From Pacificispira spongiicola (GTDB lineage: Bacteria; Pseudomonadota; Alphaproteobacteria; UBA8366; Aestuariispiraceae): DNA of 64,000 nt. The stretch is from contig NZ_JABBNT010000006.1 in assembly GCF_012926505.1 (NCBI RefSeq), forward strand, positions 1 through 64,000. The letters run 5' to 3'. Shown here one piece after another: positions 1-64,000 of the stretch. Under the pieces are notes generated by a model, which did no database searches, was not told the origin of the DNA, and saw nothing but the letters and a program-made list of their open reading frames with translations. The position numbers and the translations under genes are program-made. Numbering within the stretch: position 1 is the first letter of the stretch; each line of letters begins with the position of its first letter.

Positions 1-179
1 CCCAAACCGCCCTGCGACCAACGTTCATACAGGCGGGATTGCCGCGCTGTCGGTCGTCCCGCCCCATCGCCGAGCGAATCCGACATCGCGGCCTTCGCCA
101 GACGGTTCTTCAACACGACCCCGCAAGGCAGTTCCAATGGGGTGAACAGGGGGCCGGGCATATCGTCCGTATCGGTCAA
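1..179 (-). CDS. NADH:flavin oxidoreductase / Old Yellow Enzyme family protein, N-terminal part only (cut by window edge)
   Basis: Reading the minus strand from a TTG at 179 gives an N-terminus with the segments LFTPLELPCGVVLKNRLAKA and AAMSDSLGDGAGRPT, followed by RLYERWSQGG. This is the characteristic start of Old Yellow Enzyme family flavin reductases, where the first strand and the NR-AMS segment cradle FMN. A GGAGAGG ribosome site lies about four bases before the TTG; an in-frame ATG at 161 is the alternative start. The gene follows the aldo/keto reductase by 15 bases in the same direction, so the two probably form a redox operon. The frame stays open to the window edge, and the rest of the gene is not visible. 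Confidence 0.72.
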   Translation of the reverse strand, partial: MTDTDDMPGPLFTPLELPCGVVLKNRLAKAAMSDSLGDGAGRPTARQSRLYERWSQGGL

Positions 180-194
180 ACAGCCTCTCCGGTG

Positions 195-1178
195 CTATTT
201 AGGGGGCGGCGCCAGCCCGACGACCGGACGTGGAGCGTAGAGTTCTTCCAACGCGGCGATTTCTTCCGCATCCAAGCTGACGGACAGGGCCGCAATCGCA
301 TCGTCCAGGTGTTTCATCTTGGTCGCACCGATGATCGGTCCGGTAATGCCGTCTTTCTGCAGAACCCAGGCAAGGGCGACTTGCGCCATCGGGATGTCTC
401 GACGTTCGGCAATTTCCGCAACGCGCGCGACGATTCCGGCATCGGAGTCCATGTAAAGGGTTGGGCTGACCTGATCGGTTTCCAAACGCTTTGTCGATTG
501 ATCCCAAGGTCGGGTCAGGCGTCCGCGTGCCAGCGGGCTCCACGGGATGACCGCGATGTTCTGATCCCGGCAATAGGGCAGCATTTCACGTTCTTCCTCT
601 CGATGTAGAAGGTTGACGTGGTTCTGCATACTGATAAAGGGCGTCCAGCCATTCTGGACCGCGATATGGTTCGCCTTTGCGAATTGCCACGTCCACATCG
701 ACGACGCACCGATATGCAAGGCTTTCCCTGCTTTCACCACGTCATGCAGGGCCTCCATGGTTTCCTCGATCGGCGTCAGATAATCCCAGCGATGGATCTG
801 GTATAGATCGACATAATCGGTGCCGAGCCGCGTGAGGCTGGCGTCGATTTCGGCAAAGATCGCCTTGCGTGACAGTCCCGCACCGTTGGGGCCGGGCCGC
901 ATGCGATAGAAGACCTTCGTTGCCAGGACAATCTCGTCGCGGCGTGCATAGTCACGGATGGCGCGACCGATGATTTCTTCCGATGTTCCGTCCGAATAGA
1001 TATTGGCCGTGTCCAGAAAATTGATCCCGGCTTCCAGCGCATGCCGGATGAGCGGGCGGCTTTCTTCCTCGCTCAACGTCCAGGCATGGGCGCCGCGATC
1101 CGCAGTACCGAAGCTCATGCATCCCAGGACCAGCTTGGACACGTCCATACCGGTCCGTCCGAACTTCACATATTCCAT
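195..1178 (-). CDS. aldo/keto reductase
   Basis: A 327-residue cytoplasmic NAD(P)H-dependent oxidoreductase of the aldo/keto reductase superfamily, close to the YajO/Tas-like branch. The catalytic tetrad is visible: Asp56 and Tyr61 in NFLDTANIYSDG, Lys88 in VLATKVF, and His129 in YQIHRWD. The C-terminal nucleotide-binding region is present as GPIIGATKMKHLDDA. The start at 1178 (MEYVKFGRTGMDVS) is preferred over longer readings because it has a GGGGGAG ribosome site and matches family N-termini. It sits 15 bases upstream of the flavin oxidoreductase, which suggests shared reduction of carbonyl or enone compounds. The substrate cannot be read from sequence. Confidence 0.9.
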   Translation of the reverse strand: MEYVKFGRTGMDVSKLVLGCMSFGTADRGAHAWTLSEEESRPLIRHALEAGINFLDTANIYSDGTSEEIIGRAIRDYARRDEIVLATKVFYRMRPGPNGAGLSRKAIFAEIDASLTRLGTDYVDLYQIHRWDYLTPIEETMEALHDVVKAGKALHIGASSMWTWQFAKANHIAVQNGWTPFISMQNHVNLLHREEEREMLPYCRDQNIAVIPWSPLARGRLTRPWDQSTKRLETDQVSPTLYMDSDAGIVARVAEIAERRDIPMAQVALAWVLQKDGITGPIIGATKMKHLDDAIAALSVSLDAEEIAALEELYAPRPVVGLAPPPK

Positions 1179-1373
1179 TGCGACTCCCCCGATTTCCAAT
1201 CGGCGCTGCCAGATGCGCGCCGGTTCCCTTATCCAGATAACCGTGTCACCGCACATGGCAAGGGAAACGCCTCGAAAACACGGTCTTGAAGGGTCATGGC
1301 GGGCGGAGTGCCAACGAGCCAACCCGTATTTGCCGCGCTGGTTTGCGGTCGTCCCAAATCTTGGAGAGGGGTG

Positions 1374-1607
1374 TTACCGTCGCACGGAAATTCCACCGTC
1401 GATAATTCTGTGGATCAGAACCGACGCTTCCCTGTGCATATCGGCTTCGGCATCCGGATGAACGGCAAATTCATGGGACGCGGCGGCGTCTTCGAGGAGG
1501 CCGACGATCTCATGCTCCGGTAATACCTTGAGGTCCTTGATCGCAAGGAGCAGCGCCTCGCAAATCGATAATGCTGCGGCGCCATAACAATCTCGATTCT
1601 CGGGCAT
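1374..1607 (-). CDS. conserved small protein of unknown function
   Basis: A 77-residue protein with an N-terminal helix (AALSICEALLLAIKDLKVLP) and a central GLLEDAAASHE segment. This pattern, SICEALLLAL-DLK followed by LLEDAA--H, recurs in small uncharacterised proteins of alphaproteobacteria, so the frame is judged real although it is short. There are no membrane segments or metal motifs. It is probably a soluble helical protein. The start is an ATG at 1607. It lies alone between the aldo/keto reductase and the Crp/Fnr regulator, transcribed away from the latter. No function is known. Confidence 0.7.
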   Translation of the reverse strand: MPENRDCYGAAALSICEALLLAIKDLKVLPEHEIVGLLEDAAASHEFAVHPDAEADMHREASVLIHRIIDGGISVRR

Positions 1608-1704
1608 TTCCCAGTTATCCTTGGTTTTCGGGATTGCGTCATTGCCGCCGAATTGACCGCTGCATATTCGCTCATACGCTTCCTGCGTAGCTGATCGACA
1701 TCAG

Positions 1705-2484
1705 TTGCGGGCGAGATTTCTGAATTTTCACCGATGTTGGAGTGTGTATTTGAGCGACTTCGAACACGGGCCATTCAGTAGAAAATTAAGTGCGTTCATT
1801 ACCTTGTCGGAGGCTGAAAGCGCCGTTCTGGCGTCCCTGCATCAGCGGCGGCGTAAAATAGCGGCCGGACGCGATGTTTTCCAACAGGGCCAGTTGGGGC
1901 AGGCGGCATATGTATTGTCCGCCGGATGGGCGTGTTCCTACAAAATACTTCAGGACGGCGAGCGCCAAGTCGTCGATTTTCAGGTTCCGGGAGATTTTCT
2001 CGGACTGCGGAGCGTCTTGTTGCATGTCTCGGATCACAGCGTCGTCTCCGTGACCGATATCGAGGTTTCCGAGGTATTGCTGTCCGATTTATTGGGGGTT
2101 TTCGAACGCACACCCAGGCTTGCGGCGGCGGTATTGTGGGCGGCATCGCGCGACGAAGCGATGGTCGTGGAACATCTCGCGGGGATCGGACGGCGCAACG
2201 CGGTTGAGCGTATGGCGCATTTTCTGCTGGAACTCGGTGCGCGGCTCAGCCTCGTCGGAATGGGAAGCAGAGCCGGATTCGACTGTCCGCTTACCCAATA
2301 TCTGTTGGCTGATGCGCTCGGACTGACGGCGGTGCATGTCAATCGGGTGCTAAGGCAATTGCGCGAAGAGGGGCTGGTTGCGGTGAAGGACGGCTATGTC
2401 GCCTTCGAGGATTATGAACGCCTGACGGAATTTGCGGGATTCGATCCGGCCTATCTGGATCAGCCTGGCCCCCTGTTGAAATAG
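1705..2484 (+). CDS. Crp/Fnr family transcriptional regulator
   Basis: About 245-259 residues. The N-terminal half is a cyclic-nucleotide-binding-type beta roll (residues ~30-140, with GQAAYVLSAGWACSYK and VPGDFLGL). The C-terminal half is a Crp-type winged helix (~155-235) containing a recognition region LTAVHVNRVLRQLREEGLV. No Fnr-style N-terminal cysteine cluster is present, so it is probably not an oxygen sensor of that type. The frame opens at a TTG (1705); a GTG at 1744 or TTG at 1750 would give a more usual N-terminus. No target operon is adjacent in the same direction. It may act globally or on the divergent small gene at 1374-1607. Confidence 0.88.
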   Translation: MRARFLNFHRCWSVYLSDFEHGPFSRKLSAFITLSEAESAVLASLHQRRRKIAAGRDVFQQGQLGQAAYVLSAGWACSYKILQDGERQVVDFQVPGDFLGLRSVLLHVSDHSVVSVTDIEVSEVLLSDLLGVFERTPRLAAAVLWAASRDEAMVVEHLAGIGRRNAVERMAHFLLELGARLSLVGMGSRAGFDCPLTQYLLADALGLTAVHVNRVLRQLREEGLVAVKDGYVAFEDYERLTEFAGFDPAYLDQPGPLLK

Positions 2485-2757
2485 CGTCGCGACGGCGATG
2501 ATTTCGGTCCATTCCGGCGGCACTGCCGCGATACGATCCGCCCAACGCTAATCTACATCAGCACGGCTGGCTGAAATACCGCGTACTTCTTGATAGTTGG
2601 CTTCTAGCCGACTTTTGACACGGTCGGTGCCGAACGCGGCATTTTCGGATGAACCTGCAACGGAAAGGCGTCGACAGCAGCGCGATCGTCCGATCGCGCG
2701 CTATCAATCTTCATTCATGCAAACGAAGCGGAACTATTCCCGCTGGAGGAGTTAAAA

Positions 2758-3111
2758 ATGAACATTCCCGAATGGCTGAAACCGGCCCTCTACGGCGCTG
2801 TCGTCGGCGGCGTGATCGTATCCATCGGCGGGTTTTCCTGGGGCGGATGGATGACGGGCAGCAGCGCCGACAGAATGGCGCAAGAGATGGCCCAGAATGA
2901 GGTCGTCGCAGCCCTGGTCCCGGTATGCGTGGATCTTTCCCGGAAAGACATCAACAGAGCCCAGAAGCTCGAAAAGCTGCAGGGGCTCGCATCCTACAAA
3001 CAGCGCGAAGCCTTGATGGAAACGGGTTGGGCGACGATGCCGGGGGCGGATTCGCCGAACCGAGAATTGGCGAAGGCTTGTGTCGAGGCCCTTGAAGCGA
3101 CCGCGTCCTAG
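2758..3111 (+). CDS. small membrane-anchored protein of unknown function
   Basis: A 117-residue protein with one hydrophobic helix near the N-terminus (about residues 10-30, ALYGAVVGGVIVSIGGFSWG) followed by a soluble helical domain with two cysteines (VPVCVDLS and LAKACVEAL) and the motif KLEKLQGLASYKQREALMET. A strong GGAGGAG ribosome site precedes the ATG. The short cytoplasmic tail, single anchor and periplasmic-looking helical body resemble small envelope proteins conserved in Rhodospirillales and rhizobia. No enzymatic motif is visible. It stands alone, with about 270 bases of non-coding DNA upstream. Confidence 0.75.
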   Translation: MNIPEWLKPALYGAVVGGVIVSIGGFSWGGWMTGSSADRMAQEMAQNEVVAALVPVCVDLSRKDINRAQKLEKLQGLASYKQREALMETGWATMPGADSPNRELAKACVEALEATAS

Positions 3112-3350
3112 GGACCGGTGGGCCTTGAGTTATGCCGTCGCCCGGACTTGCTGACCCGCCCTATGGATTGGCGTGAGACTATATCCGCGTCATCGGCCGC
3201 CGAAAATTCGGCGGCGGGTGCCGTGACGGGGCGTCGGGCCATCCGTGGCCATACACGGATCGAAGAGACGTTGTGCGACCGCGGGCGGAAGTGGATCGAC
3301 TGCAAGACAGACGATCATTTCCGTCTGGCGGGGCGCGATTGGAAAAGCCG

Positions 3351-3560
3351 ATGAGCGAGCATGCAAAACAATCCGGGACGGCCGATGCCGGGGGGATAGC
3401 CCAATCCGGGACTCGGATTCGAACGTGCCTGAAGTGCCGAACCGAATTTTCGAGCGAATGGGCCGGCGAGCGTATCTGCCCGCGATGCAAACGGTCGGAA
3501 TCCTGGCGTAGGGGCGGCGGACTTTCTCCTCAGTCGTCCGGCCGTCGGGGCGCTTTATGA
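3351..3560 (+). CDS. small zinc-ribbon protein
   Basis: A 69-residue protein with a single zinc ribbon made by CLKC and CPRC, the two pairs separated by the segment RTEFSSEWAGERI. The rest is low-complexity and basic. Proteins of this layout occur widely as short uncharacterised zinc-ribbon proteins in alphaproteobacteria, and a nucleic-acid or protein-binding role is the usual guess. The ATG at 3351 is chosen because the longer upstream reading is arginine-rich and lacks a ribosome site. It lies just upstream of the transglutaminase-like gene in the same direction and may be co-transcribed with it. Confidence 0.6.
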   Translation: MSEHAKQSGTADAGGIAQSGTRIRTCLKCRTEFSSEWAGERICPRCKRSESWRRGGGLSPQSSGRRGAL

Positions 3561-3579
3561 TGCAACTGCGGCGGCAGTC

Positions 3580-4530
3580 GTGCAGGCGGCGCGATTGGGA
3601 CGCAGTTTCAATTTTCACAAACGAAAGGCGCTGGATTTGCTGATAAGGACCGGATTTGAAATCGCGATCGATTGTCCCAAACCGACGCCGATGCTCCTTT
3701 CGATGTATCCGCATGTATCGAACGCTGCTCCGCATTTCGGGTCGGATGCCATCCATATCGAAGCACCGGCGACGATTGAGGAGTTTTCCGATATGTTCGG
3801 CAACCGATGCGCAAGGATTGAGGCGCCGACGGGGCCGACGACCTTGTGGTCCGACTGTATCGTGGAAGATAGCGGCGCACCGGATCCTTACGATTGGAAC
3901 GCAAGACAGCACGAAATCATGGATCTCCCCGTGGAGGTGCTGCCGTATCTCACCGCCAGTCGATACTGCGAAAGCGACGAATTGGTGGATAAGGCTTGGG
4001 AGATGTTCTCCCATGCCGCGCCCGGCTGGGCACGGGTTCAGGCGATTTCGAATTGGGTGAACAATAACGTCACATTCGGATATCGCTTTGCCAGACCGAT
4101 GAAAACCGCCCTCGATGTCTTTCGGGAACGAAGCGGCGTTTGTCGGGATTTCGCCCATCTGTTCATCACGTTTTGCCGTGCGATGAACATTCCCGCGCGC
4201 TACGCCAGCGGCTATCTTAGCGACATAGGCGAAAGCGCCGAAAGCCCGGGTGATTTCTGCGCCTGGAGCGAAGTGTTTCTGGAAGGGAAATGGCATGTGT
4301 TCGATCCGAGATACAACACGCCACGGATCGGCCGGATTCTGATGGTGCGCGGGCGTGACGCAGCCGACGTCGCGATGATAACGGCGTTTGGAAACTACGC
4401 GCTGACGCTTCTCCGGGTTTGGACCGTCCAAGTCGATGACACCCAATCTTACGATCAACTGACCGAAATGATGCGGTCACGACCCGACAGTGAGGCCCTG
4501 ATTTTGGACGGTATACCGAGACCGATCTAG
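3580..4530 (+). CDS. transglutaminase-like cysteine peptidase family protein
   Basis: About 297-316 residues. An N-terminal beta-rich segment (IRTGFEIAIDCPKPTPMLL) is followed by a transglutaminase-like core. The catalytic cysteine is in RSGVCRDFAHLFITFCRA, the histidine in GKWHVFDPRY, and the aspartate follows within FDPR. This is the SMC/transglutaminase-like fold typical of bacterial proteins that cleave or transfer amide bonds; the true substrate of this branch is unknown. The frame opens with a GTG at 3580, but homologous N-termini usually begin near the IRTGFEIAID segment, so a TTG near 3637 is a good alternative. It is cytoplasmic, with no signal peptide. Confidence 0.85.
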   Translation: MQAARLGRSFNFHKRKALDLLIRTGFEIAIDCPKPTPMLLSMYPHVSNAAPHFGSDAIHIEAPATIEEFSDMFGNRCARIEAPTGPTTLWSDCIVEDSGAPDPYDWNARQHEIMDLPVEVLPYLTASRYCESDELVDKAWEMFSHAAPGWARVQAISNWVNNNVTFGYRFARPMKTALDVFRERSGVCRDFAHLFITFCRAMNIPARYASGYLSDIGESAESPGDFCAWSEVFLEGKWHVFDPRYNTPRIGRILMVRGRDAADVAMITAFGNYALTLLRVWTVQVDDTQSYDQLTEMMRSRPDSEALILDGIPRPI

Positions 4531-4949
4531 CGCGAGACGATTCCCGAGACGATTCCATTGATAGATAGATCAACCAGATGAGCCATGTGCCCATTCGGTG
4601 ACGCTTCCCGTTCGGTCGCCAGTGAGATAGCGATTGCCATGCATACGATGTCATCAAAGCGGACGTCCGGCCGAATGACGCCCGCACTTTGGGCATTCTC
4701 CAAAAGCCTATGCCCTTTTTCACCGACTGCGATACAGCCTGGCGTTCCGATCTGTAGAACTGTTCCGAGCGACGTCGCGAGGCCACGATAGACGTTCGTA
4801 TGTTGGGCAAGTTGTTCGAGATAGGAGCGCATCGCACGTAGTGGAGTCAGCTCGGTATCTGCGCGCGGATCGCTTTCGCAAAAGTCACAAATCGCTCGCC
4901 TTAGACCGCGGCTAGAAACTCTTCTCGCGTCGAGCGACAGCAGCTTCAT
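4527..4949 (-). pseudogene. TetR family regulator, C-terminal ligand-binding fragment lacking the DNA-binding half
   Basis: The 140-residue reading resembles the C-terminal ligand-binding and dimerisation domain of TetR regulators (LAQHTNVYRGLATSLGTVLQ, ENAQSAGVIRPDVRFDDIV). No helix-turn-helix comes before it in any frame. The first ~12 residues overlap, on the opposite strand, the tail of a dehydrogenase remnant, so the 5' end was lost by rearrangement and the apparent ATG is probably not a genuine start. The 3' end reaches four bases into the end of the transglutaminase gene. It is most likely non-functional. Confidence 0.62.
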
Positions 4950-4995
4950 CGGAGAGGAAGAGCTTCTGGTGGACGGCGGTTTTGTCGCGGTTTGA
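4912..4995 (+). pseudogene. C-terminal tail of a short-chain dehydrogenase/reductase
   Basis: In the plus frame ending at the TGA at 4993-4995, the last codons read LLASSDSSFIGEEELLVDGG followed by FVAV. This matches the conserved C-terminal end of classical SDR enzymes (LASDDSSFITG-EL-VDGG). No upstream part of the enzyme is present: before 4912 the frame meets the antisense TetR fragment. It is a gene relic roughly 28 codons long, and it marks the breakpoint of a deletion or insertion that also removed the start of the TetR gene. Confidence 0.55.
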
Positions 4996-5040
4996 TTGCC
5001 CGTTTTTGCTGACTTGTCGGCCTATTTTATGAGACTGACG

Positions 5041-5104
5041 CCGCCACCCGTGGGACCATAAAATCGGCACCACAGCGAATCAGGAAAAGGATGTGGTGGG
5101 CGGT
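5041..5104. repeat. 64-bp dispersed repeat, copy 1 (partner at 28105-28168)
   Basis: Starts with CCGCCACCCGTGGGACCATA and ends with GTGGTGGGCGGT. A second copy of equal length lies just upstream of traK at 28105-28168 in the same orientation. Its outer ends are near-inverted repeats of each other. The stretch from 5000 to 5319 around it otherwise holds no supported gene, only this repeat and the inverted repeat at 5235-5288. Left of both copies there is also a shared 14-base string (GCGGTTTGATTGCC), here at 4987-5000. Confidence 0.75.
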
Positions 5105-5234
5105 AACCAAGCACAGTGACAGCCTTAACTATCAAAATTTGGTACTCCAGCGCCGTCTCAGCGACGTTGTTAACCAAGTTTGGCACTGGCGACATCGCTA
5201 AGTATAAAAATTTAGCGATTTTCGGTGAGGAAAC

Positions 5235-5288
5235 GACCCTGTCCCCGGACCGCATCCGGCCAGAATAAGGAGGGGGTCAGACAGGGTC
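5235..5288. repeat. inverted repeat with nested hairpin (REP-like or terminator)
   Basis: GACCCTGTC at 5235-5243 is exactly complemented by GACAGGGTC at 5280-5288. Inside the loop a smaller hairpin can form (CCGGA/TCCGG around 5245-5259). The right arm carries GGGGTCAGACAGGG, a string like those of REP-type palindromes. It lies just past the 3' end of the GntR gene, so it could also act as that gene's terminator. A partial relative occurs at 14261-14292. Confidence 0.5.
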
Positions 5289-5319
5289 CACGTGCGAGGG
5301 CGACTCGCGCGCTGACGGG

Positions 5320-6051
5320 TCAGAAGAATTCGGGATGCCGTTCCGCGATCTTGTCCGCCATGGCCAGCGTGCCGGACAGATGTTCGCGCACCGCGGTTTC
5401 GAGGCGCGGCGTGTCTCCGTCCTCGATCGCGGACAAGATCTTTTCGTGATAGGCAAGGATGCTGGACGGCTTTCCGGGGTCGGGAAGATTCAGGCTTCTG
5501 AGCCGGTCGATATGGCCGGACCGGGATTGGATCAACTGCCATAGGTCCGGCACGCCCGCCGCCTCACAGAGCGAGCGGTGGAAGCTCTTGTCAAAGCGGG
5601 AGAACAGGTCGAGCTTACCGCTCCGGAGCGCAGCCTGCTGGCTTGCCAGCGCCTCCCGGGCCGCCTTGAGCATCGACGGGTCGCGCCGCTTCGACAGCGA
5701 TCGGGTGACCTCCAGTTCGAGCGACAGTCGCAGGAACTGCGTTTCCCGGGCATGGTCGAGGTCGATCCGCGACACTTCGGTCTTCGACTGCGGATAGATG
5801 ACCAGCAGCCCTTCCTCTTCAAGCTTCAACATGGCGTCGCGGACGGGTGTCTGGCTGACGCCATAGAATTCCGCCTGCTCGATACGCGACAGGTTCTGCC
5901 CGGGCGCAAGTTCCAGGGACACGATACGGTCGCGCAGGGAATCGTGGATCTGCTGGCTGGCGGAGACCCGTCGGACCGGATGACGCACGAGGCGTGCGCG
6001 TCGGTCGTCGTCTGGACTATCCGCCACCATCATATTGTTCTTCGTCATCAT
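5320..6051 (-). CDS. GntR family transcriptional regulator (FCD/FadR subfamily)
   Basis: A 243-residue repressor-type protein. The winged helix lies at residues ~25-90 (QQIHDSLRDRIVSLELAPG, then FYGVSQTPVRDAMLKLEEEG), followed by an all-helical FCD ligand domain (~105-235, with FDKSFHRSLCEAAG). FCD domains bind organic acids, often through a metal. The start MMTKNNMM at 6051 is preferred because longer readings run into the intergenic region. It is divergent from the TRAP/dehydratase operon, and a near-perfect 24-bp palindrome lies between them. It therefore most likely represses that operon until the sugar acid or its catabolite is present. Confidence 0.88.
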   Translation of the reverse strand: MMTKNNMMVADSPDDDRRARLVRHPVRRVSASQQIHDSLRDRIVSLELAPGQNLSRIEQAEFYGVSQTPVRDAMLKLEEEGLLVIYPQSKTEVSRIDLDHARETQFLRLSLELEVTRSLSKRRDPSMLKAAREALASQQAALRSGKLDLFSRFDKSFHRSLCEAAGVPDLWQLIQSRSGHIDRLRSLNLPDPGKPSSILAYHEKILSAIEDGDTPRLETAVREHLSGTLAMADKIAERHPEFF

Positions 6052-6141
6052 GCCCCTGTTCGGGTGATATCCCGGTGCGCGTACAAACCGTGCCGCCAAC
6101 CTCCCGGCACCGTGGCGGAAGGATATATCGCCCTTGCATCC

Positions 6142-6165
6142 GATGCACTAATATATTAGTACATC
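6142..6165. promoter_or_regulatory. probable GntR operator palindrome
   Basis: A 24-base palindrome centred on ACTAATATATTAGT (6147-6160, perfect), with flanking arms GATG and CATC; only one base pair is mismatched. It lies in the intergenic region between the divergent GntR gene (start 6051) and dctP (start 6215). It is AT-rich in GC-rich DNA and is the best candidate site for the FCD-type regulator to control both directions. Confidence 0.7.
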
Positions 6166-6214
6166 AATAAACGGGGCATCAGGCCTCGCATACAATTCAG
6201 AGGGAGAGGACATC

Positions 6215-7252
6215 ATGACATTCACCAGGACGGCGCTTCTCGCCGCATCCCTGTCGGCCATCGCTACCGCCACTGCCGCCACCGCCCGGGCGGAGACGCT
6301 GACCATCCAGACGTCGTTCAACGCGGGCGACTTCTCGACCCAGTACCTGACCGAGACCTGGCTTCCGAAAATCAAGGAAATGACCGACGGTCGGGTGGAG
6401 GTCGTACTGAGCCCGAACGGATCGATCGTTCCGGCCAAGGAAACGCCGGACGCGGTTGCCGCCGGCGTGCTGGACGGCGATTTCACCTCGGTGAACTATT
6501 TCTCGGGCCGAGAGCCGGCCTTCGCGATCATGGGAGACCTGATTTCCGGCTACGATACGCCGGAACAGATGATCGGCTTTTGCCAGGAAGGCGGCGGCGA
6601 GGCCATGATGCAGAAGGCGGCCGACGCGCTCACCGCGGGCGAGGTCCATGTCGTAGCCTGCGGGCCCTATTCGCGCGAGGCGCTGCCGGCGCGTGTCGCG
6701 ATCCGCACGTTCGAGGATCTGAACGGCAAGAAGATCCGCTCGCCGGAAGGGCTTGCCGCCGCGGTATTCCAGGCGGCCGGCGCGTCGCCCGTATCGATCC
6801 CGTTCTCGGAAGTTTTCGGCGCGCTTGAAAAGGGCATCGTCGACGCCGCGGATGCCTCCGCTTACGTCAACAACGATGCCACGGGCCTGCATGATGTGGC
6901 CCCGTTCCCACTCTATCCGGGCATCCATTCCATGCCGTCGATGCAATTCACGATCAACAAGGCGAAGTGGGACGGCTTGTCTGAAACGGATCAAACCGCG
7001 CTACGCGACTGGTGGTACAGCGCGATGCGCGCGATGACGGTGGAAGTTGCCAAGAAGGATGCCGAGCTCGCCGCCCGCGACGACGCCGGCGACAAGATCG
7101 AAGTGATCAACTGGGCGCAGGCCGATCGTGACAAACTGCGCGAGGTCGCGCGCAAGCAGTGGGAGGAATTCGCCAAGAAATCCGACCTGGCCCAAGAAGC
7201 GCTGGATACGAATCTCGCCTACATGAAACAGATCGGCTTGTTCAAGGACTGA
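6215..7252 (+). CDS. TRAP transporter substrate-binding protein, DctP family
   Basis: A 345-residue periplasmic solute receptor. The N-terminal signal peptide runs to about residue 26 (LLAASLSAIATATAATARA). The mature part has the DctP fold, with GKKIRSPEGLAAAVFQAAGA and PVSIPFSEVFGALEKGIVDA corresponding to the conserved carboxylate-binding and hinge region of TRAP receptors. A GAGGGAGAGG ribosome site precedes the ATG. It is the first gene of an operon with DctQ, DctM, a small membrane protein, a dehydratase and an RraA-like lyase, so the ligand is likely a sugar acid or hydroxy acid (inference). Confidence 0.92.
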   Translation: MTFTRTALLAASLSAIATATAATARAETLTIQTSFNAGDFSTQYLTETWLPKIKEMTDGRVEVVLSPNGSIVPAKETPDAVAAGVLDGDFTSVNYFSGREPAFAIMGDLISGYDTPEQMIGFCQEGGGEAMMQKAADALTAGEVHVVACGPYSREALPARVAIRTFEDLNGKKIRSPEGLAAAVFQAAGASPVSIPFSEVFGALEKGIVDAADASAYVNNDATGLHDVAPFPLYPGIHSMPSMQFTINKAKWDGLSETDQTALRDWWYSAMRAMTVEVAKKDAELAARDDAGDKIEVINWAQADRDKLREVARKQWEEFAKKSDLAQEALDTNLAYMKQIGLFKD

Positions 7253-7270
7253 TCCTGTCGCCTTGTATAC

Positions 7271-7303
7271 CCTCCCGGCGCCGGTTTGTCCGGTGCCGGG
7301 AGG
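7271..7303 (+). terminator. strong hairpin between dctP and dctQ
   Basis: CCTCCCGGCGCCGG pairs with CCGGTGCCGGGAGG around a short TTTGT loop, giving a 14-bp stem with one G-T pair. No long U-tract follows. In TRAP operons such hairpins behind dctP commonly stabilise the upstream message or reduce read-through, so that the receptor is made in excess over the membrane subunits. That role is inferred here from position and stem strength. Confidence 0.65.
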
Positions 7304-7339
7304 GGCCTGGTTCAAAGTTTCTTCCCGGGAGGGTCCGAG

Positions 7340-7861
7340 ATGCGACGGTTGTTCGCCCGTTGCGCCGCCGCGATGGACGGCGTGAGCGTGTTTATCGGGC
7401 AGGCATGTTCGATACTTCTGTTTGCCTGTATCGGAGTATCGGCACTTGAGGTCGTGATGCGCTACGGGTTCGATCGGCCGACGGTCTGGTCCACCGAACT
7501 CGCCATGACCCTCTGCGCGACCGCCTGGGTCCTGTCCGTCGGCTATGTCACCGAGCGAAACCGACACATCGCCATCACCATGGTGGAAATCCTGGTCGGT
7601 CCGCGCGTGTGGCGCTGGTGCCTGTTGGTTCAGATGCTGATCGCCGCCGGAGCCATCTTCATCCTGATGCTCGCCCTTTGGGATCCGGCGATCAAGGCGC
7701 TTCGCCATATGGAACATTCCGGCACGGCGATGAACTCGATCCAGCCGACCTATCTGAAAGTTCTGCTTGTCGTGGGCTGCGTCCTATACCTGCTCCAGCT
7801 TGCCGCGAATATCACCCGCTGGGTGCAGCGGACCGACCAGGACATCGGCCATGGGCATTGA
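7340..7861 (+). CDS. TRAP transporter small permease subunit, DctQ family
   Basis: A 173-residue inner-membrane protein with four predicted hydrophobic helices (for example VFIGQACSILLFACIGVSAL and VFRWCLL-type segment LVQMLIAAGAIFILMLAL). The conserved DctQ segment EVVMRYGFDRPTVWSTELA is present. It pairs with the large permease to form the sodium-driven transport unit fed by the upstream receptor. The ATG at 7340 is chosen for its ribosome site (GGGAGG) and the normal family length. Its end overlaps the start of dctM by 11 bases, which indicates translational coupling. Confidence 0.9.
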   Translation: MRRLFARCAAAMDGVSVFIGQACSILLFACIGVSALEVVMRYGFDRPTVWSTELAMTLCATAWVLSVGYVTERNRHIAITMVEILVGPRVWRWCLLVQMLIAAGAIFILMLALWDPAIKALRHMEHSGTAMNSIQPTYLKVLLVVGCVLYLLQLAANITRWVQRTDQDIGHGH

Positions 7862-9167
7862 AATCATCACCCTGCTGATCGTCGTCTCCCTGCTGACCCT
7901 GATGGCGCTGGGCGTTCCGCTCGGCATCACCACGTTGACCGTATCGCTCGGCACCGCGATCCTGTATTTCGGGGAGCGCGCCGGCTTTTTCATCGTGGCG
8001 GCCAATGTCGGGGAAGTGCTCCACAAATATGAGCTGATCGCGGTCCCCTTTTTCGTGTTCATGGCCAACGTCCTCGAACGATCGGGCATCGCAAAATCGC
8101 TGTTCGATTCCATGGCGATACTGGGCGGTCGGTTCCGTGGCTCGGTCGCGGTCCAGACCTGCGTGGTCGCGGTCGTGCTTGCGGCCATGTCGGGCATCAT
8201 GGGCGGCGAGATCGTCATGCTCGGTCTCATCGCCCTGCCGCAGATGCTGCGGCTCGGCTACGATCGCAAGCTGTCGATCGGCATCATCTGCGGTGCCGGT
8301 GCGCTTGCGACCCTGATCCCGCCATCGGTCGTGCTGATCGTCTACGGGCTCGCCGCCCAGGTCTCGATCACCAAACTGTTCGCGGCGTCCGCCGTCCCGG
8401 GGCTTCTGCTCGCGTCACTCTTCATCGTCTACATCCTGATCCGGGTACGCCTGAATCCGGCCATGGCGCCGATCTTCGACATTCCGGAAACCGGCCTGCC
8501 CCTGCATCAGCGCCTCCGGTTCCTGAAGGGGATCGTGCTGCCGGGCGTCCTGATCACCGCGGTTCTCGGCGTAATCTATTCCGGCATCGCCACCGTCACC
8601 GAGGCCGCCGCGGTTGGCGCCGTCGGGGCTCTTGTCGTGGCTGCCGTCCGGGGCGAGTTGACCTGGGTGATGGCGCGGGACGCGATGCGCCAGACGGCGC
8701 TGACGGTTGGATCTATCATCTGGCTGGTTCTCGGTGCGGTCTCGCTGATTGGCATATACAACCGGATCGGCGGCGGCGAATTCCTGCGCGAGATGCTGAC
8801 CTCCCTTGATATCGCGCCGCTTCTCATCATCGCGGTGATGATGTTGATCGTGATGGTGCTCGGCACCTTCCTGGAGTGGATCGCGATCATCTTCATCACC
8901 GTACCGATCTTCGCCCCGGTCGTGATCGACCTCGGCTTCGATCCCGTCTGGTTCGGCGTGCTGTTCGCGATGAACATCCAGATCTACTACCTCTCACCGC
9001 CCTTCGGCCCCGCCTGTTTCTTCCTGAAATCGGTCGCGCCCAAGGACATCGAACTGCAGGAGATATTCCTGGCCGTGCTGCCGTTCATCGCGCTCCAGGC
9101 GACGGGCCTGTTTCTGGTGCTGTTCTTCCCGGAGATCGCCTTGTGGCTTCCGGGTCTGTTTGATTGA
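7851..9167 (+). CDS. TRAP transporter large permease subunit, DctM family
   Basis: A 438-residue polytopic membrane protein with about 12 hydrophobic helices. Family hallmarks include LAAMSGIMGGEIVMLGLIAL, GAGALATLIPPSVVLIVYGL and LGTFLEWIAIIFITVPIF. It forms the transport channel of the TRAP system with DctQ. The ATG at 7851 (MGIEIITLL) is taken as start because it lies within the dctQ end and gives the usual N-terminus; upstream in-frame codons would add a non-membrane extension. The next gene starts 11 bases after its stop. Confidence 0.92.
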   Translation: MGIEIITLLIVVSLLTLMALGVPLGITTLTVSLGTAILYFGERAGFFIVAANVGEVLHKYELIAVPFFVFMANVLERSGIAKSLFDSMAILGGRFRGSVAVQTCVVAVVLAAMSGIMGGEIVMLGLIALPQMLRLGYDRKLSIGIICGAGALATLIPPSVVLIVYGLAAQVSITKLFAASAVPGLLLASLFIVYILIRVRLNPAMAPIFDIPETGLPLHQRLRFLKGIVLPGVLITAVLGVIYSGIATVTEAAAVGAVGALVVAAVRGELTWVMARDAMRQTALTVGSIIWLVLGAVSLIGIYNRIGGGEFLREMLTSLDIAPLLIIAVMMLIVMVLGTFLEWIAIIFITVPIFAPVVIDLGFDPVWFGVLFAMNIQIYYLSPPFGPACFFLKSVAPKDIELQEIFLAVLPFIALQATGLFLVLFFPEIALWLPGLFD

Positions 9168-9178
9168 GGAAAACCGCT

Positions 9179-9346
9179 ATGAGCAAGGACGACGACAGTT
9201 TCGGCGGCCGGGAAGTGGATATTTCCGCGCTGGCATTCACGACCGAAGAGCAGGCCGACAGGCACGATCAGGGCAATTGGCCGGAAGTGTTCGGCCTTGT
9301 GCTCACGATCGTCGTCTGTTGGCTCATCTTTGGCTTCACCGGTTGA
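9179..9346 (+). CDS. small single-pass membrane protein within the TRAP/dehydratase operon
   Basis: A 55-residue protein: an acidic N-terminal half (SKDDDSFGGREVDIS) followed by one C-terminal transmembrane helix (VFGLVLTIVVCWLIFGF). It starts 11 bases after dctM, has an upstream GAGGAAA, and ends about 11 bases before the start chosen for the dehydratase, so it fits the operon tightly. No family is recognised. Small one-helix proteins sometimes accompany transporters as accessory subunits, but this is a guess based only on position. Confidence 0.6.
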   Translation: MSKDDDSFGGREVDISALAFTTEEQADRHDQGNWPEVFGLVLTIVVCWLIFGFTG

Positions 9347-9357
9347 GTTTTGGTGTC

Positions 9358-11091
9358 GTGACACGAAAAGACCCCAGGGATTTCCGTTCCGCCCGCTGGT
9401 TCGCACCCGACGACCTGCGCAGTTTTGGCCATCGATCGCGCATGATGCAGCTCGGCTATGCCGAGGAGGAGTTCCTCGGCAAGCCGATCATCGGCATCCT
9501 CAGCACCTGGTCTGAGCTCAACACCTGCCACGCGCATTTCCCGGAGCGTGTGAAGGACGTGAAGCGGGGAGTCGAACAGGTAGGCGGCCTGCCGGTCGAG
9601 ATACCGGCCCTGTCGGTCGACGAGAGTTTCACGAAACCCACCTCCATGCTCTACCGCAACATGCTGGCCATGGAGACGGAGGAGATGATCCGATCCCATC
9701 CGCTGGACGGCGTCGTGCTGATGGGCGGCTGCGACAAGACGACACCCGGCCTCGTGATGGGGGCGATTTCCGCCGGCGTGCCGATGATCTATCTTCCGGC
9801 CGGCCCGATGCTGCGCGGGAATTATGCCGGTAAAATCCTTGGCTCCGGGTCGGATGCTTGGAAATACTGGGATGAACGCCGCGCCGGCAATATCAGCGAC
9901 GAGGAATGGCTCGGAGTGCAGGGTGGTATCGCGCGCTCCGCCGGGACCTGCATGACCATGGGCACGGCGGCGACCATGATGGGCATCGCGGAGGCGCTTG
10001 GGCTGACCCTGCCTGGTGCGAGTTCGATCCCCGCGGTCGACTCAAACCACCAGCGCATGGCCTCCGCCTGCGGTCGCCGTATCGTCGAGATGGTGTTCGA
10101 GGATCTGACGCCGGACCGGGTCCTGACGCCCGCCGCCTTTCAAAACGCCGCCATCGTCGCAATGGCGACGGGGTGTTCCACCAATGCGGTGGTCCATCTC
10201 ATTGCGATGGCGCGCCGCGCCGGTGTCGATCTGGGGCTGGACGATCTGGACAGGCTCGGCCGGGAGACCCCGCTCGTCGCCAATGTCCGTCCGGCGGGCA
10301 GCGACTATCTGATGGAGGATTTCTACTATGCGGGCGGTATGCGAGCGCTGATGGGCCAGATCGGCACGCGCCTCGACCTGTCGGTCCTGACCGTGACCGG
10401 TCGGACGCTGGGGGAGAATATCGAGGGCGTAAAGGTCTTCAATGACGACGTGATCCGGCCGCTCGACAATCCGGTCTACCATGAGGGGTCGCTGGCGGTT
10501 CTGCGCGGTAATCTGTGTCCCGACGGCGCCGTCATCAAGCCGGCCGCCTGCGACCCGAAGTTCCGCGTCCATGAAGGGCCGGCGCTGGTCTTCGATTCCT
10601 ATCCGGAGATGAAGGCTGCGATCGACGATGAAAACCTCGACGTCACGCAGGATACCGTCCTTGTCCTGCGCAATGCCGGGCCGCTGGGCGGGCCGGGCAT
10701 GCCGGAATGGGGCATGCTGCCGATCCCGAAGGCGCTGATCAAGCAGGGGCACCGGGATATGCTGCGCATTTCCGATGCCCGCATGTCCGGAACCTCCTAT
10801 GGTGCCTGCGTCCTGCATGTCGCGCCGGAAAGTTATGTCGGCGGGCCGCTCGCGTTGCTGCGTACTGGCGACACGATCCGGCTCGATCTGCCGAAGCGAC
10901 GCCTCGACATGTTGGTGGACGACACTGAACTGGAACGTCGGCGCGCAGCCTGGAAACAGCCCGAACCGCGGTTCGAGCGCGGCTGGGGCTGGATGTTTTC
11001 CCGTCACGTCACTCAGGCTGACAAGGGCTGCGATTTCGACTTCCTGCAATCCGATTTCGGCCGCGCCGCCGGCGAACCAGACATCTACTGA
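9358..11091 (+). CDS. IlvD/Edd family dehydratase (sugar-acid or dihydroxy-acid dehydratase)
   Basis: A 577-residue iron-sulfur dehydratase. Cluster cysteines are visible in LNTCHAH, MGGCDKTTPG and ARSAGTCMTMGTA, and the conserved C-terminal SDARMSGTSYG is present. The family dehydrates dihydroxy acids or aldonic/phosphogluconic acids to 2-keto-3-deoxy acids. Linkage to a TRAP uptake system and an RraA-type lyase, and the absence of other ilv genes, favours a catabolic sugar-acid role (arabonate/xylonate type) over branched amino-acid synthesis. The GTG at 9358 begins a family-like N-terminus (TRKDPRDFRSARWF); the longer open frame upstream overlaps the small membrane protein and is not coding. 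Confidence 0.88.
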   Translation: MTRKDPRDFRSARWFAPDDLRSFGHRSRMMQLGYAEEEFLGKPIIGILSTWSELNTCHAHFPERVKDVKRGVEQVGGLPVEIPALSVDESFTKPTSMLYRNMLAMETEEMIRSHPLDGVVLMGGCDKTTPGLVMGAISAGVPMIYLPAGPMLRGNYAGKILGSGSDAWKYWDERRAGNISDEEWLGVQGGIARSAGTCMTMGTAATMMGIAEALGLTLPGASSIPAVDSNHQRMASACGRRIVEMVFEDLTPDRVLTPAAFQNAAIVAMATGCSTNAVVHLIAMARRAGVDLGLDDLDRLGRETPLVANVRPAGSDYLMEDFYYAGGMRALMGQIGTRLDLSVLTVTGRTLGENIEGVKVFNDDVIRPLDNPVYHEGSLAVLRGNLCPDGAVIKPAACDPKFRVHEGPALVFDSYPEMKAAIDDENLDVTQDTVLVLRNAGPLGGPGMPEWGMLPIPKALIKQGHRDMLRISDARMSGTSYGACVLHVAPESYVGGPLALLRTGDTIRLDLPKRRLDMLVDDTELERRRAAWKQPEPRFERGWGWMFSRHVTQADKGCDFDFLQSDFGRAAGEPDIY

Positions 11092-11102
11092 AGGATCTGA
11101 GA

Positions 11103-11828
11103 ATGATCGATACCGTTCTGTCCGATGACACCCGTGCCAAGCTGAAGAAGATCTCGACTGCGTCCATCGCAACGGCGCTGTTCAAACGCGGGCTGCGCAA
11201 TCAGTTCATCCAGGGGGTTCGCCCGGTCGCCGTGAAAGAGGAGAACATGGTCGGGCCCGCCTACACGCTGCGCTACATCCCGGCGCGCGAAGACCGCAAT
11301 CCCATCACCGTGTTCCGCAATCCTGCTCATCCTCAACGCGTGGCGGTCGAGCAATGCCCGCCCGGCCACGTGCTGATCATGGACGCGCGCAAGGATGCAC
11401 GCGCCGCGACGGCGGGGTCGATCCTTGTGACGCGGCTCGCGATCCGGGGCGTCGCCGGCGTCGTGTCCGATGGTGGTTTCCGGGACTGCGACGGCATCGG
11501 CAAGCTCGACATGCCGGCCTATTGCGCCAATCCGTCGGCGCCGACGAATCTCACGCTGCATGAGGCGCTCGACCTAAATGTGCCCATCGCCTGTGGTGAC
11601 GTGGCCGTTTTCCCGGGCGACGTACTGGTCGGCGACAAAGACGGGGTGATGGTCATTCCGGCCCATCTCGCGACCGAGATCGCCGATGAATGCACGGGCA
11701 TGGAAAGCTTCGAGGATTTCGTACTCGAGGAAGTCCTAGCCGGCGCCGCAGTCATCGGCCTGTATCCGGCGACCGAGGAGGCCAACCTCAGGAAGTACGA
11801 AGACTGGCGGAAAAAGACCGGCCGCTGA
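11103..11828 (+). CDS. RraA family protein (probable pyruvate-type aldolase or lyase)
   Basis: A 241-residue protein with the RraA / 4-hydroxy-4-methyl-2-oxoglutarate aldolase fold. The metal and substrate site segments VVSDGGFRDCDGI (Arg-Asp pair) and GDVAVFPGDVLVGDKDGVMV are intact. Members of this family are either inhibitors of RNase E or class II aldolases that release pyruvate. Next to a dehydratase that makes 2-keto-3-deoxy acids, an aldolase cleaving that product to pyruvate and an aldehyde is the better reading (inference). It begins 11 bases after the dehydratase and is the last gene of the operon. Confidence 0.85.
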   Translation: MIDTVLSDDTRAKLKKISTASIATALFKRGLRNQFIQGVRPVAVKEENMVGPAYTLRYIPAREDRNPITVFRNPAHPQRVAVEQCPPGHVLIMDARKDARAATAGSILVTRLAIRGVAGVVSDGGFRDCDGIGKLDMPAYCANPSAPTNLTLHEALDLNVPIACGDVAVFPGDVLVGDKDGVMVIPAHLATEIADECTGMESFEDFVLEEVLAGAAVIGLYPATEEANLRKYEDWRKKTGR

Positions 11829-11863
11829 GACCCGTCATCCGCTAGCGGTCCCGCAAGGTCGGT

Positions 11864-13270
11864 TTACGCCGGCTGCAGCTTCGTTCGTTGACGACCCCAG
11901 GCCCCGGCGAACACGGCGGCGACCGTGAGCGCGCCGTAGAGGACGGCCGCCAAGGCGACGATCCGGAATAGGATGGATAGGTCGGCTCCCAGCCAGGCGA
12001 CCGCCACCCAGCCGATGAAGGCGGCAACGATCATGCGGACGGTGCCGGCCAGGACGGGAAGCAGAACGCGGTTCGCTCCCTGGCTCGCGAAGTACAGCGC
12101 CAGGCCCAGGCCGACGGCGCCGTAGACCGGCGCGACAGTGTGCAGATAGAGGGCGCCCATCGCCAGCACCTGGGCATCGTCGCTGAACAGCCCGATCCAG
12201 AGATGCGGGAAAAACGCGGCGGCGAGGCCGGTGGTGCCAGTCATCCCGAAGGCAAGGGCGCCGCCGATCCAGGCGATGCGCCGCGCCCGCGCCGCCTGTC
12301 CGGCCCCAATATTGATGCCGACCATGCTCACGATGGCGGTGCCGAGGCCGAAGATCACCGGTATCTGGATGTAGTCGAGCCGCGAGGCGATACCGTATCC
12401 GGCGATCGCGTCCGCACCGAACCGGCCGACGGCGGCGGTGACGAAGGCGACGGTCAGATTGACCTGAACCGTGCCGACCGCCGACAGAAGGCCGACGCCC
12501 AGAATGTCCTTGAACAGGCGGCCGTGCAGCCGGCCGATGCCGAGCTTCACGGGGCTGCTCGGCGAGCGCAGATACAGGATCAGGATGAGCGCGGCGAGGA
12601 TGTAGTATATGACCACGGCGGCCCCGCCGCCGGCGACTCCGAGAGGCGGTAGCGGTCCCCAGCCGAAGATCAGGGCCGGAGACAACGGGATGAGGATCAC
12701 GGCGCCGGAGAAAATCACGAGCGCCGGCACCTTTACGTTTCCCGCGCCGCGGAGGGCCGCCGACAGCAAGGCGGTGATCCAGATCGGAATGGAGCCCGCG
12801 AATACGATGTCCGAATAGGCGAGCGCCGCCGTCAGCGCCGGTCCCGTTCCACCCATCGCCTGATAAAGCATCGGCCCGCCCAGCAGGACCGCCGCGGAGA
12901 AAATGATGCCGAAAGCGCCGGCGAGGACGAGCGCGTGCCAGACCAACGCGTCGGCGTCGGGCCCCCGGTCGGCCCCCAGAGCCCGCGCGACGGCCGAGGC
13001 GACACCCCCGCCGAGACCGCCATTCGACATCATCTGCATGAGCATGAGGACCGGAAATACCAGAGAGACCCCGGCAAGCGCTTCCGTTCCGAGAAAGCTG
13101 ATGAAATAGGTCTCGATCACCCCGACAAGCGTTTGGACGACCAACACCGCGATTGTCGGCAACGCCAAGCGAAGCATGGTCGGCATGATCGGCCCGGTTA
13201 GAATGCCGGCCGGTACCTTGCGCGCGAGGCGGGGCCCGGTCTTAGCAGCCCCAGGAGGAACTTTGGTCAT
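11864..13270 (-). CDS. MATE family multidrug efflux transporter
   Basis: A 468-residue inner-membrane protein with about 12 helices arranged as two related halves, as in MATE (MatE domain) cation-coupled exporters. Family-like segments include ALPTIAVLVVQTLVGVIETY, LGTEALAGVSLVFPVLMLMQ, and in the second half GYGIASRLDYIQIPVIFGLG with VSMVGINIGAGQAARARR. It probably expels cationic or amphipathic toxic compounds. The ATG at 13270 is preferred over an in-frame GTG 15 bases upstream. It lies downstream of the SDR gene in the same direction, 74 bases away. Confidence 0.9.
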   Translation of the reverse strand: MTKVPPGAAKTGPRLARKVPAGILTGPIMPTMLRLALPTIAVLVVQTLVGVIETYFISFLGTEALAGVSLVFPVLMLMQMMSNGGLGGGVASAVARALGADRGPDADALVWHALVLAGAFGIIFSAAVLLGGPMLYQAMGGTGPALTAALAYSDIVFAGSIPIWITALLSAALRGAGNVKVPALVIFSGAVILIPLSPALIFGWGPLPPLGVAGGGAAVVIYYILAALILILYLRSPSSPVKLGIGRLHGRLFKDILGVGLLSAVGTVQVNLTVAFVTAAVGRFGADAIAGYGIASRLDYIQIPVIFGLGTAIVSMVGINIGAGQAARARRIAWIGGALAFGMTGTTGLAAAFFPHLWIGLFSDDAQVLAMGALYLHTVAPVYGAVGLGLALYFASQGANRVLLPVLAGTVRMIVAAFIGWVAVAWLGADLSILFRIVALAAVLYGALTVAAVFAGAWGRQRTKLQPA

Positions 13271-13344
13271 GGCTTGGTCCTTCACTGGACGGGAAGTTGA
13301 CGAAGTCGCATCCTTCAGGGGCTGCTATCAAAACCGCGGGCAGA

Positions 13345-14160
13345 TCAGACCGGTAGCTGGAGCATCTTTCGCAAGCTCTTGTCGAAACCGGATTCGGGGA
13401 CAAAGCGGCGCAGCATGCTGACCTTGCGTGCAAGTTTTCCCGCCGGATATCGGAGCTTCGGTTCCGGGTCCGTCGCGGCCTTTAGAATAGTTTCGGCCAC
13501 GATCTCGGGCGTGTCGCCTTTCTTTATCGCTTCCCTTACCACCGCCGTCATACTCGCGCGTGCGGTGCCATAGGCATCAAGCAATCGATCAGCTTTGACG
13601 AGATGTTCTTCGAAAGCGGTGCGGGTATAGGTCGGCTCAACCACGGTGACACGAATACCGAGCGACCGCAGTTCGTGATCCAGCGATTGCGAATAGCCTT
13701 CCACGGCATGTTTGGTCCCCGCGTAGAGCGCGAAGTAAGGGGCCGGGATGAATCCATGCGCCGAGCTTAGATTGATTATCCGACCCTTGCCTTGACGGCG
13801 CATGATCGGGAGCACCGCATTGGTCATGCGGATCACACCGAATACGTTCACATTGAACAGAGCCTGAGCCTGCGCCAACGAGGATTCTTCGGCGCCGCCG
13901 AACAGACCGACGCCGGCATTGTTGACCAACAGGTCGATGTGCCCGGCTTTGGCGAGGACATCGTCGACCGCTCGTGTCACAGACGTATCGTCGGCCACAT
14001 CGCAGATCAGCATGGTAACCCCCTCGGGTCCCGTCGCGGCGGCGCGACGGCTGGTCCCGAAGACACGATAACCGGCGGCTTGCAGAGCCTCGGCTGTAGC
14101 GTATCCAATGCCGGAAGAGGCGCCCGTCACCAGGGCGGCGCCGCGATTTGATGTGTTCAT
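13345..14160 (-). CDS. short-chain dehydrogenase/reductase
   Basis: A 271-residue classical SDR oxidoreductase. The Rossmann motif VTGASSGIGYATAEALQAAG lies near residue 12, NNAGVG near 88, the catalytic serine in NLSSAHG, and YAGTK as Tyr-x-x-x-Lys. The cytoplasmic enzyme uses NAD(P); the chain resembles the sub-branch annotated as oxidoreductase/SDR with long C-terminal helices, substrate unknown. The ATG at 14160 gives the normal N-terminus. The MATE gene follows in the same direction, so a stress or detoxification pairing is possible. Confidence 0.9.
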   Translation of the reverse strand: MNTSNRGAALVTGASSGIGYATAEALQAAGYRVFGTSRRAAATGPEGVTMLICDVADDTSVTRAVDDVLAKAGHIDLLVNNAGVGLFGGAEESSLAQAQALFNVNVFGVIRMTNAVLPIMRRQGKGRIINLSSAHGFIPAPYFALYAGTKHAVEGYSQSLDHELRSLGIRVTVVEPTYTRTAFEEHLVKADRLLDAYGTARASMTAVVREAIKKGDTPEIVAETILKAATDPEPKLRYPAGKLARKVSMLRRFVPESGFDKSLRKMLQLPV

Positions 14161-14260
14161 GATGTCCAGGTCCTTCTTTTGTAGGTGCGTGACTCCGAAT
14201 GTGGCGTTCGTCCGGCCGTCACAGGTTTGAGTGAATTAAACATTTTGGAGATCCGGGGCC

Positions 14261-14292
14261 GGGGTCAGACACATTGCCGACGGCCCTGTCTG
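14261..14292. repeat. short REP-like inverted repeat in the SDR-fabF intergenic region
   Basis: CAGACA at 14266-14271 and TGTCTG at 14287-14292 form an inverted repeat preceded by GGGGT, so the left end reads GGGGTCAGACA as in the structure at 5235-5288. The surrounding stretch 14161-14459 (about 300 bases between the SDR and FabF genes) contains no supported gene. It is most simply read as a decayed palindromic element or an unusual terminator for the ketosynthase gene. Confidence 0.35.
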
Positions 14293-14459
14293 TTCGATCA
14301 GCCACGAAAATGGGCTGCTGGCGGAACGGCCTCTGCGAAAAGACTGTTCGCCACTGTGAGGCATTGAACCATTTCGCGAGGTTCGGATTGAGGCGAGCTA
14401 ATGCGGTTCGGATGACAGGCGGAGACGAGTAAAAAATCAAAGAGCGATACGCGCCAGAC

Positions 14460-15764
14460 TCAGGCATGACGCTCGCCAACTGCTGCGGCATCCTGATCGT
14501 CTGACCAACGACGGAACAGCGCACTGGCATTGACGCCACCGAAACCGAAACCGTTGACGATCGCGTAGTCTGTCGCCAAAGGCCGCGCCCGGTTCGCGAC
14601 GAAATCGATTCCTGTTCCGGCCGGGTCGGGTGTGTCCAGATTCAGAGTAGGCGGAGCAATCTGGTCCTGGAGCGCCGATATCGCGAAGATCGCCGCGAGT
14701 CCGCCGGCGGCGCCGAGTAGATGTCCCGTCGCAGACTTTGTTGCGCTTACGGCAATCGAAGAATCGGTGCCGAAAACCGTTTGTATCGCTCTGATTTCCC
14801 CCAGATCCCCAACGGATGTCGACGTCGCATGGGCATTCAGATGGCCAATTTCACGCGGGGAAATTCCTGACTGATAAATCGCGATTTCCATTGCACGACG
14901 TGCTCCTGCTCCATCCTCAGGGCCGGAGGTGACGTGATATGCGTCGGCCGTCGTGCCGTAGCCAACTAGTTCCGCTAGTGGTTTGGCACCGCGCGAGAGT
15001 GCGTGTTTCAGTTCTTCAATAACCAGAACACCGGCGCCTTCACCCATTACGAAGCCGTCCCGGGACATATCGAAGGGGCGGGAGGCTGAGGTCGGAGTCT
15101 CGTTGAAGTTTGTGGAAAGGGATCGTGCCGCGGAAAAGCCGCCAAGACTCACGACGTTCATGCAAGCTTCCGTGCCGCCGCATACAGCAACGTCCGCTTC
15201 ACCAGTCCGGATAATACGCGCAGCATCACCGATCGCCTGAATGCCGGCAGCGCAGGCCGTTACCGGTGCACCTATTGCGCCTTTGAATCCATGGCGAATT
15301 GAAATGTGACCAGCTGCGAGGTTAACCAAGAAGGATGGTATGGTGAATGGCGAAAGACGGCGTGCTCCGCGTCGGTCGACGGTACGCACTGCTTCAGTTA
15401 TCGCCGGGAAGCCGCCAACTCCAGAAGCAATGATTGTCGCCGTTAGTACGCGTTCCCTTTCCGACGCAGGGGCCCAGCCCGCTTGAGCCAATGCCTCCTG
15501 CGCGGCAGCGAGGCCGAAGAGAATGAAACGATCGACCTTACGTTGGTCTTTTGGTGAAAGGACGGTGTCGGGATCGAAACCGACATCTGGATCGTCCGCC
15601 AGCGACGGAACCACGCCACCAATCTTCGAGGGCAGGTCTCCAACCATTTCGTCCGGAAGTCTGCGGATGCCGGAACGACCATCCAGGAGGCGCGACCAGG
15701 TCGCTTCGACATTTGACGCAAGCGGCGTAACCGCGCCCATGCCAGTGACTACAATCCGTCGCAT
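14460..15764 (-). CDS. fabF: beta-ketoacyl-ACP synthase II-like ketosynthase
   Basis: A 434-residue condensing enzyme of the KAS I/II (thiolase-fold) family, which extends acyl-ACP with malonyl-ACP. The catalytic triad is present: the nucleophile in VTACAAGIQAIGDA, the first histidine in LNAHATSTSVGD and the second in KSATGHLLGAAGG. The C-terminal NGFGFGGVNA loop is intact. An AGGAGAG ribosome site lies just before the ATG. It is not in a fab cluster (no acpP, fabG or fabD beside it), so it is probably an extra KAS II copy serving membrane adaptation or a secondary product rather than the housekeeping enzyme. The gene symbol is therefore tentative. Confidence 0.85.
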   Translation of the reverse strand: MRRIVVTGMGAVTPLASNVEATWSRLLDGRSGIRRLPDEMVGDLPSKIGGVVPSLADDPDVGFDPDTVLSPKDQRKVDRFILFGLAAAQEALAQAGWAPASERERVLTATIIASGVGGFPAITEAVRTVDRRGARRLSPFTIPSFLVNLAAGHISIRHGFKGAIGAPVTACAAGIQAIGDAARIIRTGEADVAVCGGTEACMNVVSLGGFSAARSLSTNFNETPTSASRPFDMSRDGFVMGEGAGVLVIEELKHALSRGAKPLAELVGYGTTADAYHVTSGPEDGAGARRAMEIAIYQSGISPREIGHLNAHATSTSVGDLGEIRAIQTVFGTDSSIAVSATKSATGHLLGAAGGLAAIFAISALQDQIAPPTLNLDTPDPAGTGIDFVANRARPLATDYAIVNGFGFGGVNASALFRRWSDDQDAAAVGERHA

Positions 15765-15839
15765 TTACTCTCCTATCACGTTTGATATGCCGTCAGTGCG
15801 TTTCGCGCTGTACGGTCGGCTTCTGTGCTGCATTGCGTC

Positions 15840-16475
15840 TCACGATCCTGGCAGGTCGTCCTGGGCAGCGGGCGGCGTTCCCGATTTTTCAAACAGGAAT
15901 ATCTTGTGTATCTGGGCTGCGTTTGCGGTGAGGATGTTCTTGGCCAGACCGGTATCATTGACGGCGCGAGACAGTGTCATTGCACCGATCATCATTGAAA
16001 GAATCGCCATGGCCGTGTCCCTAGGCTTTTCATCGCCGGTCTCGGCAATCAAATTCTCGAGGATGTCGAGGTGAACGTTGATTCCGGATTCGAACGAGGC
16101 CTTTACGTCACTGCCCTGTCGCGCCGCATCCGCTCCTAAAGCGACCATCGGACAGCCGTTCATTTTTTCCCCGAGATGCTCGGGGCTGAGGTAAAATTCG
16201 ACGATCGCGCTGATCACGCCGATGGGGTCGTCGGGATTTTCGGTTATGGCGCGCGACCATCGGTTAACGGCGTCTTCCAATGCCCGTTTTGACGCCTGAG
16301 CCGCCAGGTCCTCTTTCGATTGAAACTGCTTGTAAAAAGCGCCTTGGGTCATTCCGGCGCCGGCCATCAGATCCTTGATCCCAATTCCGTCAAATCCGCG
16401 CTCCCGAAACAGGCGGCTTGCGACGTCAATGACGTTTTGTCGGTTTTCCGCAGCTTGATCGCGACTCACCCGCAT
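15840..16475 (-). CDS. TetR/AcrR family repressor of the adjacent RND efflux genes
   Basis: A 211-residue regulator. The N-terminal helix-turn-helix covers residues ~10-55 (NVIDVASRLFRERGFDGIG, then GAGMTQGAFYKQFQSKEDL), followed by a helical ligand domain with a cysteine in EKMNGCPMVALG. The pattern resembles the AcrR-like branch that senses electrophiles or drugs (TetR_C, YcdC/NemR-like), but the ligand is unknown. The ATG at 16475 is chosen; longer readings cross the operator. It is divergent from the RND adaptor gene, with palindromic sites in the 86-base intergenic region, so it very likely represses both itself and the pump. Confidence 0.9.
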   Translation of the reverse strand: MRVSRDQAAENRQNVIDVASRLFRERGFDGIGIKDLMAGAGMTQGAFYKQFQSKEDLAAQASKRALEDAVNRWSRAITENPDDPIGVISAIVEFYLSPEHLGEKMNGCPMVALGADAARQGSDVKASFESGINVHLDILENLIAETGDEKPRDTAMAILSMMIGAMTLSRAVNDTGLAKNILTANAAQIHKIFLFEKSGTPPAAQDDLPGS

Positions 16476-16489
16476 CGTTATCTTCCTTT

Positions 16490-16540
16490 TAGATTGCGAA
16501 CGTAATCTATTTAACTTATATAGAGGTCGAACGCAATCTA
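16490..16540. promoter_or_regulatory. tandem TetR operators upstream of the RND pump
   Basis: A 20-bp near-perfect palindrome at 16490-16509 has arms TAGATTGCG and CGTAATCTA (one mismatch pair). A second, weaker copy at 16521-16540 keeps the right arm CGCAATCTA with a degenerate left half. The two sites lie about 31 bases apart, on the same face of the helix, between the TetR gene and the adaptor gene. This is the layout of a cooperatively bound local repressor. Confidence 0.75.
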
Positions 16541-16561
16541 TTTTGGTGTGAGGCATCGGAA

Positions 16562-17677
16562 ATGAAGAAGAGACGCTTACTCCTGTTGGGGGGTGCCCTC
16601 ATGGCAGCCTTGGGGGCAATCCCGGTTGTCGTCCTCTCCATTCCGCAACAAGAAGCGTCTGCCGTGAGCGATCCAAGGCAGGACCCGCCAATCGTCCGGC
16701 TGACCACGGGTATCCGGGTTACGGGCGCGGAACGCAGTTTCACGGGCGTTATCGGGGCCAGGGTTCAGAGCGGTCTCGGTTTTCGGGTGTCCGGGAAAAT
16801 CATGGAACGGTTTGTCGATGCCGGTCAGGGGGTTGAAGCCGGGCAATTGCTGATGCGCCTGGACGAAACGGACCTGCAACTGGCGCTGACGGCGAAGCGG
16901 AATGCCGTTGCGGTGGCGCGGGCGGCACTGGTCCCGGCGAGGGCGGACGAAAAGCGTTACGCGGCTCTTCTCAAGAATGGACTGGCTGCGAGCCAGCAGC
17001 GCTACGAGCAGGCGAAGGCGGCGTTGGATATCGCCCAAGCGCAGGTCGCGGCCGCCGAGGCAGAGGCACGGGTTGCCGAGAACCAGGCGACGTATTCCCT
17101 GCTGCTGGCGGATATGGACGGGACGGTGATCGAAACCCTCGCGGAGCCGGGCCAAGTGGTTGCGGCCGGTCAAACGGTAATTCGTCTGGCCCAAGCCGGA
17201 CCACGCGAGGCCGTGGTCGCGCTCCCCGAAACGATCCGACCGACGATCGGCTCCGGCGCAGAAGCCAGCCTGTACGGTTCCGACCAGCATCGCTACAAGG
17301 CCCATCTTCGGCAATTATCGGATTCCGCCGATCCTCAAACGCGCACCTATGAAGCCCGCTATGTGCTCGACGGAGAGGCTGCCGAGGCGCCGCTCGGCGC
17401 GACCGTAACCATTCACCTTGAAAGCCGAGACGATGCGTCGGAATACCAAGTGCCTCTGGGGGCGTTGCTCGACGATGGGGAGAAAACGGGCGTTTGGGTT
17501 TTTGACGATACCACGTCGACCGTGAGTTTTCGACCGGTCGGGTTGGTTCGGATCACGGACGAAACCGCCGTGGTTACCGGTCTGGTTCCCAGCGACACGA
17601 TCGTTGCTCTCGGCGCCCATCTTTTGCAGGACGGTGCGCAGGTCAGGGCGGAATCCGAAAGCGGTGGGGCTAAGTGA
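16562..17677 (+). CDS. efflux RND transporter periplasmic adaptor subunit (HlyD/AcrA type)
   Basis: A 371-residue membrane-fusion protein. An N-terminal hydrophobic segment (LLLLGGALMAALGAIPVVVL) anchors or exports it. It has the split lipoyl/barrel-sandwich domain (SGKIMERFVDAGQGVEAGQL and the return half GTVIETLAEPGQVVAAGQTV) around a coiled-coil hairpin (~residues 105-180, rich in Ala, Glu and Arg), and then a beta-barrel. It links the inner-membrane pump to an outer-membrane channel, which is not encoded nearby. Its stop codon overlaps the start of the pump gene (TGATG). Confidence 0.92.
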   Translation: MKKRRLLLLGGALMAALGAIPVVVLSIPQQEASAVSDPRQDPPIVRLTTGIRVTGAERSFTGVIGARVQSGLGFRVSGKIMERFVDAGQGVEAGQLLMRLDETDLQLALTAKRNAVAVARAALVPARADEKRYAALLKNGLAASQQRYEQAKAALDIAQAQVAAAEAEARVAENQATYSLLLADMDGTVIETLAEPGQVVAAGQTVIRLAQAGPREAVVALPETIRPTIGSGAEASLYGSDQHRYKAHLRQLSDSADPQTRTYEARYVLDGEAAEAPLGATVTIHLESRDDASEYQVPLGALLDDGEKTGVWVFDDTTSTVSFRPVGLVRITDETAVVTGLVPSDTIVALGAHLLQDGAQVRAESESGGAK

Positions 17678-20600
17678 TGACTCTGAACCTTTCCGCGCTC
17701 GCCGTTCGCGAACGGTCGGCTACCCTGTTCTTCATCCTCCTGCTCGTCGCCGCCGGCGCCTATGCCTTTGTCATGCTCGGGCGGGCGGAAGACCCCAGCT
17801 TCACCATCAAGACGCTGACGGTGACTACGGCTTGGCCGGGCGCGACGGCGCGCGAAATGCAGGATCTCGTCGCCGAACCGTTGGAAAAGCGGATTCAGGA
17901 ACTGACTTGGTACGATCGGGTCGAGACGACGACCAGACCAGGTTATGCGTATATGACGGTTACGCTGAAGGACAGCACGCCGCCATCCGCCGTGCAGGAA
18001 GAGTTTTATCAGGCCCGCAAGAAGCTGGGGGACGAAGCCCGCAACCTACCGTCGGGCGTTCTCGGCCCCTTTGTGAATGATGAATATTCGGATGTCAGTT
18101 TCGCCCTCTATGCGCTCAAAGCGAAGGGCATGCCGATGCGCGAACTGGTCCGGCAGGCCGAAACGATCCGCCAGGACCTCCTGCACGTTCCCGGCGTCAA
18201 GAAAATCAACATTCTCGGTGAACGGCCCGAACAGATATTCGTGGAGTTCTCCTATGTCAAGCTCGCAACTCTCGGCGTGTCGGCACAGGATATCCTCGCC
18301 GCTTTGCAACGGCAGAACACCGTCACCCCGGCCGGCTCAATCGACACGCGCGGGCCGAGGGTCTTCATCAGGGTCGACGGTGCGTATGACGGTGTTCAGA
18401 CGATCGCCGACACGCCGATCGTCGCCCGGGGACGGACCTTGAAGCTGTCCGATATCGCGACGGTACGCCGGGGATATGAGGATCCTCCGACATTCCTCAT
18501 CCGAAACCAGGGCGAACCCGCCATCGAACTTGCAGCCGTCATGCAGGAAGGGTGGGACGGTCTCGCGCTCGGCAAGGCGCTGGAAGAACGGACGTCGGCC
18601 ATAGCCCGAACGCTGCCGCTCGGGATGACGCTCGACAAGGTGACCGACCAAGCCGTCAACATCACGCATGCGGTCGACGAATTCATGATGAAATTCGCGA
18701 TGGCGCTCGGCGTGGTGCTGCTGGTGAGTTTGCTCAGTCTCGGTTGGCGCGTCGGCATTGTTGTGGCGGCGGCCGTTCCGCTGACGCTTGCCGTCGTGTT
18801 CCTCATCATGCTGGAGACTGGCCGGTTCTTCGATCGGATTACGCTCGGCGCCCTTATTCTCGCGCTCGGTCTTCTCGTGGACGACGCCATCATCGCCATC
18901 GAGATCATGGTGGTGAAAATGGAAGAAGGCATGGACCGCATCAAGGCGGCGGCCTATGCTTGGAGCCACACGGCGGCGCCGATGCTGTCGGGCACGCTGG
19001 TGACGGTCGCCGGCTTCCTGCCCGTAGGCTTCGCAGCCTCGACGGCCGGCGAATACGCCGGCAACATCTTCTGGGTCGTGGGCTTCGCTCTGATCGTTTC
19101 CTGGGTCGTCGCGGTGATCTTCACGCCCTATCTCGGCGTCAAGATGCTGCCCGATATCAAGCCGATCGAGGGCGGCCACCATGCGATTTACGACACGCCC
19201 AATTATCGGCGCCTGCGAGGACTCATCACACTCGCCGTGCGTCACAAGTTCCTGACCTGCGCCGTCGTCGGTGCCGCCTTCATGTTCGGCGCCCTCGGTA
19301 TGGGGAGCGTAAAACAGCAGTTCTTCCCGACATCCGATCGCCCCGAGGTTTTGGTCGAGGTTCGGCTGCCGGAAGGCGCCGGCATCGAGACAACGATCGC
19401 TGCGGTCGAGAAAATCGAGCAGTGGCTTGACAAACAGCCGGAGACCGAAATCGTCACCAGCTATGTCGGTCGGGGCGCACCGAGATTCTTCATGGCTCTG
19501 TCGCCGGAATTACCGGATCCCGCGTTTGCCAAAATTGTGGTGCTGACACCCGACGCGGAAGCGCGGGAAGCCTTGAAACACAAGCTTCGTGAAGTGGTGA
19601 CCGAGGGACTCGCTCCCGAAGCTTACGTGCGCGTCACGCAATTCGTCTTCGGCCCGCCGTCGGTCTTTCCCGTTGAATTCCGGATCATGGGACCCGATCC
19701 TACGCAACTCTACAGCATTTCCCAACGGGCGCTCGACATCATGCGGAGCGTCCCGGATGTGCGGGAGGCGAATCGCGATTGGGGAAACCGTGCGCCCGTG
19801 CTGCGCTTCGTTCCCGATCAGGATCGGCTGAACCTCATCGGCCTTTCGCCGGCCGAGGTCGGCCAGCAGCTCCAATTCCTCCTAACCGGTATTCCCGTCA
19901 CCCAGGTTCGCGAGGACATCCGCAACGTCGCTGTTGTGGCGCGTAGCGCCGGCGATGAGCGGCTGGATCCCGCGCGTCTGGCGGATTTTTCGCTGATGAC
20001 CCGCGACGGCCGCTCGATTCCACTCGACCAGATCGGTCATTCCGAAATTCGCCTTGAAGAGCCGATCCTGAAACGCCGCGATCGAACACCAGTTATCACG
20101 GTCCGCTCGGATATCAACGAAGAGACACAGCCGCCGGAGGTTTCGAAGGAGGTCATGCAAGCTCTTCAGCCGCTGATCGAATCCCTCCCGCCAGGATATC
20201 GCATTGAGATGGGGGGCTCGATCGAGGAATCCGCCAAGGCCAATGCCGCGCTGGCGACGATCTTCCCGATCATGATCGCCGCCACGCTGATCATTATCAT
20301 GCTTCAGGTGCGGTCCTTCTCGATGATGGCTATGGTCATGTTGACGGCGCCGCTTGGCCTCGTCGGCGTCGTTCCGGCGTTGCTCGCCTTCAACCAGCCC
20401 TTCGGATTCAATGCCATCCTGGGGTTGATCGGACTGGCCGGCATCCTGATGCGCAACACGCTGATCCTGACCGAGCAGATCAAGGAGAACCGTGCGGCCG
20501 GCCTCGACGATTACCACGCCGTCATCGAGGCGACGGTGCAACGCACGAGGCCGGTGATTCTGACCGCGCTTGCCGCCGTTCTGGCCTTCATCCCCCTAAC

Positions 20601-20787
20601 ACATTCCGTCTTCTGGGGATCGATGGCCTATACTCTGATCGGCGGCACGGCGGCCGGCACGGTGTTGATCCTGCTATTCCTTCCGGCGCTCTATGCCGCA
20701 TGGTTCCGGATTAGGCCGGTTGAGAGTGTCACGGGCACGCGGTCCATGGGAGACTCAGGGGCGATCGTGCCGACGGCTGCGGAGTAA
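17677..20787 (+). CDS. efflux RND transporter permease subunit (AcrB-like)
   Basis: About 1036 residues, the normal length for a proton-driven RND pump with 12 membrane helices and two large periplasmic loops. The proton-relay region is visible in LGALILALGLLVDDAIIAIE (two adjacent aspartates in helix 4), and a second repeat half begins near residue 520 with a matching late segment GLIGLAGILMRNTLILTEQI. It probably exports hydrophobic toxicants or metabolites. Start: GTG at 17674 or ATG at 17677; the ATG overlaps the adaptor stop. It forms an operon with the adaptor under TetR control. Confidence 0.93.
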   Translation: MTLNLSALAVRERSATLFFILLLVAAGAYAFVMLGRAEDPSFTIKTLTVTTAWPGATAREMQDLVAEPLEKRIQELTWYDRVETTTRPGYAYMTVTLKDSTPPSAVQEEFYQARKKLGDEARNLPSGVLGPFVNDEYSDVSFALYALKAKGMPMRELVRQAETIRQDLLHVPGVKKINILGERPEQIFVEFSYVKLATLGVSAQDILAALQRQNTVTPAGSIDTRGPRVFIRVDGAYDGVQTIADTPIVARGRTLKLSDIATVRRGYEDPPTFLIRNQGEPAIELAAVMQEGWDGLALGKALEERTSAIARTLPLGMTLDKVTDQAVNITHAVDEFMMKFAMALGVVLLVSLLSLGWRVGIVVAAAVPLTLAVVFLIMLETGRFFDRITLGALILALGLLVDDAIIAIEIMVVKMEEGMDRIKAAAYAWSHTAAPMLSGTLVTVAGFLPVGFAASTAGEYAGNIFWVVGFALIVSWVVAVIFTPYLGVKMLPDIKPIEGGHHAIYDTPNYRRLRGLITLAVRHKFLTCAVVGAAFMFGALGMGSVKQQFFPTSDRPEVLVEVRLPEGAGIETTIAAVEKIEQWLDKQPETEIVTSYVGRGAPRFFMALSPELPDPAFAKIVVLTPDAEAREALKHKLREVVTEGLAPEAYVRVTQFVFGPPSVFPVEFRIMGPDPTQLYSISQRALDIMRSVPDVREANRDWGNRAPVLRFVPDQDRLNLIGLSPAEVGQQLQFLLTGIPVTQVREDIRNVAVVARSAGDERLDPARLADFSLMTRDGRSIPLDQIGHSEIRLEEPILKRRDRTPVITVRSDINEETQPPEVSKEVMQALQPLIESLPPGYRIEMGGSIEESAKANAALATIFPIMIAATLIIIMLQVRSFSMMAMVMLTAPLGLVGVVPALLAFNQPFGFNAILGLIGLAGILMRNTLILTEQIKENRAAGLDDYHAVIEATVQRTRPVILTALAAVLAFIPLTHSVFWGSMAYTLIGGTAAGTVLILLFLPALYAAWFRIRPVESVTGTRSMGDSGAIVPTAAE

Positions 20788-20796
20788 ACCGGAATG

Positions 20797-20827
20797 GCGG
20801 TCATTTTCGGAAAACCGGTTTGACCGC
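20797..20827. terminator. possible bidirectional terminator between convergent genes
   Basis: GCGGTCA (20797-20803) and TGACCGC (20821-20827) form a 7-bp stem around a loop in which CCGG strings can pair further. It lies in the 51-base gap between the end of the pump gene and the end of the converging dehydroshikimate dehydratase gene. There is no long T-run, so strength is uncertain. Confidence 0.4.
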
Positions 20828-20838
20828 GGTGTAGGGTG

Positions 20839-22731
20839 TCATCTTCTAGGCATGCCTTTCGGTCGCAGGAAGCGCTTTTGGGCGGCGATGCGGAACGGGG
20901 CGTTCGGCGCGCCATAGCCGCCATAAGCGCCCCGGCGTTCGATGACTTCGAAAAACATGCCGTTGGCGAAGGGTGGGGAATAGAGTTGGAAGAACTCGCC
21001 CCCCTCGTCCCGGTCGTACAGGATATTGGCCAGACGCATTCGGTCCAGCAGGGCCGTGTCGATGTCGAACCGCGCGGCCAGATCGTCGTAATAGTTGGTG
21101 GAAATCGGTAGCGGTTGGAACTGGCGTTCCTGCAATCGCTCGGCCGTTTCGAAAATGTCCGATGTGCTCATCGCGATATGCTGGACGGACGCGCCGAAAC
21201 TGTCTGCCAGGAACTCTCCCGCCAGGGTGCGGTGCGTGTCCGCGCCGTTCAGGGTGATACGCAGTGTGTTGCCTTCCGCCTCGATCGCCTGACTGCGGAC
21301 CAGCCCGTCGGGATCTATGACGTCCAGCATCGTCGCCTTCTTCATCCGGAACAGCGCCGTATAGAACAGCGACCAGCTCAACATATCCTGATAGGACATG
21401 GTCTGGGCGATGTGATCGACCGCGATCAGGCCCGCATCGGGGGCGGTGGTGGCGTCCTCGACCGGTTTGAAATCCACCTGCCACAGATCGGCAAGGCCAG
21501 AACTGTCGTCGATGAAATGCAGCAGGCTGCCGCCCAGACCGCGAATGGCCGGAATGTCGAGTTCACCCGGGCCCGCCGGTTGATGAAACGGTGTCGAACC
21601 CAAACGGGTCGCTCGCTCAATCGTCGCGCCCGCGTCGGACACGGCGATACCAATATCGCAAACCGTCGTGCCGTGCATGGCGTAGGCGCTGGCGGCGTAT
21701 CCTTCCGTCTCGCGGTTTACCAGGATATGCACATCGCCCTGCTTCCACAGGGTCACTTGTTTCGACACATGGTGACGCGCGCGGTGGAAGCCCAGCGTTT
21801 CCAGAAGACGCTCCAGCGCCTCCGCTTCCTTGCCCCGGCTGCAAAATTCCAGAAACGCGGTGCCGGCAACGCTGATCGGTGCGGGCAGGGGCGGCATGTC
21901 GACGGCCAGGTCCGGTGATTGGCGTTGGACCGTGTCCATCAGGAAGATCAGCGACCGATAACCGTCCTCAGCGATCAGTTTCGTATTCCCGCCTCGGAAC
22001 TGGTCGTTGAATATTTCCAGACTGATCGGCCCGGTATAGCCGGTGGACATGACGGCGGTCATGAAATCGGTGACCGGCAGGTCGCCTTCACCGGGCATGT
22101 TGCGGAAATGTCGGGACCAGTACAGTAGATCCATGTCGATCAACGGCGCGTCCGCCAGTTGGACGAAAAATATTTTGTCCCCCGGAATGGCGCGGATCGT
22201 GTCGGAATCGATCTTTCGGGCCAGGGAATGGAAGCTGTCCAGGATCAGGCCGACATTCGGATGATCCGCCCGGCGCACGATTTCCCAGGCGTCGCGGTGG
22301 TCGTTGACATGGCGACCCCAGGCCAGGGCCTCATACCCGATACGCAACCCGCGCGCCTTTGCACGCTCCCCCAATTCCGCCAGATCGTCGGCGGCGCGGT
22401 CGATCCCGCCCAGAGCCAAGGGCGACACGTTGGAGCAAATCAGGATCAGATCCGTCCCCAGGGCCTGCATCAGGTCGAATTTCCGTTCCGCCCGGTCGAA
22501 GGCTTTGGCCCGTTGCGGGGCGGGCATGCCTTCGAAATCGCGGAAGGGCTGGAACAGCAGGATGTCCAACCCGCAATCCCGAACCATGCGACCGACCTCC
22601 TTAGGGCCGGCGTCATGGGCGATGAAGTCCTGTTCGAAAATCTCCAACCCGTCATAGCCCGCCTCCTGGATCGCGGTGAGCTTCTCCTCAAAATTCCCGG
22701 AGATAGAAACAGTTGCGATGGAGGTTTTCAT
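20839..22731 (-). CDS. quiC: 3-dehydroshikimate dehydratase, QuiC type (TIM barrel fused to HPPD-like domain)
   Basis: A 630-residue two-domain protein. The N-terminal half is an AP-endonuclease-2-type TIM barrel (residues ~1-275) with metal-ligand regions such as LICSNVSP, GYEALAWGRHVNDH, LILDSFHSL and EIFNDQFRGG. The C-terminal half (~285-620) resembles 4-hydroxyphenylpyruvate dioxygenase, with the vicinal-oxygen-chelate segments VQHIAMSTSDIF and FFEVIERRGAYGGYG. This fusion is typical of bacterial QuiC enzymes, which dehydrate 3-dehydroshikimate to protocatechuate. Start ATG at 22731 (MKTSIATVSISGNF). It is the last gene of the shikimate uptake operon, four bases after DctM. Confidence 0.9.
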   Translation of the reverse strand: MKTSIATVSISGNFEEKLTAIQEAGYDGLEIFEQDFIAHDAGPKEVGRMVRDCGLDILLFQPFRDFEGMPAPQRAKAFDRAERKFDLMQALGTDLILICSNVSPLALGGIDRAADDLAELGERAKARGLRIGYEALAWGRHVNDHRDAWEIVRRADHPNVGLILDSFHSLARKIDSDTIRAIPGDKIFFVQLADAPLIDMDLLYWSRHFRNMPGEGDLPVTDFMTAVMSTGYTGPISLEIFNDQFRGGNTKLIAEDGYRSLIFLMDTVQRQSPDLAVDMPPLPAPISVAGTAFLEFCSRGKEAEALERLLETLGFHRARHHVSKQVTLWKQGDVHILVNRETEGYAASAYAMHGTTVCDIGIAVSDAGATIERATRLGSTPFHQPAGPGELDIPAIRGLGGSLLHFIDDSSGLADLWQVDFKPVEDATTAPDAGLIAVDHIAQTMSYQDMLSWSLFYTALFRMKKATMLDVIDPDGLVRSQAIEAEGNTLRITLNGADTHRTLAGEFLADSFGASVQHIAMSTSDIFETAERLQERQFQPLPISTNYYDDLAARFDIDTALLDRMRLANILYDRDEGGEFFQLYSPPFANGMFFEVIERRGAYGGYGAPNAPFRIAAQKRFLRPKGMPRR

Positions 22732-22735
22732 GGCG

Positions 22736-24010
22736 TCAGTATCCCAATAGGCGCGGCAGGAAAGTGACAATGTCCGGAACGAAGGTGAGGATCAGCAGGA
22801 CCACGACTTCCACCACGAAGAACGGCATGATCGCGCGGGACAATCGGGCCATGCCGACGCCCGCTATTCCTTCCGCCACGAACAGGCACAGGCCCATCGG
22901 CGGGGTGATCAGGCCGATCATCAGGTTGAAGATCACGATGATGCCGAAATGAACCGGATCGACGCCCATCGACACCGCGATCGGGTGCAGGATCGGCACC
23001 AGGACCAGCATCGCCGCGATCCCTTCGAGGAACAGGCCGACGAACAGGAATAGGATGATGACCGCGAAGAGGAAGGCGGTCTTGCTGTCCACCGATCCGA
23101 TGACCCAGTCAGTCAGCATGTTCGGCACGCGGTTATAGGTCAAAAGCCAGTTGCCCGCCGCGACGACCGAAATGATGATCAGGATGACCGCGCTGTCGCG
23201 CATCGCTTCCGAAAAGATTCGGGGCAGGGCCGCCGGTTTGATCTTGCGATAGACGAACAGGCCGACAATCAGGGCATAGGCGACGGCGAAGCTCGCGGCC
23301 TCCGTCGGGGTGACGACGCCCAGCAGGATCGACCCGACGACGAAGACCGGCATCAGCAAGGGCAGCAAGCCGCCCAACAGGGCCGCGCGCCGGTTCGGTC
23401 CGGACAATTCGGGCGCGTCGGAAATCTGACCCGGCGAAATCGAAAAGGCGACATAGACCGACAGGAACCCGGCCAGTAGCAGGCCCGGCACGATCCCGGC
23501 CAGGAACAAGGCGGGCACCGAAACGCCGGAGACGATCAGAGCATAGATGATGACCGGGATCGACGGCGGAATGATGGGCCCGATGACGGAAGATGCGGCG
23601 GTCAGCGCGGCGGCATAGGCGCGGCTGTAACCATGGCGTTCCATTTCCGGGATAAAGACCCGGCCAAGGGCGGAGGTATCCGCGACGGCGGACCCGGACA
23701 GGCCCGCGAAGATAACGGAGGCCCAGATGTTCACCTGGGCGAGACCGCCGCGCATGCCGCCGACCAGGGCGTTGGCGAAGGCGATGATGCGCCGCGTGAT
23801 GCCGCTTTCGTTCATCAACTCCCCCGCCAGAACGAACAGCGGGATGGCGAGAAGGGGATAGGAATTCATCCCCTTGAACATTTCCGATGCGACGATGCGG
23901 ATGTGATAGGGCAGGTCGCCCATCGCCATGAAATACAGAAGGGCGGCCATGATCGCGACCGCGATGGGAACACCGAAGACCAGCCCGGCGACGAGGATGA
24001 TGTATACCAT
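22736..24010 (-). CDS. TRAP transporter large permease subunit, DctM family (shikimate-type operon)
   Basis: A 424-residue protein with about 12 membrane helices. Family marks include PLFVLAGELMNESGITRRII, SGSAVADTSALGRVFIPEME, ASSVIGPIIPPSIPVIIYAL and LFLEGIAAMLVLVPIL. It is the ion-coupled channel of the second TRAP system in this window. Its start overlaps the DctQ stop by one base (TAATG) and its stop lies four bases before the quiC start, so the three are translated from one message. The substrate, shikimate or quinate, is inferred from flanking enzymes. Confidence 0.92.
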   Translation of the reverse strand: MVYIILVAGLVFGVPIAVAIMAALLYFMAMGDLPYHIRIVASEMFKGMNSYPLLAIPLFVLAGELMNESGITRRIIAFANALVGGMRGGLAQVNIWASVIFAGLSGSAVADTSALGRVFIPEMERHGYSRAYAAALTAASSVIGPIIPPSIPVIIYALIVSGVSVPALFLAGIVPGLLLAGFLSVYVAFSISPGQISDAPELSGPNRRAALLGGLLPLLMPVFVVGSILLGVVTPTEAASFAVAYALIVGLFVYRKIKPAALPRIFSEAMRDSAVILIIISVVAAGNWLLTYNRVPNMLTDWVIGSVDSKTAFLFAVIILFLFVGLFLEGIAAMLVLVPILHPIAVSMGVDPVHFGIIVIFNLMIGLITPPMGLCLFVAEGIAGVGMARLSRAIMPFFVVEVVVLLILTFVPDIVTFLPRLLGY

Positions 24011-24531
24011 TACCGGAATTCCCGAAGCCGGGAAATAAGTCGCAAGACGGCGGCGATGGCCAGGATCGCCCCGCCGACGGCGATGGCGTATTGATAGGTG
24101 CCCATCTGACCCAGCGCGACGAACCCGTCGATACCGGTCGCGGCGGCCAGGTCCTTTGCGGTGCCGATCAGGCCGGAGGCTTCAATCTCCCCACGGCGGG
24201 TCGCGAACACGATCCCGGCCCGGGTCAAAAGGACGCCGACGACGGCGGTGATCACATCGCTGGCGGCGAACAGGATCAAACGCTGACGATTGGTCAGAAA
24301 GTCGGTCAAAACGGTGAAGCGGATATGCCGGTCCTGCAGGTAGGCATAGCCCAGGCCGAACATCACCCCGTAAATCGTAAGATAGATCGGCAGTTCTTCG
24401 CCCCATTCCAGTGATTTGCCGATGGTGTACCGGCGCAGGGAATTGACGAAGATGATGCCGAAGACGAGAGCCATGGAAATCCCGGATCCCCAGGCGAACA
24501 AGGTTCGGAATGCTTTTTGTATCGCGGCCAT
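24010..24531 (-). CDS. TRAP transporter small permease subunit, DctQ family (shikimate-type operon)
   Basis: A 173-residue membrane protein with four helices and the DctQ signature region NSLRRYTIGKSLEWGEELPI followed by YLTIYGVMFGLGYAYLQDRH. It pairs with the adjacent DctM. Separated from dctP by 73 bases that contain a strong hairpin, as in the other TRAP operon of the window. Normal length for the family; start ATG at 24531. Confidence 0.9.
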   Translation of the reverse strand: MAAIQKAFRTLFAWGSGISMALVFGIIFVNSLRRYTIGKSLEWGEELPIYLTIYGVMFGLGYAYLQDRHIRFTVLTDFLTNRQRLILFAASDVITAVVGVLLTRAGIVFATRRGEIEASGLIGTAKDLAAATGIDGFVALGQMGTYQYAIAVGGAILAIAAVLRLISRLREFR

Positions 24532-24562
24532 TCCCGAGGACTCTCCTTACGGCGAAAAGAAA

Positions 24563-24596
24563 GCGCGGGCGGCCGGGTGATCCGGTCCGCCCGCGC
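24563..24596 (-). terminator. strong hairpin between dctP and dctQ of the shikimate operon
   Basis: On the minus strand GCGCGGGCGG pairs with CCGCCCGCGC around a loop that can itself pair (CCGG...CCGG), followed by TTTCTTTTC. It is a GC-rich stem of 10 or more pairs with a weak T-rich tail. It is expected to stop part of the transcription after dctP, or to protect the dctP message, giving excess receptor. Confidence 0.65.
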
Positions 24597-24604
24597 GGTA
24601 GTCC

Positions 24605-25615
24605 TTACTGGGCGGCGTTCGCCAGCGCCGCGTCCAGCTTTTCAATCCAAACGGCTTCGTCGCCGAGCTCACCGGCAAGCCAGGTCTTCACCGCCGGTTG
24701 GGCTTTCTCGCGAAACTGTGCCAGTTCGTCGGCCGTCGGGGAATAGACCTGCATGCCTTCGGCCTGGACGTTGTTCACGCCGGACGCCGTGTTCCACTGC
24801 TGAATGGACCGGCCCATCATGCCCGCGACCTTCGCGGCCTTGGCGACAACGCCCTGCGTCGCCGGGTCCAGCGACTGGAACCATTCGTCATTTACGACCA
24901 GGAAGTCGGCGGCATAGACGTGGCCGTCCAGGGTCATGAACTTTTGCAGCTTATGCAGGCCGTTGTTGTAGATCACGCCGACCGGGTTTTCCTGACCGTC
25001 GACCACGCCGGTGGACAGCGCGTTCGGCAGTTCCGTCCAGGCGATCGGGGTCGGCTCGCCGCCCAGGCCCTTGACCATTTCAACATAGAGCGGGATCGGC
25101 TGGACCCGGAACTTCAGGCCCGCCATATCCGCCGGCGTCCGGATTTCGCGCTGATTGTTGGTGAAGTTGCGGAAGCCGGTTTCCCCGTAAGCGAGGGTCC
25201 GCAGCCCGGTCTGCTCCAGGCAATGCTGCGCCAGTTCCTGACCGAACGGGCCGTCGAGCACTTCCCAGGCAACCGGCGCCGACGGGAAGGTGTAAGGAAT
25301 GTCCAGAACCGATGCCGCCTTGCAAATCTTCGACATCGCGCCGGACACCATGACGATCTGGGTCAGGCCTTCCTGTGCCTGCTGAACCAGTTCGCCCTCG
25401 TTGCCGAGCGCGCCGGCGGGGAAGAGCTCGACTTTAAGGTCGCTTTCGCCTTCCACGATATTCTTGAAGATATGCGCGGCGGCGCCCTTTTTGGAATTTT
25501 GCCAATCGTCGGGATCGACATGGGCGAAACGCACGGTCTGCGCGGCAGCCGGGGCGGCTAAAAGTCCCATGGCGAGCGCGCCCGCCGTCAGGATGGTGGT
25601 AAAGTTGAAAGTCAT
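24605..25615 (-). CDS. TRAP transporter substrate-binding protein, DctP family (probable shikimate/quinate receptor)
   Basis: A 336-residue periplasmic receptor. The signal peptide ends near residue 25 (LTAGALAMGLLAAPAAAQ). The conserved DctP core includes RFAHVDPDDWQNSKKGAAAH, GLKFRVQPIPLYVEMVKGLG, PTPIAWTELPNALSTGVVDG and QENPVGVIYNNGLHKLQKFM. It lies between shikimate dehydrogenase and the permease genes, so its ligand is probably shikimate or quinate; that assignment rests on neighbours, not on visible ligand residues. A GAGGGAGGA ribosome site precedes the ATG. Confidence 0.9.
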   Translation of the reverse strand: MTFNFTTILTAGALAMGLLAAPAAAQTVRFAHVDPDDWQNSKKGAAAHIFKNIVEGESDLKVELFPAGALGNEGELVQQAQEGLTQIVMVSGAMSKICKAASVLDIPYTFPSAPVAWEVLDGPFGQELAQHCLEQTGLRTLAYGETGFRNFTNNQREIRTPADMAGLKFRVQPIPLYVEMVKGLGGEPTPIAWTELPNALSTGVVDGQENPVGVIYNNGLHKLQKFMTLDGHVYAADFLVVNDEWFQSLDPATQGVVAKAAKVAGMMGRSIQQWNTASGVNNVQAEGMQVYSPTADELAQFREKAQPAVKTWLAGELGDEAVWIEKLDAALANAAQ

Positions 25616-25673
25616 CGAGTTCCTCCCTCATTTTCTGATTTGCCGGTCTTGTGACCGACGGTTTACCCGGCTT

Positions 25674-26552
25674 CTATATGCCGAGAGATTCGAAAACCCT
25701 TTTCATGCGCGCCGCGTCGGGCGCTATTCCCGTGAACAGTTCAAACGCACGCACGGCCTGATAAACGGCCATGCCGGAGCCCGGCAGAACGCGGCAACCA
25801 GCGGCACGGGCATCTGCCAGCAGCTGCGTTTCCAACGGAAAATAGACGATGTCGGATACCCACATGTCGGGGCGTAAAAGGTCTTTCGGGAACGGCGATC
25901 CCGGCAATTTCGCCATACCGACCGGGGTGGCGTTGACCAAACCGTCGACGTTCAGCGACGAAAGGTCCGCGCCGTCGGTGCCGGATACGCGGTCGGCGCC
26001 GTACCGATCCGCTAGGGCCGAAACCAGATCGGTGCGCCTTGTGTCGTTGGTGTCGTTAATCCAAAGCGATTTCACACCCAGATCGAACAGGGCGTTCGCG
26101 ACGGCGACCCCGGCCCCGCCAGCGCCCAGCAACAGGACACGGTCCAGGGCGACATCGGCCATTCCGGTGCGGAACCCTTCAGCATAACCCCATAGGTCCG
26201 TGTTATGCCCGTACCGTTTGCCGTCGCGGAACACCACGGTGTTGACCGCGCCGACCTTGCGCGCGTTGTCGGACAGCGACTGCAGATGGTCGATGATCTC
26301 GATCTTGAACGGGAAGGTAATGTTCAGACCGGCGAAGCCTTCGGCTTCCGTGCGGTCCAGGACATCGGCCAGGGACAGGTTCGCCATGTCCGGCTTGTCC
26401 ATGTCGAACAGACGATAGGCATAGCGCAGGCCGTTGGCCGCGCCTTCGGCTTCATGCATGGCGGGGCTACGCGACTGCCCGATGCCCCGGCCAATCAGCC
26501 CGGTCAGCACCGTATCGGCACAAACGTCCGTCGTGTTCGCGTGTTGAAGCAT
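25674..26552 (-). CDS. shikimate/quinate 5-dehydrogenase (catabolic)
   Basis: A 292-residue enzyme of the AroE/YdiB family that interconverts shikimate (or quinate) and the 3-dehydro form with NAD(P). The substrate domain shows GIGQSRSPAMHE and the catalytic lysine in GLNITFPFK, with the aspartate in GHNTDLWG. The nucleotide-binding loop is GAGGAGVAVANAL. Here the setting (TRAP uptake, QuiC, divergent TetR) indicates oxidation of imported shikimate or quinate for growth rather than aromatic amino-acid synthesis. It is the first gene of the operon. Confidence 0.9.
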   Translation of the reverse strand: MLQHANTTDVCADTVLTGLIGRGIGQSRSPAMHEAEGAANGLRYAYRLFDMDKPDMANLSLADVLDRTEAEGFAGLNITFPFKIEIIDHLQSLSDNARKVGAVNTVVFRDGKRYGHNTDLWGYAEGFRTGMADVALDRVLLLGAGGAGVAVANALFDLGVKSLWINDTNDTRRTDLVSALADRYGADRVSGTDGADLSSLNVDGLVNATPVGMAKLPGSPFPKDLLRPDMWVSDIVYFPLETQLLADARAAGCRVLPGSGMAVYQAVRAFELFTGIAPDAARMKRVFESLGI

Positions 26553-26599
26553 TGCCTATCCCACCCTCTAACGGGGCTTACGTCGTTTCCTGGCAGCAA

Positions 26600-26651
26600 A
26601 TTGTACCAGGCGGTTAAATAGGTCAAGGGGAATTGTACTGATCGGTTAAAT
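26600..26651. promoter_or_regulatory. two direct-repeat operator-like sites in the shikimate operon promoter
   Basis: ATTGTACCAGGCGGTTAAAT and ATTGTACTGATCGGTTAAAT begin 32 bases apart (at 26600 and 26632), about three helical turns, in the 131-base region between divergent shikimate dehydrogenase and TetR genes. They share 16 of 20 bases. Each half-site pair (GTAC...GGTTAA) has weak dyad symmetry. They are good candidates for TetR binding that controls both directions. Confidence 0.65.
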
Positions 26652-26683
26652 CGTTACACTGCGCATCAAACGGGAGGATGCTA

Positions 26684-27364
26684 ATGCCGAGAACAGGCAC
26701 GCTGGAAAGTAAGAAAAACGCGCGGCGCAGCAGCTGGAAACAAAACCCGCAGGCGGTTCAGGAAAATATCCTGCGCGTGGCGCAGGAAGTGTTTTCCCGC
26801 AATGGCTTGTCCGGGGCGCGGGTGGACGAAATCGTCTCGCTGACCGAAACGTCTAAGCGCATGATCTACTACTATTTCGGGGACAAGGAAGGCCTGTACC
26901 GCCGCACCCTGGAGGAGGCGTATCGCAAGGTGCGGCAGCAGGAAGTCGAGCTCGACCTCGATCATTTGGCCCCTCTGCCGGCGCTGGAAAAGCTCGTGCG
27001 CTTCACCTTCCGGCATCATCGCGAAAGCCCCGATTTCATTCGTCTGGTGATGATTGAAAACATCCATCACGGCACATATCTCGCCCAGTCCGACACGATC
27101 CGTGAGTTGAACCGAGGAGCCATCTCCCAGTTGGAACGAATCCTGGCACGCGGAAAGGCCGAGGGCGTATTCCGGCCGGATGCGGATCCCTTGACCGTGC
27201 ATTGGCAAATCAGCGCCATGAGTTTCTTCAACGTCTCCAACCGCGCAACCTTCTCCCTTATTTTTGGGGATGCATTGAACAGCACCGCCGGTCAGGACGG
27301 TTTGGAAACCTGGGTCGCGGACTCCGTTCGGCGCATGGTCGTTCCCTCGAATCCGATCTCCTGA
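26684..27364 (+). CDS. TetR family regulator, likely controlling the shikimate operon
   Basis: A 226-residue protein with an N-terminal helix-turn-helix (residues ~22-65: RVAQEVFSRNGLSGARVDEI, then TETSKRMIYYYFGDKEGLYR) and a C-terminal ligand domain that starts with LPALEKLVRFTFRHHRESPD. The ATG at 26684 is chosen over the one at 26678 because the GGGAGG ribosome site directly abuts the earlier codon and is correctly spaced for the later one. It is divergent from shikimate dehydrogenase with paired sites between them; the inducer is probably shikimate, dehydroshikimate or protocatechuate (inference). Confidence 0.88.
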   Translation: MPRTGTLESKKNARRSSWKQNPQAVQENILRVAQEVFSRNGLSGARVDEIVSLTETSKRMIYYYFGDKEGLYRRTLEEAYRKVRQQEVELDLDHLAPLPALEKLVRFTFRHHRESPDFIRLVMIENIHHGTYLAQSDTIRELNRGAISQLERILARGKAEGVFRPDADPLTVHWQISAMSFFNVSNRATFSLIFGDALNSTAGQDGLETWVADSVRRMVVPSNPIS

Positions 27365-27511
27365 CAATCGGCTCTAGAGAAAAGCCGATTGTCGCACGCA
27401 TTCCTCGGGCGGGGGCTAAATGTTCGGAATCGTTTCAACCGGGATCGTCGGCCGGCGTTGCGTCAAGACGGTGGAAACAGTCTTCGACCCCGATTAGGCC
27501 GTACGTGTTTC

Positions 27512-27561
27512 TGAGGCTCTTAATCTGAAGGTCAGAGGTTCAAATCCTCTCCCCGCAACCA
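27512..27561 (+). tRNA. 3' fragment of a tRNA gene (anticodon loop to CCA), probable integration site trace
   Basis: The string CTCTTAATCTGAAGGTC (27517-27533) looks like an anticodon loop and variable loop of a lysine tRNA (CTT). It is followed by a perfect T-arm (AGAGG, TTCAAAT, CCTCT), then CCCCGCA as the 3' acceptor strand and ACCA. The matching 5' acceptor strand (TGCGGGG) and D-arm are absent upstream, and the anticodon stem does not pair properly. It is therefore not an expressed tRNA but the 3' half left as an attachment site when an element inserts at a tRNA gene. Nothing else is supported between 27365 and 27623. Confidence 0.7.
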
Positions 27562-28008
27562 ATTTTATCGACGGCTTAGCCTCACACGCGCTAGGTCTTT
27601 TTTATTGTCGGGCTACCACGGGGCTACTTGGAGCCATCTAATTTACTCGAAACTTGGTGGGGGTCGATCCGCTCGCGGCGCACGTAGATGGGGCTGCGCT
27701 CGATGAGCAGGCGAACCGTTGTTTTGACGGAGCTGCGAGAGCAGCCGGCGCGCTCCGCGAGTTGATCATGGTTGAGGTAGGTCGCCTTGCGTTTCGCCTT
27801 CAGGCATTCGCGCAGGAGTTCGATCAGGACTCGGGACTGCGTGTCGGTCAGGTCCCGGATCGCCCAGATCCCGGATTCAATACACCAACGGCGAGCGTTC
27901 GCACTTAGGCGACGGCGTTCGGCCGCGTCGCTGTAGAGGTTGCGTAGCGGTTTGATTGCCGATTTCGCAGTGAGCTGGGGCTTTGGGCTTCTGATCGCTG
28001 ACGAAAAG

Positions 28009-28045
28009 AGAGCCGGGGCCTTGCAGGGCTTTCGGCTCTTTTTTT
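28009..28045 (+). terminator. Rho-independent terminator hairpin
   Basis: AGAGCCG (28009-28015) pairs with CGGCTCT (28033-28039), with inner G/C-rich strands, and a run of seven or more T follows on the plus strand. No plus-strand gene ends here, so it may end read-through from outside the element or a short untranslated RNA, or insulate the tra operon promoter. Confidence 0.6.
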
Positions 28046-28104
28046 GTCCGGATTTTATTCGCGTCCTAAGCGTATATCCGCAATCCCCACTTGTTAGGGG
28101 GGCG

Positions 28105-28168
28105 CCGCCACCCGTGGGACCATAGAATCGATCCCACAGAGAATCAGTAAAAGGTAGTGGTGGGCGGT
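28105..28168. repeat. 64-bp dispersed repeat, copy 2, directly upstream of traK
   Basis: Begins CCGCCACCCGTGGGACCATA and ends GTGGTGGGCGGT, matching the copy at 5041-5104 over its full length with scattered substitutions. Within it GTGGGA and TCCCAC form an inverted repeat around a 12-base loop; the outer ends are also nearly inverted. Its place just before the transfer operon makes a role in transfer-origin or promoter structure possible, but the other copy has no tra genes beside it. Confidence 0.75.
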
Positions 28169-28251
28169 ACAACCCGTTCAAGCTGAAACCGAAATAGCTG
28201 ATTCGCTTCTAACAGACCCTGGGCCGGAACGGCTCTTGGTGTCAAGTAGAA

Positions 28252-28599
28252 GTGGGATCAGAGTCGGTGAGACGCTACAAGGGGAAATCCGAAGTCCTCG
28301 CGGTTGCTCCGGAGATACTAAGCCAGCTTGGTGCTGGGCGTACCGTTGTCGACATCCACGCCGAACTGTTCGAGCGCGGCATAATAACAATTTCCTGGAG
28401 ACAGTTTTACAGACAGGTGGCGCGCCTCCAGCGTGACGCCCGGCCTGTCCGCGTGAATGCGTCTCCTACACGTCTCCACGCTGCTTCCAATCCCCAACAC
28501 TCCCGTCAATCCACGCCCCCGCCGCAGCAACCGGCGGACGGGGCGCCTTTTGCCATTCGACGTCCGGATTTCGATCCGGCGAAGAAGGCGAAGATCTAG
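28252..28599 (+). CDS. traK: TraK-like conjugal transfer protein
   Basis: A 115-residue basic protein: an N-terminal helix-turn-helix-like part (VLAVAPEILSQLGAGRTVVD, then LFERGIITISWRQFYRQVAR) and a proline-rich basic tail. This matches the TraK family, which in IncP plasmids binds the transfer origin and bends it for relaxosome assembly. It starts at a GTG (28252). It opens the transfer operon and is followed by traL and traM in the IncP order, which supports the assignment. Confidence 0.78.
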   Translation: MGSESVRRYKGKSEVLAVAPEILSQLGAGRTVVDIHAELFERGIITISWRQFYRQVARLQRDARPVRVNASPTRLHAASNPQHSRQSTPPPQQPADGAPFAIRRPDFDPAKKAKI

Positions 28600-28611
28600 A
28601 AGGAACCCTCC

Positions 28612-29340
28612 ATGGCACTCGTAAACATGACCCTTCAGGGCAAAGGCGGCGTCGGCAAATCCTACGTCGCCGCCAATCTGGCGCAGTTCTATCTGCGCCA
28701 GGGCAGGGCGCCGCTCTGCGTCGATACCGATCCGGTGAACAAGACCTTCGCCGGCTACAAGGCCTTCGGCGTCGAGAGCCTGCGCCTGGGCGAGACGGCG
28801 GACGAGGTGAACCCGCGCAACTTCGACGCCCTGATCGAACTGATCGCGACGGCGCCGGAGGATGCGGTGGTCGTCGTGGACAACGGCGCTTCGACATTCC
28901 TGCCACTCGTCGCCTACATGGTCGAGAACGACGTGCCGGCCTTCCTGAAGGCCGAGGGGCATACGATCCGGCTGCATTCCGTCGTCACCGGCGGCCAGGC
29001 GCTTGAAGATACCGTGCTCGGCCTCGAACATATCCTTTCGTACTTCCCCGATGCCGAGATCGTGGTCTGGCTGAACGAGTTCTTCGGTCGCATCGAGAAG
29101 GGCGGCAAGACCTTCGAAAAATTCCAGCTCTACAAGGAATGCGCCGATCGCCTGACCGCGCTCGTGCGGTTGCCTCAGCTCCGCAAGGAGACCTTCGGCG
29201 CCGACATTGAGGCGATGCTCAAATCCCGGCTTACCTATGACGAGGCGGTCTCCAACCCGGATTTCGGGCTGATGGCGCGCCAGCGCCTCAAGTCGGTGTC
29301 CCGGGCCGTCTTCTCCGAAATGGAAAGGGCGCTGCTGTGA
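28612..29340 (+). CDS. traL: TraL-like ParA/MinD-type ATPase of the transfer operon
   Basis: A 242-residue cytoplasmic P-loop ATPase. The deviant Walker A is MTLQGKGGVGKSYVAANLAQ at the N-terminus, with PLCVDTDPVNKTFAGYKAFG as the switch I region and VVVVDNGAST as Walker B. It has the size and position of IncP TraL, between traK and traM. Such proteins are accessory to DNA processing or to positioning the transfer machinery; their precise task is not settled. Its stop overlaps the traM GTG. Confidence 0.82.
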   Translation: MALVNMTLQGKGGVGKSYVAANLAQFYLRQGRAPLCVDTDPVNKTFAGYKAFGVESLRLGETADEVNPRNFDALIELIATAPEDAVVVVDNGASTFLPLVAYMVENDVPAFLKAEGHTIRLHSVVTGGQALEDTVLGLEHILSYFPDAEIVVWLNEFFGRIEKGGKTFEKFQLYKECADRLTALVRLPQLRKETFGADIEAMLKSRLTYDEAVSNPDFGLMARQRLKSVSRAVFSEMERALL

Positions 29341-29759
29341 GCGGGACGGCACCGCATATGCCAATGAGCCTTGCGGATCTGCGCACGCGGATCTGGGAGG
29401 TTCACGGCGTGACAGTTGGCGAGGACGATCCGGTGATGGTGCTGCACACCATCCATTCCGCTTTCCTCGACGACTACCAGGCGATGCTCGACCGGCATCA
29501 CGAGGCGATGCGATCAAGCGTCGGCGAGATCATCCGGGAACTCTCGGCGACCCTCTCCGAGACGGTCGAGACGTTCCAGTCCGAGACCTTGACTGAGAGC
29601 TTGCGGGACAAGATCGCGCAGATCTCGGAACAGGCGCGTATTGCCGATCAGGCGAAGGCCGGTATGCGCCGGATCGTCTGGGCGGTCGGCGCGCTGTCGC
29701 TCGTCACCTGCGGTGCCGCCGCGCTTTCCCTCTTCTTCTTCCTGCAATTGGTCAAATAG
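29337..29759 (+). CDS. traM: TraM-like membrane protein of the transfer operon
   Basis: A 140-residue protein with a long helical, probably coiled-coil body (DRHHEAMRSSVGEIIRELSA, then ETFQSETLTESLRDKIAQ) and one C-terminal membrane helix (VGALSLVTCGAAALSLFFFL). This tail-anchored layout and its position after traL match IncP TraM. It starts at a GTG overlapping the traL stop by four bases. The role is accessory in conjugation, likely at the membrane face of the relaxosome. Confidence 0.75.
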   Translation: MSGTAPHMPMSLADLRTRIWEVHGVTVGEDDPVMVLHTIHSAFLDDYQAMLDRHHEAMRSSVGEIIRELSATLSETVETFQSETLTESLRDKIAQISEQARIADQAKAGMRRIVWAVGALSLVTCGAAALSLFFFLQLVK

Positions 29760-29770
29760 GAGTTTTCACA

Positions 29771-30088
29771 ATGACGTTCTCATCTTCGGCGTCTCAACTA
29801 CGTCGTGTCGTACTATCAGGAGCGGTATCCACGCTCGCTTCTGCCGGTTGTTCCACCATTGCGCGAGCGCAGAGCTCGGAATGGGTTAAGCCGGCGACGG
29901 ATTTGTTTGGGGATCTGGAAATCGGTCTTGTCGATATCGGCGCGGTGATCGTCGGGATCGGCATCATCGCCAACGGCATCTATGCGACCGCGACCGGTAA
30001 GCTCCAGTTCGAGCAACTGGCCTTCCGGATCATCGGCGGGTTGATGATCGTCGCCGGTCCCTCGGCGATCCGCGCGCTGCTGGGGTGA
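29771..30088 (+). CDS. virB2: VirB2/TrbC-type conjugative pilin
   Basis: A 105-residue pilin precursor. A long N-terminal leader ends near ARAQS (about residue 36). The mature part has the two hydrophobic helices of VirB2 pilins (VDIGAVIVGIGIIANGIYAT and FRIIGGLMIVAGPSAIRALL) with a short hydrophilic turn (TGKLQFEQ) between them. It is the major subunit of the transfer pilus. Twelve bases separate it from traM and four from virB3. Confidence 0.85.
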   Translation: MTFSSSASQLRRVVLSGAVSTLASAGCSTIARAQSSEWVKPATDLFGDLEIGLVDIGAVIVGIGIIANGIYATATGKLQFEQLAFRIIGGLMIVAGPSAIRALLG

Positions 30089-30091
30089 TCC

Positions 30092-30415
30092 ATGAAAGCC
30101 TCGGCAGCCGTTTTGACATCGTTTCAGAAGCCGCTCACCGTCTTCGGCATGCCCTTCAAGATGGGGGCAATGGCCTTTGGGGCGCCTGTCCCTGTGTTGG
30201 CGGTTAGCGTGCTGATGCACAAGGTGGTGTACGGCTACATATCCTGGCTCGGTCTAACGGCGCTTGCGCTCCTGTGGGTTTGGAAACGCAATCGGGAGGA
30301 CTACCACTTCGAAACGCTCACGCTTTTACCCGTTCAATTTTGGAAGGGGAAGGACCGCCGGCCACTGTTGGCCGGTGGCGTCCCGACAAAGAAGAGACGG
30401 GGGCGGAAGCGATGA
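30092..30415 (+). CDS. virB3: VirB3-type inner-membrane transfer protein
   Basis: A 107-residue protein with two adjacent hydrophobic segments (MAFGAPVPVLAVSVLMHKVV and YISWLGLTALALLWVWKRN) followed by a conserved REDYHFETL segment and a basic tail. Both length and topology fit VirB3, which associates with VirB4 at the inner membrane during pilus assembly. Its end overlaps the virB4 ATG by four bases. Confidence 0.85.
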   Translation: MKASAAVLTSFQKPLTVFGMPFKMGAMAFGAPVPVLAVSVLMHKVVYGYISWLGLTALALLWVWKRNREDYHFETLTLLPVQFWKGKDRRPLLAGGVPTKKRRGRKR

Positions 30416-32778
30416 TCTGGCAGGAGATCGCGACAACCGCCCTTTTGGCGGTCGGTGCCGGCGCTTTATCAACGCGCGTCGGCCGCAATCTGGTTCTTGG
30501 TTCGGTCGAGCATGACTGGCTCGCCGACGAGTTGGAACTCGATCGCATCGAGCCCGACGGTGTGACGGTGCGCCTCAAGTCCGGATACTTGTTCAGAGCC
30601 TTCCGGATCACCGGCGTTAGTTACGATGCGCAGACGCTAGAACAGCAAGACGTGCTGATGGCGGGTCGCAACGCGATGCTGCACCAGTTGGGACAACTCG
30701 GCCTGTCGGTCCGGATCTTCGGGGTTAAACGACAGAGAAATATTGCCTTCGAGTCCGATTGGCCCTCCGAGACCCTGGCGGAGATCGGCGAGGCGGAGCG
30801 GCGTCATTATCGGGAAAGCTACTTCATCGATTGGTTCCTCGTCATCGGGTCGAAGGAATATCGCAAGCTCCTGGAAGGGAGCAGCAAGGTTCCGATCGGG
30901 CTCGGTGTCTATCGGCCGCAGCCGGTCGAACGAGCTGAACGCGACAACGCGCCGTGCCCTCTTACCGGCTTCGTCAATTTCCTGGTCTGCGGCGACTTGC
31001 GCCGCGACCTCCCGTCGATCTCCGAAAGCCTCTCCGGGTCGCTGCCGGCATCCGATTTCGATCCGGACAAGAGCACAGGACGAATTTCGACGGCGGTCCC
31101 GACCCAGAAATTCCACAAAGTCCTATCGGTGCGCGGTTGGCCCGAGGCGGTGAGCGGCAGGATCGTCGGGGCAATTCTGGCGATCCCCGGCGATATCGAG
31201 ATTTCGCAAATCGGCCGCCCGGCGTCGCCTGTTCGCGAACTGGGGTTTATGGGCCGCAAGAAGCGGGAATTGGATCTCGGCCTGATCGGCAATCCGTCCG
31301 CTTCTGCGGAATTTGGGGCGGCGATCGAACTTGTGAACAACGGCGAGGCCAATGTTTGGAACACTCAGTTCCAGGTGATCGCTCGCGCGAACACGCCGGA
31401 AGACCTTGACGCCCTGGTGCACGAGATTGCGAGCGTCTTCGGCCGGTACCGCGTCGTCTACTCCCTGGAGACGAAGGGGGCGCCGGTCGTCTGGTTCAAC
31501 CGCATTCCCGGCAACGATCATCTGCTGCGGCCGTTGCGGCTGCTCGACAGCCCGATCGCGGCGATTTGGCCCTTCCACTATGCGGCCATCGGCCTTGAGA
31601 AGAGCCCCTACGGCGATCGGCCGGTGCGGCTGTTCCAGACCGCCTCCGGCCAGGCCTATGCCTTTCAGTTCCATGTCGCGGAGAAGCGCCGCTCGATCGG
31701 GAACTATCTGGTCTTCGCGCCAAGCGGCGGGGGCAAGTCCACTCTGATCATGCATCTGCTGGGCGGGCTCGCCAAGTTCGCTGATGTGCGGTCTTACGTC
31801 TTCGACAGCAAGGAAGGCGCGCGGTTCATGATCGAGGCCTTCGGCGGTGTCTATCAGTCCTACGATACCTTGGCGCTGAACCCGCTCGATGTCGGGGCGG
31901 ATTCGGTCGCGAACCGGAAGCGGATCTATCTCGCCCTCAAATCCCTGATCGGCGAGGAGAGTACCGACGACGAGGACGAGGCGGACCTGGCCCATGCCGT
32001 CCAGCTCGCCTTCAAACTGGCCCCGCCGGAACGCACGCTTGATGCGATCTATGAATTCGCCTTTCGCAAGCGGTCGAGCTTGCGTCGGTCCATGTCCAAA
32101 TGGGTGACGGACGGGAAGGGGAATGCGGGTCTGAACGCGCATATTTTCAATGCGCCCCGGGACAGTCTGAGCGGCTTCCTCGGTCAGTCCTTCCTGGTCG
32201 GCATCAACATGAACGAAGCATTGCGCGATCCGGTCCTGGGACCGCCGATCGTCACGCATGTTGCCTCCGCCATCGAAATGGCCGCGCATAACCAGTTGGG
32301 CGATGTCGGCGGCTTCAATGTCTTCATTGACGAGGCCGCGAACCTGATGCGCAACGAGGGATTCAAGACCCTCGTCGCGGAATGGTATCGCGAGATCCGC
32401 AAGCTGAACGGCGCGATCGGCGTTGCCTTCCAGGACCCTACCGCTTTGTTCGAAAGCGGTGTGGCCGATGCCGTGGTCGAGAATACCGCGACCACGATCT
32501 TCTCCCCAAACCCGAAGGCCAACCTGACGGCGCTGCAACGCTTCAATCTGAACAGCGAGCAGATCGGTTTCATCCTGACACCGCCGGCGCCGGGGCAACG
32601 CCGCGTGCTCGTCGTCAAACAGGACGCCGCTGCCGGGTTCGAGGAAAGCGCGATCGTCGATGTCGATCTAGGCACGCTCGGCGACGTGACGCGGTTTTAC
32701 GATTCCGGACCGTCCTCGGTCCAACGTCTCAACGATCTCAAGGAAAAGTGGGGTGAAGCATGGGCGCGCTACCTGTGA
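30412..32778 (+). CDS. virB4: VirB4 family type IV secretion ATPase
   Basis: A 788-residue ATPase. The N-terminal CagE/TrbE domain (residues ~30-400) is followed by the P-loop VFAPSGGGKSTLIMHLL near residue 436 and Walker B-like NVFIDEAANLMRNEG near 640, then an arginine-containing C-terminal region. It powers pilus assembly and substrate transfer at the base of the channel. The ATG at 30412 (MIWQEIATTALL) gives the normal N-terminus; the open frame upstream overlaps virB3 and is not coding. An N-terminal hydrophobic stretch suggests close membrane contact. Confidence 0.93.
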   Translation: MIWQEIATTALLAVGAGALSTRVGRNLVLGSVEHDWLADELELDRIEPDGVTVRLKSGYLFRAFRITGVSYDAQTLEQQDVLMAGRNAMLHQLGQLGLSVRIFGVKRQRNIAFESDWPSETLAEIGEAERRHYRESYFIDWFLVIGSKEYRKLLEGSSKVPIGLGVYRPQPVERAERDNAPCPLTGFVNFLVCGDLRRDLPSISESLSGSLPASDFDPDKSTGRISTAVPTQKFHKVLSVRGWPEAVSGRIVGAILAIPGDIEISQIGRPASPVRELGFMGRKKRELDLGLIGNPSASAEFGAAIELVNNGEANVWNTQFQVIARANTPEDLDALVHEIASVFGRYRVVYSLETKGAPVVWFNRIPGNDHLLRPLRLLDSPIAAIWPFHYAAIGLEKSPYGDRPVRLFQTASGQAYAFQFHVAEKRRSIGNYLVFAPSGGGKSTLIMHLLGGLAKFADVRSYVFDSKEGARFMIEAFGGVYQSYDTLALNPLDVGADSVANRKRIYLALKSLIGEESTDDEDEADLAHAVQLAFKLAPPERTLDAIYEFAFRKRSSLRRSMSKWVTDGKGNAGLNAHIFNAPRDSLSGFLGQSFLVGINMNEALRDPVLGPPIVTHVASAIEMAAHNQLGDVGGFNVFIDEAANLMRNEGFKTLVAEWYREIRKLNGAIGVAFQDPTALFESGVADAVVENTATTIFSPNPKANLTALQRFNLNSEQIGFILTPPAPGQRRVLVVKQDAAAGFEESAIVDVDLGTLGDVTRFYDSGPSSVQRLNDLKEKWGEAWARYL

Positions 32779-33362
32779 CGCCGTCAGATAATTCCGTTCG
32801 CCCGCATGCGACCGCATGGGATTGGTTGAACAGCGGCGCGCTGACGGAGGCGCCGCCGGATATCTTCGCCTTCGCGCTCATGGCGGCCGATACCCTGGCA
32901 CCGTTGGCGCTCGACTATTACGCGGATCTCAGCAGCAATCTTGCCGCGACGAAGCGGGAGTGTGCGCTAGCGACGGCGGAGGCCATGCGCGCCTGGCCGG
33001 ATCGGAACCTTCCGGACACGCGGCCCGGGGAAACGCGCGGCCTGTCATCCGTCGCCGGGTTGACGACAGTGGAGGATCTGCGGGCGCCTGGCTCTATCCT
33101 GCATCGCGCGACCCCGGAGATGCCGGTCTACATCCTCATGCCCGAATGGGACGAGGAGAGCCGCAATTGGCTCTCCGCCTTCGAAGCGGCCGCCGTTCAT
33201 TTTTGGGCCTTCCATGCGGAACGACAGGGTATCGATCCTCTCAAATGCCGGTCGGCTGCGACGATGGTGCAAGCGCTGATGCGCTACGGCCACAAGTCGG
33301 CGGTTCCGCCGGCGATCCTGACCGCGACGGAAGCCGTGTTCGGGAAGGGCGGTGCGGCGTGA
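32760..33362 (+). CDS. unknown protein encoded between virB4 and virB5
   Basis: A 200-residue soluble protein, acidic to neutral, without signal peptide or membrane helix. Recognisable pieces are TAWDWLNSGALTEAPPDIFA, FALMAADTLAPLALDYYADL and PVYILMPEWDEESRNWLSAF. I do not recognise the family. It overlaps the virB4 stop by 19 bases and its own stop overlaps the virB5 GTG, so it is tightly coupled to the secretion operon. No canonical VirB component sits here, so it is either an element-specific cytoplasmic accessory or a regulator of assembly. Confidence 0.7.
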   Translation: MGALPVTPSDNSVRPHATAWDWLNSGALTEAPPDIFAFALMAADTLAPLALDYYADLSSNLAATKRECALATAEAMRAWPDRNLPDTRPGETRGLSSVAGLTTVEDLRAPGSILHRATPEMPVYILMPEWDEESRNWLSAFEAAAVHFWAFHAERQGIDPLKCRSAATMVQALMRYGHKSAVPPAILTATEAVFGKGGAA

Positions 33363-34090
33363 GGCGGTTCCTGAAATACGGCTCCGTGGCGGCTCTGCTA
33401 ACCGTCTCGATCCCGGCCGGGGCCGAGTATCCGGTGATCGACGCCTCGGCCTTGGAAAAGGCAACTCAGCAGCTCAGCGAAATGAAGAAGCAGTTGGAAG
33501 AGCTGCAAGCGTTCAACGACAAGCTTCAGGCGCAGATCAACGCGATCGGCGAGGCGGGGCAAATCGCGGTGCCGATCTTCAACATGGCAAAGGTCGGCTC
33601 CCAGCTGCGCCAAGACGCGCAATGCCTGGTCCCCGATTTGTCCAAACTGATGCCGTCCCTCAGTTTTGAGGACGTGAATTTCGGGTCGATCTGCGAGGCG
33701 GCATCGGCCTACCGGCAAACGCTTTGGGTCGATCCTGAAACGAAGCGTGGCTTGCGGTACAGCGAACGGCAAAAGCTTCGCAAGGAGCTTGAGCAACGCC
33801 GCGAAAACATCCTGGTCGATATCACGTCGAAGGCGCTCGCGCAGGGCGATATCGCGGCCGACACGGCGCTTCAGCTGAACGAGGCGGCGGACGAACACGA
33901 GCGCAACGTCAAGGCCACGCGGCAGTCCAACGAGAGACTAAACCTCATCCCGCAAGGGCAGGTGATGATCGCTCGCGGCCTGGCGCAACAGAATCAGATC
34001 CTCGCGACAATGCTCAAGCTCCAGGCGGCCTTCATCATGAAGGCCGGTGTCCCGGTCGATAGCATCATCGCCGTGGAAGAGGAGGAGTGA
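33359..34090 (+). CDS. virB5: VirB5/TrbJ-type minor pilus component
   Basis: A 243-residue exported protein. A signal peptide (FLKYGSVAALLTVSIPAGA) is followed by long helices typical of VirB5/TrbJ: ALEKATQQLSEMKKQLEELQ near the mature start and LAQQNQILATMLKLQAAFIM near the C-terminus. Two cysteines lie in the middle (AQCLVPD and GSICEAA). VirB5 caps the pilus tip and contacts recipients. Start GTG at 33359, overlapping the previous stop; the longer in-frame reading to 32816 overlaps the unknown gene and is rejected. Confidence 0.85.
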   Translation: MRRFLKYGSVAALLTVSIPAGAEYPVIDASALEKATQQLSEMKKQLEELQAFNDKLQAQINAIGEAGQIAVPIFNMAKVGSQLRQDAQCLVPDLSKLMPSLSFEDVNFGSICEAASAYRQTLWVDPETKRGLRYSERQKLRKELEQRRENILVDITSKALAQGDIAADTALQLNEAADEHERNVKATRQSNERLNLIPQGQVMIARGLAQQNQILATMLKLQAAFIMKAGVPVDSIIAVEEEE

Positions 34091-34100
34091 GCCGATGGCG

Positions 34101-34709
34101 TCAGTCGTCCCACTTCCAAAGGCCGGTCTTCTTCATGCTGTTACGTTTTTTGAGCGCCAGGGCCTCGTCACGCGCGACGTTCTGCGGCTCACGCCAATCC
34201 GGCAGATCATTGCAGTCGTTGGTAAACAGCCGCGCCATTCGTGCGACCGACGCGCAGTCGAGCATTGTGTGGATGTTGTTGAACGACATGCCTCGTCCAT
34301 CGCGGGCGTATTGATACATCCGGTAAGCGTTGTTCCACATTTCATATGCCAAGAACAGGTCGTGGAGCTTCGGCAGATCCTCTCCGTGGTCGTAGTTGTC
34401 GAGCAACTGCTGGGCGGCCGCCGGATCACTCTTTCTCAATGCTTCCCATTCGTCATAGCGCTCTGCGGGGTCGAGCGGTGCAAAAGCGCGCTCCAGACCA
34501 TCGCGGTCTCTGACCGTGTTCCAGAACTCTTGCGTCGCTTTGAAATCAAAAAAATCCGTCCGTTGGATGGTCGCAGCCTGCGCCGTGCCGACAGAGCCCA
34601 TCCCAAGGAAGAGGAATAGAATAATGGCAGCACCCGGCAGCAGTGGAAGTTCCGTCGGTCTCCTCGTCCCGATCGTAACGAAATACGTCGAACTGGCGAA
34701 TTCCTTCAC
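34101..34709 (-). CDS. antisense secreted protein between virB5 and virB6, unknown function
   Basis: On the minus strand a 200-residue reading starts at a GTG (34709; an alternative frame opens at 34805). It has a hydrophobic export signal PGAAIILFLFLGMGSVGTAQ, cut after AQA, and a helical mature domain (FFDFKATQEFWNTVRDRDG, then LFLAYEMWNNAYRMYQYARD) with two cysteines (MLDCASV, TNDCNDL). The plus-strand frame over the same DNA looks random, so the minus frame is judged real. Its 5' end overlaps the virB6 start. Position between virB5 and virB6 is where IncP carries the entry-exclusion protein TrbK, but here the strand is reversed and no similarity is seen. Confidence 0.6.
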   Translation of the reverse strand: MKEFASSTYFVTIGTRRPTELPLLPGAAIILFLFLGMGSVGTAQAATIQRTDFFDFKATQEFWNTVRDRDGLERAFAPLDPAERYDEWEALRKSDPAAAQQLLDNYDHGEDLPKLHDLFLAYEMWNNAYRMYQYARDGRGMSFNNIHTMLDCASVARMARLFTNDCNDLPDWREPQNVARDEALALKKRNSMKKTGLWKWDD

Positions 34710-35772
34710 CCAAGACCTCAGCGAAGCGCTGATCGCGCCGATGCTGTTGCTCTTCACGGCAATCGTCGGTGTGTGGGTCGTCATCAAGGGCATCAAGCTC
34801 TCCATCGGTAAAGAAAACCCGCTGGCAATCGCGCAGGAATTTATCTTCGTGATTGTAGCATCCGTGCTCCTCGGAGGCCAGGGTCCAGGGCTAGTAAATA
34901 TGATTTATCAAGCCTCTCTGAAGATGATGGGGGCGGCGGCAAGCGTCGCGCTGCTCGTCGGTCAAACCAATGGCGATTCAATCGAAGCGGGTGGAAGTCT
35001 CGGGGCGGGCATGGAGGCGCTCGTAACGGCCGCCGAGCATGGTTTATTGCAAATCATCTACATGGCCTGGGATGTCGCCGGGGAATGGTCGATCACCAAT
35101 CCGCTGATGATCCTGGCCGCTCTTTTGCTCCTGCTGCCCTACTGCATCGTTCTCGTGGTGTATTTCAGCCATGTGGTGATCGCGATCTTCCGGATCATGA
35201 TGCTGTCGGCGCTGTCGCCCTACATGATGCTCGGTTTCGGCTTCGGCTGGGGCCGCGAGATGGCGGTCAAAGGCATCAAGACGGTGATCTCGTCCTTCAT
35301 GGTGCTGTTCGGCGCGACGGCCGCTCTTGCCGTCATGCTCTACGGCGTCACCGCCCTCAATGTCGGGGCCGAAGGCGCCGATGTGGGCGATTGGGCCTCG
35401 ATCTCCAATCCCGACTTCATCCTTGCCGTGGCGCTCGGATGGATGGGGACGGCCTTCATGACCGAGGCAACCGGGATCGCGAACTCGATCACGGAATCCG
35501 CTCTCACCAATACCGGTGCCGGCATCATCACCGCCGGGGCCTCGGCCTCGGCGCTTGCCGCCGGGAAAGCCATTAAGAGTGCGCCGGCATCGCAAGCCGC
35601 AATGGGTGCGGCAAGCGGCGCTGCCGGGGCCGTAGGGTCCAACGCCGCGTTCTTCGCCGGAAAGGCGCTCGGCGCAACGCCTGCGGGCGCGGTCGCGCTT
35701 CGGGCGGCGGAGATCGCGCAGTCCTACCGCGACAAATTGAAGAGCGGCTTCAACAATCTGAAAGGAGAATGA
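34624..35772 (+). CDS. virB6: VirB6/TrbL-type polytopic transfer protein
   Basis: A 382-residue inner-membrane protein. Hydrophobic helices include LIAPMLLLFTAIVGVWVVIK, FIFVIVASVLLGG, MILAALLLLLPYCIVLVVYF and VISSFMVLFGATAALAVMLY. The C-terminal third is Ala/Gly-rich and soluble (ITAGASASALAAGKAIKSAP), as in VirB6/TrbL. It contacts the DNA substrate inside the channel. Start ATG at 34624. It overlaps the 5' end of the antisense gene, and its stop precedes the VirB7 ATG by a few bases. Confidence 0.85.
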   Translation: MAAPGSSGSSVGLLVPIVTKYVELANSFTQDLSEALIAPMLLLFTAIVGVWVVIKGIKLSIGKENPLAIAQEFIFVIVASVLLGGQGPGLVNMIYQASLKMMGAAASVALLVGQTNGDSIEAGGSLGAGMEALVTAAEHGLLQIIYMAWDVAGEWSITNPLMILAALLLLLPYCIVLVVYFSHVVIAIFRIMMLSALSPYMMLGFGFGWGREMAVKGIKTVISSFMVLFGATAALAVMLYGVTALNVGAEGADVGDWASISNPDFILAVALGWMGTAFMTEATGIANSITESALTNTGAGIITAGASASALAAGKAIKSAPASQAAMGAASGAAGAVGSNAAFFAGKALGATPAGAVALRAAEIAQSYRDKLKSGFNNLKGE

Positions 35773-35957
35773 CCATGCACCGGCTTTTGAGAATTGCCGT
35801 GGTTGCTCTGTCCCTGGTGGCCATCGCGGGCTGCCAAGCCACCACCAAAACCGAGATGCCGACAAACGATCAGGACGGGGCCGACCGGATGCGGGTCTCG
35901 CCCTGCGCCTGCGCGCCGATCGACTATGACGGGGCTGGGTTCAAATGGCTGAGCTAA
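35769..35957 (+). CDS. virB7: VirB7-type lipoprotein
   Basis: A 62-residue lipoprotein. The signal and lipobox VALSLVAIAGC place the lipidated cysteine near residue 22; the mature part is short, with CAC near the C-terminus and a final FKWLS. VirB7 pairs with VirB9 in the outer-membrane ring. It is translated from ATG at 35769 or 35775, overlapping the virB6 end, and its end overlaps the virB8 ATG by 13 bases. Confidence 0.8.
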   Translation: MTMHRLLRIAVVALSLVAIAGCQATTKTEMPTNDQDGADRMRVSPCACAPIDYDGAGFKWLS

Positions 35958-36685
35958 CCTTTTCCGGTCGTCGTCCCGGCCTGTTCCGGCGCCGTCGCCG
36001 GTCGGCGGAAGAACCGCCTCGACATGAAGCCGTGCGCCGGGCCGATCCATACAGTTTTGAGGTCGCGCATCGCCGCCTTGCCTGGATGTTGCGGATCTCC
36101 GCCGGGACAAATGTGGTGCTGGGCCTCGGGCTCTGCACGGCATTGACGGCGCTCTCGCATCTCTTCCCGTTGAAGACGACGGAAATCGCCCTGGTGCGGA
36201 ACGATTCCGTCTCGAACCAGTTAATCCGGATCGAGCCGATTTCCGAGGATGTCGATGGATTCGCGCTGCTGATGGAACAGAAGGCGCGGTGGTACGTGCG
36301 CGCCCTTCTGGAGATCGATGCCGTGACGCAGACCGAACGGCTGCGCCAGGCCTTCGTCATGACGGACGACAAATTCTATGAAGCGTTCAAGAAAGAGCGG
36401 ATCGACAGCGGCGCGATCCAGGACGCGATCAACAGCGGCCTCACGCGGTCGATCACGGTGGAAAGCGTCGATCTGATTGAGAGCTACGACGACAACAAAA
36501 GAAAATACGCCGTGGATCTCGTTCAAACCGACACGCGCCGGGGCGACGTCGTAGAGACGAAGAAGATCCGCGCCTACCTCGCCATGACAACCCGACCGCA
36601 CACCGTGCGCGAAGCGGATCGCTTCGAAAACCCGCTCGGAATCACGGTCCTCGATCTCTCCCTCAAAGAAAGGGCAAATTCATGA
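35945..36685 (+). CDS. virB8: VirB8-type assembly protein
   Basis: A 246-residue bitopic protein. A basic cytoplasmic tail of about 50 residues is followed by one helix (ISAGTNVVLGLGLCTALTAL) and a periplasmic NTF2-like domain with segments TEIALVRNDSVSNQLIRIEP and LRQAFVMTDDKFYEAFKK. VirB8 nucleates the channel. ATG at 35945 inside the end of virB7; its stop overlaps the virB9 ATG by four bases. Confidence 0.85.
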   Translation: MAELTFSGRRPGLFRRRRRSAEEPPRHEAVRRADPYSFEVAHRRLAWMLRISAGTNVVLGLGLCTALTALSHLFPLKTTEIALVRNDSVSNQLIRIEPISEDVDGFALLMEQKARWYVRALLEIDAVTQTERLRQAFVMTDDKFYEAFKKERIDSGAIQDAINSGLTRSITVESVDLIESYDDNKRKYAVDLVQTDTRRGDVVETKKIRAYLAMTTRPHTVREADRFENPLGITVLDLSLKERANS

Positions 36686-37668
36686 AGCGCGATCTTCTCG
36701 CTGCTGCGTTCCTTCTGTCGTGCCTGCCGGTTGGCCCGGCCCTGGCGCAAACGCCGTTCACGCCGCCGCCGGCCTCGGACCTGCCGCCCATGCCGGTTTC
36801 CGATGATGTGGTCCGTCAGGCCGAGCAACAGGCCGAAGGCCAATTCGGCGCGATGCGCCGGGCGCGGATCGGCGGTCAGATTCAAGAGGCATGGAGCCGA
36901 AGCGAGGAGGGTAGCGCCGTCTTCGAATACAAGGCCTGTGCGCGCTGCACCTACAAGGTTCGGCTCCGCGAACAGATGGTCACTGTCCTGGAACTGCCGG
37001 ATGGCGAGATGTTCAAGGCGGCCGATCTCGGAGACAGTGCGGCGTTCAAGGTGGAAGCCCGCTCGTCTCGACTGATCGCGGTGAAGCCGCTGACGATGGG
37101 GATGGATACCAACCTCGTCGTCTACGGTACGTCGGGCGCGGTCTATCCCTTCTATCTGCGGGCCGAGGCCTTCAACTCGGAGAATATCACCGACTTCGTC
37201 GTTCGTTTGGTCGGCGGTATCGAGAAGGACGGCCCGGATATTGTCGGGCCTGCGGCATCGCTGACGCAAGCCGGGTCGATTGCCACGACGGCGGGCGCGT
37301 CGGACCTCGCGGACGCCGTACAGGGTCTAAAGCAGACCGATCCCGGGACGGTTCCCGGCGATTACGTCCAGGAGGCCAAGTTCGATCCGGACAAGCTGCG
37401 CGGCTGGGGCGAGTACGAGCTGTGGGGCGACGAAGAGCTGAAGCCCGAGACGGTCTTCCGGGACGACTATTTCACCTATATCCGCTTCGGCTCGAAGTGG
37501 AAGGATGTCGAACTGCCGACCGCCTATGTCACGGTCGATGGCATCGACGAACTGGTGAACACCCGCATCGAGGGCGCCACCTACATCATCGAGAGCACGC
37601 AGCGGCTCATCACACTGAAATCCGGCACCAAGTTCATGTGCGTCCGGTATCCGGAAGGGCTTTCGTGA
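36682..37668 (+). CDS. virB9: VirB9-type outer-membrane ring protein
   Basis: A 328-residue periplasmic protein with a signal peptide (LLAAAFLLSCLPVGPALAQ). The N-terminal half carries YKACARCTYKVRLREQMVTV and the beta-rich AFKVEARSSRLIAVKPLTMG; the C-terminal half ends in a VirB9/TrbG-like domain (PETVFRDDYFTYIRFGSKWK, then RLITLKSGTKFMCVRYPEG). Between the halves is a ~80-residue linker. It forms the outer-membrane core with VirB7 and VirB10. Its stop overlaps the virB10 start. Confidence 0.88.
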   Translation: MKRDLLAAAFLLSCLPVGPALAQTPFTPPPASDLPPMPVSDDVVRQAEQQAEGQFGAMRRARIGGQIQEAWSRSEEGSAVFEYKACARCTYKVRLREQMVTVLELPDGEMFKAADLGDSAAFKVEARSSRLIAVKPLTMGMDTNLVVYGTSGAVYPFYLRAEAFNSENITDFVVRLVGGIEKDGPDIVGPAASLTQAGSIATTAGASDLADAVQGLKQTDPGTVPGDYVQEAKFDPDKLRGWGEYELWGDEELKPETVFRDDYFTYIRFGSKWKDVELPTAYVTVDGIDELVNTRIEGATYIIESTQRLITLKSGTKFMCVRYPEGLS

Positions 37669-38741
37669 TGCTGTGCGAAGCGGCCCTTGCCCTCGGATTG
37701 ACCCTGGGCGGTATGTGCAGCGGTGAACCGCCTGCGGCGGGCACTGTGCCGATGCCGGAGAACGATGCCGGCTTGTGGGGGTTCACCGATCCGCCGCCGC
37801 CCGAACCGCCGCCACCGCCGCCCGCGCCAGCGCCGGCACCGAACTTCCCGCCGATCGTCATCCGCGAGGCAGCGCCGCCTCCGGCGCCACCGCCGCCGCC
37901 CGCTCCGGCGCCGGTCGTGGTCGAGGCGCCCGCGCCCAATCCGTATCGATTGGCGTTGATGACCGCCCTGTCTCGCCGCGAGGGTTCCGACGCGGACCTG
38001 GTGCGGATCTCCGCGCCGACTGTCTCCGCCGGACCTGGAGCGCTTCGAGCCGACCCCCTGGCGTCGATCTCGCCGCCGGCAACGCCGAAGCCGGAGGAGC
38101 AATATCAGGCCGAACACCGGACCTCGACGGGGCCGGTAGACAATTCCCGGAAGATCGCGGTCGATCGATACATCACCGGGAACCTCGAAATGGGTATCAA
38201 CAGCCAGTTGGATTCAGACGAGGGCGGCGAAGTCGTCGTTCAAACGACACGCGATGTATTCGGTTATCACGGCCGGAATATCCTGATCCCCAAGGGTTCT
38301 CGGCTGATCTGCCGCTTCAAGGGACCCGACGAGATCGGCAAAACCCGGATCGCGCTTAACTGTTTTCGCATTCTGATCGCCGGGCACCGGGCGGAACTTT
38401 TCGAAATCAACTCACGGATCGGCGACGTGCAAGGTCATGGCGGCATAACCGGCGAAGTCGATACCCGGTTCTGGGAGAAATACGGGACGGCCTTCATCCT
38501 GACCGGCATTTCGGGCGCGGTGCGACTGGCAAGCGCCGCGACCGCGACGGCCGACGACGGCAACGCGATTTCCAGTATCGCGGATGCCGGCGGGCAGGAG
38601 TTGAGCCAGAAACTCGGGGAAATCACCGCCTCGATCCTGGAACAGACGGTCGATCTCAAACCCATCGTGACGGTCTCTCAGGGAACGCGGGTGACCATTC
38701 GTCCGCAATTCGATTGGTATCTCAAGAAAGTGGAAGGGTGA
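37668..38741 (+). CDS. virB10: VirB10-type core protein with a very short N-terminus
   Basis: A 357-residue protein. After a brief hydrophobic stretch (ALALGLTLGGM) there is a long proline/alanine-rich linker (residues ~42-90), then the conserved C-terminal beta-barrel domain (ISGNLE-type segment VDRYITGNLEMGINSQLDS, then GYHGRNILIPKGSRLICRFK and FWEKYGTAFILTG with the antenna helices). Canonical VirB10 has a cytoplasmic tail of about 20-50 residues and a clear inner-membrane helix; here both are nearly missing. Start ATG at 37668, with GTG at 37665 possible. It spans the envelope and senses ATP use by VirB4/11/D4. Confidence 0.85.
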   Translation: MLCEAALALGLTLGGMCSGEPPAAGTVPMPENDAGLWGFTDPPPPEPPPPPPAPAPAPNFPPIVIREAAPPPAPPPPPAPAPVVVEAPAPNPYRLALMTALSRREGSDADLVRISAPTVSAGPGALRADPLASISPPATPKPEEQYQAEHRTSTGPVDNSRKIAVDRYITGNLEMGINSQLDSDEGGEVVVQTTRDVFGYHGRNILIPKGSRLICRFKGPDEIGKTRIALNCFRILIAGHRAELFEINSRIGDVQGHGGITGEVDTRFWEKYGTAFILTGISGAVRLASAATATADDGNAISSIADAGGQELSQKLGEITASILEQTVDLKPIVTVSQGTRVTIRPQFDWYLKKVEG

Positions 38742-38743
38742 GA

Positions 38744-40891
38744 ATGATGAAACGGCATCTCATGGCGGCCGTGCTGGCCTCCCTTTACCTGTCGGCGCCG
38801 GTCCTGGCGCAGACGGTTCCGGATCAATCCGTGACGGCAGCGGATGGGGCGACGGAAGACAGTCTCACGCAGCTCGTGGATATCGTTGCACGATCGACGG
38901 CGGTCGTTCCGTTGGCGGCGGGGGAACCGGTCGCAGTGGATCTAAGCCTGGTCTCGGTGCCGGGCGCCGAGCCGGGGCTTGCAACCGGCGTCACGGCCAA
39001 AGGCTTTGCGCGCTATGTCGATGTCGAGGGCCAGAAAATCGCCCAAGTGGTGCTGACCGGCGTTGCCAAGGGCGAGAAGCAGGAAGCCCTGACGCCGGAG
39101 AAGTTTGCAGCGCAATTCGACTTGGAAGATCCGGAACTCAACACGCAATCCGTCACCATCAAGGGGGACGGGCCGGAGCTGGTCTCGGCCCTGCGCCGAC
39201 TGGCGGAGAATTCAGAAGATGCGCCGGAAGAGGAGCCGCAACAGGTCATCTCGGCGAATGACGACGGTGCAAAGGAGGTCGGCGGCAGCAAGTCTCAGAA
39301 CGATCAAGCGGGCACTTACACAACGCCGGCTGCGGTCACCGTTGCGGAAGCTTCTGATCCGGTTGAGACCACAATGGTTTCGACGGAAGGCTGTTTGATT
39401 GACGTCGATCTGGAAAGCGGACTCGCGAAGGTTCAGAACAAACGGCTGACCCTGATTGACGGCGTGGTGAGTTCCGAGACGGAATGCTCCGATAGCGGTG
39501 TCAGCTATCCAATCAAGCGCAGCTATGCCGCTTGTACGTATGACGAAGACCTGGAGACGCTAAAGGCGACGGCGCAGTACCAGCCCTATTATGTCGATGG
39601 CGGCGGGAACCGCCAGGACGTGGGCGACGACTGCCTGAAGGATGCGGATCTGGTCTTCGATATCGTACCGGTCGCCTGTCCGATCGATATTAATGTGAGT
39701 ACCGAGAAGGCGACGCCTCAAGAGAAGCTCGTCTACGTCAATCACGTAAACAAGGATGTCGAAGCGCGGGGCTGTCAGGCCTCCGAGACCAAGGCCCCTG
39801 TCGATCTGGTCAAGAGCACGACAGTCTGCGGCATACGCCCGGATTGGGACGCCAAGGAAAGCGTTCAACAAGCCGCCTGGACCTACGAGTTGGACGGCCT
39901 TCAATACCAGTACGGCGGCTGCGTTGATACCGATACCGTCTATCCGCACCAATCGGTCTATGTCGATGGCAGCGGAAAGAGCCTGTGCAGCCCGGTAACG
40001 GATGCAGACGGTCAACCGATCTCCGCGCAGAAGAAGATCCGGATCACGGTTGGCGACATTCCGACCTTCATCACCGACTGCACGCCGGATGCGGATAAGG
40101 CGATTACGCGGACGGAAGAGGGGTGCGCGAACCCGGCGCTTTGGCGCCATGACGTTGCCGGCGGCTGGTCCTATCCGAAGGATCGGTATTACTTCGTTCA
40201 GGACGGGAAACAGGTCCCGGTGACGGAGTGCCAAGAATCCGTTGTGTCGGCGGCAGTGCCGCATCAGCACGAGACCAACGGCTGGCAGAACCATGACGAT
40301 CAGCTCTATGCGCTGCCGCTGACGACGGTCTATATCGAACCGGCTTCGGGCCGCTATGACATCACGACGGCCACGGTGCTGAACGGCGCTGTGCAGCAGC
40401 CCTATGTCTTCCAGAACAGTGTGACGGAATGGAACGGACAGACGGAATACGCCGGCTGCGATGCGCTGCGGCTGACAACCGTTTACGAAATCCACGAGCG
40501 TCCGGACGGAACGGATTACAAGAAGCCGATCGGTGACGGCACGCCCTACTCAGAGAATTCCTGTTCCTCGGTCGTTCAGACGCCGGTTTGGACGACCAGC
40601 AATCCGTCGACATATACGAGACGCCAGGTTTGCACCTTCTGGAAAAACTATGTCGATGGCGGCGACGGGCATTCCTACTCCGTCTGTGAACAATCTGAAT
40701 GGCGCTATACCCACACGCACTATTATCGCGGCGTTCGGAAACTAAGCCGTGATGACGGGATGACCGTCGAGCAGCACTCCACGGCAGAATATGCGTATTC
40801 CTCTCCGGAAACGACGGATGCGAACGAAGCGCCCTCAAGCCCGTTTACGGGCCCGGAGCAAATATCCTGGAATCAGGCGGAGGGCTGGTGA
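38744..40891 (+). CDS. large secreted cysteine-repeat protein in the virB operon, possible adhesin or pilus-associated protein
   Basis: A 715-residue exported protein with a signal peptide (LMAAVLASLYLSAPVLAQ). An N-terminal part resembling a helper domain is followed by about 480 residues of beta-rich, cysteine-spaced repeats. A recurring motif of the type Y-V-DG, then about ten residues, then Cys, is seen near residues 281 (YYVDGGGNRQDVGDDC), 405 (VYVDGSGKSLC), 481 (YFVQDGKQVPVTEC) and 634 (NYVDGGDGHSYSVC). No VirB family matches. It lies exactly between virB10 and virB11, overlaps the virB11 start, and is thus co-expressed. Export plus disulfide-type repeats suggests a surface or mating-pair protein (inference). 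Confidence 0.75.
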   Translation: MMKRHLMAAVLASLYLSAPVLAQTVPDQSVTAADGATEDSLTQLVDIVARSTAVVPLAAGEPVAVDLSLVSVPGAEPGLATGVTAKGFARYVDVEGQKIAQVVLTGVAKGEKQEALTPEKFAAQFDLEDPELNTQSVTIKGDGPELVSALRRLAENSEDAPEEEPQQVISANDDGAKEVGGSKSQNDQAGTYTTPAAVTVAEASDPVETTMVSTEGCLIDVDLESGLAKVQNKRLTLIDGVVSSETECSDSGVSYPIKRSYAACTYDEDLETLKATAQYQPYYVDGGGNRQDVGDDCLKDADLVFDIVPVACPIDINVSTEKATPQEKLVYVNHVNKDVEARGCQASETKAPVDLVKSTTVCGIRPDWDAKESVQQAAWTYELDGLQYQYGGCVDTDTVYPHQSVYVDGSGKSLCSPVTDADGQPISAQKKIRITVGDIPTFITDCTPDADKAITRTEEGCANPALWRHDVAGGWSYPKDRYYFVQDGKQVPVTECQESVVSAAVPHQHETNGWQNHDDQLYALPLTTVYIEPASGRYDITTATVLNGAVQQPYVFQNSVTEWNGQTEYAGCDALRLTTVYEIHERPDGTDYKKPIGDGTPYSENSCSSVVQTPVWTTSNPSTYTRRQVCTFWKNYVDGGDGHSYSVCEQSEWRYTHTHYYRGVRKLSRDDGMTVEQHSTAEYAYSSPETTDANEAPSSPFTGPEQISWNQAEGW

Positions 40892-41853
40892 TGGGCAACA
40901 TCGCGATCAGCCCGCTGCTGCGCGAGACCCTGGCGCCGCTGTCTGCGCATTATGACGATCCGGCGACCGTCGAGATCCGCATGACCAAGCCCGGTATCGT
41001 CATCACCGATCGGCGCGGGATGGGCAAGCAAGCGGTCAGCGACGATGGACTGACGCTTGCGGCCGTCGAGGCTCTTGCCCGATCCCTCGGCAACTTTCAC
41101 GGCCTGGGCTTTAATGGAGAGGACCGGCCCAAGCTCTCCTGTGTGCTGCCGGGCGGGCATCGCTTCGAATGCCTGGTCGGCCCGTCCGTCCAGTCCGGCC
41201 TGTCGCTCGCGATCCGCTGCAAGCATCCCTTCACGCCGACCTGGGAACAGCTCGGCGCGTCGGCGGCGGTGGTTCGTTATCTGACGGAGGCGGTCGAAGG
41301 GGAGCGGAACCTGATCGTCTCCGGCGCCACCAATACCGGCAAGACGACCTTGTTGAACATGCTGCTGGCCGGCCTTCCGGATCATCGCCGCGTGATCGGG
41401 GTCGAGGATACGCCGGAATTGTCGCTCGGCCGCTTCTGGGACGGCGTCGGCCTGATCGCGGCCCGGGAGGAGGGCGGCAGTACCTCGACCGGTCTCCAGA
41501 CCTGGCGGCAGCTCTATGACCATCTCATGCGCGCGACGCCGGATCACATCGTCTTCGGTGAAATCTCGACGCAGAACGCCTTTGCGGCCCTGGCCGCACT
41601 GAATAGCGGCGTGACCGGCTTCATGTGCACGATCCATGCGGAGAGCCCGCATCAGGCGATCCATCGCAAGTTCGATCAGAATATCGCCTGGTCCGGAGAG
41701 ACCATGCCGCGCGTACCGGAGTTCCTCTCCGAACTGGTCGATGTGGTGGTTCAGATCAAACGCGATAGTTCCGGCTTCCGTCGCATCACCGATATCTACG
41801 AGCCGATCGAAGATCGCTTCGTCCTGAAGGACGGGAAGGAGATTGGCGCATGA
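40891..41853 (+). CDS. virB11: VirB11 family secretion ATPase
   Basis: A 320-residue hexameric ATPase. The N-terminal domain (residues ~1-135) is followed by Walker A GATNTGKTTLLNMLLAG, the Asp box VIGVEDTPELSLG, Walker B DHIVFGEISTQNAFAAL and the His box GFMCTIHAESP. It switches the channel between pilus building and DNA transfer. The ATG at 40891 overlaps the previous stop (TGATG). The stop overlaps the virD4 start by four bases. Confidence 0.93.
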   Translation: MGNIAISPLLRETLAPLSAHYDDPATVEIRMTKPGIVITDRRGMGKQAVSDDGLTLAAVEALARSLGNFHGLGFNGEDRPKLSCVLPGGHRFECLVGPSVQSGLSLAIRCKHPFTPTWEQLGASAAVVRYLTEAVEGERNLIVSGATNTGKTTLLNMLLAGLPDHRRVIGVEDTPELSLGRFWDGVGLIAAREEGGSTSTGLQTWRQLYDHLMRATPDHIVFGEISTQNAFAALAALNSGVTGFMCTIHAESPHQAIHRKFDQNIAWSGETMPRVPEFLSELVDVVVQIKRDSSGFRRITDIYEPIEDRFVLKDGKEIGA

Positions 41854-43724
41854 TCGCGATCCGTCTCTCTCTCCTGAGCCTGCCTTTGTTGGGCGCCGCC
41901 TTCATCCTGTGGCGGTGGCAAGTCGCGATCGGCTTCCAATGGCAGGATGCAAGATGGTGGCAATGGCTTTGGCAGGTGTTGCGCCGGACCGGCGGTCTGC
42001 CGGCGGAACTGCTTCATCCAACCTATTATGCCGGTGGCGGCATGATCCTCGGTGCTCTTGTCGTTTTGGTCCTCGCGTCGCGCGCCTCTGCCGCGACTTT
42101 GCATGGCGGGCGGGACTCCAAGGCGCTGCACGGCTCGGCTGCCTGGGCAAAGCTTCGGGATATCCGAAGGGCAGGCCTGTTCTCGCCACGCGGCGTCGTG
42201 GTCGGCGGCTGGAAAACCTGGTGCAAGATCCGGACCTTGCGCCATGACGGGCCGGAGCATGTCATGGCCTTCATGCCGACGCGCTCGGGCAAGGGGGTGG
42301 GGCTCGTCATCCCGACGCTGCTGACCTGGCCGGACTCGGTCCTGGTGCTCGATATCAAGGGCGAGAATTATGCGCTGACCGCCGGCTACCGCGCCTCGAT
42401 CGGACAGCGCGTCCTGCGCTTCGAACCGACCGCGACGGAAGGCTCGGTGCGTTACAACCCGCTCCAGGAGGTTCGCGCCGATACCCGCCATGTGATTGAG
42501 GACTGCCAGAACATCGCCTCCATGATCATTGATCCGGACGGCAAGGGGCTGAAGGATTTTTGGATGCAGTCCGGCTGGGAGTGGCTCTCCGTCGTCATCC
42601 TGCATGTTCTGTTCCGGGTTCGGCGCGAGTCCGGACGCCGCGCCAATCTCCATGATGTGAACCGCTTCATGTCGGCCGTGGCGATCGATGCGGCGGAGCG
42701 CACGAGCGAGGACAATTTTGAGGAATTCCTGGAAGACATGATCGCCTTCCGTCACGGTGCGAACTGGATCGACGACGAGGTACAGCGCGGCGCGTCGAAG
42801 ATGCGGATCAAGGCGCATCCGGAGCGTTCCGGCGTTCACAGCTCAGCCGCCGTGCAATTGGCGCTCTATGCCGATCCGATCGTCTCCAAGAATATCGAGG
42901 AAAGCGACTTCCGGCTCGACGATCTGATGAACGGCGAGCACCCGGCCTCGCTTTATATCGTCATCCCGCCCTCCGATATCGACCGGCTGCGGCCGCTGAC
43001 GCGTATTCTCATGAACCAGTTCCTTCGACGCCTCACTTCGGAAATGGAGTTCGGCGAGGGGCGCAGCCTGAAGGGCTACAAGCACCGCTTGCTGCTGATG
43101 CTCGACGAGTTCACCTCGATCGGCAAATTGGAGATCTTCGAACGGGCGCTCGCCTTCATGGCGGGCTACGGGCTGAAGGCCTTCATCATCATCCAGGACC
43201 TGCGCCAACTCCGGAAGGAATACGGCCGGGACGAGTCGATCACGGCGAACTGCCATATCCGGATCGCCGCTGCGCCCAACGAGGTCGAGACAGCCGAGAC
43301 CCTCTCCAAAATGGCCGGCACCACCACCGTCGTGCAGCGCAAGCGCTCCCGGTCGGGCAATCCGGGCGTCGCGATCGGCAGCGTCTCGGAAAGCCTTCAG
43401 GAGACGACGCGACCGCTTCTGACCGTCGACGAATGCATGAAACTGCGCGGGCTGGAGAAGGATCGCAAGGGCAACGCCAAACGTGCCGGCGACATGCTGA
43501 TCTTCCCGGCCGGCTCGCCGCCGATCCTCGGCCGGCAGACCCTTTACTTCCAGGACAAGGAATTGCTGCGACGCGCCCGCATGCCGGCGCACGGGCCGGG
43601 TGTGGAAATCGAGGAGGCGGCGCCGTCGGAACCGGCCGCGCCGCCGGCGCCCCTGTCATCGGCTGCGACCCTGTCGCCGGTCGATCGCTACGAACAGGCG
43701 TTGAACGGGGGAGGGACAGCATGA
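41850..43724 (+). CDS. virD4: VirD4/TraG type IV coupling protein
   Basis: A 624-residue ATPase anchored by two N-terminal helices (LSLLSLPLLGAAFILWRW; YYAGGGMILGALVVLVLA). P-loop MPTRSGKGVGLVIPTLL near residue 145, Walker B LLMLDEFTSIG near 415, and a C-terminal low-complexity tail. It hands the relaxase-DNA complex to the secretion channel. The start overlaps virB11; the end overlaps the small XRE regulator by four bases. Fully present. Confidence 0.93.
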   Translation: MIAIRLSLLSLPLLGAAFILWRWQVAIGFQWQDARWWQWLWQVLRRTGGLPAELLHPTYYAGGGMILGALVVLVLASRASAATLHGGRDSKALHGSAAWAKLRDIRRAGLFSPRGVVVGGWKTWCKIRTLRHDGPEHVMAFMPTRSGKGVGLVIPTLLTWPDSVLVLDIKGENYALTAGYRASIGQRVLRFEPTATEGSVRYNPLQEVRADTRHVIEDCQNIASMIIDPDGKGLKDFWMQSGWEWLSVVILHVLFRVRRESGRRANLHDVNRFMSAVAIDAAERTSEDNFEEFLEDMIAFRHGANWIDDEVQRGASKMRIKAHPERSGVHSSAAVQLALYADPIVSKNIEESDFRLDDLMNGEHPASLYIVIPPSDIDRLRPLTRILMNQFLRRLTSEMEFGEGRSLKGYKHRLLLMLDEFTSIGKLEIFERALAFMAGYGLKAFIIIQDLRQLRKEYGRDESITANCHIRIAAAPNEVETAETLSKMAGTTTVVQRKRSRSGNPGVAIGSVSESLQETTRPLLTVDECMKLRGLEKDRKGNAKRAGDMLIFPAGSPPILGRQTLYFQDKELLRRARMPAHGPGVEIEEAAPSEPAAPPAPLSSAATLSPVDRYEQALNGGGTA

Positions 43725-43987
43725 CCAAACGCATGATGAGCGAGATCGACTATGCGGTCGGCTCGCGGCTGCGGCTCCGGCGCGAGGAGGCCGGATTGAG
43801 CCGCGAGGCCTTTGCCGAGGAAACCGGCGTCGCTGTGGAGACGCTTCGCGATTACGAGCTCGGCTTCCGGAAGATGCGCAACGCCGATCTCCGGACCTTC
43901 GCCGACCGGCTCGGTGTTGAAATCCGCTGGTTCCTCGACGGGATCAAGTTCACCGCGATCACTAATCAGGAAAGGGATGAAGCGTGA
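43721..43987 (+). CDS. XRE-type helix-turn-helix regulator at the end of the tra operon
   Basis: An 88-residue protein whose main part is one Cro/C1-type helix-turn-helix (AVGSRLRLRREEAGLSREAF, then TGVAVETLRDYELGFRKMRN). It overlaps the coupling-protein stop by four bases, so it is expressed with the transfer operon and could be its feedback repressor. No autolysis or peptidase domain is present; binding target unknown. Confidence 0.82.
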   Translation: MTKRMMSEIDYAVGSRLRLRREEAGLSREAFAEETGVAVETLRDYELGFRKMRNADLRTFADRLGVEIRWFLDGIKFTAITNQERDEA

Positions 43988-44067
43988 GCGACGGTCGAAA
44001 TGAGATGACCGGCTCGGGTCGCGATCGGAGCTGTCAGAACGCAAAGGCCCAAGCCTTCCCGCTTCGG

Positions 44068-44568
44068 CTAGAACAACTCTCGGAGTTCCTGGCCACGAGT
44101 GAACAGCGCCAAATCGGTCAGCATGTGCCCTTCCGCGTCGTACTTCGCGCCCGGGAGAACGAGGACGGATTTAGGGAGGCCGGCACGGCGGCAAGCATCG
44201 CAGTACAGCGCCTCTCTAAGGCGTCCGAGCCGGGTGTTCCGGCTGTACTTCTTAGCTTTCGCCCAGACTTCCGGGTCCATGTTGTGCGGCTTCCGACAGC
44301 GGGAGCAGATCACCATGATCGACAGGACGTTATCGATCAGAAAGCCGAGCGTGATGTTGTCGGTGTCCGACGCGCTGTGAGGGGGGTGGGAGGAATGCGC
44401 CGGCAGCGGACCAGCCAATTGCGGCGCAGCGCCCGAGATAGCCTTGTCCAATCCCGCCAGGACCTCGCGCCGGAGCGCCGGCACGCCGCTGCCGGGATGG
44501 TCCGGCTTCGCCACCAGAATGCGTGCCTTGCGCAGGATGTCGATCGGGACGGCTCTTAGATCACTCAT
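44068..44568 (-). CDS. unknown zinc-ribbon protein on the opposite strand
   Basis: A 166-residue soluble protein. The C-terminal half has two cysteine pairs (VICSRCRKPH and LYCDACRRAG) that could bind zinc; the N-terminal half begins MSDLRAVPIDILRKARILVA. The start ATG at 44568 is chosen because the longer frame runs through the divergent promoter. It is divergent from the small acidic gene and the ArdC-like gene, with only 42 bases between. No family recognised; a DNA-binding or regulatory role for the processing block is possible from position. Confidence 0.6.
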   Translation of the reverse strand: MSDLRAVPIDILRKARILVAKPDHPGSGVPALRREVLAGLDKAISGAAPQLAGPLPAHSSHPPHSASDTDNITLGFLIDNVLSIMVICSRCRKPHNMDPEVWAKAKKYSRNTRLGRLREALYCDACRRAGLPKSVLVLPGAKYDAEGHMLTDLALFTRGQELRELF

Positions 44569-44610
44569 GAGAACACATTTAGAACAAACAAAACGGAAAA
44601 GGAAGAGGGT

Positions 44611-44778
44611 ATGACGACAGATCCCAAAGACGAAATCGCCGCGATCGAGCGGCTGACGCTGAAAGGCCTGCCGGTCGCGGTCGATCCGGAGACGGCGGAC
44701 GCCATGGGGGCATTCGAGGAAGACGCACTCGACGAAGAAACGGCGCGCGAGTCCGGGGGGCCGTCCGATGGCGAATGA
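44611..44778 (+). CDS. small acidic protein upstream of the ArdC-like gene
   Basis: A 55-residue reading starts at ATG 44611, preceded by a strong GGAAGAGGG site. It encodes a highly acidic protein (KDEIAAIERLTLKGLPVAVD, then AFEEDALDEETARESG). Its stop overlaps the start of the ArdC-like gene by 11 bases, an arrangement typical of coupled translation. Small size and strong negative charge recall DNA-mimic or antirestriction helpers, but nothing in sequence proves it. Confidence 0.55.
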   Translation: MTTDPKDEIAAIERLTLKGLPVAVDPETADAMGAFEEDALDEETARESGGPSDGE

Positions 44779-46891
44779 CACGCGCAAACCCTTCCGTGAG
44801 ACGGTTGCCGAAGAGTTCACGCGCCTGATCGAGCAGGGCGAGGCCTCCTGGCAGAAACCCTGGGAGCCCAATATCGGCATCTCGGCGCCGTTCAATCCGG
44901 TCTCGAACAAGCCCTATCGCGGCATCAATGCCTGGTGGCTGGAACTTCAGGGCTGGGTCGATCCGCGTTGGTTGACCTACCGCCAGGCGCAGGAGATGGG
45001 CGCTCAGGTGCGCAAGGGTGAGAAATCCACCTCCGTCGAATACTGGAAATGGACGGAGCGCAGCGCTCTCCTCGACGGCGACGGCAGGCCGGTGCTGGAC
45101 GAGACCGGCAAGCCTCAGACGGTCGAGTATCGCCTCGATCGGCCGCAGGTCTTCTATGCCAATGTCTTCAACGCCGACCAGATCGATGGGATCGAGCCGT
45201 TCCAGGCCCCGCCGATCCGCTTCGAGCCGGTCGAGGAGGCGGAGCGGGTGTTGGCATCCGGCGGCGTCGAGATCCGTCACGACCAGGCCGACCGCGCCTT
45301 TTATACGGCGCGGGAGGATCGCATCCATCTGCCGCATAAGGCAGCCTTCCCGAGTGCCTATGAGTATTACGCGACGGCGCTGCATGAGTTGGGCCATGCC
45401 AGCGGGCATGAAAGCCGGCTCGCGCGGGAGTTCGGTCCCTTCGGCTCCGAGACCTACGCGGTCGAGGAGCTGCGTGCCGAGATGTCGGCCTACATGGTCG
45501 GCCGCGATCTCTCGCTCGGACACTATCCCGAGCGCCATGCCGGCTATGTCGGCTCCTGGCTGAAGGCGATCAAGGACGATCGCAACGTGCTGTTCCGCGC
45601 GGCCCGGGATGCCGAGATCATCCGCTCCTGGGTGATGGAGCCGGATCGCCGGCAGGAGCTGGAGCGCATCGCCCAGCAGGGCCGAGATCAATCCCCGCGA
45701 CAGGAGCTAGCCATGCAGACATCCGAACCGGAGACCAAGACCCGTCACTTCCTGACGGTCCCCTTCGAGGAAAAGGAGGCCGCCAAGGCCGCCGGCGCCA
45801 AATGGGACAAGCGCGCCAAATCCTGGTACGCGCCGGAGGGCGTGGATATCGACAAGCTGGCCCGGTGGGACACTCCCACCGACAAGGCGCGAACCGAGTT
45901 CAATCCGATCGAGGAGTTCACCGTCTTCCTGCAGGACGCTGGCCTCCTGGTCGACGGCGCCGCCCAAATGGACGGCGAGTGGCATCGTGTCCCGGTCGAG
46001 GGCGACAAGCCCGGCCAGAAATCCGGCTCCTATCGCGGCTTCCTCGACGGAGCGCCCAACGGTCAGGCGATGAACTTCAAGACCGGCGAGAAACCCCTCA
46101 AATGGGTTGCGACCGGCAACACCCTGTCGAAAGAGGAGATCGACCGATCCCGCCGCGCGGCCGAGGAACGCCGGCAGGAAAGGGAGAAGGAATTGGAGGC
46201 CCGGCAGCAGGAGGTCGCTCGGGAGGCGCGGGGGATTTGGAACCAGTCCTCGAGGGGGGATCGATCACATCCCTATCTCATGGCGAAGCAAGTCGGTTGG
46301 TATGGGATGCACCAAGACGACAAAGGCGACCTCCTTGTTCCGTTGAGAGACGAGAATGGGGTGATGTGGAACTTTCAGAGGATCTCGCCCGATGGCGAAA
46401 AGCGCTTCCTGAAGGGCGGCCGCAAGGCGGGACTCTTTCACACGATCGGGGACATCGAGCAGAAAGGCCCGGTCGTGATCGGCGAGGGCTACTCCACATC
46501 GGCAACGATCCACGAGGCGACCGGCCTTCCCGTCGTCGTCGCCTTCGACGCCGGCAATTTGCGCGCCGTCGCCGAGACGATCCGGGAGATATTCCCTGAA
46601 ACGCGGATCTTCGTCGCCGCTGATGACGACCACGCCAACGACCGCAACGTCGGTCTCCGGAAGGGAGAGGAGGCGGCGAAAGCTGTCGGCGGGATCTCGG
46701 TCAATCCGGGTCTGACGCCGGCGGAGCGCGAGGCCGGTATGACCGACTTCAATGACAAGGCGCGGAGCGCCGGCAAGGCGGTCGTGAAGGATATCTTCGA
46801 CGCGGTAATCGGCCGGCCGCGCTCGCGGTCTCCGGAGCGCAAGACGGGGGAACGCAAGACGGCGGGGCGCGCCCAGTCCCTGGCGATGTGA
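44768..46891 (+). CDS. ArdC-like antirestriction/metallopeptidase protein fused to a DUF5710 and a Toprim domain
   Basis: A 707-residue multidomain protein. Residues ~1-130 are an ArdC N-terminal (DUF1738) ssDNA-binding domain (ETVAEEFTRLIEQGEASWQK, then PYRGINAWWL). A zincin motif HELGHASGHESRL lies near residue 206, giving an ArdC-type metallopeptidase. Near 325-365 is DUF5710 (AAKAAGAKWDKRAKSWYAPE). The C-terminal third (~480-660) has the TraC/primase-like region ending in a Toprim-like site (VIGEGYSTSATIHEATGLPV, FVAADDDHAND). ArdC proteins protect incoming plasmid DNA from restriction; the primase-like end fits recipient-side DNA processing. It precedes the relaxase genes. Confidence 0.85.
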   Translation: MANDTRKPFRETVAEEFTRLIEQGEASWQKPWEPNIGISAPFNPVSNKPYRGINAWWLELQGWVDPRWLTYRQAQEMGAQVRKGEKSTSVEYWKWTERSALLDGDGRPVLDETGKPQTVEYRLDRPQVFYANVFNADQIDGIEPFQAPPIRFEPVEEAERVLASGGVEIRHDQADRAFYTAREDRIHLPHKAAFPSAYEYYATALHELGHASGHESRLAREFGPFGSETYAVEELRAEMSAYMVGRDLSLGHYPERHAGYVGSWLKAIKDDRNVLFRAARDAEIIRSWVMEPDRRQELERIAQQGRDQSPRQELAMQTSEPETKTRHFLTVPFEEKEAAKAAGAKWDKRAKSWYAPEGVDIDKLARWDTPTDKARTEFNPIEEFTVFLQDAGLLVDGAAQMDGEWHRVPVEGDKPGQKSGSYRGFLDGAPNGQAMNFKTGEKPLKWVATGNTLSKEEIDRSRRAAEERRQEREKELEARQQEVAREARGIWNQSSRGDRSHPYLMAKQVGWYGMHQDDKGDLLVPLRDENGVMWNFQRISPDGEKRFLKGGRKAGLFHTIGDIEQKGPVVIGEGYSTSATIHEATGLPVVVAFDAGNLRAVAETIREIFPETRIFVAADDDHANDRNVGLRKGEEAAKAVGGISVNPGLTPAEREAGMTDFNDKARSAGKAVVKDIFDAVIGRPRSRSPERKTGERKTAGRAQSLAM

Positions 46892-46898
46892 CGGCGCC

Positions 46899-47231
46899 AT
46901 GGGAAAGAAGATACTAACCAAGTGCTATCTGGAGCCCGAGGAAAAGGCGGAGCTGGTCGCCAAGGCCGGCGCCGCCAACCTCTCGATCTCCGATTATATC
47001 CGGCGGATCGTCACCGGTATGCCGGTGCCGGCGCCGGAACGGGCGAACACGATCCGCGATCTCCTGAAGGTGAACGCGGACCAGGCGCGGCTGGGTAACC
47101 TGCTGCGCCTGGCGCTCGATGACGACGGATGGCGTGTGGAAACTCCTACAGAAGAGTGTTCGGTTGAAGGCCTCATCTCAGAAATCCGGCTGATGCAGGA
47201 GCAGATGAAAGCCATTGTTCGGCTGCTTTAG
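46899..47231 (+). CDS. MobC/TraJ-like relaxosome accessory protein
   Basis: A 110-residue protein with an N-terminal ribbon-helix-helix-like segment (ILTKCYLEPEEKAELVAKAG, then NLSISDYIRRIVTG) and a C-terminal helical tail. This matches the MobC or TraJ family of nic-region binding proteins that recruit the relaxase. It is placed seven bases after the ArdC-like gene and three before the relaxase, as expected for this pair. Confidence 0.8.
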   Translation: MGKKILTKCYLEPEEKAELVAKAGAANLSISDYIRRIVTGMPVPAPERANTIRDLLKVNADQARLGNLLRLALDDDGWRVETPTEECSVEGLISEIRLMQEQMKAIVRLL

Positions 47232-47234
47232 GCG

Positions 47235-48674
47235 ATGATTGCCCACAAGGTCATGGAGAAGAAGGAGAGGGCGGCGGACAAACCGCCGCCCTTCTCCAAA
47301 CGCGCCTATTACATTGCGGCCGCCAAGGAAGGGAACGAGAAGCTCGATCATCTTTGGATCGTCAATGCCAACGCCGGCACAGAGCTCGAGGATCTCGACC
47401 TCGCGGTGAAGGAGGTCATGGCGGCGCATAGCCTCAACACCCGCTCGAAGGCCGACAAGACCTACCACCTCGTCGTCAGCTTCGCCGCCGGCGAAAAGCC
47501 CGGCCTCGAGGCGCTGAAGGATGTCGAGCGCAACTTCGCTCGGGCGCTCGGCTTCGAGGATCATCCGTGTGTTGCTGGCACGCATGACAATACGGATCAC
47601 TATCACATCCATATAGCCTATTCGAAGATTCACCCGGAGAAGCTGACGATCCACGAGCCGAAGCAGGATTTTAAGGCGCTCGCGCGGACCTGTCGGGAGA
47701 TGGAGAAGAAATACGGCCTTCAGCCCGGCATCAAACAGGACAAGGACCCGATCGAGCGGCTGCTGACGCCCAAGGCACGCGATTACGAGGCGACGACCTG
47801 GGAGGCCTCGACGGAGCGCAAGATCCTCGAACATCGCGAGCGCCTGGCGGAGACCTTCGGCAAGGCGAAGACCTGGGCGCAACTCCAGGATCTCGCCGCG
47901 AAGGAGGGTCTCGCCTTCGCCAAGCGCGGTAATGGTCTAGCGCTATTGACGCTCAAAGGCGGGAAGGGGATCAAGGCCAGCACGCTCGGCCGGAACTTTT
48001 CCCGGAAGGCTCTGGAGGAGAAGCTGGGCGCCTTCGAGCCGTCCAGACACACGTCGCCGTCCAAGATGAGCTGGTTCGACCGATTGCGGCCGTCGAAGCG
48101 TCTGCCGGGTATGGGGCCGATGTGGCGGCAATATGCGACGATGCGCGGTCGCCAGGCGAAGGCGCCAAGCTTGGTCGGAACGCTCTATCGGAACTGGAAA
48201 ACGTTTCTCTACGCCGACGCACTGAACGATCCGCTCGCGATGGCGCTGATCATGACCCACAGAGGCATGCTGGATCTGTTGCTGGGCACAGATGCCCAAC
48301 GATCTGCAAATAGGTCCTCTAGAGCCGCCGCAAACGCGGTTGCAGAGGCGCCAAAGCCCAAAGCGTCGGAGACGACCATCCTCGTAGATCAAGGCACCGC
48401 CCCGTACCGACACAAGGAGGGGGCTCCGGAAACTTACTTCGTCACGATCCGGACGGGCGATCAGTCGCCGGCAACGATCTGGGGCAAGGATCTGGCGCGG
48501 GCGATTGCAGCAGGGAGAGTTAAACCAGGTGACCCGATCTCAATATCTCTTGATCAAGAAAAGGCTGCGTTCGACACATCGATCCGCCAAGCTGGAGCAC
48601 GAATGAGGGGGCGGAATATTTGGCGGATTTCTAAAGTTACCGTTAGGGGAATGGACCGAGGGGCGGATCGGTAG
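47235..48674 (+). CDS. traI: MOB-P type relaxase (TraI/VirD2-like)
   Basis: A 479-residue relaxase. The N-terminal domain carries a nearby tyrosine pair (SKRAYYIAAAKEGNEKLDHL) and the histidine triad segment HDNTDHYHIHIAYSKIHPEK (motif III, HxH). Motif-II-like residues (KTYHLVVSFAAGEKPG) lie between. The C-terminal half is basic and helical, with a domain that may bind DNA. The enzyme nicks the transfer origin and pilots the strand through the coupling protein. The length is a little short for IncP TraI but usual for ICE-type members. Confidence 0.87.
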   Translation: MIAHKVMEKKERAADKPPPFSKRAYYIAAAKEGNEKLDHLWIVNANAGTELEDLDLAVKEVMAAHSLNTRSKADKTYHLVVSFAAGEKPGLEALKDVERNFARALGFEDHPCVAGTHDNTDHYHIHIAYSKIHPEKLTIHEPKQDFKALARTCREMEKKYGLQPGIKQDKDPIERLLTPKARDYEATTWEASTERKILEHRERLAETFGKAKTWAQLQDLAAKEGLAFAKRGNGLALLTLKGGKGIKASTLGRNFSRKALEEKLGAFEPSRHTSPSKMSWFDRLRPSKRLPGMGPMWRQYATMRGRQAKAPSLVGTLYRNWKTFLYADALNDPLAMALIMTHRGMLDLLLGTDAQRSANRSSRAAANAVAEAPKPKASETTILVDQGTAPYRHKEGAPETYFVTIRTGDQSPATIWGKDLARAIAAGRVKPGDPISISLDQEKAAFDTSIRQAGARMRGRNIWRISKVTVRGMDRGADR

Positions 48675-48828
48675 TCGGAGAGAATAGAGGCGTAGGCGTT
48701 TGTTCTCCATATGAGAATCGTCAAAAGACAGCGCATTGCAGTTTGCTGCCGGTCGTTACGGTGATCTGATGGCGATCTCGTGCTATGAATGTCAGGCGAT
48801 ATGGCGACTGACGGATAGAGGGAAACTG

Positions 48829-49206
48829 ATGCAACGCATTTTGATTGTGGAAGACGACCCTCGTATGCTCGAGCTTCTGACCTCGATACTTGAGGCAGAG
48901 GGCTATGCCGTTGATGTAACCGATAACGGTCAGGCCGGTATCGAGAGAGCAATGAGCAATCCGCTACCGGATGCCCTTATCCTGGACCTGAATATGCGCG
49001 ATGTGCTGGGCTGGGATGTCATCCGATCCATTAGAGGCGCATCGGTTGGCAGTGACGTACCAATTCTTGTTCTCTCGGCATTTGGCTCGGCACAAGATCG
49101 GGACGAAGCGTTTGACGCGGGGTGCACGGCCTACGAATCCAAACCGGTGGATCGGGACCGTCTGATCGATCGCGTTAAAGCCGTTCTCAAGTCAAGAAGC
49201 CGATGA
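48829..49206 (+). CDS. stand-alone response regulator receiver protein
   Basis: A 125-residue single receiver domain with no output domain. The acid pair is in ILIVEDDPRM, the phosphoacceptor aspartate in DALILDLNMRD, the conserved serine/threonine region in ILVLSAFGSA and the lysine in YESKPVD. It likely shuttles phosphate or binds a partner, as CheY-type proteins do. The ATG at 48829 is selected because the longer frame adds a non-receiver extension. It opens the two-component cluster after the relaxase. Confidence 0.85.
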   Translation: MQRILIVEDDPRMLELLTSILEAEGYAVDVTDNGQAGIERAMSNPLPDALILDLNMRDVLGWDVIRSIRGASVGSDVPILVLSAFGSAQDRDEAFDAGCTAYESKPVDRDRLIDRVKAVLKSRSR

Positions 49207-49427
49207 TCTAACTTGCAGAGATCATCCAAACTGCCAAATACGGCGGAATCTCTGAATAGTGCTGCAATGGTACAGTTCCTTCATTCGCCTGGGGATCGTG
49301 CTAAAGTAGATTAAATCAAATAGTTTCGTTATATTGGATGCTTCAAACAAGGGTGGGAAAGCGCCGGGAGGGTTGGCCTCTTCTCGTCGATATCGTTGTG
49401 CATTGGGCGGGGGGTCGAAGGGCAGAC

Positions 49428-49811
49428 ATGAATTATCATCCGGTTCTCGTTGTTGAAGACAACAAAACGACCAGAATGTTGCTGTGTTCTTTCCTGGAAA
49501 AGCTGGGCGTCGCATACGAAGAAGCCGAGGATGGTGTCGAGGCGATCAGCAAGCTCCAGCACGGACGCTATAGCTTGGTTTTGTTGGACATCATCCTGCC
49601 AAACAAAGACGGATTCGAGGTTCTGCACTGGATGCGAAGCACGGATACGATCATTCCTGTCGTCGCTATCAGTGACATCGCCGGCCAAGGCGACAAATCT
49701 ATAAGTTATGTAAAGATGGCTCAGTTGTTGGGCGCTGAGGATGGCTTTGGGAAGCCGATCAGAAGCACGGATCTGCGAGAGATTCTGGAGTATCGGCGTA
49801 GCATGAAGTAA
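49428..49811 (+). CDS. stand-alone response regulator receiver protein
   Basis: A 127-residue single receiver: acid pair in VLVVEDNKTTRML, phosphoacceptor aspartate in LVLLDIILPNKDGFE, and lysine in GFGKPIRSTD. The spacing of the insertion before the lysine is longer than usual (IAGQGDKSISYVKMAQLLGA), so the fifth strand region is atypical. ATG at 49428. It is convergent with the hybrid kinase that follows on the other strand; the two ends lie three bases apart. Confidence 0.82.
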   Translation: MNYHPVLVVEDNKTTRMLLCSFLEKLGVAYEEAEDGVEAISKLQHGRYSLVLLDIILPNKDGFEVLHWMRSTDTIIPVVAISDIAGQGDKSISYVKMAQLLGAEDGFGKPIRSTDLREILEYRRSMK

Positions 49812-49814
49812 ATG

Positions 49815-52427
49815 CTACGCGTCTGACCCGATGATCCCGCGAATTTGCTTCAGGCCGGTGTCGATATCGGCGCCGATCCGCTCGACAAGTTCCATGCGCT
49901 CGTCCATCGGCATTTCGTGCATCTCTAGGTCTCTAGCGTATTCGGCCGCACGATTGAATCTGAAATTCGCCATCATCCCTCCCATCTCATGTGCGGCGGC
50001 CTTGAACTCGATCTGGGACCGTTGGGGGTCTCTCAAACTGGCGAGCACGGTTCTTGTTCCCGATTCAAGAGAGGAGATGAGACCCGGAATGCGATCTTTT
50101 GGCAGATCCTTCATCATTTCCAGAAATTCGCTAACGTCGAGCGCTGATTCGTCGTGGTCCGGGTGTTCAGTTGTACTGGAATGATCCCTCACCTGATCGG
50201 GCGCCTTCTCTGGGCTGGCGATGTAATGGAGTGCTTTAACAAGATTCGCATGTTTGAGGGGTTTCATCAGAACTGATTGCATTCCGGCAGCGAGATACAA
50301 TGCAACCTGGTCCGAGAAGACGTTGGCCGTCAGGGCAATGATTGGTAGCTGCGTTTCCGAAACACCTGCGGCACGCACGGTTCTTGTCGCCTCGATGCCG
50401 TCCATCTTTGGCATTTGGATGTCCATCAGGACGAGATCGAAAGTATGAGGGTTGCCGAGTATTGTTTCCACGGCCGCCTGCCCATCCTTAGCCAAGGTGA
50501 CCAAATGGCCATCACCTTCAAGCATCGATTGAATGATGAGCTGGTTCACCTTGTTGTCTTCGGCGACCAAAATGTTCATCGGTGAAATAGAGCTATCCGA
50601 AGAATGACTCTGCGCGATCAAATCATCCATAGATCCGGCCGCCAAGGGTAATGTAAGCGTGAAGGTTGAACCCGCCCCAAGTTCAGACCGGACAGTGAGG
50701 GTTCCCCCCAATGTCGTTGCCAGTTCATGGGAGATGGCTAACCCAAGGCCGGTTCCTCCCTTCGCCTTGCCTTCCGCTGTTTGACCAAAACGTTCGAAGA
50801 TGCGGGCTTGCGACTCCTTACGAATGCCAGACCCCGTATCGGTTACGTCGATGGATAGCAGGTGTTTCCCGTCTTTTAGGTCGGAAAGGTGTGGGCAAAT
50901 TGTGACCGAGCCCTCATCGGTGAACTTTATGGCGTTGCCGATCAGGTTGAACAGTATCTGTTGTATGTGAACCAAATCGCCTTGCAGGGGAGGATAATCG
51001 CTCTTCATCGCAAGGACGATATCGATTCCCTTGCTGACGCATTGCGGTTTGAAGATGGAATTCAGGCCGTCAAACAGGGCCGTTAGGTCGATCGGTTCCT
51101 CGGTCGATTCGAATACGCCTGCTTCAATACGAGAGAAATCGAGAACCTGGTTGATCAGAGCCAATAAGAATAGTCCGGAGTCCTTGGCTATCTTCAACTT
51201 CTCGGCCACAGGCTGGGCAAGAGGGTCCTTTTCTAGAAGTTGGAGTATGCCGAGAATTCCATTCAACGGCGTGCGTATCTCATGGCTCATGCTGGCAAGG
51301 AATGCGGATTTCGTCGCGTTCGCTTTACCGGCCTCGTCCGTCATCCGCCGAAGATCGGCCAGCAGGTTGTGGGTTTCTGTCCGGTCTCGAATAGCCGCCA
51401 CAATAAACTTGCCGTCGGGCGCGGTTGTGTTGGTAAGACTTATGTCTACGTAGATTTCACTGCCGTCACTTCTGACAGCCGTTAGATCGCGCGCAGAGCG
51501 GAGCCATCTGTTCTCGGGAGCATTAAGGAAGGCGTTACGAAGCCCCACATGCTGCTCTCGCAATTCGGCCGGCACGAGCATTTCTATATGTTCACCGACC
51601 AGTTCCTCCGCAGAATACCCAAGGAGTAGGTGGGAGGCACCGTTTATTCGTCGGATGACACCGTCCGTTGAAACGGAAACCAGTGCATCGGGCGAGTTGT
51701 CATACAGATCGTCGGCGTGACGAAGGGCGAGCTTGGCCCGGTCCAACGAATCTTCTCGCCTCTGAACCAGGAGAACCACAACAAACGACAGTGCGGATAC
51801 AACAACGACAACGGCGTAATTAAGGTAGGCAGCACGATCTAATTTAACCTGAGCATTCGACAATTCGGCAAGTTTCTCCTGCCGGCGCTGAGAGTTGAGC
51901 GCAAACATCTTTTGCAATGACGATAGGGCATTTTCGTCCGATACCCGGACGGCGGCGTCAAGCTCATCGACCGTATCCGTATCATGCGCTTGCGCTAGTT
52001 CGAATTTAACTTGGTATTCCATAAAGGTCGTTCGAACCTGACGGATATAGCCTTCTTCTTCTTCTGTCGTGACCAAATGAGAGAGATTCGACAACTCGTC
52101 GTTCAGCTGGGTAAAACTAGCCTGCAGCCTTTCGGCATATTTTGGGTCGCGTCGGATCACGTAGTTTTTGAAGTCGTGAATGATGCCCCCGTAGCCGATA
52201 AGGTTCGAAATACTAAGCAGCGATCGATCAATTTTCTCCGATTCATTAATAAAATCCTCCCACGCGTGTTCGACGTTCTCTGAAATCGTCGAGACGCGAT
52301 ACCCGGCAAATGCAACACAGGCGATCGATATTAAACAAAGCAATCCGACGAGCACCGTGGCGCGTAAAACATTGCCGTTGGGGAGATGTAAGGGCACGAT
52401 TTCCTCCCGTGCATATGCGGTCGGCAT
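49815..52427 (-). CDS. hybrid histidine kinase with PAS, kinase, receiver and HPt domains
   Basis: About 870 residues. Two membrane segments (near residues 24-45, ATVLVGLLCLISIACVAFAG, and ~220-240) bound a periplasmic helical sensor. A PAS domain (~265-375, ALVSVSTDGVIRRINGASHL) precedes the HisKA site SMSHEIRTPLNG near 381 and HATPase motifs (NLIGNAIKF, DTGSGI, GTGLGLAIS). Then a receiver (~616-735, LVLMDIQMPKMDG) and a C-terminal HPt (AAHEMGGMMANF). All phosphorelay residues are present, so the full relay can run within this protein and pass on to a separate receiver. Confidence 0.92.
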   Translation of the reverse strand: MPTAYAREEIVPLHLPNGNVLRATVLVGLLCLISIACVAFAGYRVSTISENVEHAWEDFINESEKIDRSLLSISNLIGYGGIIHDFKNYVIRRDPKYAERLQASFTQLNDELSNLSHLVTTEEEEGYIRQVRTTFMEYQVKFELAQAHDTDTVDELDAAVRVSDENALSSLQKMFALNSQRRQEKLAELSNAQVKLDRAAYLNYAVVVVVSALSFVVVLLVQRREDSLDRAKLALRHADDLYDNSPDALVSVSTDGVIRRINGASHLLLGYSAEELVGEHIEMLVPAELREQHVGLRNAFLNAPENRWLRSARDLTAVRSDGSEIYVDISLTNTTAPDGKFIVAAIRDRTETHNLLADLRRMTDEAGKANATKSAFLASMSHEIRTPLNGILGILQLLEKDPLAQPVAEKLKIAKDSGLFLLALINQVLDFSRIEAGVFESTEEPIDLTALFDGLNSIFKPQCVSKGIDIVLAMKSDYPPLQGDLVHIQQILFNLIGNAIKFTDEGSVTICPHLSDLKDGKHLLSIDVTDTGSGIRKESQARIFERFGQTAEGKAKGGTGLGLAISHELATTLGGTLTVRSELGAGSTFTLTLPLAAGSMDDLIAQSHSSDSSISPMNILVAEDNKVNQLIIQSMLEGDGHLVTLAKDGQAAVETILGNPHTFDLVLMDIQMPKMDGIEATRTVRAAGVSETQLPIIALTANVFSDQVALYLAAGMQSVLMKPLKHANLVKALHYIASPEKAPDQVRDHSSTTEHPDHDESALDVSEFLEMMKDLPKDRIPGLISSLESGTRTVLASLRDPQRSQIEFKAAAHEMGGMMANFRFNRAAEYARDLEMHEMPMDERMELVERIGADIDTGLKQIRGIIGSDA

Positions 52428-52519
52428 TTGTCGCTTTGCGCACGGTTTCGAAGGCGAAAATTGTGCACGCCGAACCAATCTTCGGCCGAGCTTACACCCA
52501 AACACGGGAAAGTATGTCG

Positions 52520-52939
52520 TTAATTCCGGGTGTTGGCGATCGCTTCAGCCACGCTGTTCAGCTTCGCGGTAACCTGGGCGATGGTGTACGGCTTAACGAT
52601 ATAACCTGATGCGGCAATACGTTGAGCTTGGCTGATCGCCTCTTGATTGGCCTGTGTGGTCACGAAAACGAAGTGGATATCGGTGTTCGTCGGGGCGGCT
52701 CCGGATCTGACAAGGCCGGCCAGTTCAAATCCATCCATGATCGGCATTTTGACATCGACGAATGCGATGTCGTATCGATGTTCCTGCAATTCTAGCAAGG
52801 CATCAGCGCCGTTTGAGACCGCGACGACCGAATGGATGCCGAGGCCGTTGACTATGCCCTGCAAGAGACGGCGAGAGGGTTCGTTATCTTCGGCAATCAA
52901 GATATTGAGTTTGGCGTGGAGTGAGGAAGCGGGAGGCAT
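52520..52939 (-). CDS. stand-alone response regulator receiver protein
   Basis: A 139-residue receiver: acid pair in ILIAEDNEPSRRLL, phosphoacceptor aspartate in IAFVDVKMPIMDG, threonine region in FVFVTTQANQ and lysine in YIVKPYT. It has a short tail after the receiver and no DNA-binding domain. It lies 92 bases upstream of the hybrid kinase start in the same direction, so the two are probably co-transcribed. Start ATG at 52939. Confidence 0.83.
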   Translation of the reverse strand: MPPASSLHAKLNILIAEDNEPSRRLLQGIVNGLGIHSVVAVSNGADALLELQEHRYDIAFVDVKMPIMDGFELAGLVRSGAAPTNTDIHFVFVTTQANQEAISQAQRIAASGYIVKPYTIAQVTAKLNSVAEAIANTRN

Positions 52940-53117
52940 GGAATGTGTTCCTTCTCTTCGGGCGATGCACAGACCCCTCCGGTAGCGCCCATATCCAGGA
53001 CGTTAAACATAACAGGTTCGGCAATAAAGGTTGAAACAATTGGCGAGGCGTCTCGGGCTGGGCGCCGCCCATTCGGTTGTGACCAAATCGTCGGCGGAAT
53101 AGGTGAGCCGTTAACCT

Positions 53118-53531
53118 TTACCGCGCGTCGGAGATCGCGGCGATCAGTTCTGAAATTTTAACTGGTTTCCGGAAATGCGCCAGAATTGGGATGCCGAAGG
53201 CTTCGCTCAAAAGTTCGAATGTTGAAAGATAGTCTCCGTCTTGCGCCGTCATTAGTATGGTTGGTAGTTTCAATCCAACGTTCCCGATTTCTCGGATGAC
53301 CTCATAGCCGTCTTTCTCAGGCATTATCAGATCAAGGACGAGTACGGTAGACGTCGGATTTGCAGAGACAAGGTTCTGCAGCTTGTCGCAAAACTCGCGA
53401 CCATTCACATAGTGTTCCACGGAATGGCCAACCGCCGACAAGGCGTCGGATAAAAGAATTGCATCGGCTTCTAGATCTTCGACTAAGAGTATCTTCACTA
53501 TGAACCCGGTTCTGGTGGATTGAAATGCCAT
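53118..53531 (-). CDS. stand-alone response regulator receiver protein
   Basis: A receiver of 126 residues from GTG 53498 or 137 from ATG 53531. Acid pair in ILLVEDLEADAIL, phosphoacceptor aspartate in LVLDLIMPEKDGYE, threonine region in ILMTAQDGD and lysine in HFRKPVKIS. The core begins at VKILLVED, favouring the GTG. No output domain. Divergent from the second hybrid kinase and 178 bases upstream of the previous receiver. Confidence 0.8.
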   Translation of the reverse strand: MAFQSTRTGFIVKILLVEDLEADAILLSDALSAVGHSVEHYVNGREFCDKLQNLVSANPTSTVLVLDLIMPEKDGYEVIREIGNVGLKLPTILMTAQDGDYLSTFELLSEAFGIPILAHFRKPVKISELIAAISDAR

Positions 53532-53668
53532 GCGTCTCTAACGGGAAAAGAGCGGATCATCCCGGATAAGTCAATTTTCAACCGAGCCAAGCGGTATCGT
53601 CGGATGTGTTGAAGATTTGTTAAGTCCGTCTCTGATACGATCATCGATCCCGATTGGAGGAGATGCGT

Positions 53669-56600
53669 ATGTTTGGGCAAGAGTCCAAAAGGTTTTACCT
53701 CTTGGCGTCGCTTTTGTTTTTTTTGATCGTCGCTTCGGTTGCGTCCGCTTCGCTTCGGCGTAGCAACGAAGCCGAGGATCGCGAACGCGTTACCAAACTC
53801 GTCAACGAGTTTAGCCAACTGATTGCGGATCGGTTCATGCTTTATCAGTATGGTTTGCGCGGCGCGCGCGGGGTCATTCAGGCTGGCGGATATAGGAACA
53901 TTTCTCGTTCCGTATTCGTCGACTATGTGAAATCGCGCGATATGGAGGACGAGTTTCCCGGCGCTCGCGGGATCGGCTATATCGAAATTGTCGACCAAGA
54001 TCAGGCGGCAGGTTTTGTCGAGCGTGCGCGACGAGACGGCTTTGTCGATTTTAGCATTCGCGAGCTTTCGCCGAACTCCGAAATGCGCTTCCTAATTAAA
54101 TATATCTATCCATTGAAGGGTAACGAGGGCGCAACCGGACTCGATATCGGCTCCGAAACCAATAGGCGCACGGCGGCTTGGGAAGCCGTAAAGACCGGGC
54201 AGCCGAAGTTGACTGCCCCGATCACCTTGGTGCAGGCCACCGGCGAGAAAAAGCAGGGGTTCCTGCTGTTGCTGCCGGTTTACGAACGACCGGATGTAGA
54301 ACCGGACGAGCGAGAAGAGACTGTCGTCGGCTGGACATACTCGCCCTTGGTGGTCAGCGAAGTTCTAAAGAACCTCGGACCGCGTCGTGACGAAATGGCC
54401 TTTTCGATTTCTGACGTTGGCTTTGAGGGAGAGTTCTTCGCCAGTCCAGGGTTTGAGTCCGGCAAATCGATTGTATCCAGAACCATCTCGGTCTTTGGTC
54501 GCGAATGGGACGTGCGTTTCCACACTCTACCCGGGTTTAGTGCGGCCTATACGAAGCATGATCCTGCCGTCCTCTTCGTTTTAATTCTGTCTATCGGCGC
54601 AATTTCGATATTCGCCGCATATACATTTCTACGCGTGAAGCAGCGAGATCGCGAAATAGAGGAAGAAAACGAAAAGCTTGCAAATACGATATTCGATGCG
54701 GCACCTCAGGCATTGATCGCGATCGATGCTTCCGGAGTCATCGTCCGGTCTTCCCCTTATGCGGATTCGCTAATCGCCAGAGAGAGACGAACTCTTCAAG
54801 GCATGCGCGCGAGCAGAATTTTCACAAGGGACACGTTTCAACAGCTGGAATCCATCCTGAGGGCGCCGCTTTCAAAACCCTCGGAGGGGCAACCGGGACG
54901 GCGCATCGTATCGAGCATCACCCGAGCGGATGGAACGTCATTTATGGGAGCAATAAGTCTTTCGACGATCAGACTTGGTAGCAAGAACTCACTGGTTGCG
55001 AGTGTCACCGACGTATCCGCCGAACATAAGGCGATGGAGATCCTCTCGGAGAGTCAGCAACGTTGGCAAGAACTGGCGAATTCGTTGCCGCAGTTTGTTT
55101 GGACATGCACCGCGACAGGGGAATGCGACTTCTTGAGTCACCGATGGCTGGAATATACGGGGCGGACATCGGAGGAGCAGATCGGGTTCCAGTGGCTGGA
55201 ACAGGTTCATCCCGATGACCGCGAGCGCACGATCGTGGCCTGGAATAAGGCGGTCGAGGCTAAATCGTCATTCATCGTTGAGTTTCGTATTCGCGATAAA
55301 AATGGCGATTATCGACTGTTCTACACACGTGCGGAACCGATCCTGGATTCGGACGGAAACGTCGGTCGTTGGATCGGATCCAACACGGATATCGAAGACC
55401 GTCATCGCGCCGAAGAGAGAAATCGAGAACTGCTGTCCGAAATGGAAGCGCGTGTTGTTCAACGGACAGGGGAACTCAATTCCGCCCTGAGAGATCTCCG
55501 GAACATCGTCGATGCCATGCCGACACTGATTTCATACTGGGATCGAAACCTAAGAAACCGGTTTGCAAACAAAGCGTTCGAAGACTGGATAGGTATGGCC
55601 ACCGGGGAGGTTCAAGGGAAACTGCTGTCGGAAATGATGCCCGAGGAGCGCCTTGAGATTTACCGGCCCTATATCGAAGACGCGTTCAAAGGGAACAAGA
55701 GCGTTGTGGAGACGGAGTTGCTCCACAAGACGTTGGGGCACCGCAATGTCTTGCTGCACTTCCTGCCAGATACGGATGGTGATCAGGTTTTCGGATTTTA
55801 TTCCCTCGTGTTCGATGTAACGGTGCTGAAGGCTACCGAGGAGGCGCAGCGACAGGCTCGGATCGTGGCCGAAGATGCTACGCGGGCAAAATCCGCATTT
55901 CTGACATCCATGAGCCACGAGCTACGAACGCCCATGAATTCGATTTTGGGTTTTTCGGATCTCCTACGATCCAATCATTTCGGCGTGCTCAACAAGAAAC
56001 AATCCGAGTATGTCGGGCTGATTCACAGAAGCGGGGAACATCTGCTCAAGCTGATGGACGGCGTTCTGGAGTTGAGCAAGATCGAGGCTGGTCGCGTTTC
56101 GGTATCGACCGAGCCCGTCAATGTCACGTCGGCGGTGAGGTCCGTGATCGCCTCCCTGACGCCGCTGGCTGAACGTAACGGCGTCGAGGTGTCCGAGCGC
56201 AATATAACGGATGCGTCGGGCTATGTTCTCGCGGACAAGACCCGACTTATGCAGGTGCTGCTCAATTTGGGCTCCAACGCTATCAAGTACAACAAGAGGG
56301 GTGGGCGCGTTGAATTCTCCTTCACGAAAGGCGACGACGGAATCACGAGAATTACCGTTACGGACAATGGCCGTGGTATACCGGCGGACCGGCAAGCCGG
56401 GGCGTTCCAACCGTTCAACAGAATGGGAGCGGAGCAGGGCGCCATTGAGGGCAGCGGAATTGGGCTGGCGCTTGTAAAGAACTATGTCGAATTGATGGGC
56501 GGGACGATCGATTTCGAGAGCGAGGAGGGAACGGGCTCCACCTTCTGGGTCGACTTGCAAACCGCATCGATCGACGAGGAGCTATACGGCAATGCCCACC

Positions 56601-57046
56601 GTGCCGACGCCGAAGAGGCACCACAAAGGCTCGAACTTCCGATGAAGATTCTTTACGTTGAGGATAACGAAGTCAATCGCATGCTCTTCGAGAACTACAT
56701 CATCGTGGCCGGCGGCGACCGCGTCGACTTTTTCCAGGCGCGCAACGGAATAGAAGGGCTTGAAATTGCACGTCGGGAAATTCCAGATCTGATTTTCTTG
56801 GATATCAACCTCCCTGGTATGAGCGGCTTTGATATCTTGGAGGAAATTCGCGACGACGAGCAGCTCAAGGACATTCGAGTCATAGCGGTTTCGGCGAATG
56901 CAATGGAAGGTGACGCCGAAAAGGGAATGTCAGCTGGATTTGACGCCTATATGCCGAAGCCTTTCCGATTTGAGCAACTGCAATCGATCTTGATGCAGCA
57001 TGAGGAAGAGATGAGGCGTAGGGCGAGTGGCTTCGTGGGTAGTTAG
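53669..57046 (+). CDS. large hybrid histidine kinase with CHASE and three PAS domains
   Basis: A 1125-residue membrane kinase. A helix near residues 10-28 and a second near 299-320 (AVLFVLILSIGAISIFAAYT) flank a periplasmic CHASE sensor (FMLYQYGLRGARGVIQAGGY). Three PAS domains follow (~335-450, ~460-590, ~605-730). HisKA site SMSHELRTPMNS near 748, HATPase motifs (LNLGSNAIKYN, DNGRGI, GSGIGLAL), then a receiver (~990-1110) with LIFLDINLPGMSGF and KPFRFEQ. CHASE domains sense extracellular small molecules. Start ATG at 53669, spaced eight bases from the GGAGG site. No HPt; it could use the HPt of the other kinase. Confidence 0.92.
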   Translation: MFGQESKRFYLLASLLFFLIVASVASASLRRSNEAEDRERVTKLVNEFSQLIADRFMLYQYGLRGARGVIQAGGYRNISRSVFVDYVKSRDMEDEFPGARGIGYIEIVDQDQAAGFVERARRDGFVDFSIRELSPNSEMRFLIKYIYPLKGNEGATGLDIGSETNRRTAAWEAVKTGQPKLTAPITLVQATGEKKQGFLLLLPVYERPDVEPDEREETVVGWTYSPLVVSEVLKNLGPRRDEMAFSISDVGFEGEFFASPGFESGKSIVSRTISVFGREWDVRFHTLPGFSAAYTKHDPAVLFVLILSIGAISIFAAYTFLRVKQRDREIEEENEKLANTIFDAAPQALIAIDASGVIVRSSPYADSLIARERRTLQGMRASRIFTRDTFQQLESILRAPLSKPSEGQPGRRIVSSITRADGTSFMGAISLSTIRLGSKNSLVASVTDVSAEHKAMEILSESQQRWQELANSLPQFVWTCTATGECDFLSHRWLEYTGRTSEEQIGFQWLEQVHPDDRERTIVAWNKAVEAKSSFIVEFRIRDKNGDYRLFYTRAEPILDSDGNVGRWIGSNTDIEDRHRAEERNRELLSEMEARVVQRTGELNSALRDLRNIVDAMPTLISYWDRNLRNRFANKAFEDWIGMATGEVQGKLLSEMMPEERLEIYRPYIEDAFKGNKSVVETELLHKTLGHRNVLLHFLPDTDGDQVFGFYSLVFDVTVLKATEEAQRQARIVAEDATRAKSAFLTSMSHELRTPMNSILGFSDLLRSNHFGVLNKKQSEYVGLIHRSGEHLLKLMDGVLELSKIEAGRVSVSTEPVNVTSAVRSVIASLTPLAERNGVEVSERNITDASGYVLADKTRLMQVLLNLGSNAIKYNKRGGRVEFSFTKGDDGITRITVTDNGRGIPADRQAGAFQPFNRMGAEQGAIEGSGIGLALVKNYVELMGGTIDFESEEGTGSTFWVDLQTASIDEELYGNAHRADAEEAPQRLELPMKILYVEDNEVNRMLFENYIIVAGGDRVDFFQARNGIEGLEIARREIPDLIFLDINLPGMSGFDILEEIRDDEQLKDIRVIAVSANAMEGDAEKGMSAGFDAYMPKPFRFEQLQSILMQHEEEMRRRASGFVGS

Positions 57047-57977
57047 CGACCTCGGCCGAAGCTGCGACCAACAAAATTTCCCTGGTAAGTGTATGGTGGA
57101 AGAGGGGGACGAAACTCGGCAGTCAATAAAGCTTTTTTTTATTTGTTGGATACCCGCAGCCTCGAATTGTGATCGAGGTGGGTATGGGCCGATCCATCAA
57201 GAAGGAACGGCTATGGTGTTGCGATATCCGCGACCGGCAAGTTTTCAAAAGTATTAAGCACGAAGTTTGAAGGCGCCTTCGTTAATGGGGCGCTGTTTGC
57301 GAGGCCGCATTGCGGCGCGCATACACCATGCGCTGACCAATGCCAGAGCTCGCCCCCGCTGGTGTCGCGGTCCGATTTCAATTTGGGTGTCCCGCTGGTT
57401 GGAATTGCCGTGTCTGTAGCTGTTCTATCGAACAACCTGTCGCGAGCGTTCATTGCCGGGCCGATGTTGGTTTTTTGCGGCATGGTTCTCGCTTCGTGGT
57501 CGGCGAGAAGTCGGCAAAACAGCGGTTCCTCGATGCGGAGCTTGATCGAGTCGCATTCGGGATGTGGAGCCTAGCAGCGGAGTTAATATATGTCGCTTTT
57601 TGGGCCTCCTGTGTGTTGAAAGGCTCTGATTAGAGAAGCTCTTGGCGTGCGGATGGGGGGGCTTTGAAGGGCGCTCCATCTTCGCAGACCAACTTTCCTT
57701 AGAGTGAAATTTTTAAAAAACTCAACAATGATCGCATTGAGCGGCGAAGCCGCGAATACGCAGGTTCGTGAAGTGGGACCACTTCACCTATCTTGCCGAC
57801 CTACGACAGGACAACAAACGACAATTCCCGAGTCTTTCCGGCAATTTTCGGCAAGAAATGACAATTTCTGACAAAGTGGAATAAAAGCAACCATTTAGCG
57901 AGTGCATCGTCAGATTCTATACGCTAAGGGTTGTTTCCTTCGGTCGAGCCGGTAATCCTATCGGCTCGTTTTCCTTT
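57047..57977. other. 931-base gene-poor stretch between the hybrid kinase and the serine recombinase
   Basis: No convincing coding region is seen on either strand: short frames are composition-poor, mutually overlapping and without ribosome sites. It contains a perfect inverted repeat (57768-57787), a further small dyad near 57855-57875 (AGAAAT / ATTTCT), and unusually many GACAA strings. The low-GC middle and lack of genes suit a recombination or attachment region, or a decayed insertion. Confidence 0.5.
57768..57787. promoter_or_regulatory. perfect 9-bp inverted repeat upstream of the serine recombinase
   Basis: GTGAAGTGG and CCACTTCAC are exact complements separated by GA. It lies about 210 bases before the recombinase ATG. 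Perfect dyads of this kind serve as operator or recombinase attachment sites; which applies here is unknown. Confidence 0.5.
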
Positions 57978-57995
57978 GTGAAACAAGGTGTTCAT

Positions 57996-59597
57996 ATGTC
58001 TCGACCGCTCCGGGTCGCGATCTATGCGCGATACTCATCGGATCTGCAAAATCCGTCGTCAATTGACGACCAGGTGCACCTTTGCAGAGGGCTGTTAGCC
58101 CATCGATATGGCCTGGATGATGCTCACGCCGTTTTCACCGATCCGGCGATCTCCGGGGCGACGATGTTGCGGCCAGGCCTTGGGGCGCTGCTCAAGGAAG
58201 CGGAGGGCGGTCGTTTGGATCTTGTTGTGACGGAAGGGTTGGACCGCCTGTCCCGCGACTTGGCCGATATCGCGCTGATCTATCGAACGCTTCAGAACAA
58301 CAATGTCGCGATCGTCACGGCGCATGAGGGGGACATCGGCGAGCTGCATATCGGGTTCAAGGGAACCATGAATGCCGTTTACCTGAAGGATCTGCGTGAG
58401 AAGGTCCGAAGAGCTCATAGCAGTCGCCTAGCTCAGGGCCGTGTGCCAGCCGGTGTTAGTTACGGTTATCGCGTCGTCAAAGGGGTGTTGGACGATCGAG
58501 GCAGCTACGAAACGGGCCTTCGGTCCATTCATCCTGAAGAGTCGGCCGTCATCCTAAGAATCTTCGAGGAGTTCGCCGCCGGCGTCCCGACAGGACAAAT
58601 CGTTAAGTCGCTCAATTGGGATCACATTCTGAGCCCGTCCGGCAAGATGTGGCGCGTGAACACGATCACCGGTGCACCCTCGCGCGGCCAGGGCATCCTG
58701 AACAACGAAATGTACCGTGGTTGGATTGTCTACAATCGAACGAGAAAGGTCGTTGATCCGAAGACGGGAAAATCCCGCCATGTTCTTAAACCGAGACAGG
58801 AATGGGAGCGCCGGTTCGTTCCGGAACTTCAGATCATCTCTGACGAGCTCTGGGACCGTGCTGCGCGTCGTCGGAACGAGCGATACCTTTCGCAAGCCGA
58901 AGACACCGATATCGGAAAAACAGGCCTGCGGCCGAATAAACGCCCTCTCACGTCACTCGTGGTTTGCGGCGAATGCGGCGGCAAGAAAGGCGTCGCGAAT
59001 GCCGGCCGCTATGTCTGCAATGTCGCCCGCTTCGATCACGGGCGTTGCGGCAACAACAGAGGAACCAAGGAAGAGACAATCAAGGAGCTGCTCTTTCAGT
59101 TTCTATTCGAACGAGTTCAAGATGAGGGGGCGTGGACTGAAAAACTCAGAAGCGAACTGACGCCGGGTTGGAACGCGTATCAGGACGCGCAATCGAATCT
59201 GAAGTCACTGAGAGGTCGACAAAATCGACTTCTCGACGCAATCGAACGTGGGGTGAACCCGAACAGTACGGCCGATCGGCTTGTGCTTCTGGAAAAGAGC
59301 ATCGCCGAGTTGGAAACGATCATTCGGCCGCCGGCCGTTCCAAGCTCTGATGCAGCACTTCGGGGGATATTGATGACAGCTTTGAACAGATTAGAGGCTC
59401 AGTTTTCGAATCTTAAATACGCGAGGCAAACGAGGCGACTTCTTAGCTCTCTAGTGGAAGCCATCACATTGACGCCTGTACGGACGCAGCGATACGGGGA
59501 GCATGTCCAAATTAGGATCAAGAAGTACGGCTGGGGGAGTTTCTTCCACGAAGTTGCGGAGGTCTGGCCGGATATCTCGGGGTTCGATTGCAGTTAA
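57996..59597 (+). CDS. large serine recombinase
   Basis: A 533-residue recombinase. The N-terminal catalytic domain (residues ~5-150) shows IYARYSSDLQNPSSIDDQVH with the nucleophilic serine in the YSS region and LDRLSRDLADIA. The Recombinase domain follows (~165-300), then a zinc ribbon (CGECGGKKG, CNVARFDHGRCGNN) near 325-355 and a coiled-coil insertion, all usual in large serine integrases. It starts at ATG 57996 (GTG 57978 possible). It lies immediately before the CBASS genes, on the other strand, and may mobilise this end of the island. Confidence 0.9.
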   Translation: MSRPLRVAIYARYSSDLQNPSSIDDQVHLCRGLLAHRYGLDDAHAVFTDPAISGATMLRPGLGALLKEAEGGRLDLVVTEGLDRLSRDLADIALIYRTLQNNNVAIVTAHEGDIGELHIGFKGTMNAVYLKDLREKVRRAHSSRLAQGRVPAGVSYGYRVVKGVLDDRGSYETGLRSIHPEESAVILRIFEEFAAGVPTGQIVKSLNWDHILSPSGKMWRVNTITGAPSRGQGILNNEMYRGWIVYNRTRKVVDPKTGKSRHVLKPRQEWERRFVPELQIISDELWDRAARRRNERYLSQAEDTDIGKTGLRPNKRPLTSLVVCGECGGKKGVANAGRYVCNVARFDHGRCGNNRGTKEETIKELLFQFLFERVQDEGAWTEKLRSELTPGWNAYQDAQSNLKSLRGRQNRLLDAIERGVNPNSTADRLVLLEKSIAELETIIRPPAVPSSDAALRGILMTALNRLEAQFSNLKYARQTRRLLSSLVEAITLTPVRTQRYGEHVQIRIKKYGWGSFFHEVAEVWPDISGFDCS

Positions 59598-59669
59598 GCG
59601 ACTTAACGTGGTATGCGGAAAGCTGGTGTCGGGCGGCTATTTGTGATCGAGACAAAGAGGGCATGTGAG

Positions 59670-60233
59670 TTAGCGGTAAACGATACCCGTAGTTCCGTGC
59701 TCAATTTCCGTCATAGGGACTACGTCTGCATACGGCTTTGTTCCGAGGACACGAAACAATTGCCATGCTGTCGGCGATACGATGACAAAGAGGCACGGCG
59801 TGTTCAGGCGTGTGACGACGGCTTTCCAGGTCTGGCGGTCAAGGCCGGAAGGATGGGGTGGCCCGGAAGGATGGCTGTGCCACTCTCCTACAAAAGTGGC
59901 GGTGTTGCCTGACCGTTTCCAAGCGTTCGTTGCCGCGCGCTGATGGTGCTCATCGATGCGCTTGAAGGATGAGGGGCCTGCAATATCCTTTGAGCCGGGC
60001 TCGGTATATTCGGTGATTTCAATATGCGGACCGCGGTAGGAGCCGATTAAAATGCCGCCACGTTCCGGTTTTGCGGCGCAACTTGCTCGCATGGAATCGA
60101 AGAAGTCGCCGACCTCGTAGCGCAACAAGGCATATTCGAATTCCTCATTCGGCTTGATGATTGCCGCAGACGGGACATCGTGGCGACCGGTCCGGGTTTT
60201 TGTCGGCAACCTCCTGGGTGTCTTTTTTCTCAA
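59670..60233 (-). CDS. Cap3-like JAMM/JAB-type deconjugating peptidase of the CBASS operon
   Basis: A JAB/Mov34-type protein of up to 187 residues. The catalytic JAMM motif is intact: glutamate in PERGGILIG, and HSHPSGPPHPSGLD as H-x-H-P with the distal serine and aspartate. In type II CBASS, Cap3 removes the CD-NTase from its Cap2 conjugates. The frame opens with TTG at 60233, preceded by GAGGAC, and overlaps the 3' end of Cap2 by 89 bases; a start at the TTG near 60209 or near 60128 is possible. It is the last gene of the CD-NTase, Cap2, Cap3 operon. Confidence 0.85.
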   Translation of the reverse strand: MRKKTPRRLPTKTRTGRHDVPSAAIIKPNEEFEYALLRYEVGDFFDSMRASCAAKPERGGILIGSYRGPHIEITEYTEPGSKDIAGPSSFKRIDEHHQRAATNAWKRSGNTATFVGEWHSHPSGPPHPSGLDRQTWKAVVTRLNTPCLFVIVSPTAWQLFRVLGTKPYADVVPMTEIEHGTTGIVYR

Positions 60234-61836
60234 TCCTGATCGTCCTCATTCTTGGCGTCGGCGTACCATTTTTCCAATCGAGTATAAGCTGAAGCGCGAG
60301 CGCCGCTGCCATAACCGGGGCTGCAACACCGTATGCGATGTATTGACCTTCGCCGCAGGCCGCCACCATTTGCGCGGCGGAAACGCCGGATTTGAGAGGA
60401 CTGAAGCGCCAGTTGCCGCTGTGGTCCGGCTTGAGACATTTGAAGCATGCAAAGTTGGGCCCATCCACAAGCAACGCCTGCGCTGCCGCACCATTGCCGA
60501 ACAGGCGGACGTGAAGCACGTCGGGGGCCGTTTCATGGTCGTAGCGATGCGCGACGAAATGGTGATTGATCGTCATCGAGAGCGCTTCCTCGCCGGTGGC
60601 ATCTACAATCAGATCGTAGCCGGCAAGGGTTTCAAGAAAACCCACGGCATCGGCGGTCATGGGCAGGATGTTTGTCTCTGGAAACTGCCGCAATATCTCG
60701 GCCTTCAACGCTCCGGGCTTGCTGTCCCCGATACTGGTCGTGCCAAGGTAGTGGCGTCCGACATTGCCGGGTTCGAGCGTCTGATTGTCCAGTAGAAGAA
60801 GCGTGCCGTCATCGTGTCCGGCGCCGCTTTGGACCAGGAACTTCGCCAAATGGCTGCCGATCGTGCCGCACCCGACAAGTGCAATGCGTTTGTCGGTGAG
60901 GGGAGGGTGGCTGTTCAAGTTCCTCCTGAAGATGAATGGGAGGTCGACCCGTGTGCCACTATAGCGTTGCACGCCGATTGTCGCGGCATTGGCCATGGCG
61001 ATACGTTCGAGTCCTTGCTGGCGCTGGGCACCCCTGAGAATCGGTAAGGACGCGTCCACCAAGATACCGACGCAGCCGTTGGGAGCGTTGACGAAAAGCG
61101 ACACGAGGTGGTCCGGAAATCGGCCGGCTAACTCGGTGATGGCTCGCTTTCCTGTGTTCGGCAATACGCTTTCCAGCCAGGCGATGAATGCCGCGAGCGT
61201 TAGCGGCTGGCGGTGATCGCGGCCAAAGGTAAGGTCGGTGTTCGAGCAGAACACAAAGGCGGGGCGTGAAGAAGCAATGACGTTTCGTCGGGCGGCTTCG
61301 TCCGAAACAAGGCGCTTCAGCACGTCTACGCGATCGGTCAGCAGGACGAGATTAGGCTCTCGATTGCGCGGGACATAATAGAGCGTCGCGTGGATGTGAT
61401 CGGTGGCGGCAATGTCGTAATAGAACGGCATACCGAGCCAGTGCTGAGGAAATTCCTGCGCGATCTCCTGTTCTAGATGCTTGTGGGTGAGGGCGCGTTC
61501 AAGGCCACGACGGGCAAGTTCCAGGCACATTAGGGCTGTGCCGCCTACATCGTAACGGTCTAAAATCAGGTCCTCGTTACGTGCAAAACAAAAGCCGCCG
61601 GAAGCCGTTAGGTGCGCTACTACGTGCGGGGCTTCCTGCTCGGGATTGAGAAGGATCAACTCCGGCAGGCGGGTGAATTCAAGGTCGGGAAAGGTGATGC
61701 TGACAGAGACGTCACGCCCAGCGGCCTTCAGACCGCCGGTGTATCGGTAAGCCTTCGTTTCCGAGCGGTCGCGCTTAAACCCTTTGTGTGCGAGCGTGCG
61801 AAGCAGGTCTTTGGCGCGCTGGGCTTCGTCGCTCAT
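60145..61836 (-). CDS. Cap2-like E1/E2 fusion ubiquitin-transfer-like enzyme of the CBASS operon
   Basis: A 563-residue two-part enzyme. The N-terminal E2-like domain has a cysteine in SGGFCFARNED near residue 82. The C-terminal E1-like/ThiF domain starts near 310 with the adenylation loop IALVGCGTIGSHLAKFLVQ and ends with a cysteine in VAACGEGQYIAYG near 490 and a CPVCG knuckle. In type II CBASS, Cap2 attaches the CD-NTase C-terminal glycine to targets, priming it. The start overlaps the CD-NTase stop by four bases (ATGA), so they are translationally coupled. Confidence 0.9.
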   Translation of the reverse strand: MSDEAQRAKDLLRTLAHKGFKRDRSETKAYRYTGGLKAAGRDVSVSITFPDLEFTRLPELILLNPEQEAPHVVAHLTASGGFCFARNEDLILDRYDVGGTALMCLELARRGLERALTHKHLEQEIAQEFPQHWLGMPFYYDIAATDHIHATLYYVPRNREPNLVLLTDRVDVLKRLVSDEAARRNVIASSRPAFVFCSNTDLTFGRDHRQPLTLAAFIAWLESVLPNTGKRAITELAGRFPDHLVSLFVNAPNGCVGILVDASLPILRGAQRQQGLERIAMANAATIGVQRYSGTRVDLPFIFRRNLNSHPPLTDKRIALVGCGTIGSHLAKFLVQSGAGHDDGTLLLLDNQTLEPGNVGRHYLGTTSIGDSKPGALKAEILRQFPETNILPMTADAVGFLETLAGYDLIVDATGEEALSMTINHHFVAHRYDHETAPDVLHVRLFGNGAAAQALLVDGPNFACFKCLKPDHSGNWRFSPLKSGVSAAQMVAACGEGQYIAYGVAAPVMAAALALQLILDWKNGTPTPRMRTIRIEKKDTQEVADKNPDRSPRCPVCGNHQAE

Positions 61837-63053
61837 CCCGACGTGGTGCGGGGCACAAATGGCGCGGCAACCTTGGCGGGCTCGTAAGCCAGCACCTCAC
61901 GTTCCTCCGAATCGATCTCGATGAGAAGCTCATCGTTAGGGATGCGGTCGCCGAACCTTTCCTGAAGCAGAGAAAGAGCTATCTGCTTGTGGAACGTGCC
62001 GTTCAGCACACCGTCGATCACCGCCTTGAGCTTGGCGGCATGTGACTTGAAGTCGATGCGCTCTTCGGGGGACCAGCTCTCATCGAGAATCTGGTCCGGT
62101 AGCACCGGGTTGGCGATCGGCTGTGAGAACAGTTCTTCGAGCCGGTGGGAGACGGCTTGAAGGGCTAGATCGTCACGGTTTTTCGGGAGCGTGCCGTTGA
62201 GGTCGTCGAACACGGTAACCACGCAGGCCATCAGGGTGATGGATGACGGCCCGTCCTTCGGCCACTGGTAATCACGCCAGCCTTTGAGATAACGGCAAAT
62301 CCGACGGACCACCTCACCATGATCGCGGATGGCGCCGAGAAACCAGTCTTCCAGTTCGCGCGGGTCAGACTCGATCCAGCCGTTGTCACGGTGGGCGAGC
62401 ATGATGCGGTCTTCGGGCAGGTTCATGTAAACGTGCTTGGCCAGTTCGATGTCGCTGTCCGCGCTGGTTACGCCCTCGGCCAGCATCGCGCGGGCACTCT
62501 CCTCGGCGAGTTCCACAAATTCCTGATCGGGGATGGCGTAGAGTGGAAGGTCGATATGGGATTCGGGGTCGATGAGGACCCGGACGCAGGTCGGCTTAGT
62601 GTTTACCAGCTTCCAGCCTTTACGTTCGCAAAGGGGCGCAAGAATTGCTTCAACGACTTTGAAATAACCCTTGGCGGCCAGCAAGGGTTTGACCGTGCCG
62701 CCGCCATCGACGAACGAAGTCGGCAGAAAAGTGCCGTCGTCGTGGTCCACTTCCTGCGGAGGCTTATGGGCCGGGTCGTTGAGGGTCTGGTAGACTGCGC
62801 TCCCCTGCATGCGGAAACGTGGCCGTAGCGGTGGCAGCTGTGAAGCGTGTGCGATGTAGCGGCTTTCGACCAGGCTTTGGGCTTTTGCGAGTCCCTGCCA
62901 TTGGGGCATGCCTTCGCGAAGGGCTTGGCGAATATCGTCCCGGGCCTCACGGAGCAATTGCTCCCGGTTCTCTTCAAGGTCAAGGGCCTTAAGGTAACCG
63001 GGCCGAAGGGCGGTGCCCATGAACACTTTGTGGGCGTTAAGTGTGCCGCGCAT
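61833..63053 (-). CDS. CBASS CD-NTase (DncV/cGAS-like second-messenger synthase)
   Basis: A 406-residue nucleotidyltransferase. The core has a glycine-serine pair in RMQGSAVYQTLND and the acidic pair in VDHDDGTFLPTSF near residues 103-115, with a third acid in SHIDLPLYAIPD near 170, as in DncV-type cyclases that make cyclic GMP-AMP. The chain ends in a free glycine (FVPRTTSG), the residue that Cap2 would conjugate. It is the first gene of the minus-strand operon. The exact nucleotide product cannot be read from sequence. Confidence 0.9.
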   Translation of the reverse strand: MRGTLNAHKVFMGTALRPGYLKALDLEENREQLLREARDDIRQALREGMPQWQGLAKAQSLVESRYIAHASQLPPLRPRFRMQGSAVYQTLNDPAHKPPQEVDHDDGTFLPTSFVDGGGTVKPLLAAKGYFKVVEAILAPLCERKGWKLVNTKPTCVRVLIDPESHIDLPLYAIPDQEFVELAEESARAMLAEGVTSADSDIELAKHVYMNLPEDRIMLAHRDNGWIESDPRELEDWFLGAIRDHGEVVRRICRYLKGWRDYQWPKDGPSSITLMACVVTVFDDLNGTLPKNRDDLALQAVSHRLEELFSQPIANPVLPDQILDESWSPEERIDFKSHAAKLKAVIDGVLNGTFHKQIALSLLQERFGDRIPNDELLIEIDSEEREVLAYEPAKVAAPFVPRTTSG

Positions 63054-63082
63054 TGCAAAGGTTCCATTTCAATTACTATGAT

Positions 63083-63094
63083 ACTATATATAGT
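63083..63094. promoter_or_regulatory. palindrome in the divergent CBASS promoter region
   Basis: ACTATATATAGT is a perfect 12-base palindrome in the 76-base region between the CD-NTase gene and the divergent effector gene. TA-rich, it could serve as overlapping -10 elements for both directions or as a repressor site. Confidence 0.5.
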
Positions 63095-63129
63095 GTGGGT
63101 TCTCAGTTTGTTCAAGGATAGTATTCGAG

Positions 63130-63792
63130 ATGTTTGATTCCATTGGGTTAGCTAAATTTTTGAAGGCGATGCTTTACATCAACGCAGCCTTGGCGATTGC
63201 GTTGGCTACGGATTTTTTCGGCCTGCTGCCAGGTATGCCCTATGTTTCGGCTGCTTCGATCTCCGTGATCGCGGTCTCGGCGCTGGTATTTGTGATCGGC
63301 CAGACCGGGCTATTTACGAAGCTGTGCCGCCTGCCGGGTATGTGGCGGTTGTTCCCGAATATCGACGGCGAATACGAGATCGAGATTTCCTCGAACTGGT
63401 CGGTCGTCAAGGCTCGCAACGAGGGTCGTGAACCGGAGGCGTCGTCCGACGGCGACGTTGCGCTGTTTAACAGGGTCGGCAGGGCGACTATCACGGCACG
63501 GCTGACCCGTATCGATATGAGCTTGACGATGGGCGACGGCTACCTGACTTCCGAAACGGTGGCGTGTTCGCTGCGACGGAACACCGGAGAGCGCCGGCCG
63601 GTTTTGTTTTATATCTATGAAAGCCAAGTACCCGCGCCAAAGAATACCGACAGCAACCGTCACCTTGGCGCGGCCCGCGTCATCGTCCCATTGGAGCGCA
63701 GGCCGACAGTGCTGGAAGGAAACTACTGGACCGACCGAAACTGGCATCTGGGTTTGAATACGGCGGGACGGATTCGACTGTGCCGGGTGTAG
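63130..63792 (+). CDS. Cap15-like two-TM beta-barrel CBASS effector
   Basis: A 220-residue membrane protein. Two N-terminal helices (LKAMLYINAALAIALATDFF and ASISVIAVSALVFVIGQTGL) are followed by a beta-rich domain with the family-type start LFPNIDGEYEIEISSNWSVV and a late GNYWTDRNWHLGLNTAGRIR. This two-TM plus beta-barrel layout is that of Cap15-type effectors, in which a cyclic nucleotide binds the barrel and the helices disrupt the inner membrane. It is divergent from the CD-NTase, completing the CBASS set. The final 208 bases of the window hold no supported gene. Confidence 0.8.
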   Translation: MFDSIGLAKFLKAMLYINAALAIALATDFFGLLPGMPYVSAASISVIAVSALVFVIGQTGLFTKLCRLPGMWRLFPNIDGEYEIEISSNWSVVKARNEGREPEASSDGDVALFNRVGRATITARLTRIDMSLTMGDGYLTSETVACSLRRNTGERRPVLFYIYESQVPAPKNTDSNRHLGAARVIVPLERRPTVLEGNYWTDRNWHLGLNTAGRIRLCRV

Positions 63793-64000
63793 TTCACATT
63801 GACCTACTGTTCCGGAGCTGGGCCAGATGTTATGGTGCTGTGATCGAATGCTGAATTCTTTCACAGCAATCAAGTTTAAATTGCAGGCTAAAATCAGCCG
63901 CACTGAATAGCCCCGATCCGGCGAAGCTTTTTGCTATCCATGGCCCTTCCGAGAAATATCTCGTGATTTCAAATAGTTATGAGAATTCCCGAAAAATGCC

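Follow-up and report, generated by a model that had tools for sequence, protein, structure and literature searches.

What is a large exported protein doing in the middle of a conjugation operon? We analysed a 64,000-nucleotide stretch of Pacificispira spongiicola DNA (contig NZ_JABBNT010000006.1, positions 1 to 64,000; hereafter the window), in which a long reading frame, here called gene X, interrupts the series of virB genes (Table 1). An initial annotation, made from the sequence alone, had described X as an exported cysteine-repeat protein that is not a canonical VirB component, and had offered a surface or mating-pair stabilising factor or an exclusion determinant as its role. We examined where X and its relatives are found, how the protein is built and how its parts evolve.

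Gene X keeps one position in virB operons

The reading frame of X runs from an ATG at 38744 to a TGA at 40891. It begins after a gap of 3 bp from the virB10 stop (38741), and its 3' end overlaps the start of virB11 (GTG 40888 or ATG 40891); the coordinates thus confirm the annotated placement exactly between virB10 and virB11. The annotated signal peptide is likewise recognised by inspection, residues 1-22 (MMKRHLMAAVLASLYLSAPVLA, followed by Q) being of the cleavable, signal-peptidase-I type. X contains 16 cysteines, none of them within the signal peptide, and its relatives contain 14-27.

Sequence searches of Pfam, PHROG, NCBIfam and the PDB returned nothing credible for X, phage genomes gave no match and IMG/VR contigs held no relatives. 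A known phage-fibre family was looked for as well, and X of the window matches no phage or known family. When 22 diverse family members were compared with Pfam, NCBIfam and PHROGs, scattered single matches were all that was found, and 21 of the 22 had no PHROG match. No description of the gene was found in the open-access papers searched, although one may exist elsewhere; as far as these papers and the sequence libraries go, the family appears to be undescribed.

Table 1. Features of gene X and of the surrounding virB operon in the window
Feature	Coordinates	Strand	Description and basis
gene X	38744..40891	+	715 aa; exported protein, predicted VirB10-like base, cysteine repeats and variable tip
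signal peptide of X	38744..38809	+	residues 1-22 (cleavage VLA/Q); by inspection
N-terminal base domain of X	38870..39214	+	residues 43-157; predicted fold like the VirB10 C-terminal domain
disordered linker of X	39215..39358	+	residues 158-205; pLDDT about 30
six ~49-residue cysteine repeats of X	39374..40267	+	residues 211-508; unit HMM and hhalign; pLDDT 81-93
beta-rich connector of X	40268..40561	+	residues 509-606; conserved
hypervariable, exchangeable tip of X	40562..40888	+	residues 607-715
virB2 pilin	29771..30088	+	PF04956 2e-5
virB4	30409..32778	+	homology to annotated virB4
virB5-like	33359..34090	+	PF07996 0.0025 (below cut-off) and position
virB6	34555..35772	+	PF04610 3e-5
virB7-like lipoprotein (MHRLLRIAVVALSLVAIAGC)	35775..35957	+	sequence inspection
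virB8	35945..36685	+	PF04335 2e-12
virB9 (CagX/VirB9)	36682..37668	+	PF03524 4e-27
virB10 (TrbI)	37668..38741	+	PF03743 1e-35; start by inspection
virB11 (T2SSE/VirB11)	40888..41853	+	PF00437 7e-17
virD4 coupling protein	41850..43724	+	homology to annotated T4SS coupling proteins
relaxase	47235..48674	+	PF03432 1e-30

A profile search with a narrower family alignment found relatives of X in 27 contigs of other genomes, and among 385 sampled genomes of the class 11 carry one. Relatives are found in Alphaproteobacteria, on one Nitrosospira plasmid and on one Desulfovibrio plasmid, the latter found via virB9; the other plasmid relatives come from Thalassospira, Magnetospirillum, Magnetospira, Roseibium and Azospirillum. 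In all loci with readable flanks (about 50, all of them virB operons), X has virB10 on one side and virB11 or virD4 on the other. Of the genome-contig loci, 27 of 27 fit this pattern, as do 13 loci from whole genomes and every plasmid record inspected, so the restriction of homologues to virB operons, which the initial annotation had proposed checking, holds for all relatives with readable surroundings. Of the plasmids, the ten with the VirB9 most similar to that of the window (E<=5e-28) all carry X, whereas in the more distant systems of Erythrobacter, Sphingosinicella and Microvirga virB10 is followed directly by virB11. Because the closest systems carry X and the more distant ones lack it, X belongs specifically to one lineage among the VirB conjugation systems.

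The window genome contains a second X-type operon on another contig (L016; G000:C12:44000-63900). Its X is 78% identical to that of the window, and its VirB11 and VirD4 are 95% and 87% identical. Elsewhere, X is split into several frames in L083 (G119:C122) and in Roseibium S1616 (L014); further transfer genes are also broken in L083, showing that decaying operons exist. Two candidates were rejected, L047 as an intact gene, since in this remnant a TraL-like fragment is fused to a fragment of X, and a match of 26 residues in G003, which was treated as chance.

Further features of the operon were observed. VirB10 proteins usually begin with a cytoplasmic segment and an inner-membrane helix. In the X-type group, VirB10 (37668-38741 in the window) has instead a short hydrophobic start that includes a cysteine near its beginning (MLCEAALALGLTLGGMC), and a proline-rich linker comes next. 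Downstream of virD4, the 44768-46891 protein combines an ArdC N-terminal domain with zincin metallopeptidase, DUF5710 and Toprim domains, and most related loci have a similar gene behind virD4. Between virB5 and virB6, a gene on the opposite strand (34101-34805, minus) has no Pfam match; homologues in the same orientation are present in most Thalassospira/Magnetospirillum-type loci, and its products in the two operons of the window genome share only 51% identity. By its position and variability, this gene is a candidate for entry exclusion.

The N-terminal base has a predicted VirB10-like fold

The base domain folded alone with AF2 gave a model with pLDDT 90.6 and pTM 0.81. The 13 best VIA-align matches of this model were all outer-membrane-core proteins of the VirB10 family (92-114 residues, Z 6.3-9.2, a likeness of predicted structure only, for which a Z of 6-9 alone is not decisive), and the next, unrelated, match reached a Z of 3.6. 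They include TraB of a plasmid related to F (9.2), TraB of F itself (9.1), a further conjugative core complex (8.7), CagY (8.3), DotG (8.0), X. citri VirB10 (7.5), TrwE (7.1) and ComB10 (6.7). Foldseek ranked ComB10 first, with a probability of 0.94 but an E of 0.31. Sequence profiles detected no relation between X and the VirB10s of the same operons (hhalign, probability 1%), and X has no sequence match to TrbI PF03743. From the models, we consider it highly probable that residues ~43-157 adopt a fold like the C-terminal barrel of VirB10, TraB, CagY and TrwE, in a protein whose gene directly follows virB10.

X nevertheless differs from VirB10 in its layout. The base model shows one terminal helix only, and it therefore lacks the helical hairpin that forms the VirB10 antenna crossing the outer membrane. 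No outer-membrane anchor of X was identified. The N-terminal inner-membrane anchor of VirB10 is also missing, being replaced, as judged by inspection, by the cleavable-type signal peptide, and a rod and a tip are appended to the base. X would thus have a VirB10-like base yet fall outside the VirB10 family definition. The initial view of X as no canonical VirB component stands in that PF03743 does not match, and has to be qualified by the predicted fold of the N-terminal domain.

Cysteine repeats follow a disordered linker

Recurring Y-V-DG...Cys units had been annotated over about 480 residues. The repeats are real: the unit HMM places six adjacent copies at residues 211-508 and has no match in 200 shuffled versions of the window X, and the profiles of the six units, derived from 22 members and compared by hhalign, give pairwise E of 2e-6 to 1e-16. 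The regular array, however, extends over about 300 residues and not 480. Its best-conserved mark is a pair of cysteines 31-35 residues apart, whereas Y-x-DG is found in some units only. Within the window X alone, the units are only marginally alike (p 0.01-0.6 for most pairs, r1/r6 and r2/r3 alone being strong), and it is therefore the profile test that carries the repeat claim. Members have 3-10 units, with 8 in Roseibium, 7 in Desulfovibrio and at least 10 in G211; thus, rod length evolves. In the Azospirillum p5 member (L012:11965-13098; 378 aa), which is without the VirB10-like N-terminal domain, the signal peptide runs straight into the repeats.

The full-length AlphaFold2 model (26 sequences) is beta-rich, with residues 206-606 mostly at pLDDT 81-93 and a disordered linker. 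The stacked beta repeats anticipated for X are thus reflected in a beta-rich model, but in no confident match to a solved fold: the full-length model has no confident match in the PDB or BFVD, and the repeat region resembles no solved fold confidently. WD40-, LptD- and gp34-like PDB chains were discarded as candidates for the fold (TM about 0.1 or less). Residues 461-606, which take in the connector, are 93% identical between the two X copies of the window genome.

The tip of X is exchanged by recombination

The tip is modelled poorly (pLDDT ~55). Between the two X copies of the window genome, the base is 90% and the repeats are 81-93% identical, and identity falls to 37% at residues 607-690. 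A similar comparison of seven Thalassospira operons shows 91-98% identity in the base and first repeats, whereas the C-termini form discrete alleles. Tips are 91-97% identical within one allele group (L024, L027 and L039), 93% identical between L026 and L028, and 15-60% identical between the others. In pairs carrying clearly different alleles, DNA identity in the tip is 36-42%, returning to about 85-93% in virB11. The identity breakpoint is sharp and is located at residues ~560-620, according to the pair.

Base and tip diverge in opposite ways in different pairs. In L025/L028 the base has a dS of 0.37 and the tip is saturated, whereas in L024/L027 a base dS of 0.38 goes with a tip dS of 0.09; in L024/L039 the values are 0.76 and 0.29. 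Fast evolution alone is therefore insufficient, and exchange is needed. Furthermore, the tip tree is incompatible with the base alignment (AU p 3e-23); rejection of the base tree by the tip alignment is weak (p 0.017). Other parts of the operon recombine as well: the trees of virB10, virB11 and the base mutually disagree, indicating that these operons recombine broadly and that the tip is the extreme case. No silent or spare tip cassettes of the shufflon kind were found in the window genome, and exchange is therefore between elements. The Desulfovibrio ferrophilus plasmid member (L070:5406-7766) has a differing, glycine-rich C-terminus that matches phrog_4474 (E 3e-11), which suggests that an unrelated domain can take the place of a tip.

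X as a candidate recipient-contact adhesin

TraN of F-type plasmids consists of a conserved base and a variable tip, and exchange of the tip alters recipient specificity (PMC13104618, PMC10516633). X resembles TraN of these MPF_F plasmids in being an exported, cysteine-rich protein of 600-1000 aa encoded within the transfer operon, and in joining a conserved base to an exchangeable, variable tip. It differs in that all its loci are VirB-type and not F-type tra operons, and in that a predicted VirB10-like base and regular ~49-residue repeats replace the architecture of TraN. We rejected X as a TraN homologue: the family profile compared with F TraN gave a hhalign probability of 0.5% and an E of 0.13, and X has no Pfam or NCBIfam match. 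By analogy, X would work like TraN, recipient binding included, without being a member of its family.

Two other known systems bear comparison. The pilus-tip protein VirB5 is a candidate cell-contact factor of VirB systems. X is unrelated to VirB5 in sequence and has no PF07996 match, and the window has a separate VirB5-like gene, which is well conserved in Thalassospira. The PilV shufflon tip of IncI plasmids combines, on a conjugative plasmid, a constant stalk with a variable C-terminal tip. X has the same arrangement, in a genome without silent tip cassettes. The type IV pilus of R64 has been described, and for plasmids such as R388 and RP4, in contrast to the TraN tips of F-type plasmids, a specific recipient factor has yet to be identified (PMC10516633).

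The operon-bound position, core-like base, variable-length disulfide rod and recombining tip lead us to read X as a dedicated accessory of the VirB-type conjugation machine, most likely an adhesin that contacts the recipient and stabilises mating pairs, and we favour this reading with moderate confidence. X would then be a TraN-like mating-pair recognition adhesin on a VirB10-like base. The protein would first be exported by Sec, and its base would attach to the outer-membrane core complex or insert into it, next to VirB7, VirB9 and VirB10. The disulfide-stapled repeats would form a rod displaying the C-terminal tip outside the donor, where the tip may bind a surface structure of the recipient. 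By exchanging tips through recombination, plasmids could change their partner range or escape resistance. The surface or mating-pair stabilising role originally put forward fits an exchangeable tip; surface exposure and function we infer.

X may instead serve channel or pilus assembly as a structural element of the outer-membrane core complex or of the pilus base, with a tip that varies under phages specific for the pilus or channel and under other antagonists. The VirB10-like base fold, the adjacency to virB10 and the retention of the base across distant groups agree with such a role, as does the finding that deletion of TraN in pKpQIL also abolishes pili. The related operons of Erythrobacter, Sphingosinicella and Microvirga do without X, which therefore is not a universal channel part, and we regard a structural role as unlikely, though worth keeping in view. 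Phage or immune-like pressure, and not recipient choice, could be the source of tip variability.

An exclusion determinant, the other role suggested at the outset, would have the tip act as a donor-side specificity factor that resident plasmids recognise through an exclusion protein. In its favour, one genome carries two related operons whose tips differ, as if to avoid mutual exclusion. Known Eex proteins are small, whereas X is large and multi-domain, and the 34101-34805 gene is the more Eex-like candidate; in the one group tested, tip alleles follow neither the alleles of this gene nor those of virB6. We consider exclusion very improbable. Least probable of all is a phage-tail-fibre-like or effector protein that travels with the operon and is secreted by the machine without being part of it, to which the phrog_4474 match of the Desulfovibrio member and weak fibre-like BFVD matches of the rod-like beta repeats might point, but against which stand the lack of phage-genome matches and of PHROG matches in the other members, the Sec signal peptide, the invariable operon position and the VirB10-like base.

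Implications for partner choice in VirB systems

For F-type plasmids, it is established that a tip, that of TraN, recognises the recipient. If X is a recipient-contact adhesin, we can tentatively picture a second VirB10-fold protein in the VirB outer-membrane ring that carries a disulfide fibre and an exchanged receptor-binding tip, placing recipient choice at the mouth of the channel. The fold of a channel ring protein would then have been reused as the foot of an adhesin, and a family locked to VirB-type operons, whose base is conserved and whose tips are exchanged, would make VirB partner choice directly testable in environmental Alphaproteobacteria.
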